From assembly GCF_002994045.1 (NCBI RefSeq), contig NZ_MQUC01000003.1, positions 186,001 through 250,000 on the forward strand: 64,000 nt of DNA, read 5' to 3'. A program made the translations under genes and the position numbers. A model generated the notes under the pieces. That model worked only from the letters and a program-made list of their open reading frames with translations, ran no database searches and had not been told where the DNA came from. Below are positions 1-64,000 of the stretch, in pieces. Source of the DNA: Nonlabens agnitus. Lineage in GTDB: Bacteria > Bacteroidota > Bacteroidia > Flavobacteriales > Flavobacteriaceae. The stretch's first letter is position 1. Every line of letters starts with the position of its first letter.

Positions 1-129
1 TTTATCGCAAACTACTTTTTGATCAGGATCTATGGCAGTGAAGGCGTCGTCATGGCGCACCTCGCCAGTTACTTGATTTATCTGGTAGTGATTGTGGTGA
101 TGTTGCGTAAGGAATTATTCCACAATTAA
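1..129 (+). CDS. C-terminal fragment of a polytopic membrane protein, probably polysaccharide flippase
   Basis: Frame 1 is open from the window edge to a TAA at 127-129, giving 42 residues. They contain a long hydrophobic helix (ASYLIYLVVIVVML) followed by a short basic tail (RKELFHN). Such an ending is common in Wzx/MATE-type polysaccharide exporters, but the fragment is too short for a firm family call. The stop overlaps by three bases the stop of the convergent gene at 126-512. What is seen is a truncated membrane protein; the flippase role is inference. Confidence 0.45.
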   Translation, partial: FIANYFLIRIYGSEGVVMAHLASYLIYLVVIVVMLRKELFHN

Positions 130-512
130 CGACTGCGAACGCTATCTGTATCGATGCGTCGAATCTCGCGTCCCAGACTATCGGTTTTTCTTATCTGGAT
201 ATTATCCTGTGGTTTAGTCACTACCGCCACATAGGTATGTGTGGTATCTGCGTCCTTTTTCGGGATAAGCGTCAGTAGATCTTTGGAGGATTTTGCAGGA
301 ATGCTGGTAATGATGGGACGATCTGCCCGTCGACGGAAACCATCGCTCTCCACTTTAAAGAACAGGCTCAAAGGCTTGTCTGTTACATTAGTGGCTACAT
401 AAACAATTTTCTTATGTTCTTTTCTGACGCTAATCTCGATGCCTTCCGGTTCTTGACTTGCAGTATGAAACAGAAAGATGGGAATCCATAAGAGGTACTT
501 CAACATGGTCAT
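126..512 (-). CDS. Small secreted protein of unknown function
   Basis: A 128-residue protein with a short hydrophobic N-terminal segment (LKYLLWIPIFLF) that looks like a signal peptide. The rest looks beta-rich, with no cysteine and no catalytic motif I recognise. The start was chosen because its ATG overlaps the TGA of the upstream gene (ATGA at 509-512), a classic coupling arrangement; an ATG two codons later is an alternative. It probably forms a two-gene operon with the protein encoded at 509-919. I do not recognise the family, so no function is assigned. Confidence 0.6.
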   Translation of the reverse strand: MTMLKYLLWIPIFLFHTASQEPEGIEISVRKEHKKIVYVATNVTDKPLSLFFKVESDGFRRRADRPIITSIPAKSSKDLLTLIPKKDADTTHTYVAVVTKPQDNIQIRKTDSLGREIRRIDTDSVRSR

Positions 513-919
513 GCTTTTTTATTGAATAATTCTTTGGCTTTCTCTCGTTGTGTGGCAATGAAGTCTTCGCCAAATGCGTCCGTCAATTCTTTGTTCCTTT
601 TATTCATGTAAGCCAGTTCAGGTCCCATCAAATTACAACCGTAGAACTCATAGCCTACATTGTAATTCTGGATAAGATATTGTCTAAAAAAGACTTCAAA
701 TTTACTAAGCTGTCCCGTCAAACTTCCCAAGGTAACATATATCAGACCAGAACTGGTGCCTTGCTGGCCTATGGGTTGTAAAACCGAAGCATTGGAATTA
801 GCGACAAGAACTTCTAGATTTTCAGGTTGTTGCTCTGACTTTTTACCGGTGGTGATGACGACTTGTGCCACGCAAAGCTGTGCCGTAAGGAAGAGAAGAA
901 GTAGTAAAGAATATTTCAT
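509..919 (-). CDS. Small secreted protein of unknown function
   Basis: A 136-residue protein with a clear signal peptide (KYSLLLLLFLTAQLCVAQ, probable cleavage after VAQ), so periplasmic or outer-membrane. The mature part has a predicted beta region followed by a charged C-terminal helix (DFIATQREKAKELFNKK). It is the first gene of a pair with 126-512 and overlaps it by four bases. No family is recognised. The shared signal peptides and translational coupling suggest the two products act together outside the cytoplasm; this is inference from context only. Confidence 0.6.
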   Translation of the reverse strand: MKYSLLLLLFLTAQLCVAQVVITTGKKSEQQPENLEVLVANSNASVLQPIGQQGTSSGLIYVTLGSLTGQLSKFEVFFRQYLIQNYNVGYEFYGCNLMGPELAYMNKRNKELTDAFGEDFIATQREKAKELFNKKA

Positions 920-1019
920 AGTGTTTCTTATCGATGGAAGTAAGGCTTATCCTGTTTTGACCAGCTATCTTTGTAAAAGTATAAAATTGAGGGTAAATAA
1001 GTTACTGGCTTTAGTTAAG

Positions 1020-1039
1020 TTCGCTTTCGCGAAAGCGAA
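1020..1039. repeat. Palindrome copy 1 (intergenic, full 20-mer)
   Basis: Perfect 20-base palindrome TTCGCTTTCGCGAAAGCGAA in the gap before the exonuclease gene. It is the reference form of the 18-member family in this window. Confidence 0.95.
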
Positions 1040-1099
1040 ACATCAAAACATCCTCAACGTCAAATACTGACCTGAATCCATTTTAAATAACCAATACCC

Positions 1100-1867
1100 A
1101 TGAAGCTCAACCTACATCGTCCCATCTGTTTTTTTGATCTGGAAACCACTGGAACCAATATTTCCAAGGATAGAATTGTTGAGATTTCCATACACAAGGT
1201 ATTTCCTGATGGTAGTGAAAAGACGTATACCTACAGGGTTAATCCAACAGTCCCAATTCCAGCAGAAACCACCGCAGTCCATGGTATTACAGATGATATG
1301 GTGGCTAATGAGCCCACTTTTAAAGAGCTTGCCCGCGAGATCAATAACATTATAAAGGATTCTGATCTGGCTGGGTTCAACTCCAACCGTTTTGATATCC
1401 CATTGTTAGCCGAGGAAATGTTACGTGCCGATGTGGATTTTGATATGGGCAATAGAAATGCGATCGATGTGCAGAATATCTTCCACAAAATGGAACAGCG
1501 CACACTAGTGGCGGCCTATAAATTCTATTGTGATAAGGACCTCACTGACGCGCACAGCGCAGAGGCAGATACCATCGCGACCTATGAGGTGCTCAAGGGC
1601 CAGTTGGAACGTTATCCAGAGCTTGATAATGACATGAAATCCCTAGCAGAATTTTCTACCAGACGCAAACCTGTGGATTTTGCAGGTATGTTAGCTTATA
1701 ACGAGAAAGGTGAGGAGTGCTTTAACTTTGGTAAGCACAAAGGCAAACGTGTCGTGGATGTGCTTGAAAACGAGCCAGGTTATTATAGCTGGATTCAGAA
1801 CGCTGATTTCCCACTTTATACTAAAAAGGTCTTGACGGCGATCAAACTGCGCGGATTTAACCAGTAG
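1100..1867 (+). CDS. DnaQ-like 3'-5' exonuclease with C-terminal DUF3820-like domain
   Basis: A 255-residue cytoplasmic protein. The N-terminus has the DEDDh exonuclease motifs: FFDLETTG (Exo I, Asp and Glu), GFNSNRFDIPLL (Exo II) and HSAEADTIAT (Exo III, with His and Asp). This matches the epsilon subunit/RNase T superfamily, which removes nucleotides from 3' ends using two metal ions. The C-terminal 70 residues (FNFGKHKGKRVVDVL and YYSWI) resemble the small DUF3820 module often attached to such exonucleases in Bacteroidota. It is a single gene with its own upstream gap. Whether it serves replication proofreading or repair cannot be told from sequence. Confidence 0.9.
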   Translation: MKLNLHRPICFFDLETTGTNISKDRIVEISIHKVFPDGSEKTYTYRVNPTVPIPAETTAVHGITDDMVANEPTFKELAREINNIIKDSDLAGFNSNRFDIPLLAEEMLRADVDFDMGNRNAIDVQNIFHKMEQRTLVAAYKFYCDKDLTDAHSAEADTIATYEVLKGQLERYPELDNDMKSLAEFSTRRKPVDFAGMLAYNEKGEECFNFGKHKGKRVVDVLENEPGYYSWIQNADFPLYTKKVLTAIKLRGFNQ

Positions 1868-1925
1868 AGTAATCTAATTCCCTAAAATTATTGAGATTTA
1901 TCTTAGCTTTAGGCAAAACTCTTGC

Positions 1926-4709
1926 TTGAAGGTATTTCTATTTATTGCTAGCTTTTTCTTTAGTTTTCTCTTGGTGCAGGCGCAAGAGTTGCCACCGGTG
2001 CGCAACTTTTCACCAGCAACCTACGGCGCCGAAAATCAAAATTGGAAGATCGCACAGTCTGAGGACCGAAATTTGTTTTTCGCGAACAATCAAGGACTGT
2101 TAGAGTACAATGGAGAACATTGGTATCTATATCCTACACCTAACGAGAGCATTATGCGGTCTGTTGAGTGGCATGAAGATCGTGTCTATACAGGATCTTA
2201 CATGGATTTTGGTTACTGGGAGCGACAAAACGATGGGACACTGACTTATACATCCATGGTTGATTCCCTCAACGTTTCCATCTTGGAAGATGAGCAATTC
2301 TGGGACATCATTTCTAGTGAATCTATCGTTTTGATACAGTCCTTAAGTCGTATTTATGCCTATAATCCAGAAGATAAAACGGTTCAAACTGTCGTAGAAA
2401 AACAAGGACTCACCAAAATCTTCAAAGTTGGGAATGGGATCTACTTTCATGTAACTGGGCAAGGCCTTTATCAGATTGTTAGCGGTCAACCGCAGCTCAT
2501 CATTAAACAGGATTTGATAGATGGTAACGTCATAGGTATGCGAGATAGTGATCGAGGAATCAAGCTTGTTACTGCCGCAAATTCCCTTTATATATTTGAG
2601 AATGATTCTCTGGAACTTATCTCGACCAATCAATTTTTCAGGCCGGTCACGGTTTATTCCGCAGTGGCCATTGAAGGTGATGGTTTTGCTGTAGGAACCA
2701 TATCCAACGGTTTGTTAGTCATGGATGGTGCTGGTGTGGTGGACTATCAAATAAATCAATCCAATGGACTGTCAAACAATACCGTTTTATCTGTATTTGT
2801 AGACGCAGATGACAATTTATGGGCAGGTCTAGATAATGGTATTGATTATATCAACCTTACCTCAAGGTTCAAAACTTTCATAGATAGGGAAGGCAAGCTG
2901 GGAACTATTTATGACGCTATTTATCATAAAGAACATCTGTATCTGGGATCTAATCAAGGGTTGTATGTTAGACCACCCAATCAAAAAACGTTTGAATTTA
3001 TTGAAGGAACTAAAGGTCAGGTATGGAGTTTAAAGGAGATTGATGGAACCTTGTTCTGTGGTCACAACCTTGGAACCTTTATCATCGACGGAAAGATAGC
3101 CACCCAAATTGCTTTTGAGGAAGGCACGTGGGACGTACAACCACTAGAAGGAACTACAGACCTTATTCTTCAGGGAAATTATAGTGGTCTTTTTGTTTTA
3201 CAAAGAGAAAATAACACGTGGAGTCTCAGGAATAAACTGGAAGGATTTGACATAAGCTCTAAAGATCTGGTGATAGATGGTCAACAGATTTTTGTAGGAC
3301 ATGAGTACAAAGGATTGTATGAACTTGATGTAAGCGACGATTTCCGCACCGTTGAAAATTATAAACTTATAGATGCCGTAGGTACTGGAATTAATTCTGA
3401 TGTGATTCAATTAGGTGGTGACGTTCTGTATTCCACACCACGAGGTATTTATGTCAAGACCGAGACATCTGATAGTTTCAAAAAAAATGAGGTGCTATCA
3501 TCATTTATAGAATCCAATGGATATACTTCTGGTAAGATGATCAAAATCAATGAAGGTTCCTTCTGGATGTTTTCTGATCAATCATTGATTCAAATTAACA
3601 AAGAGCCCATCAACGACACGTTTGAAGCTAAGAATATCTTGATACCGCACTTTAAAAGATCTGAAACCAAAGGGTATGAAAGCCTGATTCAATTACCCAA
3701 CCAAAACTATCTCATCGCAACGTCTCAGGGTTATCTACTTTGGGATAATAAGGACACTGAAGAGGTCAAAGGAAAAGTAGTAATAGATAGAGTGCGGATA
3801 AGTAACAGGAATGGCTCTAGTAAACTATTGGATCTTGATCAAAACAATAGTATGGATCACAGAACTAATGCAGTTGAGTTCTTTTTTCATGTGACCGATT
3901 ATAACGTATTCGATAGCGTTAAGTATCAATATTTTTTAGATGGAGACAGTGACTCATGGTCCAATGTTTTTGAGAAAGGTTCCATTCTCTTTGAAAACCT
4001 TAGTCATGGAGACTATCAACTGAGATTAAGATCTGTCGTTAACGGTTCTCTTGCAGAGGATGAGGCTGTTTTTTCTTTTACAATTGAACCGCCGTTTTAT
4101 TTTTCTAGAACAGCAATCGTAATTTATGTGATCATAATATTAGGTATTCTGTTTCTAATGGGACGCATTTTTAGATGGTATTACAATAGAAAAAGAAATC
4201 TGGATCTAGAGAAGCAACGTCAGCAAATGGAGCTTAATTTGCTAAAAAGTCAAAAGGATATTGCAGACTTAAAAAACAAACAACTCAATTCTGATATTGA
4301 ATCCAGAAACAGAGATTTAGCCATTAAAACAATGGCTATGATTAGGAAGAACGAAACTCTTAATCAGTTGAGAGGTGAGTTAGATAACCTACCTACCACA
4401 CAAGAATCCAAATCATTAAAAAAGATGCTGGATAAGAGTTTAAACAGCAAACAAGATTGGGTTGCTTTTGAAGAAGCTTTCAATAATGCGGATAAAGACT
4501 TTTTCAAAAAGATAAAGGAGAAACATCCTAATTTGACGTCTGGTGATTTGCGCCTATGTGTTTATTTAAGACTCAATCTTTCTTCTAAAGAGATCGCTCC
4601 GCTTTTAAATATTTCTCCTCGTAGTGTAGAAATTAAGCGATATCGTTTGCGTAAAAAAATGGGATTATCTCGAGATGATAGTCTTACTGGATACATTGTT
4701 GAGATTTAA
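1926..4709 (+). CDS. Membrane-spanning propeller/Y_Y_Y sensor with LuxR-type DNA-binding domain
   Basis: A 927-residue one-component regulator. A signal peptide (KVFLFIASFFFSFLLVQAQ) is followed by about 600 residues of propeller-like repeats (for example DADDNLWAGLDNGIDYI), then a Y_Y_Y-like beta domain. One transmembrane helix lies near residues 729-750, then a coiled coil, then a LuxR-type helix-turn-helix at about 870-927 (LSSKEIAPLLNISPRSVEIK). The start is TTG; no ATG fits. By topology the sensor lies in the periplasm and the DNA-binding part in the cytoplasm, with no kinase or receiver. Its position directly before the laminarin genes makes it the probable regulator of that locus. The ligand, presumably a laminari-oligosaccharide, is inference. 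Confidence 0.85.
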   Translation: MKVFLFIASFFFSFLLVQAQELPPVRNFSPATYGAENQNWKIAQSEDRNLFFANNQGLLEYNGEHWYLYPTPNESIMRSVEWHEDRVYTGSYMDFGYWERQNDGTLTYTSMVDSLNVSILEDEQFWDIISSESIVLIQSLSRIYAYNPEDKTVQTVVEKQGLTKIFKVGNGIYFHVTGQGLYQIVSGQPQLIIKQDLIDGNVIGMRDSDRGIKLVTAANSLYIFENDSLELISTNQFFRPVTVYSAVAIEGDGFAVGTISNGLLVMDGAGVVDYQINQSNGLSNNTVLSVFVDADDNLWAGLDNGIDYINLTSRFKTFIDREGKLGTIYDAIYHKEHLYLGSNQGLYVRPPNQKTFEFIEGTKGQVWSLKEIDGTLFCGHNLGTFIIDGKIATQIAFEEGTWDVQPLEGTTDLILQGNYSGLFVLQRENNTWSLRNKLEGFDISSKDLVIDGQQIFVGHEYKGLYELDVSDDFRTVENYKLIDAVGTGINSDVIQLGGDVLYSTPRGIYVKTETSDSFKKNEVLSSFIESNGYTSGKMIKINEGSFWMFSDQSLIQINKEPINDTFEAKNILIPHFKRSETKGYESLIQLPNQNYLIATSQGYLLWDNKDTEEVKGKVVIDRVRISNRNGSSKLLDLDQNNSMDHRTNAVEFFFHVTDYNVFDSVKYQYFLDGDSDSWSNVFEKGSILFENLSHGDYQLRLRSVVNGSLAEDEAVFSFTIEPPFYFSRTAIVIYVIIILGILFLMGRIFRWYYNRKRNLDLEKQRQQMELNLLKSQKDIADLKNKQLNSDIESRNRDLAIKTMAMIRKNETLNQLRGELDNLPTTQESKSLKKMLDKSLNSKQDWVAFEEAFNNADKDFFKKIKEKHPNLTSGDLRLCVYLRLNLSSKEIAPLLNISPRSVEIKRYRLRKKMGLSRDDSLTGYIVEI

Positions 4710-4999
4710 TTAGGAATATTTTTTCTAAAACTAACTCAACATCACTACATCAAAACCAGTATTTCATATCATTTTTTACCAAGACGATAATTTAATACTG
4801 CTGTTTCTTAGATAAGTATAAAGAAACTATCTTATTTTTATTGATCACATGATTTGTTTGGGTTTGTATATTTATTGTAGAGGTTCTAAATTTTACTTAA
4901 AATTTTACTAAAGCTATATTTATAAATCTTATCGACGGACGTATCATGTTCTATAAATTTTCGATCAAGGATTACATAATTTTTAAATAACTGACCCGT
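4710..4999 (+). promoter_or_regulatory. AT-rich control region of the laminarin operon
   Basis: This 290-base gap holds no gene. It contains sequence blocks shared with the promoter region at 20214-20491: CAACATCACTACATCA (4737-4752), GACGATAAT–N18–AGATAA (4783-4815) and CTTATCGACGGACGTAT (4928-4944). A plausible Bacteroidota promoter is TTTG at 4863-4866, a 20-base spacer and TAAATTTT at 4887-4894 (consensus TAnnTTTG, last base off). The blocks are candidate operators for the regulator encoded just upstream. Confidence 0.55.
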
Positions 5000-7900
5000 A
5001 TGAAAAAGTTCTTTTTAAGCATTTTATTGATTTTTTCAATATCCCTGAGTTTTTCTCAGGTTCAGAAAGTATCAGTGATGGACGATGTTAACGGTCAGAC
5101 ATTGATTGTTGACGGCAAACCATTCATCATTAATGGTATGAACTGGGATTACGTACCTATAGGTAAGAACTACTCCTATAATTTCTGGGCACAGTCGGAT
5201 GACTTTATAAAGGCAGCCTTAGATAGCGAGATGGGATTGCTAAAAAACATGGGCGTGAATACAATACGTGTCTATGTAGGTATTCAACCTAAATGGGTGC
5301 AGTTCATATATGAGAATTATGGAATATATACCATGATCAATCATTCCTTTGGGCGATATGGATTGACCATCAATGGCACTTGGTTCCCAAATACAGAGTA
5401 TGCTGATCCAGCCACTCAAGAGCTGCTACTTAGGGAAACGAAAGCTATGGTTGAGGAGTTTAAGGACACGCCTGGATTGTTAATGTTTATGCTAGGAAAT
5501 GAAAACAACTATGGACTTTCTTGGGGTGGAGCAGAGACCGAAGATATTCCTATAGAGACAGAAGGTACAGTTATCACAAGAGCTAGAGCAATGTATAAAT
5601 TGTTTAATGAGGCTGTTGTTGAGATGAAAAAACTTGATACAAAGCATCCAGTGGCAATCTGTAATGGAGACCTTTTATACTTGGATCTAGTAGCTGAATA
5701 CTGTACAGATATTGATATTTATGCAACCAACATGTATCGTGGTGTTTCTTTTAGTGACGCTTTTGAAAGGGTGAAAAATGAATTAGGTAAACCCATCATG
5801 TTTTCAGAGTTTGGTGCAGATGCCTTTAACGCATTGGACAACCGTGAAGATCAAAAAATGCAGGCGTACTATATGCTGAATAATTGGAAGGAGATTTACG
5901 AGAACGTTGCTGGATTAGGAAAAGCTGAAAACTCCTTAGGAGGATTCACTTTTCAATTTAGTGACGGTTGGTGGAAACGTGGACAAACCAAAGATCTCGA
6001 CATTCATAATACAGAAGCAAGTTGGTTGAGTGGTGGTTATACCTTAGATACCGATGGTACTACCAAAAACATGAATGAAGAATGGTTTGGGATTTGTGCC
6101 AAAGGATTTTCAAATGAACGAGGTCTTTATGATTTGTATCCGCGAGCGGCCTACTACACCTTAAAAGAAGTTCATCAACTTAACCCATATGCTAGCAATA
6201 TGACTTTAGAAAGTATGAAGAATTACTTTGACAGCATTAGTCTGATGGATGCGGTGCTACGTGGTCGTGGTGATGCAGCTGCTTTGGGTGGCGGCGGTAG
6301 TGGGCCAAAATTAGCAATCAGTAACCTTAGTGCCAGATTTACCACTTTTACTACTGGTGGATCCTTGATCACCACTCCAGAGACAGCAGATCCAGATTCC
6401 AACGCCTTTCCAGACGAATTGGGCTTTGATCACATGCAATCTTATTTTATAGGTATAGAAGGAAAGCCAGCTGCTAATATGCGTGCTAATGTCAACTTCA
6501 ACGTCATTGGCAAAGTGGCGCAAAATCCTATCAACGAAATATTTTACGAGAATAGAGCAAGACCTGTTGTCTCCTTGGATCAGAATAATCAGCGTGTTAT
6601 CATTGACGATGTGAATCGTGTGAATGTTTATGATGCAGAGTTTGAATGGAACGCTAAAGACTTTGATTTACGTGGTTTCTACAGGACCGGACATTATCAT
6701 TGGGGTTATGAAGGTGACTTCTTCGGGTTGTATCCAGAAGCAAATTATGGACCTAACTTAGATATTTACGGCGGTGAAATTTTAGGAGCTGAAATCGATG
6801 GTAAAGGAGTATTAGATGGCGCAAAAGCAGCTTTTGGTCCGCAACTTTGGTGGGGTGCCAACCCAACCGCTCTCTTCAAGTACCGTAGAAACATAGCTGG
6901 AGTAGATGTTACTGGAATCTACCATCGAGATGTTGAAACTGAAATAATTTTAGGAGATGATGGTCGTAGGGAATTAAATCCAAATCAATTACGTAGTGGT
7001 ATCATTCCTCCATTCCCTACAGAAAGAGCTACCATCGTTTTAGAAAAGGAGATTGGTAAATTTGGATTTACTTTAGGTGGTATTTGGGCTGGAAGTCCTC
7101 TTAATGGAACTACCTATCAAGATGTTGCAGGTAGTCCTGGAAACTATACTGTTTTTCAAGATAGAGTCAAGTCAAGCGACAATTGGGGTGGAAAAGCCAA
7201 AATCACATACCAAGGCGGTAAAATCAATTGGTATGCACAAGGTGGTATCAATGGTTTGGTAGCTCAAGGTGGTGCAGATCAAACCCAAACATTTACTGGT
7301 TGGAGGCTGAGAGATATCGGTAGTGGTAATATGTCTAATTTTCTAACTGGATTTACTTATTCTTTAGGTGATTGGCAAATAGCACCCAATTTCTTATACC
7401 AAAAACCATTAGTGGAGGCGATTCCTAGTGATGCTGGAGCACCCGCAAGGTTGAGAAATGTTATTGATGATCCATTTGCCGTAAGAGCTAACCGGGAAAC
7501 TACCGCTGGAGAATTGTTGCTGACGTTCGACCCGACTCCCGGTACATGGTTTTATGAATGGGACAATGATAGATCTGAAGACGCTCCGCTTGCATTTAGT
7601 GCCGGATTTGTTTTCTGGCATTTACCAACGAAGCAGGATGCCCACATTGGTTTTAATGCCAATAGAGAATTTTTTCCTTTCCCAGATTCAGTTCCTGCTG
7701 AAGACTTATGGGAAGCAAATAGTAGAATTGTTTCTAAGATTTCGCCAGAATTGGCATTAATTGGTAACCTATACTACGGTAAGTCCCAACCTAATGGAGA
7801 TAGTGAAAGACTAATCTATCGATATGGTGGTGATGTAAGATTGGTGTACAATAAAATGAAATTGGTTTCAGAAGTTAAGTTTAATGATTGGGGTCCTTAT

Positions 7901-8167
7901 GATTATCACAGAGACTTCAACCTAACATTCCCACTGCAATTGATGTTAGATCTTTCATATTCAATTGGTAAACCGGATTGGTTCATTTTACCAAGCACAG
8001 TAATGGGTATAAGAGGTACCTGGAGATCTTTGGATCAATTCTCACCTAGATACAGCCCCAATAATGCTGCCGAATTTGCCGACCAGCCAACCATCAGCCC
8101 TGTAGGATTCCCTAATGGATCCGAATGGGAAATAAGAACTTACGTTCATATCAATATTGGAAAATAA
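5000..8167 (+). CDS. Clan GH-A glycosidase fused to a predicted outer-membrane beta-barrel
   Basis: A 1055-residue protein with a signal peptide (residues 1-20, ending SFSQ). Residues 21 to about 415 look like a (beta/alpha)8 retaining glycosidase: GNENN with Glu168 as likely acid/base and FSEFGAD with Glu270 as likely nucleophile, plus FQFSDGWWKRG. A Gly-rich linker (about 425-434) leads to about 620 residues of alternating amphipathic strands rich in Tyr, Trp and Gly (DFDLRGFYRTGHYHWGYEGD and many similar), ending in a strand YVHINIGK. This looks like an outer-membrane beta-barrel. It is the first gene of the laminarin operon. A surface or inner-leaflet anchored beta-glucanase, possibly with pore function, is inferred. 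The catalytic family (GH2/GH5-like) is not settled. Confidence 0.75.
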   Translation: MKKFFLSILLIFSISLSFSQVQKVSVMDDVNGQTLIVDGKPFIINGMNWDYVPIGKNYSYNFWAQSDDFIKAALDSEMGLLKNMGVNTIRVYVGIQPKWVQFIYENYGIYTMINHSFGRYGLTINGTWFPNTEYADPATQELLLRETKAMVEEFKDTPGLLMFMLGNENNYGLSWGGAETEDIPIETEGTVITRARAMYKLFNEAVVEMKKLDTKHPVAICNGDLLYLDLVAEYCTDIDIYATNMYRGVSFSDAFERVKNELGKPIMFSEFGADAFNALDNREDQKMQAYYMLNNWKEIYENVAGLGKAENSLGGFTFQFSDGWWKRGQTKDLDIHNTEASWLSGGYTLDTDGTTKNMNEEWFGICAKGFSNERGLYDLYPRAAYYTLKEVHQLNPYASNMTLESMKNYFDSISLMDAVLRGRGDAAALGGGGSGPKLAISNLSARFTTFTTGGSLITTPETADPDSNAFPDELGFDHMQSYFIGIEGKPAANMRANVNFNVIGKVAQNPINEIFYENRARPVVSLDQNNQRVIIDDVNRVNVYDAEFEWNAKDFDLRGFYRTGHYHWGYEGDFFGLYPEANYGPNLDIYGGEILGAEIDGKGVLDGAKAAFGPQLWWGANPTALFKYRRNIAGVDVTGIYHRDVETEIILGDDGRRELNPNQLRSGIIPPFPTERATIVLEKEIGKFGFTLGGIWAGSPLNGTTYQDVAGSPGNYTVFQDRVKSSDNWGGKAKITYQGGKINWYAQGGINGLVAQGGADQTQTFTGWRLRDIGSGNMSNFLTGFTYSLGDWQIAPNFLYQKPLVEAIPSDAGAPARLRNVIDDPFAVRANRETTAGELLLTFDPTPGTWFYEWDNDRSEDAPLAFSAGFVFWHLPTKQDAHIGFNANREFFPFPDSVPAEDLWEANSRIVSKISPELALIGNLYYGKSQPNGDSERLIYRYGGDVRLVYNKMKLVSEVKFNDWGPYDYHRDFNLTFPLQLMLDLSYSIGKPDWFILPSTVMGIRGTWRSLDQFSPRYSPNNAAEFADQPTISPVGFPNGSEWEIRTYVHINIGK

Positions 8168-8174
8168 TATAGCA

Positions 8175-9626
8175 ATGATGAAAAAGAGATATAATATAAT
8201 TTGGAAAAGCCTAGCACTTCTGGGCGTGGCCGCAGCTGTTTTGATAGGTTGTGAACGTGAAATTTCAGACGATGCTGTAGAAGCGTTGTTCTCAGATAAT
8301 CCAGACGTTTTTATTGATAGCTTTAGCTCTGGACTTGAATATTTACCTTTTGGTGGTTCAAAGCAAGATGCTTTTACAGTCGATACTGAAACGGTCTTTG
8401 AAGGTTCTGCATCCATGCGATTTGATGTGCCTAACGTCGGTGATCCTGATGGTGCCTTTGCAGGTGCTATTTTTCCAGACTTGAATGGTGGAAGAAATCT
8501 AACTAAATATGACGCACTTACATTCTATGCCAAGGCTACAACGGCTGGTACCATAAATGAAATTGGTTTTGGTCAAGATTTTGGAGAGGCAAGATACTTA
8601 GTGACTCGCCTGAATCTTAGACTGACTACAAATTGGAGAAAATACGTTATCCCTATTCCAGACCCTTCTGTACTTACTCAAGAATCTGGATTGCTATGGT
8701 ATTCAGAAGGTCCAGAAGATGGTGACGGTTATACGTTCTGGCTTGATAATGTACAGTTTGAAAAATTAGGAACAGTAGCTCAACCTAGGCCGTCAATTTT
8801 GAATGGTCAAGATCTAGCACAACAATCTTTTATTAGTTCCTCATTGACAATTGACGGTTTGGGACAAACTTTCAATACAGCAAACGGACAAGATGTTACC
8901 GTGATTCCCGCACCTGCCTATTTCGATTTTAGATCTTCAGATCCTTCCGTAGCTGCTGTTGACGAACAAGGTCGGGTTACAGTCGTTAGTGCAGGAACAG
9001 CAATAATCACGGCCTCATTAAATGGGGTTGACGCTACTGGATCACTAAACATAGAGTCTGTAGGAGCATTTCCACATGCTCCCGTACCTACCAGGCCTGC
9101 CTCAAACGTCACTTCATTATTTAGCGACGCTTACGAAAACGTACCAGTGAGACACTATAATGGTTTTTTTGCACCCTTTCAAACCACACAAGGCGGCGCC
9201 GGATCTGACCCAAATAATGTTGATATACAGGCTCCTTTTGCAGATGGCTCCTTAGACAATATTATCAATTATACGCAATTAAACTTTGTGAGTATAGGAA
9301 TGTATGAAACGGTTCCTAATGTAGATGTCAGCTCACGAACCACTTTTCATGTAGATATTAACGTGAGAGAAACAGTTAATAATGGGGACTTTATTCGAAT
9401 AGAATTGGAAACTGGAACAGGAAGCGGCCAGGTATCTGGTAGCTCTTTTACCATTTCAGCTGCGATGTTAAGAAACGTTGATGATGACGGTTGGGCTAGT
9501 ATTGATATACCGCTATCAAGTTTTAGCGGGTTTAATAATCGATCTAGGTTAGGGCAGGTTTTCTTTATTTCTGACAATACAATATCAAATATCTGGGTAG
9601 ATAATGTCTATTTCTATAATCAGTAA
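8175..9626 (+). CDS. Glycan-binding lipoprotein with Ig-like domain
   Basis: A 483-residue lipoprotein; lipobox VLIGC, cysteine near residue 26. Domains in order: a beta-sandwich carbohydrate-binding-like module (about 35-200, ending WLDNVQFEKL), a bacterial Ig-like BIG2-type domain (SSDPSVAAVDEQGRVTVVSA), and a second beta-sandwich (about 305-483, starting APVPTRPASNVTSLFSDAYE and ending VDNVYFYNQ). The last module is clearly related to one in the protein encoded at 20492-21759. There is no catalytic motif. It starts eight bases after the barrel-fused glycosidase, so it probably serves as the surface glycan-binding protein of this locus. ATG at 8175 was preferred to an upstream one because it fits the signal peptide and avoids overlap. 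Confidence 0.8.
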   Translation: MMKKRYNIIWKSLALLGVAAAVLIGCEREISDDAVEALFSDNPDVFIDSFSSGLEYLPFGGSKQDAFTVDTETVFEGSASMRFDVPNVGDPDGAFAGAIFPDLNGGRNLTKYDALTFYAKATTAGTINEIGFGQDFGEARYLVTRLNLRLTTNWRKYVIPIPDPSVLTQESGLLWYSEGPEDGDGYTFWLDNVQFEKLGTVAQPRPSILNGQDLAQQSFISSSLTIDGLGQTFNTANGQDVTVIPAPAYFDFRSSDPSVAAVDEQGRVTVVSAGTAIITASLNGVDATGSLNIESVGAFPHAPVPTRPASNVTSLFSDAYENVPVRHYNGFFAPFQTTQGGAGSDPNNVDIQAPFADGSLDNIINYTQLNFVSIGMYETVPNVDVSSRTTFHVDINVRETVNNGDFIRIELETGTGSGQVSGSSFTISAAMLRNVDDDGWASIDIPLSSFSGFNNRSRLGQVFFISDNTISNIWVDNVYFYNQ

Positions 9627-9657
9627 AATCAAATTTGATAACCTTAAAATAAGAAAT

Positions 9658-10503
9658 ATGAATACGCCATTTATAAAGCAGTTAAAATTAAAACTTAACA
9701 GTATAGTTCCGATCTTTTTGATTTGCACAATTGTAAGCTGTGAGAATGATGAAAAGCAGACGGTGACCACTTTGAATAAATTAGTCCTTGCAGAGGAGTT
9801 TGATGTGGACGGTGCTCCAGATCCTAACTTATGGAGTTACGATCTAGGCGATGGTACGGCACGTGGACTGGTAGGTTGGGGAAACAATGAACTCCAATTT
9901 TATACCGACCGACCAGAAAACATTGTGGTGGAAGATGGTATGTTAAAGATCACTGCGATCAGAGAAAACTTTCAAGGATCCCAATACACGTCAGCTAGAA
10001 TTCTGACTGAAAATAAATTCCAAAAGAAATATGGTCGCTTTGAAGCGAGAATGAAGCTGCCCTACAGCCAGGGAATCTGGCCGGCATTCTGGATGCTGGG
10101 CGATGATCAGAATGGTACACTGGTCTGGCCACAATTGGGCGAGATCGACATTATGGAGTATCGCGGTCAGAATCCTACTGAAGTTTTGGGAAGCGTTCAC
10201 GGACCAGGATATTCTGGTGGCAATGCGCAATCAAAATCCTACATGCTTACCAATGATAGGTTTGATACAGATTTCCACATTTTTGGAATAGAATGGGGAC
10301 CTAACTACATCAACTATTATGTGGATGATGTGCTTTACAATCAAATCACTCCAGACGATGTCGATGGCGAGTGGGTTTTCAACAACAATGAATTTTATAT
10401 GTTGATCAACCTTGCTGTAGGCGGCTCCTTTGTAGGCGCACCCAATGAAAACACCGTGCTTCCGCAAACTCTATTTGTGGATTATGTGAGGGTTTACGAG
10501 TAA
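9658..10503 (+). CDS. GH16 endo-beta-1,3-glucanase (laminarinase), lipoprotein
   Basis: A 281-residue lipoprotein (lipobox TIVSC, Cys28). The GH16 signature ExDxxE is present as GEIDIMEY, with Glu162 as nucleophile, Asp164 and Glu167 as acid/base. The aromatic stretch GIWPAFWMLGD is typical of the laminarinase subgroup. The reaction expected is endo-hydrolysis of beta-1,3-glucan with retention, at the cell surface or in the periplasm. Start ATG 9658 is used because the longer frame would overlap the previous gene and spoil the signal peptide. It follows the binding lipoprotein by 31 bases, in the same operon. Confidence 0.93.
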   Translation: MNTPFIKQLKLKLNSIVPIFLICTIVSCENDEKQTVTTLNKLVLAEEFDVDGAPDPNLWSYDLGDGTARGLVGWGNNELQFYTDRPENIVVEDGMLKITAIRENFQGSQYTSARILTENKFQKKYGRFEARMKLPYSQGIWPAFWMLGDDQNGTLVWPQLGEIDIMEYRGQNPTEVLGSVHGPGYSGGNAQSKSYMLTNDRFDTDFHIFGIEWGPNYINYYVDDVLYNQITPDDVDGEWVFNNNEFYMLINLAVGGSFVGAPNENTVLPQTLFVDYVRVYE

Positions 10504-10536
10504 GAAATAATTCTAGTTCATGAGATTTTGAGGGAA

Positions 10537-10556
10537 TACGCTTTCGCGAAAGCGTA
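10537..10556. repeat. Palindrome copy 2 (intergenic, TACG variant)
   Basis: Perfect 20-base palindrome whose outer bases are TACG/CGTA instead of TTCG/CGAA; both arms changed together, so symmetry is kept. It lies 34 bases after the GH16 stop. Confidence 0.95.
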
Positions 10557-10626
10557 ACATTTCCATATTCCATGTGCTTCATACAGACCAATTAAACAAG
10601 TAAGAAAGTAGAATCTGACCAAAGAA

Positions 10627-13600
10627 ATGACCGAAAACAAAACCTATCTAGGAGAACAAAAAGCCACTTTCCCAAATCACGGAGTGAAGGGAGAACTGGT
10701 AGATTTCCAAGGCGAAACCTATTATAAGATAAGTAACCACGACGCGATGCGCCCATTTTTCATGAGCATCGTTAGCGATTCCAACCACTGGATGTTCATC
10801 TCCAGTAATGGTGGGCTTACTGCAGGTCGCAAGAATAGTGACTCAGCATTGTTTCCCTATTATACGGACGATAAGATTACAGAGTCCTTTGATATTACGG
10901 GAAGCAAAACCATCATAAGAGTGCATACCAGCGATCGCGACCAGCTTTGGGAGCCGTTCTCCAATAGGTACACGGGTATTTATGCCATCACACGAAATCT
11001 TTATAAAAATGTTTACGGGAACAAACTCATTTTTGAAGAGATCAATGAAGACTTACAATTAACCTATCGATATCACTGGAACTCAAGTGATCAATATGGC
11101 TTTGTCAAGAGATCGCAATTGATCAACAGTGGCGATCAAAAAGTGAATCTAACCGTACTAGATGGATTGCAGAATATACTGCCGGCGACCGTTGGTGAAG
11201 ACCTTCAAAAAGCATCCAGTAACTTAGTTGATGCCTACAAAAGAACAGAATTAAAGGAAGACACTGGAATAGGCATTATTGCGTTAAGTGCTGTAATCGT
11301 CGATAAGGCAGAGCCTAGCGAGGCACTCAAAGCAAATATTGCCTGGTCACTAGGTCTTGAAAATCCTACCTACCTCATTTCAACATTGCAATTGGATCCA
11401 TTCAGAAAGGGCCACCAAGTAACTCCAGAAACAGATGTGAAGGCAGAAAAAGGCGCCTATTTCACGGTTTCAGAAATGACCATCGCGGCAGGAGACAAAA
11501 AGGAATGGTATTACCTAGCTGATGTCAATCAGAACATCGTTACCATCAACGAAATTTCTGCACAGATCAAAGATGATAAAGACTTGATTCAAAAGATCAA
11601 CGATGATATCGAATTGGGATCCCAAAAATTAAATGCGCTGGTAGCAGCATCTGATGGATTGCAATGCACCGCAGATCCTTTGACTAACAATCGTCACTTT
11701 TCAAATACCATGTTCAACATCATGCGTGGTGGTATTTTTGACGACAACTACACTGTTGAAAAGGAAGATTTTTTAGAGTACCTGCAAGCAGCCAATGCTC
11801 AGGTTTTCAAAGAAGCGCAGCCATGGTTGGAACACCTTTCATCAGATTTCAATCAGCAGGAGCTTATTGAGATTGCAAATGCTCACGATAATCCAGATTT
11901 CAAACGTCTGGCGATAGAATATCTGCCACTTAAATTTAGCCGTAGACATGGCGACCCTAGTCGTCCTTGGAATAAGTTCTCCATCAATACGCGCAGTGAG
12001 GTAGATGGTTCAAAAATTCTGGATTACGAGGGAAACTGGCGCGACATCTTTCAAAACTGGGAAGCCCTAGCACATTCCTATCCTGAATTTATTGAAGGAA
12101 TGATCCACAAGTTTCTAAACGCGACAACGCTCGATGGGTACAATCCTTACAGGGTCACTAAAGGCGGTTTTGACTGGGAAGTCATTGAAGAGGATGATCC
12201 ATGGAGTTATATAGGATATTGGGGTGACCACCAGATTATTTATTTGCTCAAATTCCTTGAGTTTATTAAATCCTATTATCCAGAGAAATTAGAAGGTTTC
12301 CTTAATGAAGATATTTTTGTTTATGCTAACGTTCCATATAAAATCAAGAGCTATGCAGATATCAAAAAGAATCCTAAGGATACCATAGACTTTGATTACG
12401 ACCTACAGGAAACCATAGAGGAACGACGCAACCACCTAGGCGCTGATGGCGCCTTGCTCAAGAATCAATCTGGTGAAATCTACCGTGTTAACTTATTGGA
12501 AAAACTATTGGTAACCACACTGGCCAAAGTTTCCAATTTCATCCCAGAAGGTGGTATCTGGTTGAACACACAGCGACCTGAATGGAATGATGCCAACAAT
12601 GCCCTAGTAGGAAATGGTGTTTCCATGGTGACTTTGTATTACTTAAGAAGATTCCTGAATTACTTCAAGGAATTCATCACAGATTCAGATTTTGAAGATT
12701 CTTCAATATCTGTTGAGTTGTATGAGTTTTTCAATGCGGTTCACAAGACCTTGAGTGATCATAAAGATGTCATTAGTGGTTCCATCGATGATCACCAGCG
12801 TCGTTTGATACTGGATGGTGTGGCACAACCGGCCAGTGATTATAGAACAAAAATTTACTGCCAGAATTTCTCTGGCGTGAAAAAAAGCGTCTCAAAACAG
12901 GACCTGTTGGATTTTGTCACTGTTTCCTTGGACTATCTAGATCATAGTATTGATGCCAACTTGCGTCAAGATGGTATGTATCACGCATACAACCTAATGA
13001 CCATTGAGGACAATGGCGACATCAGTATTTCCTATTTATCTGAAATGCTGGAAGGCCAAGTGGCTGTTTTAAGTTCTGGTTACCTTAACCCAACTCAGGC
13101 ATTATCGGTTATGGATGGCCTCAAGTCCAGCGCCCTTTTTAGAGAAGACCAATACAGTTACATTTTATATCCCAACAAGCAGTTGCCTGGTTTTGAGGAG
13201 AAGAATATCATTCCAAAAGATCATGTCCAACAGTCACAGCTACTGCAACAATTATTAAAGGATGGCAATCAAAAAGTGGTCGTACAAGACAATCATGGCG
13301 ATTACCATTTCAATGCTAATTTCAATAATGCCAATAGTTTAAAGGCTGCCTTGAAACAACTTCCACAATCTGTTTATGGTAGCTTGATTGAAAAGGAACA
13401 GCAGCAATTGGAAAAAACCTTTGAAGCAGTATTCAACCACAAAGCCTTTACAGGTAGATCAGGTACGTTCTTCGGTTATGAAGGTTTGGGTTCTATCTAT
13501 TGGCACATGGTTTCAAAACTATTATTGGCCGTTCAGGAGTGCTGTCTTGATGCTATCAGCAGCGGCGCGAGTGATGAAATTGTAGGTAATATGTTGGATC

Positions 13601-14088
13601 ACTATTACGAGATCCAGGCAGGAATAGGTTCACATAAGTCGCCTAAACTTTATGGTGCAGTACCTACAGACCCTTATTCTCACACACCTGCTACAAAGGG
13701 TGCGCAGCAACCAGGAATGACTGGTCAGGTGAAAGAAGATATCTTAAGCCGTTTTGGCGAACTGGGATTGGTTGTGAAAAACGGCATCTTGAATTTCAAG
13801 CCTAGTTTATTGCGCAAGCAGGAATTTTTGAAATCGGTGCATGATTTTGAATATGTAGATCTGCACAAGAATAAACAAACCATCCAGATCAATTCAGGAT
13901 CGCTGGCCTTCACCTATTGTCAGGTGCCCGTAGTGTACACTTTGAGCGATAAGAAACACGTCAAAGTTACCTTCAAGGATGGCAAAACAAAGCAGTTTGA
14001 AGACTTGAAGCTGGATCTTGCTACAAGCCATCAATTGTTCAAACGCACAGATGAGATCGACAACATAGAGGTATTTATTGATAAATAA
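10627..14088 (+). CDS. Cytoplasmic beta-1,3-oligoglucan phosphorylase-like protein (GH149/GH94-type)
   Basis: A 1153-residue protein without signal peptide. Its N-terminal part resembles the beta-sandwich of inverting glycan phosphorylases (SNDSALFPYYTDDKI region), followed by a large helical (alpha/alpha)6-like part. EWNDANN at 652-658 resembles the DWND catalytic motif of GH94. Another conserved-looking aromatic/acidic stretch is DDPWSYIGYWGDHQ near 525. The length (about 1100 residues) and its place among GH16, GH17, GH30 and GH3 genes fit GH149, the beta-1,3-oligoglucan phosphorylases. The expected reaction is phosphorolysis of laminari-oligosaccharides to glucose-1-phosphate in the cytoplasm. 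The family assignment is from memory of length, motif and context, so moderately sure; GH161 is an alternative. Confidence 0.7.
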   Translation: MTENKTYLGEQKATFPNHGVKGELVDFQGETYYKISNHDAMRPFFMSIVSDSNHWMFISSNGGLTAGRKNSDSALFPYYTDDKITESFDITGSKTIIRVHTSDRDQLWEPFSNRYTGIYAITRNLYKNVYGNKLIFEEINEDLQLTYRYHWNSSDQYGFVKRSQLINSGDQKVNLTVLDGLQNILPATVGEDLQKASSNLVDAYKRTELKEDTGIGIIALSAVIVDKAEPSEALKANIAWSLGLENPTYLISTLQLDPFRKGHQVTPETDVKAEKGAYFTVSEMTIAAGDKKEWYYLADVNQNIVTINEISAQIKDDKDLIQKINDDIELGSQKLNALVAASDGLQCTADPLTNNRHFSNTMFNIMRGGIFDDNYTVEKEDFLEYLQAANAQVFKEAQPWLEHLSSDFNQQELIEIANAHDNPDFKRLAIEYLPLKFSRRHGDPSRPWNKFSINTRSEVDGSKILDYEGNWRDIFQNWEALAHSYPEFIEGMIHKFLNATTLDGYNPYRVTKGGFDWEVIEEDDPWSYIGYWGDHQIIYLLKFLEFIKSYYPEKLEGFLNEDIFVYANVPYKIKSYADIKKNPKDTIDFDYDLQETIEERRNHLGADGALLKNQSGEIYRVNLLEKLLVTTLAKVSNFIPEGGIWLNTQRPEWNDANNALVGNGVSMVTLYYLRRFLNYFKEFITDSDFEDSSISVELYEFFNAVHKTLSDHKDVISGSIDDHQRRLILDGVAQPASDYRTKIYCQNFSGVKKSVSKQDLLDFVTVSLDYLDHSIDANLRQDGMYHAYNLMTIEDNGDISISYLSEMLEGQVAVLSSGYLNPTQALSVMDGLKSSALFREDQYSYILYPNKQLPGFEEKNIIPKDHVQQSQLLQQLLKDGNQKVVVQDNHGDYHFNANFNNANSLKAALKQLPQSVYGSLIEKEQQQLEKTFEAVFNHKAFTGRSGTFFGYEGLGSIYWHMVSKLLLAVQECCLDAISSGASDEIVGNMLDHYYEIQAGIGSHKSPKLYGAVPTDPYSHTPATKGAQQPGMTGQVKEDILSRFGELGLVVKNGILNFKPSLLRKQEFLKSVHDFEYVDLHKNKQTIQINSGSLAFTYCQVPVVYTLSDKKHVKVTFKDGKTKQFEDLKLDLATSHQLFKRTDEIDNIEVFIDK

Positions 14089-14106
14089 AAAGGGATTGTG
14101 AATGAG

Positions 14107-14126
14107 TTCGCTTTCGCGAAAGCGAA
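14107..14126. repeat. Palindrome copy 3 (intergenic, full 20-mer)
   Basis: Perfect TTCGCTTTCGCGAAAGCGAA, 18 bases after the phosphorylase stop and 30 bases before the GH17 start. Confidence 0.95.
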
Positions 14127-14156
14127 ATAAAAAATCATCTTCACAACCATTGAGGT

Positions 14157-15440
14157 ATGAGAACAAGAATCACATCAATGATCGCAATGCTGTTGCTGCT
14201 CGCAATGGGTTGTAAGGATGTGGCTCCAAATCAAATACCAGTAACAGAAGAGAAGTCAATGACAGCAAGTGATATCCTATCAAATCCAGAATACCTAGCG
14301 ATTTCCTATGGTGGCTATCGCGATACCACGCGTACCATACAGCCTACCATACCGCAGCTCAAAGATGATTTGAAAATTCTATCTGCTATGGGCGTTAGAA
14401 TTTTACGCACCTACAATATGCAGTTGCCGCACGCCACAAATGTGGTTAAGGCCATCGCACAACTCAAGCAGGAACAACCTGGTTTTGAAATGTATGTGAT
14501 GTTGGGAGCATGGATTGATTGTAAGAACGCCTGGACGGATAAGGCACCTGACCATAATGTAGAGAGTGAGCTTAACGCTGCCGAAATTGATCGGGCTGTC
14601 GCGCTAGCTAAGGAATATCCTGAAATCATCAAGATCATTGCGGTAGGTAACGAGGCCATGGTCAAATGGGCTACCAGTTATTATGTACAGCCAGCGGTCA
14701 TCCTTAAATGGGTCAATCACTTGCAAAATCTCAAAGCCAAAGGAGAACTGCCTAAGGATCTATGGATCACCAGTTCAGATAATTTTGCCTCTTGGGGCGG
14801 CGGCGAGGACCTATATCATGTACCAGAACTAGAAGAGCTTATTAAGGCTGTGGATTATATTTCCATGCATACCTATCCCATGCACGATACTCATTACAAT
14901 CCTGTGTTTTGGGGAGTTTCTCCTAAAAACATGCTGTTGTCCAAAAAGCAAAAAGTTGAAAATGCAATGATCAGGTCGGTCAATTATGCCAAGGATCAAT
15001 ACAACAGTGTTCAAGCATACATGACATCGCTAGGCGTTAATAAGCCTATACATATAGGAGAAACAGGCTGGGCGACCTATGCCAACGATCTTTATGGTGA
15101 TGAAGGTTCCCACGCGGCAGATCAGTACAAGTCAGGTCGTTATTATCACTTGATGAGAGAATGGACCACATCAAACAATATTTCCTGTTTTTATTTTGAG
15201 GCCTTTGATGAACAATGGAAGGATGCTGGAAATCCTCAAGGGTCAGAGAATCATTTTGGTCTTTTCAATATCGATGGTGAGGCAAAATATGCGATGTGGA
15301 ATCTGGTGGATGAAGGAACGTTTGAAGGACTTACCAGAAATGGTCATGCGATTACCAAAAGTTTTGATGGTGACGAGAAAAAATTACTGGGCCACGTTAA
15401 ACTGCCGCCAGTGCGACTAAATTTTAAAGGCTATGAATAA
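14157..15440 (+). CDS. GH17 beta-1,3-glucanase-like lipoprotein
   Basis: A 427-residue lipoprotein (lipobox LAMGC, Cys19). GH17 landmarks: GVRILRTYN near 79, VGNEAM with Glu166 as acid/base, and GETGWA with Glu302 as nucleophile, plus FYFEAFDEQWK near the end of the barrel. GH17 enzymes cut beta-1,3-glucans with retention and some transglycosylate. The lipid anchor places it in the periplasm or on the outer membrane. It precedes the GH30 gene with an eight-base overlap, so the two are probably translated together. It is clearly diverged from the two cytoplasmic-type GH17 domains further downstream. Confidence 0.9.
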   Translation: MRTRITSMIAMLLLLAMGCKDVAPNQIPVTEEKSMTASDILSNPEYLAISYGGYRDTTRTIQPTIPQLKDDLKILSAMGVRILRTYNMQLPHATNVVKAIAQLKQEQPGFEMYVMLGAWIDCKNAWTDKAPDHNVESELNAAEIDRAVALAKEYPEIIKIIAVGNEAMVKWATSYYVQPAVILKWVNHLQNLKAKGELPKDLWITSSDNFASWGGGEDLYHVPELEELIKAVDYISMHTYPMHDTHYNPVFWGVSPKNMLLSKKQKVENAMIRSVNYAKDQYNSVQAYMTSLGVNKPIHIGETGWATYANDLYGDEGSHAADQYKSGRYYHLMREWTTSNNISCFYFEAFDEQWKDAGNPQGSENHFGLFNIDGEAKYAMWNLVDEGTFEGLTRNGHAITKSFDGDEKKLLGHVKLPPVRLNFKGYE

Positions 15441-16947
15441 ATGGATATACAGATCAAAAGGAATATGGTCAGCCATTTTTATAATGACATTGATGAGTTG
15501 TAAAGAAACCAAAGAATCAGATGCTGCCCTAAATGTGGAGATCTACGAGACCTCTGCAGCTGGAAATCAGCTTGCTAAAATAGAAGCGTCGCAGGATTCT
15601 AAGAGCGACCGCATCATAACTATTGACGACCAAAAAACCTATCAAACCATTACTGGATTTGGCGGCGCTTTTACTGAATCTTCGGCCTATTTACTCAATC
15701 GATTGAGTAAAAAAAATCGGGACACGATTATCGACGCCTACTTCTCTCGAGAAGGAGCCAATTACTCGCTAACGCGCACGCACATGAACAGTTGCGATTT
15801 CTCGTTGGATCAATATTCATACTCACCAGTAGAGGATGATATGGAATTGGAACACTTTACGATTGAGGAAGATCGTGACGATTTAATTCCCATGATCAAG
15901 GATGCCATGGCAGCCTCACAAGATGGTTTCAAAATATTTGCCTCACCATGGACCGCAGCGCCATGGATGAAAGACAACAACGCATGGGTAGGCGGCAGTT
16001 TATTGCCTAAATACTACGACACATGGGCTCTTTTCTTTTCAAAATACATCGATGCCTACGAGGCAGAAGGTATTCCCATCTGGGGATTTACGGTAGAGAA
16101 TGAACCACACGGCAACGGGAACAACTGGGAAAGCATGCATTTTACACCTAAGGAAATGACAGATTTTGTTCAGTTTCACTTGGGACCTAAACTTGAAGCC
16201 GATGGTTATGGTGATAAGATCATATTAGGATACGATCAGAATAGAGCTGGATTAAGAGAATGGGTAGATGTGATGTATGAAAATGAAGAAACTTCTAAAT
16301 ATTTTGACGGTACGGCGATCCACTGGTATGAAAGTACTTATGAAGTTTTTCCAGAAGAATTACAATATGCGCATAACAAGGCACCAGATAAGTATTTGAT
16401 TGAAACAGAAGGTTGTGTGGATTCTGAAATCCCGCACTGGAGAGATGACGCATGGTATTGGTCCAAGGAAGCCACGGATTGGGGTTGGGACTGGGCCAGT
16501 GAAGAGCAAAAATATTTGCATCCCAAATATGCGCCGGTTAACCGCTATGCGCGCGACATTATAGGTTGTCTCAACAACTGGGTAGATGGATGGGTAGACT
16601 GGAACATGGTGCTGGATAGGCAAGGTGGTCCCAACTGGTTTGAGAACTGGTGTGTAGCACCTGTTATTGTAGATCCAGATGCAGATGAGGTCTATTTCAC
16701 GCCTTTATATTACACGATGGCTCACTTCAGCAAATTTATCAGGCCAGGTGCGCAAATGATAGAGGTAGATAATCCAGATAAGGATCTCGTTGCTACGGCA
16801 GCCAAGAATCCTGACGGAAGCATTGCATTCGTCATTTTCAATGAAGGAATGGAGCAGAAGGATTATACATTACGCTTTCGCGAAAGCGAGATCAACATCA
16901 AGCTAGGCCCACAAAGCTTACAGACCGTAGTCCTACCAAACAACTAA
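15433..16947 (+). CDS. GH30 beta-glucosidase/beta-1,6-glucanase, lipoprotein
   Basis: A 504-residue lipoprotein (lipobox LMSC, Cys23). GH30 features: TGFGGAFTESSA near 74-85, FTVENEPHG with Glu224 as acid/base, LIETEGC with Glu326 as nucleophile, and a C-terminal beta domain. GH30 members in laminarin loci often remove beta-1,6 branches; that substrate is inferred from context. One palindrome copy lies inside the gene and encodes RFRES near residue 482, in the last beta-sandwich strand region. Start ATG 15433 overlaps the GH17 stop by eight bases. Confidence 0.9.
   Translation: MNKWIYRSKGIWSAIFIMTLMSCKETKESDAALNVEIYETSAAGNQLAKIEASQDSKSDRIITIDDQKTYQTITGFGGAFTESSAYLLNRLSKKNRDTIIDAYFSREGANYSLTRTHMNSCDFSLDQYSYSPVEDDMELEHFTIEEDRDDLIPMIKDAMAASQDGFKIFASPWTAAPWMKDNNAWVGGSLLPKYYDTWALFFSKYIDAYEAEGIPIWGFTVENEPHGNGNNWESMHFTPKEMTDFVQFHLGPKLEADGYGDKIILGYDQNRAGLREWVDVMYENEETSKYFDGTAIHWYESTYEVFPEELQYAHNKAPDKYLIETEGCVDSEIPHWRDDAWYWSKEATDWGWDWASEEQKYLHPKYAPVNRYARDIIGCLNNWVDGWVDWNMVLDRQGGPNWFENWCVAPVIVDPDADEVYFTPLYYTMAHFSKFIRPGAQMIEVDNPDKDLVATAAKNPDGSIAFVIFNEGMEQKDYTLRFRESEINIKLGPQSLQTVVLPNN
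16873..16888. repeat. Palindrome copy 4 (inside GH30 gene)
   Basis: 16-base core of the palindrome, read in frame as R-F-R-E-S near the C-terminus of the GH30 protein. Confidence 0.93.
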
Positions 16948-16963
16948 CTTAAACCATCACATT

Positions 16964-19303
16964 ATGTCCACTGCAAAAAACAAAGTTCATTTCGGTCAGA
17001 AGGTAGCCTTTGGTTTAGGGATGCTGGCCAATCAAATGTTTCCAGCTGCGCTGGGAATATTCATGGTAGTATTGGTTCAAAACTTGGGTTTCCCTACCTG
17101 GATGTGGGGAATCTTGTTCTTTTTACCACGCGTTTTTGATTCCATTACAGATCCCATTATGGGATTCATTTCTGATAATACAAGGTCAGTTTGGGGTAGA
17201 CGTAGGCAGTATGTTTTTATTGGTGCCATAGTAATGGGAATCTCCTTTTCCATGATGTGGCAGTTGTATGAAGTGGATAGCTTGAGTTATAATTTTACCT
17301 ATTTCCTGCTATGGTCGCTGGTCTTTTATTTGGGTTTAACGGTTTTTAGCGTGCCTTATGTGGCGATGGGTTATGAGATGAGCGATGATTTTCACGAGCG
17401 AACAGATATCATGGCTGTGGCTCAATGGATAGGGCAATGGGCTTGGGTGATTGCACCATGGTTTTGGGTGATCATGTACGATCCAGATTGGTTTGAAAAC
17501 GCCGCTGTCGCAACACGTACCATAGCTATATGGGTGGCTGTGATTTGTGCGATTTTGGCAATGATTCCAGCATTTTTTGTAGACAGTAAATCCACTAAAG
17601 ATGATGATAGCCTGGCGCCATTAACGCTTAAAACAGTTGGTGGTAGTTTAAAGGAAATTGTGGAGAATTTTAAAGAGGCCTTTAAAATTGACGACTTTAA
17701 AAGGTTGTGTTATGCTACATTTCTGATATTCAACGCTTTTAACACGGTAGCTGGTTTTTCATTCTTTATAGTCGTCTACTATTTGTTTGCAGGTGATGCC
17801 GCAGCTGCTGGAATATGGCCTACGCTTTTGGGCAGTATAGGTGCGTTGGTAACAACCTTCTTGGTAATTCCGATAGTGGCAAGAATGTCCAAAAAACTAG
17901 GTAAGAAGAAAGCCTTTTTAGTATCTCAGGGAATTTCAATTCTAGGCTACATCATGCTATGGTTCTTATTTGTGCCTGGAAAGCCTTATCTATTCTTGTT
18001 TGCACTACCATTTTTCTCTTTTGGTATAGGTAGTTTATTTACACTGATGATGTCCATGACTTCTGATGTTATTGATGTGGATGAGCTCAACACTGGAAAG
18101 CGTCGAGAAGGAGTTTTTGGTGCAATCTATTGGTGGATGGTGAAATTTGGATTTGCGATCGCAGGTTTATTAACTGGAGCCATAATGACTTTAGTAGGCT
18201 TCGTTCCTGATGCTGAAAATACAGAAGCATCCGTTACAGGAATTAGATTGTTCTATTCTGGTTTGCCTATTGCTGGAACATTAGGTGCCATGTGGATCAT
18301 GCGTAAATATGAATTAACTGAGCAGAAATCTCACGTCATTAGTGCAGAACTTGCCAAACGAAGAATGAGAAAAGCTATTAGACCTACATCATCCTTCTAT
18401 GCACTTAACAAGCTCAAATCATTAATCGCCATCAATAGCGAGGCAAATTATCCAACCGATGTGGAGTCTGAATTATCTGATGATGACTTGGCAGCTCGAT
18501 TTCATCAAACTTTAAATGCGGGAGTTCACGGTTTGTGTTTTAGTCCCTATCTGGAAGGACAGAATATAGGTGACCAACTCACAGGAACCCAAATTGATGG
18601 TAGGATGGAAGTTATCCAGCCTTATACAAAATGGGTGAGATCATTCTCGTGTACCGATGGTAATGAACTCATTCCGGTTTCTGCAAGATCCAAAGGAATC
18701 AAAAGTATCGCTGGAGCCTGGATCAGCAATGATAGAGATCGCAATGAACTGGAGATCGCTGGTTTGTTGAAACAAGCCAAAAGCGGTATGGTCGATATTG
18801 CTGTTGTAGGTAATGAGGTATTGTTAAGAGAAGACTTATCTGTAACTGAACTTATTGAATACATACGACGTGTCAAGGCAGAGTTGCCTAATTTAAAAGT
18901 TGGATACGTAGATGCTTATTATCAATTTGTTGAGAATCCAGAACTCATTGATGAAGTTGATGTCATACTGGCCAACTGTTATCCGTTCTGGGAAGGTTGT
19001 CACATCGACAAATCCACAGCTTATCTGGATGGGATGTATAGTGCGGTTTTGGAAGTTTCCCAAGGGAAACAAGTCATCGTTTCAGAAACAGGATGGCCTA
19101 ATCAAGGAAAGGAAAATCAAGACGCAGTCCCTTCTAAGGAAAATGCGATGAGATATTTTATCAACGTCAATAACTGGTCTTCACAAAAAGATGTTGAAAC
19201 CTTCTACTTTTCTTCCTTTGACGAATCATGGAAAGCGCGTCAAGAAGGAGAAGTAGGTGCACGTTGGGGAATTTGGGATAAAAACGAAAACTTAAAATAT
19301 TGA
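16964..19303 (+). CDS. MFS (GPH-type) sugar transporter fused to a GH17 domain
   Basis: A 779-residue fusion. Residues 1 to about 455 form a twelve-helix GPH/melibiose-type symporter (GKRREGVFGAIYWWMVKFGFA is typical of the family's late helices). After a basic linker (ELAKRRMRKAIRP), residues from about 475 form a GH17 domain with VGNEVLL (Glu618, acid/base) and VSETGWP (Glu708, nucleophile). Since both termini of such transporters normally face the cytoplasm, the hydrolase domain should be intracellular. This suggests import of laminari-oligosaccharides coupled to immediate cleavage. The GH17 part is a close paralogue of the stand-alone protein that starts one base after this gene's stop. 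Confidence 0.9.
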   Translation: MSTAKNKVHFGQKVAFGLGMLANQMFPAALGIFMVVLVQNLGFPTWMWGILFFLPRVFDSITDPIMGFISDNTRSVWGRRRQYVFIGAIVMGISFSMMWQLYEVDSLSYNFTYFLLWSLVFYLGLTVFSVPYVAMGYEMSDDFHERTDIMAVAQWIGQWAWVIAPWFWVIMYDPDWFENAAVATRTIAIWVAVICAILAMIPAFFVDSKSTKDDDSLAPLTLKTVGGSLKEIVENFKEAFKIDDFKRLCYATFLIFNAFNTVAGFSFFIVVYYLFAGDAAAAGIWPTLLGSIGALVTTFLVIPIVARMSKKLGKKKAFLVSQGISILGYIMLWFLFVPGKPYLFLFALPFFSFGIGSLFTLMMSMTSDVIDVDELNTGKRREGVFGAIYWWMVKFGFAIAGLLTGAIMTLVGFVPDAENTEASVTGIRLFYSGLPIAGTLGAMWIMRKYELTEQKSHVISAELAKRRMRKAIRPTSSFYALNKLKSLIAINSEANYPTDVESELSDDDLAARFHQTLNAGVHGLCFSPYLEGQNIGDQLTGTQIDGRMEVIQPYTKWVRSFSCTDGNELIPVSARSKGIKSIAGAWISNDRDRNELEIAGLLKQAKSGMVDIAVVGNEVLLREDLSVTELIEYIRRVKAELPNLKVGYVDAYYQFVENPELIDEVDVILANCYPFWEGCHIDKSTAYLDGMYSAVLEVSQGKQVIVSETGWPNQGKENQDAVPSKENAMRYFINVNNWSSQKDVETFYFSSFDESWKARQEGEVGARWGIWDKNENLKY

Positions 19304-19304
19304 C

Positions 19305-20213
19305 ATGTCATTTAGAGAAGAACAATTCGTAAAAGGGAACAGCAAGAACTTTACGGAGACCACAGGAATCAATGTAGATTGTTTTAATGAAGAGAGTCTA
19401 AAACAGCTATGGCGTGATACGTTAAATCGAGGAATGCACGGGATTTGCTTTAGCATGTATGAAGATGGTCAAGAACCTGGAGATCATATCACCAGAGAAC
19501 AGGTAGAACGACGCATAAAAATCCTAAAGCCACATGTCAAATGGATCAGATCGTTTTCTTGTATAGAAGGAAATGACTACGTATCACAGATTGCCCATGA
19601 ACAAGGTTTGAAAACGCTCGTTGGTGCATGGCTTAGCGATGATTTAGAAAAGAACGAGCAAGAGATCGAGGCACTTATCGATTTAGGCAAAAATGGTCAT
19701 ATCGATATTGCAGCGGTAGGAAATGAGGTGTTATACCGCAACGACCTCACTTTGCAGCAACTGTTGGATTATATGAAAAGAGTAAAAGATGCGCTGCCAG
19801 ATATTCCAGTAGGTTATGTGGACGCCTATTATGAGTTTGTAGTACATCCAGAATTGGTTCAAAACTCAGATGTCATACTGACCAACTGCTATCCGTTCTG
19901 GGAAGGTACTCCTATAGAATACTCTTTGGGACACATGAATAATATGTACCACCAGGTAACTTCTGTTTGTCAGGGAAAACCTGTTATCGTAACTGAAACA
20001 GGATGGCCCAGCCGAGGTGAAAGTCTAAAAGGAGCTCATCCGTCTGAGGTTAATGCGATGAAATATTTTATTGATACGCAACGCTGGTCTGACGAAAACA
20101 ACATTGATGTATTTTATTTCTCATCATTTGATGAATCCTGGAAAAAAGGTGATGAAGGAGAAGTAGGTGCCTATTGGGGACTTTGGGATAAGCATGAGAA
20201 CTTAAAGTTCTAG
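19305..20213 (+). CDS. Cytoplasmic GH17 glucan hydrolase/transglycosylase
   Basis: A 302-residue protein without signal peptide. VGNEVLY carries the acid/base Glu141 and VTETGWP the nucleophile Glu231. It aligns along its whole length with the GH17 domain of the MFS fusion just upstream (shared NCYPFWEG, FYFSSFDESWK, GEVGAYWG), so the pair looks like a tandem duplication followed by fusion or fission. Its start lies one base after the upstream stop. It would act on imported beta-1,3-oligosaccharides in the cytoplasm next to the phosphorylase. It is the last gene before a 278-base gap and probably ends the operon. Confidence 0.9.
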   Translation: MSFREEQFVKGNSKNFTETTGINVDCFNEESLKQLWRDTLNRGMHGICFSMYEDGQEPGDHITREQVERRIKILKPHVKWIRSFSCIEGNDYVSQIAHEQGLKTLVGAWLSDDLEKNEQEIEALIDLGKNGHIDIAAVGNEVLYRNDLTLQQLLDYMKRVKDALPDIPVGYVDAYYEFVVHPELVQNSDVILTNCYPFWEGTPIEYSLGHMNNMYHQVTSVCQGKPVIVTETGWPSRGESLKGAHPSEVNAMKYFIDTQRWSDENNIDVFYFSSFDESWKKGDEGEVGAYWGLWDKHENLKF

Positions 20214-20491
20214 TCACCAAAAACCTCAAAATTAATATAGACTCAAACGTTTTAGTAAAGGTCTTGGACCGTCAAATTGTTAATGAACTATACAACATTA
20301 CTACATCATCAGTCGATAATATCGATTAGCTTGTAGCTAGATAACCTTATAAACGAACGTATTAGCTGATTTTCCTTATGTTTTGGAAAAATTATGATTG
20401 TATGTTTTTTGTAGCATTATGAAATTCTTATTTTAAGATAGTTGTAATTAGATTTATAACAATTACTCATTAATAATTTAAACATATTAAC
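20214..20491 (+). promoter_or_regulatory. AT-rich control region with blocks shared with the 4710-4999 region
   Basis: There is no gene here. CAACATTACTACATCA (20293-20308), GTCGATAAT–N18–AGATAA (20312-20344) and CTTATAAACGAACGTAT (20346-20362) match the blocks before the main laminarin operon, in the same order but with different spacing. They are candidate binding sites for a common regulator. A TATGTTTT at 20401-20408 could be a -7 element, but no well-spaced -33 TTTG is seen. Confidence 0.55.
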
Positions 20492-21759
20492 ATGAAAAAA
20501 TTACTTTATTATTTATTTTAAGCTTAACAACTTTGTTTCTGCAAGCGCAAACCAATTTGGTTGTTAATGGAGATTTTGAATCTGGAAGTATTGCGCCATG
20601 GACAGGTAATGCCGCAAATCTTCAAACGGACAATGGTAACAGTTTTAACTTTGCAAATGTAGCTACGGCTGGTCAAGCATTTACTGTTAATTTAAGTCAG
20701 GTTCTAACGATTGAACAAGGAGCGACTTACACAATGACCTTTGATGCATCGTCAGATCGTAACCGAACCATGCTAGCTGGTATAGGACAAAATGCAGCAC
20801 CTTTTAATGCTGATGTGAAGTCCGTAAGTTTAACTACCGCAAATACTAGTTATAGTTTAACTCTTTTGGCTTCAAATTTTGGTGATGCTAATTGTAGAGT
20901 GATTTTTGATATGGGTGCTGATGTAGGAGTCGTAGTAATTGATAATGTTACTCTGACAAAAAATGAGGGTACTAATGAACCTGCTCCAGCACCAGAGGTT
21001 GCTGCCCCAAATCCTCCAGCGAGAAATAGCGCAGATTATTTTTCTATTTTCAGTGATGCATATACAAATCAACCAGATGTAGTTTTTGGAGCTTTTGACG
21101 TGGGAACTCAAAATATTGAAGAGGTATCTATCCAGGGTAACAACACTTTAAAAATTACGACACAACCATCTGATAGACAATTTTTATTTACTGACTGGGG
21201 AACTGTTGTAGACAATTCAGAAATGACAAATTTTCACATGGATTATTGGATTCAAACCGACTTTGCCACCGGCTTAGTAGCAAATCCAAAGTTATCTAAT
21301 CATGATGGGAACAATGGTGAAACATCTGCTATCGATCTAAATAATCCTGTTACAACTCTTGGCGAATGGGTTTCTTACGATGTAGCCCTTCCAGCCGGTG
21401 CTCCACGTAACGCGTTGCGTCAATTTGTATTGACAGTGGTAGGCGCAGAACCTCAGGCTCGCACCATTTATCTTGATAATGTTTATTTGTATAAGCAGGC
21501 AACGGCTAGTACAGAAAATGTGGACTTATCTAAAATTAGAGTATATCCTAATCCGTCTAGTGATGTTTGGAATATTGTAGGTAACGATGTAACTATTCAA
21601 TCTGTAGATTTATACTCTACACTTGGTAACAAAGTGTCTAGCCAGACTGTGAATGGTAATTCTTTATCTATTAACAATTCTGCTTTATCCAATGGTATCT
21701 ATTTTGCTAAGCTCAATACTTCCGCAGGAAGTACGACTATTAAGTTGATTAAGAAGTAG
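20492..21759 (+). CDS. T9SS-sorted carbohydrate-binding protein, frameshifted in the signal peptide
   Basis: The main frame codes for a CBM4/9-like module at the N-terminus (NLVVNGDFESG to VVIDNVTL), a second beta-sandwich (SIFSDAYTNQPD to LDNVYLYKQ) shared with the lipoprotein at 8175-9626, and a type IX sorting domain (IRVYPNPSSDVW to IKLIKK). The expected start, ATG at 20492, is out of frame: ATG is followed by six A and the reading runs into TAA at 20519. With seven A the signal peptide would read MKKITLLFILSLTTLFLQAQ, which fits perfectly. The cause may be a sequencing error, a real mutation or a phase-variable tract. The product, if made, is a secreted glycan-binding protein with no catalytic motif. 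Confidence 0.8.
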
Positions 21760-21780
21760 TAATTTAATTCTTGACTCAAG

Positions 21781-21814
21781 AAATGGATTGTTTGAAAAGA
21801 CAATCCATTTTTTT
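21781..21814 (+). terminator. Rho-independent terminator
   Basis: Inverted repeat AAATGGATTGT / ACAATCCATTT with an eight-base loop, followed by a T-run, about 22 bases after the stop of the carbohydrate-binding protein. Confidence 0.85.
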
Positions 21815-21833
21815 ATTTGACTCCGTTTTAGAA

Positions 21834-21869
21834 TGATCAATTGTGATCGATTGTGATCGATTGTAATTC
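21834..21869. repeat. Short tandem repeat, 10-base unit
   Basis: TGATCAATTG, TGATCGATTG, TGATCGATTG and a degenerate fourth unit lie head to tail. The 10-base period is about one helical turn. Confidence 0.8.
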
Positions 21870-21887
21870 GATAAAAAATCAATAATA

Positions 21888-21905
21888 TCGCTTTCGCGAA
21901 AGCGA
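21888..21905. repeat. Palindrome copy 5 (intergenic)
   Basis: 18-base version TCGCTTTCGCGAAAGCGA between the carbohydrate-binding gene and the GH3 gene. Confidence 0.93.
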
Positions 21906-21949
21906 ACTACCCCAAAATTCTCTTACATCCATTGGTCTAACCACAATTC

Positions 21950-21969
21950 CACAGCTTTAGGAAGCTGTG
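21950..21969. repeat. Inverted repeat upstream of GH3
   Basis: CACAGCTT–tagg–AAGCTGTG, then ATTCGTTTTT. It could be a weak terminator or an operator before the GH3 gene; the sequence does not decide. Confidence 0.5.
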
Positions 21970-22065
21970 ATTCGTTTTTACAATTCTAAATCTAGATCTT
22001 TGTGATTCTAGGTAGATTCTGAACGTCCATCCACAGCCATTAAAATCCATCAAACCAAAAACCTT

Positions 22066-24384
22066 ATGAGTTTCAAACATTATTTAAATAGAATAGTGAT
22101 ACTGATTTTATTGGTCACCATCTATTCTTGTCACACATCAATGAACCAAAGTCATACCCCAAAAGTAGAAGAAGAAAAAAATATGCCTGTGAACGAGTTA
22201 GACAGAAAAGTAGATTCTGTTTTGAATATAATGACCCTAAAGGAAAAAATAGGGCAAATGAATCAATACTCTGGATTTAGGGATTTTACTGGTCCGGTTT
22301 CTAAAACGAGCGATGCTGCAAGTAAAACGCAGGACATACGTGATGGGTTGGTGGGTTCCATGCTTAATGTGAGAGGCGTCGAGAATGTTAGAGCGGTTCA
22401 AAAAATAGCAGTGGAAGAAACACGTTTGGGTATTCCATTGATTTTTGGCTTTGATGTGATTCACGGTTACCAGACCATGGCGCCCATACCGCTGGCCGAG
22501 GCTGCCAGTTGGGACCTGGAGGCTATTCAGAATTCTTCACGACTGGCTGCCAAAGAAGCTGCCGCAGCAGGATTGAACTGGACATTTGCACCTATGGTGG
22601 ACATTTCACGAGATGCCCGTTGGGGTCGTGTGATGGAAGGCGCAGGCGAGGATCCTTATCTAGGTAGTAGGATCGCTACAGCCCGAGTCAACGGATTTCA
22701 AGGGAACGATTTATCTGACCGATTTACCATCGCGGCCTGTGCAAAGCATTTTGCGGCTTACGGTTTTTCAGAAGCGGGACGTGAATACAACACAGTGGAT
22801 ATTGGGAACTCTACCTTGTACAATGTTGTGTTACCACCTTTCAAAGCGGCTGTGGATGCCGGTGCTCGCACATTTATGAGCAGCTTCAATGATTTGAACG
22901 GTATTCCAGCATCAGCTAACGAATTTTTGTTTAGGGATATTCTCAAAAATCAATGGGGTTTTGAAGGTTTTGTAGTTTCTGACTGGGCATCCATCAAAGA
23001 AATGATCAATCACCATTACGCTCCAGATGATGAGGCTGCTGCCAGACTTTCAGTCAATGCCGGTATAGATATGGATATGGAATCCTATGTATATATGAAC
23101 CATTTGGAACAACTTGTCGAAGAAGGAAAAGTACCTGTAACAATCATTGACGATGCGGTGAAACGCATCCTAAAGGTCAAGTTTGAATTGGGCCTTTTTG
23201 ATGATCCCTACAAATATTGCGATGAGGTTATTGAGAAGCAAGTGATCAATAGTGAAGAAATGAAAGCTGGTGCGCTCGACATGGCGCTAAAATCCATTGT
23301 TTTGTTGAAGAACGAGAATGAAATGCTACCCTTAAAACGCGGACGTAAAATTGCCGTGCTAGGAGATCTCGCGATGGATAAAAACAGCGTGCTGGGCAAC
23401 TGGAGAATAGGAGCCATAGAAAACACGGCCATTAGCCTAAAAGAAGGCTTTGCCAATTATACGGAGAACGAAGTCGTTTTTGAACGCGGTCCCGTGTTTG
23501 TGGATCAAAAAGCAGAATTCACCCAAGAGTTGGTATACAATAAGACCGATACTACAGGTACCGCTGCCGCCCTAAAAGCTGCCGAGAATGCAGATGCGGT
23601 CATCGTCATGCTGGGAGAACACGGACTTCAAAGTGGTGAGGCGCGCAGTAGGACAGATCTAGGATTACCAGGTTTACAGCAGGAATTTTTGGAACAAATT
23701 CACGCGGTGAATCCCAATATCGTTTTAGTTCTTACTAATGGTCGCCCGTTGGCGCTGCCATGGCCAAAGAAAAACATTCCGGCTATCGTAGAGGCCTGGC
23801 AGTTGGGATCCCAAAGCGGTCACGCCATCGCACAGGTTTTGCACGGTGATTACAATCCGTCAGGTAAGTTGCCCATGACCTTTCCCGTTGATGTAGGACA
23901 GGTTCCTATTTACTACAACCATAAGAATACCGGTCGTCCCGACGGTTATAATGAGGGAACGGTTTTTTACTCGCATTATCAAGACGCTCCTAATGAACCC
24001 TTGTGGCCGTTTGGGTTTGGTCTTAGTTACACCACTTTTGAATACGATAATGTACAGGTAGATCATAACTACAGTCAAAATCAAAAAGTAGTCGTAACCG
24101 CAAGGATCTCTAACACAGGTGATCTTGCTGGAACTGAAATTGTCCAGCTATATATTCAGGATGAGTTTGCGACCACCATTAGGCCCGTCAAAGAGTTGAA
24201 GGGCTTTGAGAAAGTAACCCTGCAGCCAGGTGAATCAAGGCAAGTCTCTTTTGAATTGACCAGCGATCAATTAGGTTTTTTCAATAATCAAGGTGATTGG
24301 ATACTGGAAAATGGCGCGTTTAAGGTCTGGATAGGTGGTTCTTCGCAAGCGACTTTAGAAGCCAGATTCACATTGGAACAATAG
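22066..24384 (+). CDS. bglX: GH3 beta-glucosidase, lipoprotein (BglX-like)
   Basis: A 772-residue protein with a lipoprotein signal (lipobox TIYSC). GH3 N-domain motifs: NWTFAPMVDISRDARWGR, CAKHFAAYG and GFVVSDWAS, whose Asp is the nucleophile. The GH3 C-domain has the (alpha/beta)6 part (GLPGLQQEFLEQI, PSGKLPMTFP), then a fibronectin-III-like domain at the C-terminus. This is the usual BglX architecture and length. It would release glucose from laminari-oligosaccharides in the periplasm. It has its own upstream region of about 300 bases without the shared regulatory blocks, so it may be controlled separately from the main operon. Confidence 0.92.
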   Translation: MSFKHYLNRIVILILLVTIYSCHTSMNQSHTPKVEEEKNMPVNELDRKVDSVLNIMTLKEKIGQMNQYSGFRDFTGPVSKTSDAASKTQDIRDGLVGSMLNVRGVENVRAVQKIAVEETRLGIPLIFGFDVIHGYQTMAPIPLAEAASWDLEAIQNSSRLAAKEAAAAGLNWTFAPMVDISRDARWGRVMEGAGEDPYLGSRIATARVNGFQGNDLSDRFTIAACAKHFAAYGFSEAGREYNTVDIGNSTLYNVVLPPFKAAVDAGARTFMSSFNDLNGIPASANEFLFRDILKNQWGFEGFVVSDWASIKEMINHHYAPDDEAAARLSVNAGIDMDMESYVYMNHLEQLVEEGKVPVTIIDDAVKRILKVKFELGLFDDPYKYCDEVIEKQVINSEEMKAGALDMALKSIVLLKNENEMLPLKRGRKIAVLGDLAMDKNSVLGNWRIGAIENTAISLKEGFANYTENEVVFERGPVFVDQKAEFTQELVYNKTDTTGTAAALKAAENADAVIVMLGEHGLQSGEARSRTDLGLPGLQQEFLEQIHAVNPNIVLVLTNGRPLALPWPKKNIPAIVEAWQLGSQSGHAIAQVLHGDYNPSGKLPMTFPVDVGQVPIYYNHKNTGRPDGYNEGTVFYSHYQDAPNEPLWPFGFGLSYTTFEYDNVQVDHNYSQNQKVVVTARISNTGDLAGTEIVQLYIQDEFATTIRPVKELKGFEKVTLQPGESRQVSFELTSDQLGFFNNQGDWILENGAFKVWIGGSSQATLEARFTLEQ

Positions 24385-24411
24385 GTGGTGAGCAATATGA
24401 TTGTTGATGGG

Positions 24412-24451
24412 TTCGCTTTCCTGTCTGCCGACAGGCAGGCGCGAAAGCGAA
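24412..24451. repeat. Palindrome copy 6, composite with inserted inverted repeat
   Basis: The TTCGCTTTC left part and GCGAAAGCGAA right part are intact but separated by 20 bases, CTGTCTGCCGACAGGCAGGC, which form an inverted repeat of their own. It lies 27 bases after the GH3 stop, between convergent genes, so it may end transcription from both sides. Confidence 0.92.
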
Positions 24452-24463
24452 CTTATTCTCCAT

Positions 24464-25849
24464 CTAGTCAAAAATACGATTGGGATTGAGAATGCCTTTA
24501 GGATCTATGGCAAGTTTCAACGTTTTCATTAGCTGAATTTCCTGAGCCGTGCGACTTATTTTGAGATAGGCTTTTTTGTCAATTCCTATTCCATGCTCTG
24601 CACTTACAGATCCGCCTATGGCTTCAAGACCGCCGTAGATAACATCATTGATTTTCAGTCTCAAGGCATCACTCTGGTTTTCCTTCCCAATCATGAAATG
24701 GATATTTCCATCTGCCACGTGGCCAAAGGCATAAATCTGTTCAATGCCCTCGATGTGCTCTAGTCGATCATAGCAGGACTGGATGTAGCTGCCTATAAGC
24801 GCTACCGGCATGCTGATATCAAAATGTTGATCATGGGTCATAAAGTCGGTCAGATTATTGACATCTTCTCTAATCCTAAAAAACCAGTCCACATCGCTAG
24901 GCGATTGCGCCATCACTGCGTCCAGAGCCATTTCATTAATAATGGCATTCTCCAGCATTTCTTGAAATTCTGCTTGATCGGTTTTGGGCTGGCTTCCTAG
25001 TGTTTCTACTAAGATGTAGAACTCATAATCATATTGCAATGGCGGCCGCACAGCTTCACTGGTTGCCGTCATTTGCTCATAGGTGTTTTTCCAGATGAGC
25101 TCAAAACCGCTTAGTTTGCCAGCCAGTCCTTGGTCAAAATATTTAAGTAATGTGACCACAGATTCATAATCATTGACGGCAAGGTACGCGGCGTTTCTGC
25201 TGCTGGGTGCTTCCTGCAGACGCAATACCGCTCGAGAAACGATCCCTAAAGTACCTTCAGATCCTATAAAAAGCTGTTTGAGATCATAACCAGAGTTATC
25301 CTTAATGATCTTTTTCATGGAATTGATGATGGTGCCATCTGCCATGACAGCTTCAATTCCTAAAACCAATTGACGGGTCATACCATATTTGAGAACGCGT
25401 AAACCACCAGCGTTGGAAGAAATAATACCACCTATTTGTGCACTGCCTCGTGCCCCAAAATTGAGCGGAAATAACAGTCCTTTTTTCTCAACAGATTGAT
25501 GTAGATGTTCTAGGATCACTCCAGATTGTACCGTTGCAGTGCGACTACTTTCATCAATTTCTTCAATGGCGTTCATGCGTTCCAGCGATATGACGACCTC
25601 ATGTCCTTTAGACTCTGTGCCACCTACAAGATTTGTCAAGCCACCATGAACAACGACAGGTTGGTCGTGTTGATGGCATATCTTCAGGATTTTGCTCACT
25701 TCTTCAGTGGACTCTGGCAACAAGAGGCACATCGCTTTCAGCGACTCATTCATGCGCCATATGTGGCTATAGCGTTCTTTTAAAGAATCGCCCATAAATA
25801 GCCGAGCATGAGGCAAAAGATCTTTAAGTTGTTCTATGATTCCATCCAT
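24464..25849 (-). CDS. FAD-linked oxidoreductase (D-lactate/2-hydroxyacid dehydrogenase type)
   Basis: A 461-residue protein with no signal peptide. The N-terminal FAD_binding_4 domain has VVHGGLTNLVGG and SSNAGGLRVLKYGMTRQLVLG. The C-terminal FAD-oxidase domain has AFGHVADGNIHFMIG and VSAEHGIGIDKK, whose histidines in this family bind a metal, and closes with DPKGILNPNRIF. These motifs match the GlcD/DLD/D2HGDH group, which oxidises D-2-hydroxyacids to 2-oxoacids; the precise substrate cannot be told. It overlaps the small upstream gene by 16 bases and converges with GH3. Confidence 0.85.
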   Translation of the reverse strand: MDGIIEQLKDLLPHARLFMGDSLKERYSHIWRMNESLKAMCLLLPESTEEVSKILKICHQHDQPVVVHGGLTNLVGGTESKGHEVVISLERMNAIEEIDESSRTATVQSGVILEHLHQSVEKKGLLFPLNFGARGSAQIGGIISSNAGGLRVLKYGMTRQLVLGIEAVMADGTIINSMKKIIKDNSGYDLKQLFIGSEGTLGIVSRAVLRLQEAPSSRNAAYLAVNDYESVVTLLKYFDQGLAGKLSGFELIWKNTYEQMTATSEAVRPPLQYDYEFYILVETLGSQPKTDQAEFQEMLENAIINEMALDAVMAQSPSDVDWFFRIREDVNNLTDFMTHDQHFDISMPVALIGSYIQSCYDRLEHIEGIEQIYAFGHVADGNIHFMIGKENQSDALRLKINDVIYGGLEAIGGSVSAEHGIGIDKKAYLKISRTAQEIQLMKTLKLAIDPKGILNPNRIFD

Positions 25850-26073
25850 AATTGTCCGCGATGTGGTTTAAGATCGTCTCGCACTTGTGGCATATCAGGT
25901 TCCTTGACCGCTACAAAACATAAGTGATGCATTGGTGTGACTTCCTCAACACCAGTAGCTAGAGTGTCTACCTCATTGCCCTCTATATATTCTTTGAGGT
26001 GTATTAAATGATGTCTCGCGGTTTGTGCGGCATCGGGACCTTTAAAATCCCAGATCAGTTTGAGGTTTCTCAT
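25834..26073 (-). CDS. Small conserved-looking protein, unknown function
   Basis: A 79-residue soluble protein with no signal peptide or membrane segment. It is rich in histidine (ARHHLIHLKEY, THPMHHLC-like stretch as TPMHHLCFVAV), with one cysteine. It overlaps the FAD oxidoreductase start by 16 bases and so is probably co-translated with it. I do not recognise the family. The coupling suggests a partner or metal-related role for the oxidase, which is inference only. Confidence 0.65.
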   Translation of the reverse strand: MRNLKLIWDFKGPDAAQTARHHLIHLKEYIEGNEVDTLATGVEEVTPMHHLCFVAVKEPDMPQVRDDLKPHRGQLWMES

Positions 26074-26164
26074 GGGTTAAAAGTACTAAACAGTGCGTAT
26101 TAAAGAGGCGTTAAACAACATAGTATTCACAATGTCACTCTGGTTTTGCTTGTATCTTGGGGCT

Positions 26165-26800
26165 ATGGAAAAAATATTAGTAGCAGGTGCAACAGGCACC
26201 ACAGGAAATATAGTAGTAAATCTATTGCAGGAATCTCAATACTTTGAGCCTATTGCGATGATACGAAAAGAGGAACAAAGAGAGCAATTTGAGAGCAAGA
26301 ACATCAAGACAGTCATGGCAGATCTAGAAAAGGATGTCGCACATGCCGTAGAAGGTATGGACAAAGTCATTTTTGCAGCTGGTTCTGGTGGTAAAAAAGT
26401 GGTGGAAGTAGATCAAGAAGGCGCCAAAAAATTGATCGACGCGTCTCAAAAACACAATATTAAAAAGTTTGTGATGCTCAGCTCGAGAGGTGCAGACGCT
26501 CCATCCAATGCAGAAGAGCTTCAAGATTATTTATGGGCAAAACACAATGCCGATGAGCATTTGAAAAAGTCCAATCTTAATTATGCCATCGTGCGACCAG
26601 GAACGTTGAACAACAATGACGCGACAGACCACATCGTTCTCACTGACAAATTAGAGAAAAAAGGAGAGATACCGCGTGCAGATGTAGCACAAGTCTTGAG
26701 TCGTGTATTGCACGATGATGTGGCAAACCATTCTACGTTCGAGATTTTAGAAGGCGATACCTTGATAGGTAAAGCACTGGAACAGAAATCTGAATCATAA
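26165..26800 (+). CDS. NAD(P)-binding atypical SDR (NmrA/YwnB-like)
   Basis: A 211-residue Rossmann protein. The nucleotide-binding loop is VAGATGTTGNIV near the N-terminus, and FVMLSSRGAD plus NYAIVRPGTL are the central landmarks of atypical SDRs that often bind NAD(P) without classical catalysis. ATG 26165 is chosen because it places the glycine-rich loop at residues 6-13, as in the family; the upstream extension is hydrophobic and unlike relatives. It stands alone, with a terminator directly after it. Substrate unknown. Confidence 0.85.
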   Translation: MEKILVAGATGTTGNIVVNLLQESQYFEPIAMIRKEEQREQFESKNIKTVMADLEKDVAHAVEGMDKVIFAAGSGGKKVVEVDQEGAKKLIDASQKHNIKKFVMLSSRGADAPSNAEELQDYLWAKHNADEHLKKSNLNYAIVRPGTLNNNDATDHIVLTDKLEKKGEIPRADVAQVLSRVLHDDVANHSTFEILEGDTLIGKALEQKSES

Positions 26801-26818
26801 CCCAAAATCAACATTGAT

Positions 26819-26850
26819 AAAAAAGCGAGCTCTAGGCTCGCTTTTTTTAT
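26819..26850. terminator. Bidirectional rho-independent terminator
   Basis: AAAAAAGCGAGC–tcta–GGCTCGCTTTTTTT between convergent genes; A-run and T-run on either side let it serve both strands. Confidence 0.9.
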
Positions 26851-27320
26851 AGCTGACTGACAGAGGTGCCGTTTTCGGCAAAATCCTTGAAATCCTGCAT
26901 GAATTGGAACGTTTGCTTTTCAAAAAGCTCTGGTTTTGCAGCGGCTACCAGCCGCATCATTCCGGTGAATTTAAAAATACTGGTAGCTTCCCAGACGGTT
27001 TGAACTTGGGTGCCGTGCTCTGTATTTATTTCGCTTTCGCGAAAGCGATTACTCTGATAATTCACGACTCCTTTTGTGCGATAGGTGGCTTCCCACTGGC
27101 GAGGCAAATCTCGTTTCGTGATTTCTTCGGTCATGGTAACCGTTCCCACAAGCGTTTTAATCTTGAGTTTACGTTTGCTGCCTTTCATGCCTATTTGGGG
27201 CGTCAAGTTTTCAAAACCTATGAGTCCGCGTTGCCAGTGCTTGAAGTTGTCTTGATTGAGAAATAACTCCATGAGTTTTTCCAATGGCTGGTCGATTGTG
27301 ATACGGTACTCGTTTTGCAT
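26847..27320 (-). CDS. SRPBCC-fold (START/polyketide cyclase-like) protein
   Basis: A 157-residue cytoplasmic protein. The pattern EYRITIDQPLEKLMELFLNQDNFKHWQRGL at the start, beta strands in the middle and a long C-terminal helix (KQTFQFMQDFKDFAE) fit the SRPBCC hydrophobic-pocket fold. No catalytic residue can be assigned. A palindrome copy lies inside the gene and encodes RFRESE in a likely loop between strands (residues near 92-97). It converges with the SDR across a shared terminator. Confidence 0.75.
   Translation of the reverse strand: MQNEYRITIDQPLEKLMELFLNQDNFKHWQRGLIGFENLTPQIGMKGSKRKLKIKTLVGTVTMTEEITKRDLPRQWEATYRTKGVVNYQSNRFRESEINTEHGTQVQTVWEATSIFKFTGMMRLVAAAKPELFEKQTFQFMQDFKDFAENGTSVSQL
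27031..27048. repeat. Palindrome copy 7 (inside SRPBCC gene)
   Basis: 18-base version read on the minus strand as R-F-R-E-S-E. Confidence 0.93.
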
Positions 27321-27388
27321 AGTTCTTAAGTACGAGAATAAGCCGTCAACTTAACAAAATTCACATAATAAGCTGGTGTCGCCTGCGT

Positions 27389-27419
27389 TTTGTTCACCTG
27401 AGTGATTTACCTATTTTTG
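27389..27419 (+). promoter_or_regulatory. Bacteroidota-type promoter of the foldase operon
   Basis: TTTG at 27389-27392, a 19-base spacer, and TATTTTTG at 27412-27419 match the -33/-7 consensus TTTG–N19-21–TAnnTTTG exactly, 17 bases before the first ATG. Confidence 0.75.
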
Positions 27420-27436
27420 AACGCTCTGGTTAAAAC

Positions 27437-29425
27437 ATGATCATGAATCGATTTAAGAATTTATTGTTTTTAGTAACTGTTTGTTTTTCAGTTTTTTGTG
27501 TTGCTCAGGATTTGAAGGATCAAACCTTGTTGACCATTGATGGGAACGATTATGACGCTGGAACGTTTATGCGGGTTTATCTTAAAAACCTCGATATCGT
27601 TCAAGATGAATCCCAAAAGGACCTGAACAATTACCTACAGCTGTACATAGATTACCGTCTTAAACTGTTGCAAGCCAAAGAAATGGGTTTGCAAAACAAC
27701 GAGTCTTACAAAACAGAATTACAATCCTACCGCGACGGTCTCGCCGAATCATATCTGACTGATAACGAAGTCACTGAAGCTTTGGTGGAAGAGGCCTATG
27801 AGCGCATGAATAGCGAGGTCAATGCGAGCCACATTTTGATCAAAGTAGATCGCAGTGCGGCACCGGCAGATACACTCGTAGCCTACAACAGGATCAAAGA
27901 GCTCAAAGATCGAGTGGAAAATGGTGAGGATTTTGCCACCGTGGCTAGAAATCACAGTGAAGGACCTAGTGCCAAGGAAAGTGGTGAGTTGGGATGGTTT
28001 GGACCCTTTAAAATGGTCTTTGAGTTTGAAACTGCGGCTTATGAGACTGAGACCGGCAAGGTATCCGATATTTTTAGAACCGATTTTGGATATCATATCC
28101 TAAAAGTAAATGATAGAAGGGCTACACCAGATGATGTGGTCGTGGCGCATATCATGACCTATGACAAACGCCAGGATACTACAATAACTGCAAAACAGCG
28201 CATCGATGAGATTTATTCACAATTGGAATCTGGACGAGATTTCAGTGCGATGGCGACAGAGTTTTCTGAGGATATCAATTCTGCTAGAAATGGCGGCAAG
28301 CTTCCCAGGTTTGGAACTGGTGGACTTAATGCTCCAGAATTTGAACAAGCCGCCTTTGACTTAACCGAAATAGGAAGCTATTCTGAGCCGGTGAAGACAA
28401 GATTTGGTTGGCACATCATCAAGTTATTGGAAAGATTCCCAGTACCATCTTTTGAAGACGCTGAATCTGGTTTGAGAGACCAAATCAAAAAATCTGCACG
28501 ATCCAGAAAAATAACTGAGTCGTTCACCAATAAACTTTTAGCAAAATACGACGTCAAACTACCGAGGATCAATTCGTATAAGAAAAGATTTCCTGCGGTA
28601 ACAGATTCTCTCATGCAAGGTAGTTGGAACATGGAAATAGGCACTGGAGCGTCGGCTAGCTTATTTGAGATTGAAGATAAAGAGTATTCGCAAAACGATT
28701 TTTACCAGTTTGTTCAAGAGAAACAGGTCAAGGATTACAGGAAGTTTGGAAGTCTTGAAGAAAAATTGAAGATGTATTTTAAGGATTTCGTCAACCAATC
28801 AGTTATTGATTATTATGACGACCACCTGGAAAGAGACAATGAAGATTTTGCATTCATCTATGGAGAATACAAAGAAGGATTGTTGTTGTTTGAATTGATG
28901 GAGAAGAAAATTTGGGAAGCTGCCAAAGTAGATTCTCTAGGGCAACAGGCCTATTATGAAAAGAACAAGGAAAAGTACCAATGGAAACGTAGACTAGACA
29001 TTGATCTCACTCAAAACACAACGGAAGAAGCCGCTGTCAAGGTGAAGCAATTGTTGGAAAATGGAACGGCTCTTGATCAAATCAAAGAGCAAATCAATGA
29101 AAAAGGAAACACAAAGGTGATGGTGTCCAGCGGTGTGGTAGAAGAAGGCTATTCTAGATTACCCCAAAATTTTGAGGTGAAAGAAGGCGTTTCCAGAGTT
29201 TATGATAAAGAAGATAGTGGGTTTTACAAGGTGGTCAACGTCAAGGAAGTTTTAGAACCTACCGCAAAGACTTTTGAAGAAGCTCGTGGCGCGGTCATCA
29301 ACGATTACCAACAGCAATTGGAGAACGAGTGGATGAAATCTTTAAGAGAAGGTCGCGACATTAAGATCCACGATAAGGTGCTCAAAAAAGTCAAAAAGGA
29401 AATAGAAGAGAAAACGCGTGCGTAG
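27437..29425 (+). CDS. Periplasmic peptidyl-prolyl isomerase with two parvulin domains (PpiC/SurA-like)
   Basis: A 662-residue protein with signal peptide (FKNLLFLVTVCFSVFCVAQ). Two PpiC-type rotamase domains lie at about 115-225 (NASHILIKVD, LGWFGPFKMVFEFETAAY, FGYHILKV) and 228-335 (VVAHIMTY, LPRFGTGGLNAPEFEQAAF, FGWHIIKL). About 300 further residues lack a recognisable domain and end in a basic tail. It should act as chaperone/isomerase for outer-membrane proteins. The next gene overlaps its end by eight bases, and two more foldase-type genes follow. The second ATG at 27443 is an equally good start. Confidence 0.88.
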   Translation: MIMNRFKNLLFLVTVCFSVFCVAQDLKDQTLLTIDGNDYDAGTFMRVYLKNLDIVQDESQKDLNNYLQLYIDYRLKLLQAKEMGLQNNESYKTELQSYRDGLAESYLTDNEVTEALVEEAYERMNSEVNASHILIKVDRSAAPADTLVAYNRIKELKDRVENGEDFATVARNHSEGPSAKESGELGWFGPFKMVFEFETAAYETETGKVSDIFRTDFGYHILKVNDRRATPDDVVVAHIMTYDKRQDTTITAKQRIDEIYSQLESGRDFSAMATEFSEDINSARNGGKLPRFGTGGLNAPEFEQAAFDLTEIGSYSEPVKTRFGWHIIKLLERFPVPSFEDAESGLRDQIKKSARSRKITESFTNKLLAKYDVKLPRINSYKKRFPAVTDSLMQGSWNMEIGTGASASLFEIEDKEYSQNDFYQFVQEKQVKDYRKFGSLEEKLKMYFKDFVNQSVIDYYDDHLERDNEDFAFIYGEYKEGLLLFELMEKKIWEAAKVDSLGQQAYYEKNKEKYQWKRRLDIDLTQNTTEEAAVKVKQLLENGTALDQIKEQINEKGNTKVMVSSGVVEEGYSRLPQNFEVKEGVSRVYDKEDSGFYKVVNVKEVLEPTAKTFEEARGAVINDYQQQLENEWMKSLREGRDIKIHDKVLKKVKKEIEEKTRA

Positions 29426-30266
29426 ACTTATAGTAGGAATCATTTCGCTTACCATCATTTCATGTTCCTATTTTGAAAAGGAACAGGAAGTGGACGCTAT
29501 TGCTCAAATAGGTGATTCCTATCTGTTGCGTTCTGAAATTCAGAATATCCTACCGGCAGATTATACACCTAATGACTCTGTATTGATCGTTCAAAAATAC
29601 ATTGACGACTGGACCACAGACCAGATGTTGATGAAGAACGCCTTGCAAAACATCAGTGAGGAAAAGCAGGATGATCTGGATCTACTTATCTCACGTTATA
29701 AAACAGAGCTTTATACTCAGGCCTACCTACAGGAACTCATCAAGCAAAATCTTGACACCACCGTACCCGCTTCTGAAACTAAGGATTATTTCCAGCAGCA
29801 TAGAGATGAGTTCATACTCAATGAGGATTTGGTCAAATTTAGATACCTACTGGTAGATCAGACCTATTCAGAATTGGAGAAAGTGAACGAGCTCTTTCAA
29901 GGTGGCAGCACAAGAAACCTGAAGGAACTGGAAGACATGTCGTTGGGATTCCGTAATTATTCTTTCAATGACAGCATCTGGATCAAGAAAAGCATTCTGT
30001 TGGAACGCTTGACACCTATCACTGCGGCAAACGAGGCCCAATACCTAATTCCCGGTCGCACCTGGAAGCTGGAAGATAGTCTTGGCGTATATTTGCTGCA
30101 CATTAAAGATATCCTGCGACGTGGCGAGCAGGCTCCTCTTTCCTACGTGAACCCAACCATTAAACAGATTTTACGCAACCAGCGCAAGTTGGCTTATATT
30201 AAAAAAATAGAAAAGGACTTATTAAATGATGCAATTCAAAGCAATAGACTTAAAATCAATCCGTAG
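29418..30266 (+). CDS. Periplasmic lipoprotein, SurA-like chaperone without rotamase domain
   Basis: A 282-residue lipoprotein (lipobox TIISC) starting with GTG inside the end of the previous gene. Its N-terminal helices and the pattern YIDDWTTDQMLMKNAL resemble the SurA N-domain, but no full parvulin core (no HILIK or GWF motif) is present. The C-terminal helix after YVNPTIKQILRNQRKLAYI resembles the SurA C-terminal swap helix. It sits between two parvulin genes with overlaps on both sides. A chaperone partner in outer-membrane protein folding is inferred. Confidence 0.75.
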   Translation: MRRLIVGIISLTIISCSYFEKEQEVDAIAQIGDSYLLRSEIQNILPADYTPNDSVLIVQKYIDDWTTDQMLMKNALQNISEEKQDDLDLLISRYKTELYTQAYLQELIKQNLDTTVPASETKDYFQQHRDEFILNEDLVKFRYLLVDQTYSELEKVNELFQGGSTRNLKELEDMSLGFRNYSFNDSIWIKKSILLERLTPITAANEAQYLIPGRTWKLEDSLGVYLLHIKDILRRGEQAPLSYVNPTIKQILRNQRKLAYIKKIEKDLLNDAIQSNRLKINP

Positions 30267-31713
30267 CTGGGTTAGTGTTTTGGTAGTGTTCGCTTTCGCG
30301 AAAGCGGCAACAGCACAAACATCTACAACATCTAACGTTCAACAGGATGAAGCCATCAAGCAAGAAGTGCTTGCTGCGTTGAATGATACCGTCAAGCCTA
30401 CCAAAATACGTCGTAAGATCGATGGAGTATCTGGCGTTATAGGTGATTATGTGTTGCTGGATAGCGATATCGACAAGCAATTGAAAGAAGCACGAAGAAG
30501 CACTGGAGCTTCTGACATTACAAAATGTGACGTGATGCAGTCCCTAATGGGACAAAAGCTTTATGCTCACCATGCCATACAGGATAGTATCACGGTTTCT
30601 GACAGAGAGATTGCCAGTGCCACAGACAATCGTATAGATTTTTTACGTAGTCAAATGAATGGAGCCAGCGATGAAGAAATGGCAGCATTCTTTAGAAAGG
30701 ATAGTTTCCAACAACTGCGAGACGAGTTGGATGTGCTTAATAGAGAAGAACTACTCGCCAGCCGTATGCAGGAAAGACTTACTGAAGATGTACAAATCAC
30801 TCCAGAAGAGGTGCGTCAGTTCTTCTATTCCATCCCAGAAGATAAAAGGCCCTTCATCAATTCAGAAGTGGAGATTGCACGTATCGTTGTGAATTCAAAA
30901 CCTAGCGAAGAAGCTATTCAAGAAACCATCGATAAGCTCAATCAGTATAGAGACGATGTATTGAATAATGGTGCCAATTTTGCCGCCAAAGCAACCTTGT
31001 ATTCTGAGGATATAGGTACAGAGCGTCAAGGTGGCGTACTGTCCATGCGACGTTCAGACCCATACGCAAAGGAGTTTAAGGAAGCGGCATTTTCCTTGGA
31101 AGAAGGTGAGATCAGCGAGCCGTTTGAAACGTCCTTCGGGTGGCACATTTTGTACGTAGAAAAAATACGCGGTCAAGTAAGAGACGTGCGACACATTCTC
31201 TTGTATCCATACATTAGTCGAGCGCAAGAGTCTAAAGCTCGCGCTAAGCTTGATGCCATGCGTGATAAGATCGTTCAAGGTGACACCACTTTTGCAGATG
31301 CTGCAAGAGCCATAAGCGATGAAAAGGAAACTGCAGAAAAAGGAGGTCAGTTTGTGAATCCTATTACTGGTGAAAATTTGCTGGACCTGGCAAAAATTGC
31401 TCCTAGATACATATCGTCCAGTATCGTTTCTTCCGTACAGTTTTTACAGGAAGGTGATGTTAGTGGGATTATTGAAGAAAAGGATCCAAGAGGTACAGGA
31501 TCTACTTCTTTTACTATCGTGAACCTGATTAGAAAAGTAAAAGACCACGAGGCAGATTATTCCTCAGATTATGGTAAGATCAAGGATCTTGCTCTTAGAG
31601 ATAAGCAAGTGCGCAAGATTGAAAAATGGCGCGAGGAAAAAATCAAGGATACCTACATCAAGATAGGTGATGACTTTGATGATTGTGAGTTGCTTCAAGA
31701 ATGGAATAAATAG
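30226..31713 (+). CDS. surA: SurA-type peptidyl-prolyl isomerase
   Basis: A 495-residue secreted protein. The N-domain (YVLLDSDIDKQLKEA, KCDVMQSLMGQKLYAHHA) is followed by two parvulin-like domains, at about 205-300 (ARIVVNSKP, FGWHILYV) and 305-415 (VRHILLYP). It is expected to escort unfolded outer-membrane proteins in the periplasm. The start at 30226 overlaps the upstream gene by 41 bases; no later start gives a signal peptide. A palindrome copy encodes FAFAKA within the hydrophobic part of the signal peptide (VLVVFAFAKAATAQ), so a repeat supplies part of the export signal. Confidence 0.88.
   Translation: MMQFKAIDLKSIRSWVSVLVVFAFAKAATAQTSTTSNVQQDEAIKQEVLAALNDTVKPTKIRRKIDGVSGVIGDYVLLDSDIDKQLKEARRSTGASDITKCDVMQSLMGQKLYAHHAIQDSITVSDREIASATDNRIDFLRSQMNGASDEEMAAFFRKDSFQQLRDELDVLNREELLASRMQERLTEDVQITPEEVRQFFYSIPEDKRPFINSEVEIARIVVNSKPSEEAIQETIDKLNQYRDDVLNNGANFAAKATLYSEDIGTERQGGVLSMRRSDPYAKEFKEAAFSLEEGEISEPFETSFGWHILYVEKIRGQVRDVRHILLYPYISRAQESKARAKLDAMRDKIVQGDTTFADAARAISDEKETAEKGGQFVNPITGENLLDLAKIAPRYISSSIVSSVQFLQEGDVSGIIEEKDPRGTGSTSFTIVNLIRKVKDHEADYSSDYGKIKDLALRDKQVRKIEKWREEKIKDTYIKIGDDFDDCELLQEWNK
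30291..30306. repeat. Palindrome copy 8 (inside surA signal peptide)
   Basis: 16-base core, read in frame as A-F-A-K-A in the signal peptide of the SurA-like protein. Confidence 0.93.
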
Positions 31714-31732
31714 AAAATACCCACTATAGATT

Positions 31733-32686
31733 ATGTCAGACGTTGCCGCTATTGATCAACTTGTAATAAGACACAAAGAATTAAAGAAAGAAATTTCTAA
31801 GATCATTATAGGTCAAGATCATGTGGTAGATCAGATATTGATCAGTATTTTTTCTGGTGGTCATGCGCTATTGATAGGTGTTCCTGGACTTGCCAAAACT
31901 TTAATGGTTAACACCATTTCTAATGCTTTGGGATTAGAATTCAAGCGTATTCAATTCACACCAGACTTGATGCCTTCAGATATTTTGGGTAGTGAGATCC
32001 TGGACGAGAGTCGCAATTTCAAGTTTATCAAAGGACCCGTTTTTTCAAACATCGTCCTGGCAGATGAGATCAACCGCACACCACCTAAAACACAGGCCGC
32101 ATTGCTGGAAGCAATGCAAGAACGATCTGTTACCGTTGCAGGTCATGGTTATGATCTGGCTAATCCATACTTTGTACTAGCCACTCAAAATCCTATCGAG
32201 CAGGAAGGAACTTATCCGTTGCCAGAAGCACAGCTGGACCGTTTTATGTTTGCCATCAATTTGGAATACCCAACTTATGAGGAAGAAGTCATGGTTGTAA
32301 AATCAACCACTTCAAACCACAAGCCTGTGATTAATCCATTATTCAACGCTCAAGAAATAGTAGACATCCAGCATTTGGTACGTCGCATTCCAGTGGCAGA
32401 TAATGTGATTGAATATGCCGTAAAGTTGGTAGGGAAAACCAGGCCCAAATCAGATACCGCGCCAGAGGTCATCAAACAATACCTAGATTGGGGCGCTGGA
32501 CCACGAGCTTCCCAAAACTTGATTCTTGCCGCAAAAACGCATGCAGCAATTCATGGAAAATACAGTCCAGATATTGAAGATGTAAAGGCCGTGGCAACTG
32601 GAATCCTCAGGCATCGCATCATCAAAAATTACAAAGCCGAGGCAGAAGGTCATACCGAGGACAGTCTGATTTCTCAGATTCTGTAA
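31733..32686 (+). CDS. MoxR-family AAA+ ATPase
   Basis: A 317-residue cytoplasmic ATPase. Walker A is GVPGLAKT (49-56), Walker B is VLADEIN (Asp111, Glu112), and sensor 1 lies in FVLATQNPIEQEGTYPLPEAQLDRF, all typical of MoxR proteins, which usually work with VWA-domain partners in maturation or stress functions. Here no VWA gene follows; instead it sits 20 bases after surA and just before a tiny membrane protein. The usual length is about 320 residues, so it is complete. Confidence 0.92.
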   Translation: MSDVAAIDQLVIRHKELKKEISKIIIGQDHVVDQILISIFSGGHALLIGVPGLAKTLMVNTISNALGLEFKRIQFTPDLMPSDILGSEILDESRNFKFIKGPVFSNIVLADEINRTPPKTQAALLEAMQERSVTVAGHGYDLANPYFVLATQNPIEQEGTYPLPEAQLDRFMFAINLEYPTYEEEVMVVKSTTSNHKPVINPLFNAQEIVDIQHLVRRIPVADNVIEYAVKLVGKTRPKSDTAPEVIKQYLDWGAGPRASQNLILAAKTHAAIHGKYSPDIEDVKAVATGILRHRIIKNYKAEAEGHTEDSLISQIL

Positions 32687-32688
32687 AC

Positions 32689-32868
32689 ATGGCCGCTTAC
32701 TCCTTGCCACTCTTTTTATTATTTCTAGGCGGCCTACTAGTCGCAATAAGTGCGCCCTTGCGAGAAGTTAACACGGTATTATCTACAGTCCTCTTTTATT
32801 TAGGTTATCTTATCGATGCGGTTGCGATTGTGCTTGCCGTAAAAACGTGGTTAAAAAGCCGTCGATAA
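32689..32868 (+). CDS. 59-residue membrane protein
   Basis: ATG two bases after the moxR stop opens a 59-codon frame. It has two hydrophobic helices (SLPLFLLFLGGLLVAIS and VLFYLGYLIDAVAIVLAV) joined by a charged loop (APLREVNT) and ends in a basic tail (KTWLKSRR). The tight spacing to moxR and clean two-helix pattern support a real gene. Function unknown; it might anchor or report to the MoxR ATPase, which is inference. Confidence 0.65.
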   Translation: MAAYSLPLFLLFLGGLLVAISAPLREVNTVLSTVLFYLGYLIDAVAIVLAVKTWLKSRR

Positions 32869-32887
32869 TCAGTGGATTGGTAGATAG

Positions 32888-32907
32888 TTCGCTTTCGCGA
32901 AAGCGAA
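32888..32907. repeat. Palindrome copy 9 (intergenic, full 20-mer)
   Basis: Perfect 20-mer 19 bases after the stop of the small membrane protein, in the 236-base gap before aconitase. The rest of that gap holds no gene. Confidence 0.95.
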
Positions 32908-33104
32908 TACATATCCATCCTCACAACAAGAATGTGAATCTGGTAATTACAACATCATTTCGCTGCCATTATCGGAATATTTACGGTCTTTAGGAATGAA
33001 TTCTGTGCTTTTAAAGAACACCTCTTTGTTAAGCGCTTTATTTTAAAAAAGCCCTAGGTTTTCGTAAATTCGCTACATTAAGATTTTAACAAATAAACAT
33101 ATAT

Positions 33105-35372
33105 ATGGCCTTTGATATTGACATGATCAAAAAAGTGTATGAGACCATGCCTGGACGAGTGGATAAAGCTCGTGAACTGGTAGGTAAACCATTGACACTT
33201 TCAGAAAAAATCCTTTACTCACACTTGTGGGATGAAACCACAGATAAGCCTTTTACAAGAGGTAAGGATTATGTTGATTTTGCTCCAGACCGTATCGCTT
33301 GTCAAGATGCAACGGCCCAGATGGCGCTATTGCAGTTCATGCAAGCTGGTAAGGACAAAGTTGCCGTACCTACTACAGTGCACTGTGATCACTTGATCCA
33401 GGCAAAACAAGGTGCAGCAAAAGATCTTGCTCGTGCAAATGATGTAAGTAGTGAGGTTTTTGACTTTTTGGGATCTGTTTCCAATAAGTATGGAATTGGA
33501 TTCTGGAAGCCAGGTGCTGGTATTATTCACCAGGTAGTTCTTGAGAACTATGCATTTCCAGGTGGTATGATGATAGGTACAGATTCCCACACGGTTAACG
33601 CTGGTGGATTGGGAATGGTCGCTGTAGGAGTTGGTGGTGCAGATGCCGTTGATGTAATGGCAGGAATGCCATGGGAATTGAAATTCCCAAAACTGATAGG
33701 AGTAAAACTAACCGGTAAAATTAATGGATGGACCAGCGCCAAGGATGTTATCCTTAAAGTGGCTGGTATCCTAACCGTAAAAGGTGGAACTGGAGCCATT
33801 GTAGAATACTTTGGTGAAGGTGCAAAAAATCTATCCTGTACGGGTAAAGGAACCATTTGTAACATGGGTGCTGAAATAGGAGCGACGACATCAACCTTTG
33901 GGTATGATGAGTCCATGTCTCGTTATTTACGTGCTACAGATCGTTCAGATGTTGCAGATGCTGCAGACAAAGTAGCAGAGTACCTAACGGCAGATGATGA
34001 GGTCTATGCAAATCCAGAGCAATATTTTGACCAAGTTATCGAGATCAATCTTGACGAATTGGTACCGCACTTAAATGGACCATTCACACCAGACCTTGCT
34101 ACACCAGTAGGTCAACTAGGTGAAAAAGCAGAAAAGAACGGTTGGCCACTTAAGGTAGATTGGGGATTGATAGGATCATGTACCAACTCTTCTTATGAAG
34201 ATTTGACTAGAGCTGCATCTATTGCAGAGCAGGCTGTCAAGAAAAAAATAAAACCTAAATCAGATTTTGGGATCAACCCTGGATCTGAGCAAATACGTTT
34301 CACCGCAGAGCGCGATGGTATCCTTAAGATTTTTGAAGATTTGGATGCTACCATATTTACTAACGCCTGTGGACCTTGTATAGGTCAATGGGATCGTAGT
34401 GATATGAAAGGCGATGAGAAAAACACGATCGTTCACTCCTTCAACCGTAACTTCTCTAAACGAGCAGACGGTAACCCTAATACACACGCCTTTGTTGGTT
34501 CACCAGAAATGGTTGCCGCGATTGCGATTTCAGGTAGATTGGATTTTAACCCAATGACAGATAAGCTGATCAATGAAGACGGTGATGAGGTGATGTTGGA
34601 AGAGCCATCAGGAATTGAACTACCACCTAAAGGTTTTGAAGTAGAGGATGCTGGTTATGAAGCACCTGTAGAAGATGGAAGCAATGTAAAAGTAAGTGTA
34701 GCAGAAGATAGCGATCGACTGCAGTTATTGACTCCTTTTGAACCTTGGGATGGAAAGAACCTCATGGGAGCAAAACTATTGATCAAAGCTTTTGGAAAAT
34801 GTACGACAGACCATATCTCAATGGCAGGTCCGTGGTTGAAGTATCGTGGCCACTTGGACAACATCTCCAACAACTGTTTGATAGGTGCAGTAAACGCATT
34901 TAACAAACAAACCAATCTAGTTAAGAGCCAGATTGATGGAGAGTATGATGCTGTTCCTAAGACACAGCGCGCATACAAGGCAGCTGGTATCCCAACTGTT
35001 GTAGTTGGAGACCATAACTATGGTGAAGGTTCTTCAAGAGAACACGCTGCGATGGAGCCTAGACACCTAGGTGTTTATGTAGTCATCGTTAAATCGTTTG
35101 CACGTATACACGAGACCAACCTTAAGAAACAAGGAATGTTAGGTGTTACCTTTGCTAATGAGTCTGACTATGATCTGATCCAGGAAGATGATACCTTCAA
35201 CTTCATAGACCTAGAAAACTTTGCACCAGATACACCATTAACGGTAGAATTGGTTCACAAGGATGGTTCTAAGGATACATTTAAGGTAAATCATACCTAT
35301 AACGATGCCCAGATTAAGTGGTATCGCAAGGGAAGTGCCTTGAACTTGATCAAAGAAGAAAACGCTGCTTAA
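33105..35372 (+). CDS. acn: Aconitate hydratase
   Basis: A 755-residue cytoplasmic enzyme of the TCA cycle, converting citrate to isocitrate through cis-aconitate. The [4Fe-4S] cluster cysteines are visible in [11 protein letters not shown] and [14 protein letters not shown]. The swivel domain holds [22 protein letters not shown]. Length and order fit the mitochondrial-type aconitase rather than AcnB. It is a single gene with a terminator directly downstream. A start further upstream is excluded by the AT-rich leader with stops. Confidence 0.96.
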
Positions 35373-35396
35373 TAAAAGCTTAGTTTATACCTTAAA

Positions 35397-35428
35397 GAAA
35401 AGCGTTGCCAAGGGCAACGCTTTTTTTA
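35397..35428 (+). terminator. Rho-independent terminator after aconitase
   Basis: AGCGTTGCC–aag–GGCAACGCT followed by seven T, 25 bases after the stop. Confidence 0.9.
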
Positions 35429-35496
35429 ATGGGATAAAATGAAATCTAACTCAAAGCCAAATTGGTATGAAGTCAATATGATTACAAGCCAACGAG

Positions 35497-36279
35497 CTAC
35501 GAATTATCTTCTTGCATTTTTCGAACTTGATTGAGTACTAATTTCTTAGGAGTAAATGGGATTGCTTTGAGCATAAGGCTTTGACCTAAAGTGATACCGG
35601 CAGTGACATCCATTTTGCCTTCCATCATCGCTTTATAACCAGTGGATGCTACAGAATGTGCGCTGGCGGTATCGTCAAATAATGCTGTGTCTTGTAATCC
35701 AGCGGTTTTGGCAAAATTTGTTTCGGTTGCTCCAGGCATTAGGTTGGTTACGGTGATATTGGACTCTTTAAGCTCTTCTGACAATGCATTGCTAAAAGAT
35801 CTAACAAAGGCTTTAGAAGCAAAATATACAGCTTGTAAAGGACCTGGCATGAGACTGGCCGTTGAAGAGACATTTAGGATTCTACCACTGTTCCGTTCTA
35901 GCATTTGAGGTAATATTCTACGGCACAGGTGACTTAATGCAATTACATTAAGTTGTATCATGCTCAAGCTAGTTTCCCAATCACTATCGGCAAACATTCC
36001 TACCTTTCCAAATCCTGCATTATTGATGAGGTATTCCACTTGTATACTATGTTGCTCAAGATCCTTGATAATTTCATCGACGGCAGTAGCGTCAGTGAGA
36101 TCTTTTGAGATCACATGAACCTGAATATCATATTGGGATTCTAATTGGGCTTTTAATCCGTTGAGGTCCTTTTCATTTCTAGCAATGATGACCAAATCTT
36201 TTCCAGCTTGGGCGTGTAGGATACACATTTCTTTACCGATGCCGCTGCTAGCACCAGTGATAAGGGCAGTTTCTTTCAT
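35497..36279 (-). CDS. Short-chain dehydrogenase/reductase
   Basis: A 260-residue classical SDR. The cofactor loop is TGASSGIGKEM at the N-terminus, NNAG appears as LINNAGFGKVG, and the catalytic Ser-Tyr-Lys set is visible as SSTAS and YFASKAF. The fold would use NAD(P)H to reduce a carbonyl or oxidise an alcohol; substrate not deducible. This DltE/YqjQ-like subtype is common in Bacteroidota. The gene stands alone, convergent with aconitase and 60 bases downstream of the PagL-like gene. Confidence 0.92.
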   Translation of the reverse strand: MKETALITGASSGIGKEMCILHAQAGKDLVIIARNEKDLNGLKAQLESQYDIQVHVISKDLTDATAVDEIIKDLEQHSIQVEYLINNAGFGKVGMFADSDWETSLSMIQLNVIALSHLCRRILPQMLERNSGRILNVSSTASLMPGPLQAVYFASKAFVRSFSNALSEELKESNITVTNLMPGATETNFAKTAGLQDTALFDDTASAHSVASTGYKAMMEGKMDVTAGITLGQSLMLKAIPFTPKKLVLNQVRKMQEDNS

Positions 36280-36339
36280 ATCAATTTAGTAGCAATATGG
36301 AAATCTACTTTACAAATTTCGATCCATATTCAAAAAATA

Positions 36340-37035
36340 TCACAAATGATAAGAAAAACCCAATTCGACTCCAGCGCTGTTGTGACCGTTGTTGGGTGAT
36401 CGCAGGTTGGCATTACTCACATGCCTCAAACTAAATCTTAGGTCAAACGATAGATTTTCAATTCTGTAGCGCATTCCAGCGCCTAAAACATCAGAAAATG
36501 AAAACCCTTTTTTCTGTCGTTCCGTATCAGCGGTTGCGGTCATCGGGCCTATGCTGACCAACCCGTAGGCTAGTAAATCGTATGTCAAATTATAACTGTA
36601 GGATAATCCTAGATTGAGCGCATACTCCTCATAAGATCGGTTTTGTGTAAAAAGAGCGCGTTGTGCTTCAAAATTGGGTTTGTCTGGCTTTATAAAAAAC
36701 AGATTGAGAAGCTGGTGGTTCACATAATACACTGATGGCTCGATCAAAATTTCTAGGGCTTGTCGGTCTTTTTTCCAGACTTTCTGCGCTAATTGAATTT
36801 TTATGGACCTAGTAATATGTGCATAATCCTCATCATTGAAGGGAGGTCGATCCTGCTGTGAATACCCTAAATTCAAGCCAATTCTTTTGCCTTTATCATT
36901 GGCAACTGTTTCGATCTGTGCAATTGCCAATTGTGCAATGAGCAAACAAATAAGAAAAAGGACAGTAGTTTGAATACGGAATTGTGGGTAGTGACGCTTT
37001 CGCGAAAGCGAACTCCATAAATATTTTTGTTGCAT
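36340..37035 (-). CDS. PagL-like lipid A 3-O-deacylase (acyloxyacyl hydrolase family)
   Basis: A 231-residue outer-membrane-type protein. After a signal peptide (VLFLICLLIAQLAIAQ) comes a series of short amphipathic strands. HVSNANLRSPNNGHNSAGVE near the C-terminus carries the His-x-Ser pair and Asn-rich loop of PagL, with a Glu (GVEL) as possible third residue, and the protein ends in an aromatic strand (FSYHL). PagL removes the 3-O acyl chain of lipid A. ATG 37035 is preferred because the longer frame overlaps ggt. A palindrome copy encodes LSRKR in the basic n-region of the signal peptide, making that region unusually long (about 25 residues). Confidence 0.75.
   Translation of the reverse strand: MQQKYLWSSLSRKRHYPQFRIQTTVLFLICLLIAQLAIAQIETVANDKGKRIGLNLGYSQQDRPPFNDEDYAHITRSIKIQLAQKVWKKDRQALEILIEPSVYYVNHQLLNLFFIKPDKPNFEAQRALFTQNRSYEEYALNLGLSYSYNLTYDLLAYGLVSIGPMTATADTERQKKGFSFSDVLGAGMRYRIENLSFDLRFSLRHVSNANLRSPNNGHNSAGVELGFSYHL
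36995..37010. repeat. Palindrome copy 10 (inside PagL-like gene)
   Basis: 16-base core, read on the minus strand as L-S-R-K-R in the signal-peptide n-region. Confidence 0.92.
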
Positions 37036-37045
37036 AGAAAAGTCT

Positions 37046-38734
37046 TCAATAACCAATGGCGGCACCATCTGGACTGGAGCTGTCTGAAGCTCCAATAATA
37101 ATGTTTTCAGACGGGTTGAACTGTATGCCCATGAGGCGACCCAATTGATCCACGGGAACCATTTGATGTCCCATTTCTTTCAAATTGTTTACTGTGTCTG
37201 GTGACAGCTTGCCCTGCTCGTAATAGGTGACATCTGGTAACCACTGGTGATGGATTTTCATGGACTCAATGGATTGTTTCACGTCCATATCATATAACAT
37301 AGCGTTGAGTACGGCTTGAAATACGGTATTAATAATGGTGCGCCCGCCTGGACTTCCCATGATTAAAAAAGGCTTGTCGTCCTTTACCACGATAGTAGGA
37401 TTCATGGATGACAACATGCGTTTTTCCGGCTCGATAAGATTGGGATCGGTTCCTATCTGGCCATTGGTTTTGGTCTCTCCTGGTACTGGATTGAAGTCAC
37501 CCATCTCATTGTTGAAAATAAATCCAAGTTTACTAGAACCTAATCCAGATCCATAGGATTGTTCCAAAGTATAGGTAACGCTTACCGCATTTCCATCTTT
37601 ATCAATTACAGAGAAATGCGTGGTGTTGTCACCATCATAGGGGTGACCAAATGTTTGAGGTTCACTCATGGACGCCTTCTCCATATTGATGTTTTCAAAT
37701 CTTTTTCTAGCGTGTTCTTTGGATATCAAGCGATCTAACGGCAAGTCTGGATTGAAGTCTGGATCACCAAGGAATTCGGCGCGATCTGCAAAGCCTCGTC
37801 GCATGGACTCGATCATTAAATGGACATAAGCGGTACTGTTGAACGGTATGCTCTCCTTATTTGCCAGTTCCATAATGTTGAGCATGGCAGCCATGGTAAC
37901 ACCACCAGAACTAGGTGGTGGCATGCTGTAAATGGTAAATTCATCAAAAGTAGAAACAATAGGTTCACGCTCTATGGCCTGATATTTCTCTAGATCTTTT
38001 TTAGTTATGATACCACCAGATTCCTTCATGAAATTTTCAATCTGCTGGGCGATTTGACCTCTATAAAAACCATCGTGTCCTTGATCTGCGATGATCTGTA
38101 AGGTTTGAGCCAGCTCGGGTTGTTTCCATACATCGCCAAATTCCAGCGCATGTCCATCGTCATCCAAAACGTATTTCTTTAAAAAGGAAGGAGCGCTAGT
38201 CGAATTTCTCAAATAGTTCGCCTCGTTATAAAGCGCCCAGGTTAATGGGAATCCATTCCTAGCTACTTCAATGGATGGTTCAACCAATTCGTTCCATGGC
38301 AGCTTTCCATATTTTTGGTGTGCGAGATACAATCCTGCAACGGTGCCTGGTACGCCTATGGCCAGTGCGCTGTTGTGATTGCTGCCTACAATCAATGAAT
38401 CGTTTTTATCCAAAAACATTTTAGGATGTGCTGCTAGAGGTGCCTTTTCTCTAAAGTCAATTGTGGTGGCTTCACCAGTATTAGGACGATACACTAAAAA
38501 ACCACCACCACCTAAGTTCCCTGCCGCTGGATGCGTTACGGCCAGAGCAAAGGCGGTCGCTACGCTGGCGTCAATAGCATTACCACCTTTTTTCATTATG
38601 TCAACACCTATCTCGCTAGCTATGCGGTTGTCAGAAACCACCATGCCGTTGCGAGCATAGGTTTGACTATAACTAATGGTCCAGCCGAGGTTGACAAGGA
38701 TAAGAATTAGAAAACTTTTGGTACGAACCAGCAT
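37046..38734 (-). CDS. ggt: Gamma-glutamyltranspeptidase
   Basis: A 562-residue secreted enzyme with signal peptide (KSFLILILVNLGWTISYSQ). Typical features: GGGGFLVYRPNTGEATTIDFREKAP in the large subunit, and the autocleavage nucleophile threonine in DGDNTTHFSVIDKDGNAVS, which starts the small subunit. PGGRTIINTVFQ and the C-terminal GASDSSSPDGAAIGY are also family marks. It cleaves gamma-glutamyl bonds such as glutathione in the periplasm. It lies 10 bases before the PagL-like gene and may be co-transcribed with it. Confidence 0.95.
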   Translation of the reverse strand: MLVRTKSFLILILVNLGWTISYSQTYARNGMVVSDNRIASEIGVDIMKKGGNAIDASVATAFALAVTHPAAGNLGGGGFLVYRPNTGEATTIDFREKAPLAAHPKMFLDKNDSLIVGSNHNSALAIGVPGTVAGLYLAHQKYGKLPWNELVEPSIEVARNGFPLTWALYNEANYLRNSTSAPSFLKKYVLDDDGHALEFGDVWKQPELAQTLQIIADQGHDGFYRGQIAQQIENFMKESGGIITKKDLEKYQAIEREPIVSTFDEFTIYSMPPPSSGGVTMAAMLNIMELANKESIPFNSTAYVHLMIESMRRGFADRAEFLGDPDFNPDLPLDRLISKEHARKRFENINMEKASMSEPQTFGHPYDGDNTTHFSVIDKDGNAVSVTYTLEQSYGSGLGSSKLGFIFNNEMGDFNPVPGETKTNGQIGTDPNLIEPEKRMLSSMNPTIVVKDDKPFLIMGSPGGRTIINTVFQAVLNAMLYDMDVKQSIESMKIHHQWLPDVTYYEQGKLSPDTVNNLKEMGHQMVPVDQLGRLMGIQFNPSENIIIGASDSSSPDGAAIGY

Positions 38735-38832
38735 AGTATCATTTTAAGGGTAAAAAGATACAACCTATTGTGGATAGCAGTCTCGATTTTATACGACCAC
38801 AGAACAAGTTATCCATAACTTTGCGATAGACT

Positions 38833-39546
38833 ATGAAAGCTACTCAACAAATCACCACGCTTACCTTTTACAAGTATGCCAACTGGAAAGATCAGTTATG
38901 GGCTTTTGGGATGATGCAGTTTGCACATGGCAAGCTCAAGAAAACGAAAGGACTGCATTTTTATAAGTTACTGGGAAGTGGTCGTGAACATTTTGATCCA
39001 CGTCCCGATTTCTCCGTTTATGGAGTGCTGCAGGTTTGGGATGATGCTGCGCACGCCCAGGAATATTTTTCAAGTTCTAATTTGAGCAACCGTTATGAGC
39101 GACATAGCAGCCACCAACTGACATTTTATTTGAAAAATATTAAAGCTTACGGTCAATGGTCCAGCCAGAATCCGTTTGAGGTTTCTCAAAACCTGAATCC
39201 AGAAAACCCTTTCATTGCTGTGATTACCAGAGCAACTATAAAACTATCGATGCTTAGGAGGTTTTGGAAATATGTGCCTACATCACAAAAGGATCTTGTC
39301 GATAATTCCAATCTGCTTTTTAGTGCTGGAATAGGCGAGAGACCAGTTACCCAAATGGCTACATTTAGTTTGTGGAATGATGTAGAAGCCCTCAAGAAAT
39401 TTGCCTATCGCGGTAAGAACCATAGACATGCCGTGCAACAAACCCAAGCACTGCAGTGGTATAAAGAAGAACTCTTTACCAGATTTCAGCCCTATAAAAT
39501 TACTGGCGACTGGCCAGAATTTGAAATCCCAGAGGCTCTAAAATAA
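38833..39546 (+). CDS. Spheroidene monooxygenase (CrtA)-like protein
   Basis: A 237-residue soluble protein. The pattern GLHFYKLLGSGREHFDPRPDFSVYG and TRATIKLSMLRRFWKYVP with GIGERPVTQMATFSLW matches the CrtA family, haem-dependent oxygenases that oxidise C-2 of acyclic carotenoid ends. It converges on the carotenoid operon with a nine-base tail-to-tail overlap with the crtY-like gene. In a pathway with a CruF-like hydratase and a second CrtI-type desaturase, it could be the 2'-hydroxylase that turns saproxanthin into myxol; this is inference. A TAACTTTG element at 38816-38823 may be its -7 box. Confidence 0.75.
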   Translation: MKATQQITTLTFYKYANWKDQLWAFGMMQFAHGKLKKTKGLHFYKLLGSGREHFDPRPDFSVYGVLQVWDDAAHAQEYFSSSNLSNRYERHSSHQLTFYLKNIKAYGQWSSQNPFEVSQNLNPENPFIAVITRATIKLSMLRRFWKYVPTSQKDLVDNSNLLFSAGIGERPVTQMATFSLWNDVEALKKFAYRGKNHRHAVQQTQALQWYKEELFTRFQPYKITGDWPEFEIPEALK

Positions 39547-40658
39547 TTTTTTGAAAAAGCCTTTGATAAAAGGCCATGAGGTAAGTGGCAACATGATTTT
39601 TAATTCTTCTGCCAGTACAGTTTCCTCATCTAGAAATGATAAGATTCGTTTGATAGGATTGTTTTTATACAAGTTCTGGAACAAGAGATGGCCTCGATCA
39701 TTATGGTGTTTTAGAACATCCAGCATGATGTCATCATAAAAGCGAAACTTCTTCAGGAACATCCCAGCATCCAGAGGTTTGCTTTTTAGATAATTGTCTA
39801 TCAAAATTCCCACAAACTTTTCGGTGCGCTTAAAACTGTAACCTGTGCTGGGTTTGACCCAACCACCAGCTGTTCCTATTTTATGCACTAACCGTGTATT
39901 ATGCTGTTCAAATCGGTACGTCGTCATTGGGATATTTCCTTGTTCCGTCGAGATGATTTCATACGATTCAATATTCAAATAATCACTCAAATATGTTTTG
40001 AGATACTTCTCGTAGGTCTGGTTACTCACGATTTCTGAAGAGAAATATGTGAACTCTACTAGAGCTTCTGTGGCAGAATAGGGTAGGATATATGTAAAAC
40101 TTGTCGTGCCAGGATCTCGCAAACGGTAATCCATCATCAAGAATCTGGACGGATCAAAAATCTCTTTTTCTGTTTTGATCACCCAACCTAGAAAGTGTTG
40201 TTGGAGTTTGATCGATTGGGTATCTTGAAAAAAAGCGCTTGGGATACGACTGTCTAGAACCAGCTTGGCTTCAAAGGAACCTGCTTCGGTGGTGATGGTG
40301 GCCGTTTCGGTATTTTCAATGACGTTGGCAACTCTGTTTTCTACTAAGGTGCAGTTGGGATGGTCGATGAGTTTCGCTTTCGCGAAAGCGATGACATCAC
40401 GGCTTTTCAATTGTTTGTAACGATAGGGCGTGAGATCAAAATCCAGTTTTAAGTCGTCTGTTTTAAAACTTCCAAAGTCCCATGCATACGAAATGAGATG
40501 ATCCCATTTTCCTGTTCCCTTCTCCCAAAAACTCCAGGTCTTGTCCAGGCTTTCACCTTGAAAATCGTCCAAAACCAGAATCTTGTGGTCCTTAAAACCT
40601 TGATGCTCCAGCATGGCCAGCAACACCTGACTACCTGCGTTGCCTAATCCTATGATGG

Positions 40659-40683
<25 letters not shown>
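39538..40683 (-). CDS. crtY: Lycopene beta-cyclase
   Basis: A 381-residue flavoprotein. The N-terminal dinucleotide loop is IAIIGLGNAGSQVL, and TWSFWEKGTG, ILPYSATEALVEFTYFS and GTAGGWVKPSTGYSF are CrtY family landmarks. It forms beta-ionone rings at the ends of lycopene. ATG 40683 (MDHHQYDIAIIG) is chosen because upstream residues are out of character; it overlaps the previous gene by 25 bases. A palindrome copy encodes AFAKAK near residue 100. Last gene of the seven-gene carotenoid operon. Confidence 0.9.
40374..40391. repeat. Palindrome copy 11 (inside crtY)
   Basis: 18-base version, read on the minus strand as I-A-F-A-K-A. Confidence 0.92.
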
Positions 40684-43184
<2,501 letters not shown>

Positions 43185-43186
43185 TT

Positions 43187-44026
43187 TTATATGAGGTTGA
43201 GGCGGTAACTTACGTAACCTTTTGCGAGTAGTCCAATTTTTTCATAGTTGGGTACTCTAATTCTTGTATTTCGTATTTCAGCAGATGGTGTGCGTTCTAG
43301 CCTTGTCAATAAACGACGATAATAAATGTAGGCCGTGTAGACACCCAACTTTGCTTCTACAGGTAGTCGTTGAATACCGTTGAGACCTGCATCAAAATCT
43401 GCTTTTATTTCTTCAATTAACCGTTCCTTATCTTCCTCTTTAAGATCGTGCAGATTTGTATTAGGAAAGTAGCTGCGTTCCAATACATCAAGATCTGCCT
43501 TGAGGTCTCTCAAAAAATTCACTTTTTGAAAAGCACTGCCTAGTCTCATCGCGTCTTCCTTAAGGTCATCGTACTTCTGTTGATCACCTTTGACAAATAC
43601 CTTGAGAGACATAAGACCTACGACATCTGCACTGCCATAGATGTAGTTTCTATATTCTTCATCAGTTAAATAAACTGATTTGTCTAGATCCAGACGCATG
43701 CTGTGGATAAAGGCTCCATACATGTCTGGTGTGATGTTGTATTTATTGACTGTTTCCTGAAAAGAATTTAGGATAGGATTTAAACTAATTTTTTCTTCGA
43801 TCGCCAGTTTAAGATCATTCTCAAATCGGTCCAATAGACTGCGTTTATCAAAATCGTGGAAGGTGTCTACAATTTCATCAGCAAAACGAACGAAACCATA
43901 AATGTTGTGAATGTCTTGGCGTATAGTTGGACCCAACATTTTGCTGGCAAGAGAAAATGAAGTGCTATAATTATGAGTTACAGCCTTACTACATTGGCGG
44001 GAAACCTCGTCAAAAATACTTTTCAT
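43187..44026 (-). CDS. crtB: Phytoene synthase
   Basis: A 279-residue cytoplasmic prenyltransferase. The two Asp-rich motifs are visible as RFADEIVD and KVNFLRDLKADLDVLERSYFP, both needed for Mg2+-diphosphate binding. It condenses two geranylgeranyl diphosphates to phytoene, the first carotenoid. It overlaps the upstream crtI by four bases (ATGA-type coupling). The length is normal for bacterial CrtB. Confidence 0.95.
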   Translation of the reverse strand: MKSIFDEVSRQCSKAVTHNYSTSFSLASKMLGPTIRQDIHNIYGFVRFADEIVDTFHDFDKRSLLDRFENDLKLAIEEKISLNPILNSFQETVNKYNITPDMYGAFIHSMRLDLDKSVYLTDEEYRNYIYGSADVVGLMSLKVFVKGDQQKYDDLKEDAMRLGSAFQKVNFLRDLKADLDVLERSYFPNTNLHDLKEEDKERLIEEIKADFDAGLNGIQRLPVEAKLGVYTAYIYYRRLLTRLERTPSAEIRNTRIRVPNYEKIGLLAKGYVSYRLNLI

Positions 44027-45489
44027 CGATTGATATGTTTGTTAATCAATTGGGCAGCCAGTTTACCGGATATCAATGAAGGCGGTACGCCAGGACCAGG
44101 AACCGTTAGCTGACCTGTAAAGTAAAGACTTTTTACCTTTCTACTTCTTAAATTAGGTCTAAGAAATGCAGTTTGTAGTAAAGTATTGGCCATGCCATAA
44201 GCATTTCCCTTGTAACTATTATAAGCCTCTTTAAAATCGTTTACACAAAAAGACTCTTTGAAAAGAATATGATCCATCACTTTTTGATCGGTCAGTTTTT
44301 CAAACCTATCCAGTATTTTTTTGAAATAGGTTTCCCTTAATTCTGGTGTGTCTTCTAATCCTGGAGCTAGTGGGATTAGAAAAAAACCATTTTCACAGCC
44401 GTCAGGTGCGGTGCTAGAATCCGTTATTGATGTAAAGTTTGCGTAGAATAAAGGATCTTCTGGCCATTTGGGATCCTCATAAATTTCATTAGCGTGTTTG
44501 GTGAAATCCGTATCAAAGAACAGGTTATGATGGTCAACATTTATTAATTTCTTGTCAAAACCAACATAGAATATCAAAGAGCTAGGTGCAAACGTTTTTC
44601 TTTCCCAATAACTCTCTGAGTATTGTCTCAATTTTTCAGGAAGCAAAGTTTCAGAATGATGATAATCTGCACCAGAGAGCACATTGTCGTAAAGATGCAC
44701 TTCTCCACTCAAGGAGATACCTTCTGCACGCTGCTGATCATTGACTAAAATTTCTGTGACTGGTGAGTTAGTTTTGATAACAACGCCTAGTTCCTCGGCA
44801 AGTTTTTTCATTCCCAGGATGACCTCATACATACCGCCTTTAGGGTGCCATGTGCCTAAACCAAAATCTGCATAATTCATGAAATTATAGAAACTAGGTG
44901 TGTTTCCAGGTGTAGCGCCCAGAAACAAGACGGGAAATTCCAGAATGGAAACCAATCTAGGGTCCTTGAATTTTTTGCGAACGTCCTTGGAGACATTTCC
45001 AATAAAAGCTCCTATCTTTTTAATCGTCTGCGGCGTGACTAGCTCTAAAGGAGATTCGCCTGGCCTATAAACAAGATTTTTAATGGCAATGTCATAATTC
45101 TCACTGGAAGTATCCATAAACTCTTGAAGCTTTGCAGCGCTTCCAGACTCTATGGACTCAAAAGTAGCTTTGATCTTTTCAAGATCGTCGCCTATTTGTA
45201 TGCGATCATTTTCAAAGTAAACCGAATAAGCAGGATTGAGTTTATCCAGTTCATAATAATCAGACGGTGTCTTACCAAAATCTGCAAAGAAGCGTTCAAA
45301 TATATCTGGCATCCAGTACCAGGATGGACCTATGTCAAAGGTAAAGCCATCTTTTTCTAGCCTGCGTGCTCTACCACCTACCGTATCATTTTTTTCATAA
45401 ACGGTGACTTGGTGGCCAGATGCCGCCAGATAAGAGGCCGCGGCAAGGGAAGAAAAACCCGAACCTATTACGGCTGTTTTTTTACTCAT
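44023..45489 (-). CDS. crtI: Phytoene desaturase
   Basis: A 488-residue flavoprotein. The FAD loop AVIGSGFSSLAAASYLAASGH and YEKNDTVGGRARRLEKDGFTFDIGPSWYWMPD open the protein, and GQLTVPGPGVPPSLISGKLAA closes it, all standard for CrtI. It converts phytoene to lycopene by four desaturations. It directly follows the regulator (four-base overlap) and precedes crtB, the usual order in Flavobacteriaceae. Confidence 0.95.
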   Translation of the reverse strand: MSKKTAVIGSGFSSLAAASYLAASGHQVTVYEKNDTVGGRARRLEKDGFTFDIGPSWYWMPDIFERFFADFGKTPSDYYELDKLNPAYSVYFENDRIQIGDDLEKIKATFESIESGSAAKLQEFMDTSSENYDIAIKNLVYRPGESPLELVTPQTIKKIGAFIGNVSKDVRKKFKDPRLVSILEFPVLFLGATPGNTPSFYNFMNYADFGLGTWHPKGGMYEVILGMKKLAEELGVVIKTNSPVTEILVNDQQRAEGISLSGEVHLYDNVLSGADYHHSETLLPEKLRQYSESYWERKTFAPSSLIFYVGFDKKLINVDHHNLFFDTDFTKHANEIYEDPKWPEDPLFYANFTSITDSSTAPDGCENGFFLIPLAPGLEDTPELRETYFKKILDRFEKLTDQKVMDHILFKESFCVNDFKEAYNSYKGNAYGMANTLLQTAFLRPNLRSRKVKSLYFTGQLTVPGPGVPPSLISGKLAAQLINKHINR

Positions 45490-46391
45490 ATAGATTGTAA
45501 TTGCTCTTCAAAATAGTTCATGGCATGCTCGATACTCTTGAAGACTTTTTGGTTGGGCGTCAATATTTCTTGATCTAAGTCGGCAGTTTTTGTTCCTAAT
45601 AACACTAAAGGAGCCTGATTGACCTTAGAATTAAATTTCTTGAGAAACTTAGGTAGTTTTTTAGAAGTAGGTTGCACAGTGATAAAGGTAACAAAAGTTG
45701 GGTTTTGACCATTACGCTGGAAAAAAGATAACGTGTCCAACTTCATACTTGCACCTAAGAAAATGGTATGGAATCCTGCAGATCGCAACCTATAGTTCAA
45801 AAATAAAAGTCCTAAATCATGCATTTCATTCTCTGGCAAGAAGAGAATATACGTTGGTGAGTCTAACGATTCCTGACGGCTATCTAATACTTGAGTCTGT
45901 ATCAAGAGCTTTTGCTTGATAAGATTACTTATAAAATGCTCATGCGCAATGTTGATGGTATTGGTTTGCCATAAACTACCCAATTCTTCTAAAAGAGGTA
46001 TGAGTAAGTCATAAAAGACCTTGTCAAAACCTTTTTGAGATAATTCTGCTTCATAAACGTTATTAAATAGGTTTTCATCAAAATTGACCATGGCCAGCTT
46101 CAATTCTTGCAACCTAAGGTTATGTTGATGTGCTGATTCTGCTTGAGTACGAACCCTGTGTTCTATCTCTTCATTACTCAAGGTAGCGATGGCACTGATC
46201 TTCATTCCCGTATTCTTCAGATAACTCACGTTGAGAATTTTTTGAAGAGCATGAAGATTATAAACTCTGATGTTAGTTTCACTGCGATCAGGTTCCAGTA
46301 AATGATGTCTCTTTTCCCAGATGCGTATCGTATGTGCCTTGATACCACTTAGGTTTTCTAGATCTTTTATGGAGAAGGTACTTTTGATCAA
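45486..46391 (-). CDS. MerR-family regulator with cobalamin-binding domain (CarH/LitR-like)
   Basis: A 301-residue regulator, start TTG. Residues 6-70 form a MerR winged helix (FSIKDLENLSGIKAHTIRIW). The C-terminal part has the CarH markers: Trp141 followed by nine residues and Glu151-His152 (W-x9-EH), and EMHDLG with His191 as lower cobalt ligand. Cobalamin-dependent relatives repress carotenoid genes in the dark. Residue 142, just after the Trp, is Gln, whereas in Thermus CarH a His there forms the light-state adduct, so light response may differ. It heads the carotenoid operon and likely autoregulates it. Confidence 0.85.
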   Translation of the reverse strand: MIKSTFSIKDLENLSGIKAHTIRIWEKRHHLLEPDRSETNIRVYNLHALQKILNVSYLKNTGMKISAIATLSNEEIEHRVRTQAESAHQHNLRLQELKLAMVNFDENLFNNVYEAELSQKGFDKVFYDLLIPLLEELGSLWQTNTINIAHEHFISNLIKQKLLIQTQVLDSRQESLDSPTYILFLPENEMHDLGLLFLNYRLRSAGFHTIFLGASMKLDTLSFFQRNGQNPTFVTFITVQPTSKKLPKFLKKFNSKVNQAPLVLLGTKTADLDQEILTPNQKVFKSIEHAMNYFEEQLQSI

Positions 46392-46396
46392 GACGT

Positions 46397-46428
46397 TTGT
46401 TTAAGAATAAGTCGATAAAGTTAAACAA
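46397..46428. promoter_or_regulatory. Candidate operator/promoter of the carotenoid operon
   Basis: Perfect inverted repeat TTGTTTAA–N16–TTAAACAA. On the minus strand a TAACTTTA (46423-46416), resembling the TAnnTTTG -7 box, overlaps the spacer and one half-site. A regulator bound here would block or distort the promoter. Confidence 0.5.
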
Positions 46429-46560
46429 TTTGAAGGAGACCGAAATCTTTGAATTTTAGGTAGAAACTACGTGCTTATTGTGAGGATAGTAATTGAACGG
46501 AATTCTAACCTGGTATATTGAAAGATATTAGAAAGCTCATCAAAATCTAACTTCATAAAA

Positions 46561-46590
46561 AAAGGTCTTGATGATATCATCAAGACCTTT
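46561..46590 (-). terminator. Terminator after the tRNA pair
   Basis: Perfect 30-base inverted repeat (AAAGGTCTTGATGAT and its complement), followed on the minus strand by four more T, seven base pairs after the tRNA-Leu end. Confidence 0.85.
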
Positions 46591-46597
46591 AAATATG

Positions 46598-46679
46598 TAC
46601 CCAGGATGGGACTTGAACCCACACGTATAAATACACACGGCCCTCAACCGTGCCTGTCTACCAATTTCAGCACCTGGGT
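46598..46679 (-). tRNA. tRNA-Leu (anticodon GAG)
   Basis: On the minus strand a seven-base acceptor stem ACCCAGG/CCTGGGT with discriminator A, D-arm with AAATTGGTAGAC, anticodon stem CACGG/CCGTG with loop TTGAGGG (anticodon GAG), a long variable arm as expected for class II tRNA-Leu, and GGGTTCAAGTCCC for the T-arm. The 3' CCA is not encoded. Confidence 0.93.
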
Positions 46680-46685
46680 ATAAAA

Positions 46686-46711
46686 AAAGTCCTTATAAAA
46701 ATAAGGACTTT
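46686..46711 (-). terminator. Hairpin between tRNA-Lys and tRNA-Leu
   Basis: AAAGTCCTTAT–aaaa–ATAAGGACTTT, with a T-run on the minus strand after it. It could end a share of transcripts after tRNA-Lys or mark a processing site. Confidence 0.65.
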
Positions 46712-46729
46712 AGCGCCTTACGGCCTTCG

Positions 46730-46802
46730 TGACTTGGCTGGGGTTCGAACCCAGGACCCTCACATTAAAAGTGTGATGCTCTACCAGCTGAGCTACCAAG
46801 TC
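46730..46802 (-). tRNA. tRNA-Lys (anticodon TTT)
   Basis: A 73-base cloverleaf: acceptor GACTTGG/CCAAGTC with discriminator A, D-arm AGCTCAGCTGGTAGAGC, anticodon loop CTTTTAA (anticodon TTT), and T-arm TGGGTTCGAACCCCA. CCA is not encoded. It lies upstream of tRNA-Leu on the same strand. Confidence 0.95.
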
Positions 46803-46890
46803 GTCATTTCTAAATGCGGGTGCAAATATAAAACGTATATTCCTTAACCTACTAATCTTTTTCCCATAAATTTGAGAGAAAATTAAACCT

Positions 46891-47433
46891 TTGCAATTAG
46901 AGAATAAAAAGCCCGTCAGTTATATTTTGCTGGGCTACATGGGATCTGGTAAAAGTACTGTAGGACAAGTACTTGCGTCCTTGACTTCACTGCCCTTTAT
47001 AGATCTCGATGATTACATAGAAGCGCAGGAATCGATGTCTATCTCCCAAATTATCGCCCAAAAGGGAATAATTTATTTCAGAAAACAAGAATTATTGCAC
47101 TTAAAATCAGTTTTAAAACGACGAGAGTCCATCGTTTTATCACTTGGTGGTGGTACACCATGTTACTATAATAATATGGAGCTGATTAATGAAAAACCTG
47201 AAAGTCGATCGATTTACCTAAGAGCAAACGTTCCTTTTCTTGCCCAACGACTATTTGAAGAAAGACAAACCAGACCATTAATTGCAGGAATTGACACTAG
47301 GGACGAACTCGCAGAATTTATAGGTAAGCATCTTTTAGAAAGGTCAGCGTTTTATAATCAGGCCCATAAAGTGGTGGAAATCGAGAATAAAACACCACAA
47401 GAAATCGCGCTAGAGATTCTTGATCTAGCTTAA
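46891..47433 (+). CDS. aroK: Shikimate kinase
   Basis: A 180-residue kinase of the aromatic amino acid pathway, ATP plus shikimate to shikimate-3-phosphate. P-loop GYMGSGKSTVG (15-25), shikimate-binding Asp in FIDLDDYIE, FRKQE, LGGGTPCY, and the lid RQTRPLI are all present. The start is TTG: an in-frame stop lies 18 bases upstream and no ATG precedes the P-loop. It overlaps the convergent phosphoribosyltransferase gene by nine bases. Confidence 0.93.
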   Translation: MQLENKKPVSYILLGYMGSGKSTVGQVLASLTSLPFIDLDDYIEAQESMSISQIIAQKGIIYFRKQELLHLKSVLKRRESIVLSLGGGTPCYYNNMELINEKPESRSIYLRANVPFLAQRLFEERQTRPLIAGIDTRDELAEFIGKHLLERSAFYNQAHKVVEIENKTPQEIALEILDLA

Positions 47434-47913
47434 AGAAACACTACTGGCTTTATGGTCCAGGATCACGGTAATATGCTCTTCCATAGTGGTGGAAAGTGAG
47501 ATCCCTTTAAAATCTGCTTTGACAGGAAACTTTTTGTGATTTCGGTTTACGAGTACAGCCGTCTTAAATTTTTTCAGTGGTACATTAAGAAAGTGCCTCA
47601 CTGCATAGATAAGAGTCGTTCCAGAGTTCAACACATCATCGCACAACACGATTCCCTTTTCTTTATACTTATCAGGAGATAGGCTGGTATGAATTTCGGC
47701 TAGCGGATTTTTCTTATCCATTTTCACCTCGCACAGCGTGATCTGGAACTCACAAATATGTTCCAGCTGGTCTTTTAACCGTCTTGCCAGAACGTAGCCA
47801 CCATCTGCAATACCAGCAAGAATGATCTCGTCATGCTCCATATAGACTTCCGCAATTTGATATGCGATGCGTCTTATTTTATGATTGACCTGCTCGTGAT
47901 TTAGAATCTCCAT
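47425..47913 (-). CDS. Phosphoribosyltransferase-family protein (PyrR-like)
   Basis: A 162-residue protein. The PRPP loop is GIVLCDDVLNSGTTLIYAV, and IILAGIADGGYVLARRL is the other substrate loop of type I phosphoribosyltransferases. PyrR or hypoxanthine/xanthine-type activity is possible; no pyr genes lie nearby, so regulatory function is not supported. The length (about 160) is usual for Bacteroidota members. Confidence 0.85.
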   Translation of the reverse strand: MEILNHEQVNHKIRRIAYQIAEVYMEHDEIILAGIADGGYVLARRLKDQLEHICEFQITLCEVKMDKKNPLAEIHTSLSPDKYKEKGIVLCDDVLNSGTTLIYAVRHFLNVPLKKFKTAVLVNRNHKKFPVKADFKGISLSTTMEEHITVILDHKASSVSLS

Positions 47914-47948
47914 AATAGTTTCAAAGGTAAATGGCGGTGTTTAGGGAA

Positions 47949-47968
47949 TTCGCTTTCGCGAAAGCGAA
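47949..47968. repeat. Palindrome copy 13 (intergenic, full 20-mer)
   Basis: Perfect 20-mer between the S4-domain gene and the phosphoribosyltransferase gene. Confidence 0.95.
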
Positions 47969-47999
47969 CTCATCTATAGCTTTTCTCAAATGTAATGAA

Positions 48000-48380
48000 T
48001 CACTCTTCTTCAAGGTCACCGTTCAACAAATTTCCAAGATCGCGCCGGTCTTTTTTGGTAGGCCTGCCTTCACCTTTGCGGCGATAGTAGTCCTGGTTGA
48101 GCTCGATCATCTTGCGAGCCTCAAAATTTTCTGTTGGCGTACGATCCACTCTATAGAGATCTACCAGTTTGTTGCCCACACGGCTGGATGGCAGGTCCAG
48201 AACCTCGACCACATAATCGATCTGGTCCTTGCGCAGCGTGATCACATCACCAGGATAGACATCCCTTGCAGGTTTGACAATATCGCCGTTGATTTTAAAC
48301 TTTCCCTTTTTTGCGGCGTCTGTAGCTTTACTGCGTGTCTTGTAGTATCGTACTGACCATAAAAATTTATCGATGCGCAT
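48000..48380 (-). CDS. S4-domain RNA-binding protein (Hsp15/HslR-like)
   Basis: A 126-residue protein. The S4 domain occupies the first 60 residues (MRIDKFLWSVRYYKTRSKATDAAKKGKFKING, split here only for reading: RIDKFLW then KATDAAKKGK). A basic C-terminal tail (YYRRKGEGRPTKKDRRD) follows, as in Hsp15 proteins that bind stalled 50S subunits with nascent chains. ATG 48380 fits the usual N-terminus; nine upstream residues are unlike relatives. Confidence 0.88.
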   Translation of the reverse strand: MRIDKFLWSVRYYKTRSKATDAAKKGKFKINGDIVKPARDVYPGDVITLRKDQIDYVVEVLDLPSSRVGNKLVDLYRVDRTPTENFEARKMIELNQDYYRRKGEGRPTKKDRRDLGNLLNGDLEEE

Positions 48381-48429
48381 ATGACAGCTTATATAGAAGC
48401 GTTTCACCTACAAAAATAGCCGAAAATAC

Positions 48430-48437
48430 TATCTTTG
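48430..48437 (+). promoter_or_regulatory. Probable -7 element of the FKBP gene
   Basis: TATCTTTG matches TAnnTTTG exactly and lies 18 bases before the ATG; a good -33 TTTG at 19-21 bases is not seen. Confidence 0.4.
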
Positions 48438-48455
48438 GCCTCTGAAAAAGAAAAC

Positions 48456-49403
48456 ATGAATTATTTGAAAAAAATAGGTTGTATAGCCTTCATTGCAGCA
48501 ATATTGATTTCTTGTGGTAGCGACGATGATGATGTGACCATCGAAATTAGAGATCCACAAGAGGTATATGAAGAAGACCTTGCGGAAATCACTACATTTT
48601 TACAAACTCACTTTTACAATCAGGATGAGTTTGAGAACACTCCAGATGGCGAGGACTTTCAAATTGTCTTTGATACCATAGCTGGTGATAATTCAGATCG
48701 CATTCCTTTGTCCGAGCAGGTCACTTCAAGAACTTTACGTCGTGACGATATTGATTATCAGGTCTTTGTTTTGAATGTGAGACAAGGCTCTGGCGATAGA
48801 CAACCTACATTTGCAGATAGTACATTGGTGACTTATACAGGTTCTCTGTTAAATGGCTCTGTATTTGACACTAGTGTAAATCCTGTCTGGTTGGATTTAC
48901 CTGGATCTAGTACCACGTTTGGGGTCGTGGACGGATTTGCGGCTGGCATAGAAGGTTTTAATGATGCGACCACCACCATTGCAAATCCTGATGGTACCGT
49001 TAGTTTTAGAAATGGCGGTATTGGTGCCATGTTCATTCCTTCAGGATTGGGTTACTTTAGTTCTAGTCCAGTTGGGATACCACCTTATTCACCGTTGATT
49101 TTTACCTTCCAATTGCGCCGGGTAAAATTCACTGACCACGACGGCGATGGAATTCTTTCTATTTACGAAGACCTCAATGGAGACAAAGATTTAAGATCTG
49201 CTGGATTCTTGGATAATACAGATAGAGACTTTAATCAAAATCGTTTGCCTTTATACAATTATATAGATAGAGACGATGATGGAGATGGTATCTTAACCAA
49301 AGATGAAAATCCTGACCCTAATGGCGACGGTAATCCTAATGACGCATTAGATACGGATGGTGACGGGATTCCTGATTACTTAGATAATAGGACAGAGGTC
49401 TAA
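48456..49403 (+). CDS. FKBP-type peptidyl-prolyl isomerase lipoprotein with acidic repeat tail
   Basis: A 315-residue lipoprotein (lipobox LISCG). An acidic linker (DDDD) follows. The centre is an FKBP-like domain (DSTLVTYTGSLLNGSVFDTS, IPSGLGYFSSS, PLIFTFQL). The tail has repeated calcium-binding-like DxDGDGI units (DHDGDGILSIYED, DRDDDGDGILTKDE, DTDGDGIPDYLD), as in thrombospondin-3/EF-hand-like repeats of secreted Bacteroidota proteins. A surface or periplasmic folding role with Ca2+-stabilised tail is inferred. ATG 48456 gives a clean lipoprotein signal. Confidence 0.88.
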   Translation: MNYLKKIGCIAFIAAILISCGSDDDDVTIEIRDPQEVYEEDLAEITTFLQTHFYNQDEFENTPDGEDFQIVFDTIAGDNSDRIPLSEQVTSRTLRRDDIDYQVFVLNVRQGSGDRQPTFADSTLVTYTGSLLNGSVFDTSVNPVWLDLPGSSTTFGVVDGFAAGIEGFNDATTTIANPDGTVSFRNGGIGAMFIPSGLGYFSSSPVGIPPYSPLIFTFQLRRVKFTDHDGDGILSIYEDLNGDKDLRSAGFLDNTDRDFNQNRLPLYNYIDRDDDGDGILTKDENPDPNGDGNPNDALDTDGDGIPDYLDNRTEV

Positions 49404-49421
49404 TAATTATAACTCATAATC

Positions 49422-49458
49422 AAAAAAGCCCTGACAGTATATCTGTCAGGGCTTTTTT
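49422..49458. terminator. Rho-independent terminator between convergent genes
   Basis: AAAAAAGCCCTGACAG–tatat–CTGTCAGGGCTTTTTT; useful on both strands. Confidence 0.93.
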
Positions 49459-49504
49459 ATTGAAATAAGTGGTGAGTCCGCTATGCAGAAAGTCAACTTT
49501 ATAC

Positions 49505-50461
49505 TTACTTCTTGCGCTTGATAACAGCCATAGCTTTAGCAGCAATATTCTCTGCATTCAAGCCATATTTTTCAAGCAATTGGTCAGGCGTGCCGCTCTC
49601 ACCAAAAGTGTCTTGAGTAGCTACAAATTCTTGAGGTGTCGGCAAGTGCTGCGCAAGTGTTCTGGCTACGCTCTCGCCTAAACCGCCCATGTAATTATGC
49701 TCCTCTGCAGTGACGATACATCCTGTTTTCTTAACTGAATTGATAATAGCTTCTTCATCCAATGGTTTGATCGTGTGAATATTGATAACATCTGCACTAA
49801 TCCCTTTTTCATGAAGTTCCTTGGCAGCTTCCAGTGCTTCCCAAACTAAGTGTCCAGTAGCAACAATAGTAACATCGGTACCTTCTTGAAGGTGAACTGC
49901 TTTCCCAATGTGGAATTCACCATCTTCTGGCGTGAAGTTAGCCACTTTAGGGCGACCGAATCTTAAATAAACCGGTCCATGATGATCTGCAATCGCAAGA
50001 GTTGCAGCTTTGGTTTGATTGTAATCACAGGTATTGATCACCGTCATTCCAGGCAACATTTTCATCAAGCCTATATCTTCTAGAATTTGGTGCGTAGCGC
50101 CATCTTCACCTAACGTTAAACCAGAGTGAGAAGCACAGATTTTGACATTCTTGTCAGAGTAGGCCACACTTTGTCTTATCTGGTCATAGACACGACCGGT
50201 GGAGAAATTGGCAAAAGTTCCCGTAAACGGAATTTTACCGCCTATGGTCATACCAGCGGCAATCCCTATCATATTCGCTTCTGCAATTCCAACCTGAAAA
50301 AATCGGTCTGGATGAGCATCTGCAAAGGCGTTCATTTTAAGTGATCCGGTCAAGTCGGCACAAAGGGCAACGACATTTTCGTTCGATTTTCCCAGTTCTG
50401 CCAGACCGGCGCCAAAACCACTTCTCGTATCCTTACTTCCTGTATTTGTATATGTCTTCAT
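49505..50461 (-). CDS. Transketolase, C-terminal (pyrimidine-binding) subunit
   Basis: A 318-residue protein matching the second half of transketolase. RSGFGAGLAELGKSN, CADLTGSLKMNAFADAHPDRFFQVGIAEANMIGIAAGM and ASHSGLTLGEDGATHQ are the pyrimidine-domain marks, followed by the C-terminal domain (VVATGHLVWEALEAA). With the N-terminal half encoded just upstream it makes one functional enzyme of the pentose phosphate pathway. Split transketolases of this kind are common in Bacteroidota. Confidence 0.93.
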   Translation of the reverse strand: MKTYTNTGSKDTRSGFGAGLAELGKSNENVVALCADLTGSLKMNAFADAHPDRFFQVGIAEANMIGIAAGMTIGGKIPFTGTFANFSTGRVYDQIRQSVAYSDKNVKICASHSGLTLGEDGATHQILEDIGLMKMLPGMTVINTCDYNQTKAATLAIADHHGPVYLRFGRPKVANFTPEDGEFHIGKAVHLQEGTDVTIVATGHLVWEALEAAKELHEKGISADVINIHTIKPLDEEAIINSVKKTGCIVTAEEHNYMGGLGESVARTLAQHLPTPQEFVATQDTFGESGTPDQLLEKYGLNAENIAAKAMAVIKRKK

Positions 50462-50494
50462 AATTTCTTGCGCCGCGCGCTAGATTTTTTGTGA

Positions 50495-51340
50495 TTAGTA
50501 GTCGCCCAGTGTTTCAGGGTTCTGGCTCAGCGCATCGGCGAGTTGTTCGTCGTTGGGAGCGATACCATGCCACTCATGGGATCCCATCATAAAGTCTACG
50601 CCATGACCCATAACGGTATGGAGTAGGATGCATACGGGTTTACGCTTTCGCGAAAGCGAGATAGCTTCCTTGATTCCTGCAATAACAGCCTCAAGGTCGT
50701 TACCTTTAGAAACGGTGACAACTTCCCAGCCGAAGGCCTCAAACTTCATGCGTAGATCTCCTAGAGCCAATACACTGTCGGTACTACCGTCAATTTGCTG
50801 TCCATTGACATCAATGGTAGCAACGAGATTGTCCACATGATTTGCACTAGCATACATAATGGCTTCCCAGTTTTGACCTTCCTGTAATTCACCATCACCG
50901 TGAAGGGTAAAAACGGTTTTGTCATCACCATTGAGTTTTTTGGAGTGTGCAGCGCCTATTCCTACACTCATTCCTTGACCTAGCGAACCGCTTGCGATTC
51001 TAACGCCTGGAAGGCCTTCATGGGTCGTTGGGTGACCCTGTAAACGGGAATCCAACTTGCGGAAGGTGCTTAACTCCTCTTTAGGGAAATAGCCCGCATG
51101 GGCTAAAACACTATAGAACACGGGCGAGATGTGACCATTGGATAAGAAGAAAAGATCCTCGTTCTTACCGTCCATCTGGAAGGATGGATCATGATCCATG
51201 ATCTCATTGTAAAGTGCCACGATAAACTCCGTGCAACCTAGTGATCCACCTGGATGTCCACTATTTACCGCGTGGACTTGACGAACGATGTCGCGACGTA
51301 CCTGCGATACTAAATCTTTTAAGTGCTGTATATCAGCCAT
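50495..51340 (-). CDS. Transketolase, N-terminal (TPP-binding) subunit
   Basis: A 281-residue protein with the thiamine-diphosphate motif HGDGELQEGQNWEAIMYA and HPGGSLGCTEFIVALY near the start. It pairs with the downstream subunit. ATG 51340 (MADIQHLKDL) is preferred to one eight codons upstream. A palindrome copy encodes SLSRKRK in the stretch before VCILLHTVMGHGVDFM, a region that is variable among transketolases. Confidence 0.93.
   Translation of the reverse strand: MADIQHLKDLVSQVRRDIVRQVHAVNSGHPGGSLGCTEFIVALYNEIMDHDPSFQMDGKNEDLFFLSNGHISPVFYSVLAHAGYFPKEELSTFRKLDSRLQGHPTTHEGLPGVRIASGSLGQGMSVGIGAAHSKKLNGDDKTVFTLHGDGELQEGQNWEAIMYASANHVDNLVATIDVNGQQIDGSTDSVLALGDLRMKFEAFGWEVVTVSKGNDLEAVIAGIKEAISLSRKRKPVCILLHTVMGHGVDFMMGSHEWHGIAPNDEQLADALSQNPETLGDY
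50643..50658. repeat. Palindrome copy 14 (inside transketolase subunit)
   Basis: 16-base core, read on the minus strand as L-S-R-K-R. Confidence 0.92.
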
Positions 51341-51446
51341 TTTTTGAAAATTTGAGTATTCCACAAAGGTAGGACGTTCCTATTGCAAAGGCTTTTACCA
51401 TGAATTTGATTTATTAACGATTTGAATGCTTTTGTGAACAACTTTG

Positions 51447-51542
51447 TGAACTTGAACTTGAACTTGAACCTGAACTCGAACTCGAACCTGAAACTGAACT
51501 TGAACTTGAACTTGAACCTGAGACTGAACTTGAACTTGAGAC
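51447..51542. repeat. Hexanucleotide tandem repeat (TGAACT)
   Basis: Sixteen consecutive six-base units, mostly TGAACT with TGAACC, CGAACT, CGAACC, TGAAAC and TGAGAC variants, in the 371-base gap between the transketolase and tgt genes. Read on the minus strand it gives a Ser-rich run, but no credible gene. Confidence 0.93.
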
Positions 51543-51614
51543 TAAGTTAAAACGGACATTCATCTTTTTTAATAAAAACTTTTGGAACTGAAACAATGGA
51601 TCGCTAGTCTTAAT

Positions 51615-51663
51615 ACTAACTACTAACTACTAACTACTAACTATTAGCTACCACCTACTAATT
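51615..51663. repeat. Heptanucleotide tandem repeat (ACTAACT)
   Basis: Four perfect ACTAACT units followed by three degenerate ones (ATTAGCT, ACCACCT, ACTAATT), 72 bases after the hexanucleotide array. Confidence 0.9.
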
Positions 51664-51697
51664 CCTAAATACCACTACACACTTCAAGCTAGAAACT

Positions 51698-51705
51698 TAT
51701 CTTTG
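51698..51705 (+). promoter_or_regulatory. Probable -7 element of tgt
   Basis: TATCTTTG matches TAnnTTTG and lies six bases before the ATG, so the transcript would have almost no leader. No good -33 TTTG is visible. Confidence 0.35.
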
Positions 51706-51711
51706 TGCCGC

Positions 51712-52848
51712 ATGAAAATGAAATTTGACTTACTACAAACTGATGCAAACAGCCAGGCTAGAGCAGGTGTGGTGCATACAGATCACGGTGCGATAGAGAC
51801 ACCTATATTTATGCCTGTAGGTACAGTTGGTACCGTAAAAGGCGTACATCAAAGGGAATTGAAGGAAGAAGTGAATCCAGATATTATTCTGGCTAACACC
51901 TATCACCTCTATTTAAGACCAGGAACTGAGGTTCTTGAAAAAGCTGGTGGACTGCACCAGTTCATGAATTGGGATCGTCCTATCTTGACTGATTCTGGAG
52001 GATACCAGGTTTATTCCTTGAGTGCCAATAGAAAAATCAAGGAAGAAGGTGTGAAATTCAAATCCCACATTGATGGTTCCTATCACACTTTTACTCCAGA
52101 GCGTGCCATGGATATTCAGCGCTCCATAGGTGCAGACATTATCATGGCTTTTGACGAGTGTACTCCTTATCCATGCGAGTTCAATTATGCACGTCGCAGT
52201 ATGCACATGACGCATCGATGGTTGAAAAGGTGTATTGAGCATTTCAATAACACACCAGATAAATATGGGTTTACCCAGACATTGTTTCCCATCATTCAAG
52301 GAAGTACTTACCCAGAATTAAGACAGCAAAGCGCCGAGTTTGTAGCCAATTGTGATATGGATGCCAATGCCATAGGTGGATTGTCCGTTGGTGAACCAGC
52401 AGAGGAAATGTATGCCATGACTGATGTAGTCACCGCTATACTTCCTAAGGACAAACCGCGTTATCTTATGGGTGTAGGAACACCCATCAACCTACTCGAG
52501 AATGTCGCCCTTGGAATCGATATGTTTGATTGTGTGATGCCTACCAGAAATGGTAGAAACGGCATGATTTTTACAGCTAATGGAAGCATCAATATCAAGA
52601 ACAAAAAATGGGAAATGGATTTCAGTCCATTGGATGATGGCGCTTACGCTTGGGTGGATACAGAATACTCCAAAGCTTATGTTAGACATCTATTTACCGT
52701 AAATGAAATGTTAGGTAGGCAAATATGTACGATTCATAACCTGGCTTTCTATTTGTGGTTGATGCGTGAGGCTCGCAAACATATACTTGCGGGAGATTTT
52801 AGAGCCTGGAAAGATCAAATGGTAAAACAAATGGATAATAGACTGTAG
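51712..52848 (+). CDS. tgt: tRNA-guanine transglycosylase (queuosine)
   Basis: A 378-residue enzyme that swaps guanine 34 of certain tRNAs for preQ1. Visible are the catalytic DSGGYQV, ADIIMAFDECTPYP, GGLSVGE, and the second catalytic Asp in GIDMFDCVMPTRNGR. The usual zinc site residues appear as CTIHNL with nearby His/Cys. ATG 51712 follows a plausible -7 element. The next gene starts within its stop codon. Confidence 0.95.
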   Translation: MKMKFDLLQTDANSQARAGVVHTDHGAIETPIFMPVGTVGTVKGVHQRELKEEVNPDIILANTYHLYLRPGTEVLEKAGGLHQFMNWDRPILTDSGGYQVYSLSANRKIKEEGVKFKSHIDGSYHTFTPERAMDIQRSIGADIIMAFDECTPYPCEFNYARRSMHMTHRWLKRCIEHFNNTPDKYGFTQTLFPIIQGSTYPELRQQSAEFVANCDMDANAIGGLSVGEPAEEMYAMTDVVTAILPKDKPRYLMGVGTPINLLENVALGIDMFDCVMPTRNGRNGMIFTANGSINIKNKKWEMDFSPLDDGAYAWVDTEYSKAYVRHLFTVNEMLGRQICTIHNLAFYLWLMREARKHILAGDFRAWKDQMVKQMDNRL

Positions 52849-53918
52849 TGTTTAGCATACTGGATAGATACATATTAAAAAGATATCTAGGGAGTTTCTT
52901 CCTGTTGTTATTGCTATTCCTGCCTATCATGGTAACAGTCCATGTCGCCGAAAAAATTGGAAAGATTATTTCTAATGAAGTTCCTTTTCTTGAGGTGATT
53001 CTATATCTGGGAGATTTCACCATGTATTTTACGAATTTCCTGTTTCCCATTTTCCTATTTATATCCACTATGTTTTTTACCTCAAAGTTGGCTAACAATA
53101 CAGAGGTTATAGCATTTTTGAGTTCTGGTGTTTCCTTCAATAGGTTTTTACGTCCATATATTATAGGAGCTACCTTGATCTGCGGTTTGGCGCTATTACT
53201 CAGCGCTATTTTTGTGCCTCAGGCAGCCTCAGGATTTAATGAATTCCAACAACAATATTTTAGAAAAGGTGATGCCTCAGAAACGACAAATGTTTTTAGA
53301 CAAATCAACGATAATGATTTTGTTTATGTGAGCAATTATCAGCCTTCACGCCAGACAGGTTTTGACTTTACGCTGGAACATTTTGAGGATGATGAACTCA
53401 AATACAAAATCTACGCAAACAGGATCGCATTTCAGGACAGTGTCTATGTGTTGAGCCAGTATAAAAAGAGGATTATCCTTGAAGATCGCGAGATCATCCA
53501 TGAGAAAAATCGATTGGATACCATCTTTGATTTTGATATTGACGAGCTCACTCCAACTAAGTTTATCGCAGAAACCAAATCCTACACAGATCTCAATGAA
53601 TTTATCGCTCTTGAAGAAAAACGCGGTAATGCCAATATGAACATTTATTATGTCGAGAAATACAAGCGTATCTCCATACCAGTAAGTGCCTTTATTTTTA
53701 CAATTATAGCCGTAGCCGTATCATCTGTGAAAAAACGTGGTGGTATGGGAACCAATCTTGCGATAGGTATCGTGATTGCCATGGTATACATGTTTCTAGA
53801 TAAGGTTTTTGGGACCATTGCGGAAAAGAGCACCTTCAATCCATGGATTGCCGTATGGACGCCGAATATATTTTTTGCTATCGTAGCATTATTCCTATTG
53901 AGAAATGCGAGACGATAA
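52848..53918 (+). CDS. lptG: LptF/LptG-family lipopolysaccharide export permease
   Basis: A 356-residue inner-membrane protein with start GTG overlapping the tgt stop by one base. LDRYILKRYLGSFFLLLLLFLPIM opens the first helix, as in YjgP/YjgQ proteins. There are two helix groups (three before residue 120 and three after 270) around a periplasmic beta-jellyroll. It would work with LptB and a partner to lift LPS to the outer membrane. Whether LptF or LptG is not decided; Bacteroidota often carry both. Confidence 0.85.
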   Translation: MFSILDRYILKRYLGSFFLLLLLFLPIMVTVHVAEKIGKIISNEVPFLEVILYLGDFTMYFTNFLFPIFLFISTMFFTSKLANNTEVIAFLSSGVSFNRFLRPYIIGATLICGLALLLSAIFVPQAASGFNEFQQQYFRKGDASETTNVFRQINDNDFVYVSNYQPSRQTGFDFTLEHFEDDELKYKIYANRIAFQDSVYVLSQYKKRIILEDREIIHEKNRLDTIFDFDIDELTPTKFIAETKSYTDLNEFIALEEKRGNANMNIYYVEKYKRISIPVSAFIFTIIAVAVSSVKKRGGMGTNLAIGIVIAMVYMFLDKVFGTIAEKSTFNPWIAVWTPNIFFAIVALFLLRNARR

Positions 53919-54831
53919 ATTACTTAATTACCTACATCTTCATTTCATAGTTTTCATTTGGGGATTCACGGCCGTTCTAGGAGCGCTCATTTCTATTGAA
54001 AGTATCCCGTTGGTATGGTGGCGCATGTTGCTGGCGGTCATTTTGATTTTTATCTACATGAAAATCATGCGCATACCGTTACAGTTCAAAGGTGTCAACG
54101 CTTTACCGCGCAAACGCATTCTGGGTTTTGTAGGCGCAGGAATTGTCATTGCGCTGCATTGGGTGACCTTTTTTGGAGCTATCAAGGAAAGCAATGTAAG
54201 TGTCACGCTGGCCATGTTAAGTACAGGAGCCTTTTTTACTGCTATACTGGAACCTTTGTTCACCTCAAAAAAGTTCGTAGGGTATGAAGTCATCTTTGGT
54301 GTGATTATTATCGCGGCGCTCTATTACATTTTTAAAGTAGAAACCCAGTATGTCACTGGGATGATATTGGGACTGATAAGCGCGGTATTGAGTGCCACTT
54401 TTTCCATCATCAATGTAAAATGGGCCAAAGAGCATCCGCCATCATTGATCAGTATTTATGAATTGGCCAGCGGTGTTGGATTCATAAGTTTTTACTTTCT
54501 TGTTTTTCCATCAGACTTTGTAGGGCCATTGGTTTTGACAAGTTATGACTGGTTGTGGATAGGCATATTAGCTAGTTTCTGTACGGCGTACGCATTTATA
54601 GCCAGCGTTAAGGTCATGAAGTTTTTGAGTGCTTATACCGTCATGCTCACCATCAACCTAGAACCTGTGTATGGAATTTTTCTTGCCTTTCTCATTCTAG
54701 GCGATGCAGAGCAAATGACGCCAGAGTTCTACGCGGGCGCTGGTGTAATTCTGGCAGTAATCCTAACGAATGGCATCCTAAAAAATCGACGTAACCGCCG
54801 CAAAAAGAAAGAATTGAAGATTCACGCTTGA
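53905..54831 (+). CDS. EamA/DMT-family transporter
   Basis: A 308-residue protein with ten hydrophobic segments in two EamA halves (LHFIVFIWGFTAVLGALI in the first, LISIYELASGVGFISFYFLVF in the second). The C-terminus is a basic tail (KNRRNRRKKKELK). Substrate of drug/metabolite transporters cannot be told from sequence. It overlaps the lptG-like gene by 14 bases, so tgt, lptG and this gene form an operon. Confidence 0.88.
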   Translation: MRDDKLLNYLHLHFIVFIWGFTAVLGALISIESIPLVWWRMLLAVILIFIYMKIMRIPLQFKGVNALPRKRILGFVGAGIVIALHWVTFFGAIKESNVSVTLAMLSTGAFFTAILEPLFTSKKFVGYEVIFGVIIIAALYYIFKVETQYVTGMILGLISAVLSATFSIINVKWAKEHPPSLISIYELASGVGFISFYFLVFPSDFVGPLVLTSYDWLWIGILASFCTAYAFIASVKVMKFLSAYTVMLTINLEPVYGIFLAFLILGDAEQMTPEFYAGAGVILAVILTNGILKNRRNRRKKKELKIHA

Positions 54832-54857
54832 GGGTTGTGAAAATGTTTGAAAGTGAA

Positions 54858-54877
54858 TTCGCTTTCGCGAAAGCGAA
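54858..54877. repeat. Palindrome copy 15 (intergenic, full 20-mer)
   Basis: Perfect 20-mer 26 bases after the EamA stop. Confidence 0.95.
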
Positions 54878-54970
54878 CCATCCACTAACTTTAATATAAA
54901 TTGAACAAGCGGTGTTACCTAACACTGTCTTGATTTCCTATATTTGTCTCCCCAACTGGAATACCCAACT

Positions 54971-55924
54971 ATGGAATATCTAGAATTTGAAATGCCTATC
55001 AAAGAGCTGGAAGAGCAATACCAGCAAACCCTTGCGATAGGATCAGAAAACGATGTTGATGTCACTAAGACAATCAAACAACTCGAGAAGAAACTTAAAG
55101 CTACACGTAAAGAGATTTACAGCAACTTAACGCCGTGGCAACGTGTGCAAATGTCCCGTCATCCAGACCGTCCTTACACACTGGATTACATCAAGAGCAT
55201 TTGTGGTGATACCTGGCTGGAACTGCACGGTGACCGCAATGTAAAGGATGATAAAGCCATGATAGGTGGACTGGGCAAAATAGGTGATCAGACTTATATG
55301 TTCATCGGGCAGCAAAAGGGATTCAATACAAAAACACGTCAATACCGCAACTTTGGGATGTCAAATCCAGAAGGTTATCGCAAGGCGTTACGATTGATGA
55401 AAAGTGCCGAGAAATTTGGCATTCCCGTAGTGACATTGATCGACACTCCAGGAGCATTTCCAGGTCTGGAAGCTGAAGAACGTGGTCAAGGAGAAGCCAT
55501 TGCTAGAAACATCCTTGAAATGACGCGCTTGAAAGTGCCTATCATCGTAATGATCATAGGAGAAGGAGCTAGTGGTGGAGCCTTAGGAATAGGAGTAGGT
55601 GACCGTGTGGTTATGTTGGAAAACACTTGGTACAGCGTTATCTCTCCAGAATCTTGTAGTTCCATCTTATGGAGAAGTTGGGAATACAAAGAGCAAGCTG
55701 CCGAGGCTCTCAAGCTTACCGGTAAAGACATGAAAAAGCTTAAACTGGTAGATGAAATTCTTGAAGAACCAGAAGGCGGCGCCCACAAAAACAGAGAAGA
55801 AATTTTTGTGTCCGTGGCAAAATGTATCGATAGCTATTATCAGGAATTAAAGGATCTTTCTCCTAAAGAATTAGTGAAACAACGCATGGATAAATATGCC
55901 AATATGGGCGTATTTAAAGGATAA
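54971..55924 (+). CDS. accA: Acetyl-CoA carboxylase carboxyltransferase subunit alpha
   Basis: A 317-residue enzyme subunit of fatty acid synthesis. [16 protein letters not shown] is the usual AccA opening. The crotonase-like core has [25 protein letters not shown] and [22 protein letters not shown] 54971 is chosen over an upstream TTG. A TATATTTG (-7 like) lies at 54939-54946. A terminator follows the gene. Confidence 0.96.
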
Positions 55925-55947
55925 ATAATTTCTCAAATTGTAAAATT

Positions 55948-55975
55948 AAAAAACCAGCCTCAGGGCTGGTTTTTT
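55948..55975 (+). terminator. Rho-independent terminator after accA
   Basis: AAAAAACCAGCC–tcag–GGCTGGTTTTTT, 24 bases after the stop. The rest of the 257-base gap before dnaB holds no gene; TATTTTTG at 56169-56176 may be a -7 box. Confidence 0.92.
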
Positions 55976-56181
55976 GTTTTTAAATGGAATTTCAATAGTT
56001 ATAAAATCACGGTAAGACTCTTGTGTAATTTTCTTACAGTCTCAAGGCTTGATGATTAGCCTACGTGCTAAAATTATTTGTCCTTATCAACAGGTTATAA
56101 ACTAGTTTTTCATTAAAAATGTTAACCAACTGAAGACAAGGAAATCTTAAAAATCGTTGGCTTTCCTCTATTTTTGATCCT

Positions 56182-57726
56182 ATGGAAAAAGTACAGGAAA
56201 GAGTATCGATCGTGACGGGAAACAGTCCCGTGATATCGTTAGAGAAAGGAAAAATACCACCGCAAGCTATTGATCTTGAGAAGGTTGTGTTAGGTGCGTT
56301 AATGATTGATGGTAAAGGTGTTGATGAGGTAATCGATCTACTAACTCCAGATGCTTTCTACCATAAAGCGCACCAATCCATATTTGACGCCATTGATAAA
56401 TTGTTCAAAAGCGGTAGTCCAGTAGATTTATTAACCGTTAGCGCCCAACTGCGTCGAGATGAGAAGTTGGAGTCTGTAGGTGGTGACCATTATCTGGTTC
56501 AATTATCTCAATTGGTGAGTTCTACGGCACACATAGAGTTCCACGCGAGGATCATATTGCAAAAATTCATCCAGCGCAGTTTGATTAAGATTTCTACAGA
56601 AATCATCAATGATTCCTATGAAGAATCCACTGATGTTTTTGACCTATTAGATAAAGCAGAATCCAAACTGTATGAAGTCGCGCAAGGAAACATACGCAAG
56701 AGTACAGAAACAGCGATGGATCTGGTACGTCAGGCAAAACAGCGTATAGAAGAAATTGCCAAACGTGATGGACTAAGTGGTGTACCTACTGGCTTTAATG
56801 ATTTGGATAAATTGACCAGTGGCTGGCAGCCCAGTGACCTTGTCATTATCGCGGCACGTCCTGGTATGGGAAAAACGGCTTTTACCTTGTCCATGGCACG
56901 TAACATTGCAGTAGGTAGCAACATCCCAGTAGCGTTCTTCTCTCTTGAGATGAGTAGCGTCCAGTTGATCACTCGTTTGATATCTTCAGAAACAGGTCTG
57001 TCCTCAGAAAAATTACGTACCGGTAACCTTGAGCCCCATGAATGGGAACAACTCAATGTAAAAGTGAAGGATCTGGAACAGGCACCTATATTTATTGATG
57101 ACACGCCATCACTTTCCATATTTGACCTGCGTGCTAAATGTAGACGTCTCGCTTCACAGCATGGTATCAAACTCATTATGGTCGATTACCTGCAGTTAAT
57201 GACTGCACAGACAAATGCAAAAGGTGGTAATCGTGAGCAGGAAATATCAACGATTTCCCGTAACCTTAAGGCACTTGCCAAAGAACTTGAGGTACCCGTC
57301 ATTGCACTATCCCAATTATCACGTGCGGTAGAGACACGTGGCGGTAGCAAGCGACCGTTACTTTCTGACCTGCGTGAATCTGGAGCGATCGAGCAGGATG
57401 CAGATATCGTTTCCTTTATCTACAGACCAGAATATTATGGTCTGGAAGAATGGGACGATGACGACCAGACACCATGTAAAAACCAGGCAGAATTCATAGT
57501 GGCAAAACACCGTAATGGTGCGACAGACTCTATCAGGCTCAAGTTCTTGGGTCAATTTGGTAAGTTTGATAACCTTGAAGAGCAATGGGCGATCCCACAA
57601 GAGTTTGGTAGCAAAATGAATCAGGCAAATGATGATACTTTTAGGCCAGATACGCCTAACTTTCCTTCGCCTGGTGATGCCTTTGGTGGTCCACAAAGTG
57701 ACGACGACGACGGCCTGGCGTTCTAG
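56182..57726 (+). CDS. dnaB: Replicative DNA helicase
   Basis: A 514-residue protein with the DnaB N-terminal domain (PPQAIDLEKVVLGALMIDGK) and RecA-like C-domain. Walker A is ARPGMGKTAF, Walker B region is LIMVDYLQLM, and SQLSRAVETRGG plus LRESGAIEQDAD are further DnaB marks. No intein interrupts it. The acidic C-terminus (SDDDDGLAF) is short. It unwinds DNA at the replication fork as a hexamer. Confidence 0.96.
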   Translation: MEKVQERVSIVTGNSPVISLEKGKIPPQAIDLEKVVLGALMIDGKGVDEVIDLLTPDAFYHKAHQSIFDAIDKLFKSGSPVDLLTVSAQLRRDEKLESVGGDHYLVQLSQLVSSTAHIEFHARIILQKFIQRSLIKISTEIINDSYEESTDVFDLLDKAESKLYEVAQGNIRKSTETAMDLVRQAKQRIEEIAKRDGLSGVPTGFNDLDKLTSGWQPSDLVIIAARPGMGKTAFTLSMARNIAVGSNIPVAFFSLEMSSVQLITRLISSETGLSSEKLRTGNLEPHEWEQLNVKVKDLEQAPIFIDDTPSLSIFDLRAKCRRLASQHGIKLIMVDYLQLMTAQTNAKGGNREQEISTISRNLKALAKELEVPVIALSQLSRAVETRGGSKRPLLSDLRESGAIEQDADIVSFIYRPEYYGLEEWDDDDQTPCKNQAEFIVAKHRNGATDSIRLKFLGQFGKFDNLEEQWAIPQEFGSKMNQANDDTFRPDTPNFPSPGDAFGGPQSDDDDGLAF

Positions 57727-57788
57727 AGAAAAGTCGGCAGGAAAATTGCACTTTAGCTTTTGATATGTACTTTGTGCTGGATATGGAA

Positions 57789-57808
57789 TTCGCTTTCGCG
57801 AAAGCGAA
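57789..57808. repeat. Palindrome copy 16 (intergenic, full 20-mer)
   Basis: Perfect 20-mer 62 bases after the dnaB stop. Confidence 0.95.
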
Positions 57809-57867
57809 CTCTTCTTCAACCTTAGTCTCTAACTAAATACATTTGTGGATCTTCAAAACAACTTGCA

Positions 57868-59142
57868 GTGAGAAATAAATCCTTACGTTCCGTGTTCTGT
57901 TTGATGGCATTTTTATTGGCGCTATCCAACGTTAGCGCGCAATACTTGCTGATTCCTATGGATGCCGAAACACAAACGGACCATCTAAAAGCTTACGGAA
58001 TTTCCTACTGGCTGCTCGCCAAAGGGACTAAAGTAAAGTGGTTACTCAATTACCGTGGCGGCTCTTTTCTCATCCCAGAAACGGAAGAATTCAAAAAGGA
58101 ACTGATCATTCGTGGCGTTTCTTATGAACCCATGAGCGATGGTGAGGTTACCTCTATGCTGGAGCTTATCGCCAGCCCATCACAAAACATGCAGGAAGTG
58201 TTGCTTGAAAAAGCTCCTAAAATTGCCGTGTACACGCCTACGGGAAAAGCGCCTTGGGACGATGCGGTGACTATGGTTCTCACTTATGCAGAGATTCCTT
58301 ATGAAAAAATCTACGACAAAGAAGTGCTAGCCGATGAGCTGCTCTTGTACGACTGGTTGCACCTTCACCATGAGGATTTTACTGGTCAATATGGAAAATT
58401 TTATCGCAATTACAGGACAGCACCTTGGTACATCGAGGAAAAACAAGACGCTGAAAAGCTAGCTGCAGAATTAGGCTATTCCAAAGTGAGCGAGGAAAAG
58501 CGTGATGTGGCTCTCAAAATTAGGGACTATGTGATAGGCGGCGGTTTTATGTTTGCCATGTGTAGCGCTACTGATAGTTTTGACATTGCCCTTGCCGCAG
58601 AAGGCGTCGATATAGCAGAGACTATGTTTGATGGTGACCCATCTGATGCTAATTATCAAAGTAAGATTGATTACACCAAAACTTTTGCGTTCACTGATTT
58701 TGAATTAGAGCGTTCGCCCATGGTTTATGAGTTTAGCAGCATTGATATGACGAGTAAACGCAGGATTGAAAAAGAGCGCGATTACTTTTCTTTGATGGAT
58801 TTTAGCGCAAAATGGGATCCTATTCCTACCATGTTGAATCAAAACCATACTAGTCTGGTCAAAGGATTTATGGGTCAAACGACCAGTTATGATAGGGATG
58901 AGGTCAAGAAAAATGTATTGGTGCTAGGAGAAAACAAGACCAATAAAGAGGCACGATACATTCATGGCATTAGGGGAAAAGGTTTTTTCACGTTCTATGG
59001 CGGCCACGATCCAGAAGATTACCAGCATAGGGTAGGTGACCCAAAAACAGAATTGAGTTTGCATCCCAATTCACCTGGTTACCGATTGATTCTCAACAAT
59101 GTCTTATTTCCAGCAGCTCGTAAAAAGAAGCAGAAGACTTAA
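57868..59142 (+). CDS. Conserved secreted protein of unknown function
   Basis: A 424-residue protein, start GTG, with a signal peptide (LMAFLLALSNVSAQ). Relatives in Flavobacteria are, from memory, labelled asparagine synthetase B, but no ATP-pyrophosphatase or N-terminal Cys glutaminase motif is visible. Instead VIGGGFMFAMCSATDSFDIAL looks like the nucleophile elbow of a class I glutamine-amidotransferase-like fold, and YDWLHLHHEDFTGQYGKF is a striking His/aromatic motif. Near the end FFTFYGGHDPEDYQHRVGD is also distinctive. A hydrolase-like secreted enzyme is possible but unproven. It overlaps the convergent exonuclease gene by four bases. Confidence 0.75.
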   Translation: MRNKSLRSVFCLMAFLLALSNVSAQYLLIPMDAETQTDHLKAYGISYWLLAKGTKVKWLLNYRGGSFLIPETEEFKKELIIRGVSYEPMSDGEVTSMLELIASPSQNMQEVLLEKAPKIAVYTPTGKAPWDDAVTMVLTYAEIPYEKIYDKEVLADELLLYDWLHLHHEDFTGQYGKFYRNYRTAPWYIEEKQDAEKLAAELGYSKVSEEKRDVALKIRDYVIGGGFMFAMCSATDSFDIALAAEGVDIAETMFDGDPSDANYQSKIDYTKTFAFTDFELERSPMVYEFSSIDMTSKRRIEKERDYFSLMDFSAKWDPIPTMLNQNHTSLVKGFMGQTTSYDRDEVKKNVLVLGENKTNKEARYIHGIRGKGFFTFYGGHDPEDYQHRVGDPKTELSLHPNSPGYRLILNNVLFPAARKKKQKT

Positions 59143-60539
59143 GCCGTCATTTGATCCAGCACAACCACATTACGCATTTCGTTTTTTCTTAAATACGTAT
59201 TGATAATTTGATGGGTGTGATAATTGGGCGTTTTACGTTTAATGTAGGACTCGCACTCATCAATAGTAGAAACTGGAATATCATGATCCACAAATCCATA
59301 ACCTTGATAGCGTCCGTCTTTAATTAACACCACACAATTTTCTTCGGGATGGCGTCCTTTTTCTTTGATGATAAAAGTTGGCTTGTCATTTTGCAAGGCG
59401 TCAATGGCTTTTAGGACTTTTTCATTATAATAATCCACTTCTTCCTCATGGGTACAGATGCCTTCACAATTGCGTAATTTATAATGTGTACAGCGACCGG
59501 TCGTGAGTTGCAGCGAGCAATAACGCGGGCAAAGATGAAACTCCTCACACATCCATTCTAATTTTTCTACCGCTTGAGCACGATTGTAGAAAGTAATGAC
59601 AGAATAGTCAAAGGATTTTGAAACCGCAACGGCTAATTGGATCACACCTCGCTGATTTTTGTATGAGATAATTTGATAAGTGTTGCGTGGTTTTTTCTGT
59701 GCGCTATTGAATTTAGGGTAATGATGGCGTATCAAATCTGCTTCTCGCAAAAGGGCCACGGCCTCATTTCCTGTTTCTTCAAAATCAATGTGATGCATTT
59801 CTTGTCCCATGAGATAGGATTTGCTCTTCTTGGTATAGAAATGCGATAGCACGCGTTTTTTGATATTGATGGCCTTGCCTACATAAATGACTTTATGGGA
59901 TTGATCTTTAAAAAGATAAATACCAGGAGTGGACGGCAGCTGATCAAAATGAGCTTTGGGTACATGTGGTGGCAAGGTGCTTTCCTTGCTCTTTACTTTG
60001 AGAAATTCAGTGATAACTTCATGATCATCATCCAGCGACAACAATCGTTGGAACAGGATGACGGTGGCATCTGTATCGCCTTCTGCGCGGTGACGATTGT
60101 CTAGCGGGATGCTTAAAGAGTGACACAATCTTCCTAGACTGTAGGATGATTTGTTGGGAAGCAGCTTTCGCGAAAGCCGAACAGTACATAATCTTTTACT
60201 GCTAAAATCAACATCCAACCTCCTGAATTCATTGCGTATCACGTTGTAGTCAAACCCAACATTGTGGGCAACAAATATGGCATCTTCAAAAAACCGAAGC
60301 ACATCAACTGCGATTTCTGAAAACAAAGGCGCATCTGCCACCATGTGATCATCAATACCGGTTAGTTGGGTAATAAATCCAGGAATAGGCTGCTGCGGAT
60401 TTACCAGGCTCGTGAATTTATCCAGTATTTCACCTTCCTTCATTCTCACGATACAGATTTCAGTGATCCTGTTACCGCCTAAACCTTTTCCAGTAGTCTC
60501 TACATCGACTACTGCATACACTTGATTGTTGAAATCCAT
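59139..60539 (-). CDS. DnaQ-type exonuclease fused to a GIY-YIG nuclease
   Basis: A 466-residue protein. Residues 1-170 are a DEDDh exonuclease (VVDVETTG, AHNVGFDYNVI, HRAEGDTDAT). Residues about 195-275 form a GIY-YIG domain (GIYLFKDQSHKVIYVGKAINIKKRV) as at the N-terminus of UvrC/Cho. A cysteine-containing stretch (CPRYCSLQL, CTHYKLRNCEGIC) follows. Such fusions are known in Bacteroidota and probably act in repair. A shortened palindrome lies in the exonuclease part and encodes LSRK near residue 124. Confidence 0.9.
   Translation of the reverse strand: MDFNNQVYAVVDVETTGKGLGGNRITEICIVRMKEGEILDKFTSLVNPQQPIPGFITQLTGIDDHMVADAPLFSEIAVDVLRFFEDAIFVAHNVGFDYNVIRNEFRRLDVDFSSKRLCTVRLSRKLLPNKSSYSLGRLCHSLSIPLDNRHRAEGDTDATVILFQRLLSLDDDHEVITEFLKVKSKESTLPPHVPKAHFDQLPSTPGIYLFKDQSHKVIYVGKAINIKKRVLSHFYTKKSKSYLMGQEMHHIDFEETGNEAVALLREADLIRHHYPKFNSAQKKPRNTYQIISYKNQRGVIQLAVAVSKSFDYSVITFYNRAQAVEKLEWMCEEFHLCPRYCSLQLTTGRCTHYKLRNCEGICTHEEEVDYYNEKVLKAIDALQNDKPTFIIKEKGRHPEENCVVLIKDGRYQGYGFVDHDIPVSTIDECESYIKRKTPNYHTHQIINTYLRKNEMRNVVVLDQMTA
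60164..60177. repeat. Palindrome copy 17 (inside exonuclease/GIY-YIG gene, degenerate)
   Basis: Only the inner 14 bases GCTTTCGCGAAAGC are symmetrical; the outer bases have decayed. Read on the minus strand as L-S-R-K. Confidence 0.88.
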
Positions 60540-60562
60540 CCTCCAAAAATAAGATGTATTAT

Positions 60563-60598
60563 GGAAATATTCCTATTTATATATTGGAAATATTCCAA
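60563..60598. promoter_or_regulatory. Repeated dyad in the divergent intergenic region
   Basis: GGAAATATTCC occurs twice, at 60563-60573 and 60586-60596, 23 bases apart; the second is extended to TTGGAAATATTCCAA. It lies between the divergent exonuclease and four-helix genes and could bind a regulator of either. Confidence 0.45.
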
Positions 60599-60693
60599 TA
60601 GGTATAATATTAGTCATATGGTTAAAAACATGTGAATTGACTTTTAATTGTAATTAATTTCTAGAGTTATAATATAACTTTAAAATAAAAACC

Positions 60694-61167
60694 ATGGAAA
60701 CTACGAGAGAAGCAGCTCACCAAAAAGTACACGATACTACTGTAACGCAGTTGAATCAAATTTTGGAAAAGAGTTATGATGCAGAAAAAGGATATAAGAA
60801 AGCTATTGAAGACACTGATTCTACAAGACTAAAAACTTTCTTTCAAGAGCGCGCGGCAATGAGAAGCCAGTTTGCGACAGAGATTCATAACGAATTGCAC
60901 AGACTTAATGAAGAGCCAACCACTCAAGGATCTGCAGCAGGAGCTGTACACAGAGCTTGGATGGATATTAAAAGCGCTTTCACTTCAGAGAATGAAGAAG
61001 CTATTCTGGAAGAATGTATAAGAGGTGAAAAAGCTAGTGTAAATGATTACAAAGAAGCTTTGGAAAAAAATGATTTATTGGCCGAAGTAAAACCAATCTT
61101 GGAGAAACAATTAGGAATGATTGAAAGTACCTTGAATACGGTCAAAAAATTAGAAGACATCAAGTAA
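60694..61167 (+). CDS. PA2169-type four-helix-bundle protein (DUF2383)
   Basis: A 157-residue all-helical, acidic protein. LNQILEKSYDAEKGYKKAIED and FFQERAAMRSQFATEI match the PA2169/DUF2383 family, a ferritin-like four-helix bundle often made under stress. The metal-ligand pattern is partly kept (Glu and His in EIHNELHRLNEEP). Function in this family is unsettled. Single gene with its own terminator; a direct-repeat dyad lies upstream. Confidence 0.85.
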   Translation: METTREAAHQKVHDTTVTQLNQILEKSYDAEKGYKKAIEDTDSTRLKTFFQERAAMRSQFATEIHNELHRLNEEPTTQGSAAGAVHRAWMDIKSAFTSENEEAILEECIRGEKASVNDYKEALEKNDLLAEVKPILEKQLGMIESTLNTVKKLEDIK

Positions 61168-61189
61168 AATAAACTTGACATAAAAAGTA

Positions 61190-61220
61190 AAATCCAGCTG
61201 TTTGAACAGCTGGATTTTTT
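61190..61220 (+). terminator. Rho-independent terminator
   Basis: AAAATCCAGCTG–tttga–ACAGCTGGATTTTTT pattern 23 bases after the four-helix gene. Confidence 0.9.
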
Positions 61221-61379
61221 ATTTGTAATTGCACCCTTAAAAAGGTCCCTATGTACAATTACTACCCTAAATTCTTATGAATTTTTTATCTAAGATTTTA
61301 TTCTTTTCAATACCTAAAGATAAGAGAAGTAAGGACAAGCCAGTGAGAAATGTTCTGAACGCCTAGGTTTTTGTTCTGA

Positions 61380-63254
61380 ATGGTAATTGCGTTAAGTTTA
61401 TATGATAAATTAAATAGTATCATTGTACCTCTCACACTTCCTATGTTTTGTTGTAACCGTGGAAATTTATCTTCAAAACCTAAAGCAGACCGCTATACAT
61501 CTGCATTGTTGGCGCTTGTAGTAGTTCTGATTTTATCGGTAGCCACAAGTGTTGCTCAGGAAGCACCAGCGAGACACTTGGAAGACTTTCCATTTGAAGA
61601 AATAGATGCTCGCATCCAGAGCAAGATATTATCCTTTGAAAGAGCAGAATCCTTATTGGCCATCAATGAATTGCTTCAGTCAGATTTTACTCAGGAGCAG
61701 CTCAACATTCTCAAGGTTTATAAATTACAAGCACTTGTGGAGTCAGAGCTGTATGATGAGGCGCTGCTACTTTCTGAAGAATTGCTAAAGCCTCTAGATG
61801 TGGATCCAGAATTGGAGGTAAAAGTATTGCTGGAAAGAACTTTGCTCCATGAGCTGCTTGGCAATATGCCAGAAAGCAAAAAAGACCTTAATCGTATTGA
61901 ACGTCTTTTTGAACAAGAACAGTTATCAAAAGGCGATTTATACGGTAGGTATTTGTACCGACTTAGTTCTTGGTACCGTGTGAATGACAGGCGTCAAGAA
62001 TCTATAGAGTGGGCAGATAAGGCCGTTAAGTTCGGGTTACAAAATGGATTTTTAAATGTTGGTGCAACTGGTTATTTACTTTTAGGTTTGAATGCCGAGC
62101 CCGATGATTTTGAGGCTAAAAGAACATTCTTCAAAAATGGATTACGGTTATGGAAACATGCGAGCAATGAGCCAGGTAAGGTCAACATGTACAATCTTTT
62201 GTCACGAACCCATTATGAAGAAGGCCAGCATGAACTGGCTATGATTTATAATGACTCTTCACTGCAGATCATCGATCGAGAGAAAGCAAAAAAAGACCGC
62301 CCAAGAATCTATAAACATAGATCTAAAGTGGCCGAAGCCATGAATCAGCTGGACACAGCGCTTTATTACCACAAGCTGTATGCCCAAGAAGCATTATCGG
62401 CTCTGCAAAGAGCCCGTAATATCAAAGTAAAGGAGATTGAATTTGAGCTGAAACGGGAAAAAGCGATTCTAGAAAACATAAAACTGGAAACACAGCTCGC
62501 CGAAGCATCGCGTAAGGAAAACTATTTTGTCGTCTTACTTGGTTTAGGTGCATTTTTCCTGCTATGCCTTGGGCTGCTCATTATTACACTGGCCTCACGC
62601 AATAAAAAGATCAGAGATCAGAATACAGAAATTAAAGAAACCAATCACGAACTAACCGCTAACATTGCCGAAAAAGAGTTTCTGCTTAAAGAAGTCAATC
62701 ACCGTGTAAAAAATAACCTAGCCTTTATTCAAAGTTTGATTGCCTTTCAATTGGATCAATCCAGCCAAAAGGAAACCACTGTTAATCTAGAGAGTCTTAA
62801 TAATCGCATACATGCCATAGCAGTTCTTCATGATCAATTTGTAAGTGCCAATAGTGGTACTGGTAAGAAGGAAATACCCATTGCATCTTACATTGAGACC
62901 ATTGCTAGTGCACAGGTTATGACACATCATGGAAAAGTCGACCTGATAAGAAAAATCGAGGACATCAAGGTCAATCTGGAAACGGCCGTTCCGCTTGGGA
63001 TTTTGATCAATGAATTGATTACAAACTCCATCAAGCATTCTGACCCCATCGGTTCAAAACTAGTGATAGAAATCGTATTGAAGGAAATGGGAAATGAGCT
63101 TAGATTAGATTATAGGGATAATGGTAAAGCCTTTGAACTAAATCCAGAAAAGGAAACCTTAGGACTTTATATTATCAAAACTATGGTTTTACAGCTGCGC
63201 GGGACCATGAATCGTATCGATTCCAATTACAGCATTAACATTAAAAGACGGTAG
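61380..63254 (+). CDS. TPR-containing sensor histidine kinase (HisKA_2 type)
   Basis: A 624-residue protein. A hydrophobic segment near 42-60 (LLALVVVLILSVATSVAQ) acts as signal or anchor. Helical TPR-like repeats follow to about 360, a coiled coil, then a transmembrane helix near 382-403 (FVVLLGLGAFFLLCLGLLIITLA). The kinase core has the phosphoacceptor His441 in EVNHRVKNNLAFIQ, and an ATPase domain with ILINELITNSIKH (N box), YRDNGKAFE (G1) and TLGLYIIKTM (G2). The start could also be ATG 61443. It lies two bases before its likely response regulator. Confidence 0.88.
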   Translation: MVIALSLYDKLNSIIVPLTLPMFCCNRGNLSSKPKADRYTSALLALVVVLILSVATSVAQEAPARHLEDFPFEEIDARIQSKILSFERAESLLAINELLQSDFTQEQLNILKVYKLQALVESELYDEALLLSEELLKPLDVDPELEVKVLLERTLLHELLGNMPESKKDLNRIERLFEQEQLSKGDLYGRYLYRLSSWYRVNDRRQESIEWADKAVKFGLQNGFLNVGATGYLLLGLNAEPDDFEAKRTFFKNGLRLWKHASNEPGKVNMYNLLSRTHYEEGQHELAMIYNDSSLQIIDREKAKKDRPRIYKHRSKVAEAMNQLDTALYYHKLYAQEALSALQRARNIKVKEIEFELKREKAILENIKLETQLAEASRKENYFVVLLGLGAFFLLCLGLLIITLASRNKKIRDQNTEIKETNHELTANIAEKEFLLKEVNHRVKNNLAFIQSLIAFQLDQSSQKETTVNLESLNNRIHAIAVLHDQFVSANSGTGKKEIPIASYIETIASAQVMTHHGKVDLIRKIEDIKVNLETAVPLGILINELITNSIKHSDPIGSKLVIEIVLKEMGNELRLDYRDNGKAFELNPEKETLGLYIIKTMVLQLRGTMNRIDSNYSINIKRR

Positions 63255-63256
63255 GA

Positions 63257-63934
63257 ATGAAGCGTATTTTGATTGTAGAAGATGAACTCATGATTGCCGG
63301 TAATCTGGAACGCATTTTATCTAAAGGTGGTTATCAGGTCTCAGCAATCGCTATAGACTATGAGCAGGCAGAACGACAGTTGAAAACACACGTTTTTGAT
63401 CTGGCCTTATTGGACGTGTCATTATCAGGTAAGAAAAGTGGTGTAGATGTGGCAAAACTCATCAATGAAGAATATGGGATTCCTTTTATGTACATCACTT
63501 CATATACAGATCCCAAAACAATTGCAGAGCTTAAATCGACCCAGCCGGCTGGTTATATTTCAAAACCAGTTCAAGCGGCGACGCTTACGACAAACATCGA
63601 CCTATTGTTCGCGAGACTGGATCACCACAATGATGAAGTGACGGTACAGGTAGGAAACGGTATTCACCAATATCATCTGGATGCCATCTATTACGCACAG
63701 GCAGATCATGTCTATACAGAAGTCTTTCACGATCAAGGATCTGACGTGCTGCGCATCTCACTGCAGGCATTTCAGGATCAATTTCCTGACAATGAACTCA
63801 TCAGGATCAATCGCAGTGTCGCGGTATGTAGACGTGCCGTGGTCAAGGTGGATAAGACAACCGTTTATTTACAGGATACCTGTTTTCGTATCTCACGTAC
63901 TTTGGTAGATGAGGTCCTAGAACATTTTAGATAA
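63257..63934 (+). CDS. LytTR-family response regulator
   Basis: A 225-residue protein. The receiver domain has VEDE near residue 8 and the phospho-Asp53 in LALLDVSLSG, with Lys in YISKPVQ. The LytTR DNA-binding domain covers about 130-225 (AIYYAQADHVYTEVF, LIRINRSVAVCRRAV). It follows the kinase by two bases, forming a complete two-component pair. Its target genes are unknown. Confidence 0.92.
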   Translation: MKRILIVEDELMIAGNLERILSKGGYQVSAIAIDYEQAERQLKTHVFDLALLDVSLSGKKSGVDVAKLINEEYGIPFMYITSYTDPKTIAELKSTQPAGYISKPVQAATLTTNIDLLFARLDHHNDEVTVQVGNGIHQYHLDAIYYAQADHVYTEVFHDQGSDVLRISLQAFQDQFPDNELIRINRSVAVCRRAVVKVDKTTVYLQDTCFRISRTLVDEVLEHFR

Positions 63935-63950
63935 CAGGCTTTTTAAAGAG

Positions 63951-63991
63951 TTCGCTTTCCTGCCTGTCCGACAGGCATGCGCGAAAGCGAA
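63951..63991. repeat. Palindrome copy 18, composite with inserted inverted repeat
   Basis: Same arms as copy 6 but with 21 inserted bases (CTGCCTGTCCGACAGGCATG plus C) at the identical internal position. It lies 17 bases after the response regulator stop. Confidence 0.92.
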
Positions 63992-64000
63992 ACTATCATC

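Follow-up and report, generated by a model that had tools for sequence, protein, structure and literature searches.

A single open reading frame in the window (the whole 64,000-nucleotide stretch of Nonlabens agnitus DNA that was analysed) encodes a predicted fusion of a glycoside hydrolase (GH) with an outer-membrane barrel. The signal peptide, clan GH-A domain, Gly-rich linker and strand-rich C-terminal part that the initial annotation had placed in one chain were all found (Table 1). The N-terminus, MKKFFLSILLIFSISLSFSQ, was judged from the sequence by eye to be signal-peptide-like. The linker is present here, but conservation across residues 396-437 is weak, with a mean majority fraction of 0.54. 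Together with the genes downstream, the fusion gene forms a same-strand run that continues to approximately 24.4 kb, and the ATG of the lipoprotein gene lies 7 bp past the fusion-gene stop. GH149, GH17, GH16 and GH30 genes are clustered with an MFS transporter in the window, which is the grouping that defines a GH149 laminarin locus of the variant 1 type, and the fusion gene stands at its head. The GH149 product has no signal peptide detectable by eye.

Table 1. Features of the fusion gene and of the surrounding locus, with positions in the window
Feature	Position	Strand	Basis and remarks
Regulator	1926..4709	+	Pfam; Y_Y_Y above cut-off, LuxR-type HTH and Reg_prop both below
GH-A/outer-membrane-barrel fusion gene, 1055 aa	5000..8167	+	ATG start; ORF, Pfam, AlphaFold2 models
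Predicted signal peptide, residues 1-20	5000..5059	+	By eye; helix 2-18 in model
Clan GH-A TIM-barrel domain and two C-terminal helices, residues 24-430	5069..6289	+	PF02836, model, nearest folds
E168, putative acid/base, with N167 just before	5501..5503	+	Invariant 107/107; aligned to BuGH158 GNE glutamate
E270, putative nucleophile	5807..5809	+	Invariant 107/107; aligned to BuGH158 TEWG glutamate
Gly-rich linker, residues 431-437	6290..6310	+	Sequence; low conservation
Predicted outer-membrane beta-barrel, 24-26 strands, residues 438-1053	6311..8158	+	Models, structure searches
Aromatic/His-rich loop after strand 5, residues 563-593	6686..6778	+	Mean majority fraction 0.93
Loop LWWGANP, residues 616-622	6845..6865	+	Mean majority fraction 0.99
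Loop WGPYDYHRDFNLT, residues 964-976	7889..7927	+	Mean majority fraction 0.96
Lipoprotein with Big_2 domain, candidate surface glycan-binding partner	8175..9626	+	Pfam; lipobox by eye
GH16, lipoprotein-like	9604..10503	+	Listed ORF, true start may be further in; Pfam
GH149 beta-1,3-glucan phosphorylase	10627..14088	+	NCBIfam, 1815.8 bits vs cut-off 1150
GH17	14157..15440	+	Pfam
GH30	15433..16947	+	Pfam
MFS_2 transporter fused to GH17	16964..19303	+	Domain match
GH17, no signal peptide by eye	19305..20213	+	Domain match
CBM4_9 protein with type IX secretion tail	20533..21759	+	Domain match
GH3	22066..24384	+	Domain match

Residues 31-280 match the Pfam profile of the GH2 TIM barrel, PF02836 (32.4 bits against a cut-off of 21). 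The two well-placed glutamates that had been picked out as catalytic, E168 and E270, are invariant, as is N167, in all 107 sequences of one alignment and in all 94 rows of a second, among them the query and the copy in its own genome. Loss of the glutamates in close relatives, named beforehand as grounds for rejecting the proposal, was not seen in either alignment. In a structure search with the model, the nearest folds of the enzyme part were GH157, GH2 and GH158, which were tied. E168 and E270 align with the catalytic pair of the endo-beta-1,3-glucanase BuGH158, and N167/E168 and E270 stand where GH158 enzymes have their catalytic Asn-Glu and Glu (N136, E137 and E220 in BuGH158), namely after strands 4 and 7. 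The best profile match of the enzyme to GH158 is remote (E=3.4e-5), with a GH2 galactosidase close behind (1.5e-4). The C-terminal Ig-like domain of the GH158 type is absent, and the model has helices and barrel strands there instead. In GH2 enzymes the TIM barrel is preceded by sandwich domains at the N-terminus. Here these are absent, as the TIM barrel starts from about residue 24 and no further Pfam domain was found above cut-off; a GH2 example in an excerpt of PMC7157763 has two extra N-terminal domains. The profile and fold comparisons point to clan GH-A, but to no single family. The enzyme part, with its catalytic residues conserved, resembles endo-beta-1,3-glucanases, and this activity is predicted from the sequence and the model.

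No Pfam or NCBIfam match above cut-off was found for the last ~615 aa. As a structure search with the whole model was dominated by TIM barrels, the C-terminal part was folded and searched alone. AlphaFold2 gave a pLDDT of 80.4 and a pTM of 0.70 for the full-length protein, and a mean pLDDT of 77.4 and a pTM of 0.79 for residues 425-1055, with some loops below 50. The two models agree on the same 26 antiparallel strands. In these models a tight turn joins strands 12 and 13, both of which are short. The two could be a hairpin in an outer loop, and the membrane strand count is therefore given as 24 to 26. An outer-membrane barrel of at least 16 strands had been anticipated, and the models bear this out. 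Long outer loops and short periplasmic turns are the usual pattern of outer-membrane barrels, and the predicted models combine an even number of antiparallel strands with short turns on one side and long loops on the other, the mean gap being 20.5 residues after odd strands and 4.8 after even strands (Mann-Whitney p=0.0002, 25 gaps). The alternation of hydrophobicity within strands is above that of shuffled sequences, of which 11 of 2000 reached it.

When the barrel model was searched with Foldseek, all 50 matches listed were outer-membrane proteins by title. The TM-scores were low (0.17-0.37 by query length) and the rmsd was 11-20 A, and the match is therefore to barrels in general and to no specific one. 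The highest VIA-align scores named here were for AlgE (15.0), MOMP (14.7) and the Occ porins (14.4), followed by FimD (13.6 and 13.1, with matches that start at model residue 13 or 10 and run to residue 631) and chitoporin (13.4). Of the 50 VIA-align rows, two have titles that do not plainly name a membrane barrel: a phage fibre complex with LamB, and an artificial metalloprotein. A mean pLDDT of 77 for the barrel model, loops below 50 and low TM-scores to any single barrel would also be expected of a soluble beta-rich tail that is closed into a barrel only by the predictor. However, the loop asymmetry, the strand alternation and the consistent matches to outer-membrane barrels argue against such a tail, which we regard as highly improbable, and the models point to a barrel in place of the soluble beta-sandwich or carbohydrate-binding tail that had been named as the outcome counting against the proposal.

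Three established classes of barrel were considered for the C-terminal part and found to lack support in Pfam and NCBIfam. For a SusC/TonB-dependent transporter, no plug or SusC family was detected at E<=1 in Pfam and NCBIfam, and for a type V autotransporter, no C-terminal autotransporter domain was matched at E<=1 in Pfam. Membership of the ushers was likewise without support.

Three barrel loops, residues 563-593, 616-622 and 964-976 (0.93-0.99), are conserved above the average of the GH domain (0.74), with other loops down to 0.46. Trp, Tyr, His and Asp are abundant in the three, which may provide a path or filter for glucan.

Strand 1 of the barrel begins on the short-turn side, and for this reason the GH domain is more likely to be periplasmic. 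From the models, we judge this location to be likely, unless the linker returns through the lumen, as in autotransporters; strand parity fits both orientations equally. Of the earlier picture, in which a one-chain enzyme and barrel would cut glucan at the entry of the pore, the single chain stands. However, a periplasmic GH domain would place the cut at the exit of the pore rather than at its entrance.

A glucanase on the outside, with its linker running through the pore in the manner of autotransporters, is part of a different explanation, namely that the barrel is a membrane anchor that only holds or displays the enzyme, while SusC/SusD systems encoded elsewhere import the glucan. The same strand parity would be expected if the helical linker (helices 403-430 in the model) crossed the lumen, and the genome that contains the window does have other SusC/SusD pairs. 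The barrel itself fits an anchor less well. Classical autotransporters have 12 strands, compared with ~26 here, and the lack of an autotransporter match in Pfam at E<=1 also counts against it, as does conservation of the three loops above the GH domain, though other loops are less conserved than that domain.

The fusion gene is widespread, not rare, and common in marine Bacteroidota. In a large protein set, a first search recovered 5523 matches at E<=1e-5 among 8000 scored candidates and a second recovered 5535 at E<=1e-10 among 7999, and these are annotated as GH2 or glycosidase. The best 120 of each search were all 991-1105 aa in length; they came from Flavobacteriia and, in the second search, also from records named Ignavibacteriae, Calditrichota, Zixibacteria and Marinimicrobia. 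A single barrel sequence used as query matched 29 of 296 genomes. A 23-row barrel profile gave matches in 35 of 395 genomes from the phylum, and in 32 of these the match lies in one frame of at least 1046 aa. A barrel without the enzyme was not found in either search. In G204 the frame is 1028 aa and the missing barrel end is located on another contig, and the barrel frames of G235 and G119 are broken. A search with the enzyme domain matched 26 of 148 genomes, 20 of which have frames of at least 1046 aa. Among the same 148 genomes, short enzyme frames of 449-480 aa were found in G119, G104 and G123, and remote enzymes with 23-33 % identity in G077, G139 and G143. The fusion architecture is that of a conserved family and not a chance arrangement. 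That the enzyme is always fused to a barrel is ruled out by the frames without a barrel in some relatives.

The neighbourhood of the gene was compared across 106 related stretches, which were cut at different lengths. The lipoprotein is present in 103, GH16 in 100, GH149 in 90, GH17 in 77, GH30 in 63 and MFS in 46. Where enough downstream DNA was available, the lipoprotein gene directly follows the fusion gene in 77 of 77 and in 24 of 26 stretches. In 42 of 62 related loci, the fusion gene is preceded by a homologue of the regulator that ends no more than 1.8 kb upstream. A phosphorylase and an MFS sugar transporter give the cluster a degradative look, and the cluster genes that were tested had no Pfam or NCBIfam match to a synthase. 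Both points argue against a machine that exports or trims glucan, in which a periplasmic hydrolase would sit beside an outer-membrane barrel as in alginate or Pel export, and we give this explanation very little weight.

SusC (score above 100, with 18 + 1 loci that have <7 kb upstream left out) was found near the fusion gene in 20 of 62 and 3 of 25 stretches, that is in 23 of 87. These cases would suit a barrel that helps SusC-type import by positioning a periplasmic glucanase next to it at the membrane. However, SusC was not detected on the DNA fetched (at least 7 kb upstream) in the majority of stretches, 64 of 87, and in family f21 (see below) it was found only where the barrel is missing, which makes a helper role improbable. 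At the level of whole genomes, the genome with the window has seven SusC above cut-off and six SusD matches, all outside the window, and one of its SusC/SusD pairs adjoins GH30 and GH3. With at most 20 SusC candidates scored per genome, SusC was above cut-off in 26 of 28 other carrier genomes, and SusD, searched as family PF07980 only, was not found in five of the 28 (G144, G066, G255, G051 and G204), which does not agree with an anchor that relies on SusC/SusD elsewhere. The weakest best SusC E-values among the carriers were those of G255, G066 and G051, and the loci of G255 and G066 are reduced to the fusion gene, lipoprotein, ROK regulator, GH16, MFS and GH17.

In family f21, the family of G104, the enzyme domain was found in nine of 11 genomes. 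Four of these (G397, G398, G022 and G112) have frames of 1051-1084 aa with the lipoprotein gene directly after each, and there is no SusC on the 8.2, 7.3, 14.7 and 10.3 kb upstream, respectively. In the other five (G396, G104, G400, G123 and G395), the frames are 447-496 aa long and stop just past the helix preceding the barrel. The gene order is SusC, SusD, GH16, enzyme, GH149 in G104 and G395, and SusD (at the contig start), GH16, enzyme, GH149 in G396. In G123, SusC, SusD, GH16, GH149, GH17 and MFS are on the contig of the enzyme, ~12 kb away, and in G400, where the contig ends ~1 kb upstream of the enzyme, only the enzyme and GH149 are visible. With SusD queries that included one from L145, SusD was thus found in four of the five barrel-less loci, and SusC too in three. 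The lipoprotein was beside the enzyme in none of the five, and a barrel match is absent genome-wide in G104 and G123. Elsewhere on the G104 contig there is a weak lipoprotein match (31 % over 182 residues). From these contents, barrel plus lipoprotein and SusC plus SusD replace each other around a GH16-GH149 core. This swap, observed in one family and on draft contigs, is the strongest evidence for a role in uptake. Three other genomes argue against such a replacement. In G119 the barrel is broken and SusC is absent from the 2 kb seen upstream, and G077 and G139 have stand-alone enzymes (25-28 % identical) with GH149, GH17 and MFS, and neither SusC nor a barrel on 16-17 kb.

The barrel-less enzymes of G104, G123, G400 and G395 have a lipobox-like signal, which is not in the printed part of the G396 protein. 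A lipid anchor and the barrel therefore look like alternative attachments, which speaks for a barrel that serves to anchor the enzyme. However, an anchor leaves the joint change of SusC/SusD and the lipoprotein with the barrel unexplained, and overall we consider it unlikely.

Our preferred interpretation, which we consider probable, is an outer-membrane uptake barrel for beta-1,3-glucan that has its own endoglucanase, is paired with the adjacent lipoprotein and replaces SusC/SusD. GH16 and the binding lipoproteins would capture and pre-cut laminarin at the cell surface, and glucan chains would then cross through the barrel, which the conserved aromatic loops probably line or gate. Emerging chains would be cut by the GH domain at the periplasmic mouth. 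GH17, GH30 and GH3 would complete the breakdown in the periplasm, and MFS would import the products for phosphorolysis by GH149 in the cytoplasm. A TonB-independent importer ratcheted by hydrolysis, in which beta-1,3-glucan enters passively via the pore and the lipoprotein and cleavage at the periplasmic mouth makes entry irreversible, is a possibility that we put forward only tentatively. Against uptake through the barrel in general, laminarin chains (DP 20-35 in the available portion of PMC13188888) may be too large for passive passage. If true, such an importer would be a route of polysaccharide uptake beside SusC/SusD and simple porins, evolutionarily interchangeable with SusC/SusD, in Bacteroidota and some neighbouring phyla. 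An enzyme-barrel that stands in for SusC/SusD would also mean that a single chain can combine catalysis with passage of the outer membrane.

More than 10 % of the carbon dioxide fixed yearly is said to be stored in laminarin (abstract-level text of PMC11345257), and laminarin-induced PULs are reported from Formosa (PMC6246565, in part). In the sections available, GH149 clusters exist with and without susCD (PMC5827456), one variant 1 laminarin PUL lacks susCD (PMC10108472), and Colwellia loci without susCD contain GH17, GH16_3 and GH149 (PMC10811738). An enzyme-barrel that trades places with SusC/SusD is a testable answer to how glucan crosses the outer membrane in the GH149 clusters without susCD of PMC5827456 and PMC10108472, and provides a marker gene. 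The variant 1 PULs are given in PMC10108472, as excerpted, as GH149-GH0-GH17-GH16_3-GH30_1, and in one Aurantivirga MAG, GH0 and GH16_3 ranked within the top 10 % by expression. By elimination and position, this GH0 is probably the fusion gene. The same cluster type is described in Muricauda, including a GH2 beta-glycosidase, in the accessible text of PMC13188888. We infer that this too is the fusion gene, because locus L049, which has the fusion gene, lipoprotein, GH16, GH3, GH17 and GH30 in a row, lies on the contig named there for strain 176CP4-71. In the titles and abstract starts of the open-access papers listed, no description was found of a pore barrel of the outer membrane that carries a fused glycoside hydrolase.

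AlgE, MOMP, OprD/Occ, chitoporin and the PapC/FimD ushers are likewise large antiparallel outer-membrane barrels, but no sequence relation to them was seen among the profile matches listed, and we know of no fused glycosidase on any of them. GH2 enzymes share the PF02836 match above cut-off, and GH2 is the database annotation of the gene; unlike them, the TIM barrel here directly follows the signal peptide, without N-terminal sandwich domains. The endo-beta-1,3-glucanases of GH158 and GH157 (BuGH158, 6pal; LaGH157, 9g4n) have the same clan GH-A TIM barrel, the catalytic N-E and E, and a beta-1,3-glucan locus. However, BuGH158 has a C-terminal Ig-like domain where a membrane barrel is predicted here, and the sequence similarity is remote. 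The variant 1/GH149 laminarin clusters (PMC10108472, PMC5827456 and PMC13188888) have the same gene content and are of the same cluster type; in the parts of these papers available, the gene is given as GH2 or GH0 and the barrel is unmentioned. The laminarin PULs with SusC/SusD and the 1,3-glucan locus of B. uniformis also have a barrel gene followed by a lipoprotein gene, together with GH16, GH3 and a sensor regulator. In contrast to SusC/SusD PULs, no TonB plug was found here, there is no SusD beside the barrel, and the enzyme is fused to it. The locus type itself is already known, and the predicted glucanase-barrel fusion would be a variation on known uptake machinery.

Three stretches of the barrel of the fusion protein (residues 563-593, 616-622 and 964-976), which are predicted to be outer loops, are more conserved than the average for the enzyme domain (0.74, as the mean majority fraction in the alignment). 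Not all copies of the fusion gene are intact. In genome G119 (L187), the enzyme part is followed by a stop and the barrel is reduced to a short remnant, and in G235 (L188) the gene is interrupted and the second part of the barrel is missing. Remote relatives of the enzyme (25-28% identity) that are stand-alone and lipoprotein-like were found in G077 (L191) and G139 (L192). These are adjoined by GH149, GH17 and MFS genes, and neither a SusC nor a barrel was present in the 16-17 kb examined.

Further features are listed in the table. PMC10108472 reports a GH17-MFS fusion, in Formosa and other laminarin PULs. The CBM4_9 protein, which is likely to be a secreted glucan-binding protein, is encoded close to the end of the cluster. 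The separate SusC/SusD locus is perhaps for a different beta-glucan.

Coordinates of further features in N. agnitus
Feature	Position	Remark
MFS sugar transporter with GH17 domain fused C-terminally	window 16964-19303	
CBM4_9 protein with type IX secretion sorting tail	window 20533-21759	TTG start as listed
GCTTTCGCGAAAGC, example sites	window 1023-1036, 10540-10553, 30292-30305	
Separate SusC-SusD-GH30-SusE-GH3-lectin-GH30 locus	L178:8263-20000	same genome, contig C4, about 794-806 kb

The 14-base palindrome GCTTTCGCGAAAGC occurs at 16 sites in the 64-kb window, compared to none in 100 shuffles. Genome-wide, there are 762 copies in 3.2 Mb (approximately 1 per 4 kb) and none of the reversed control. 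The sites lie within some genes, where they encode the peptide FAFAKA, in several cases in signal peptides, and also elsewhere. This palindrome is reminiscent of HIP1 of cyanobacteria, an example of a motif that is repeated throughout the genome.
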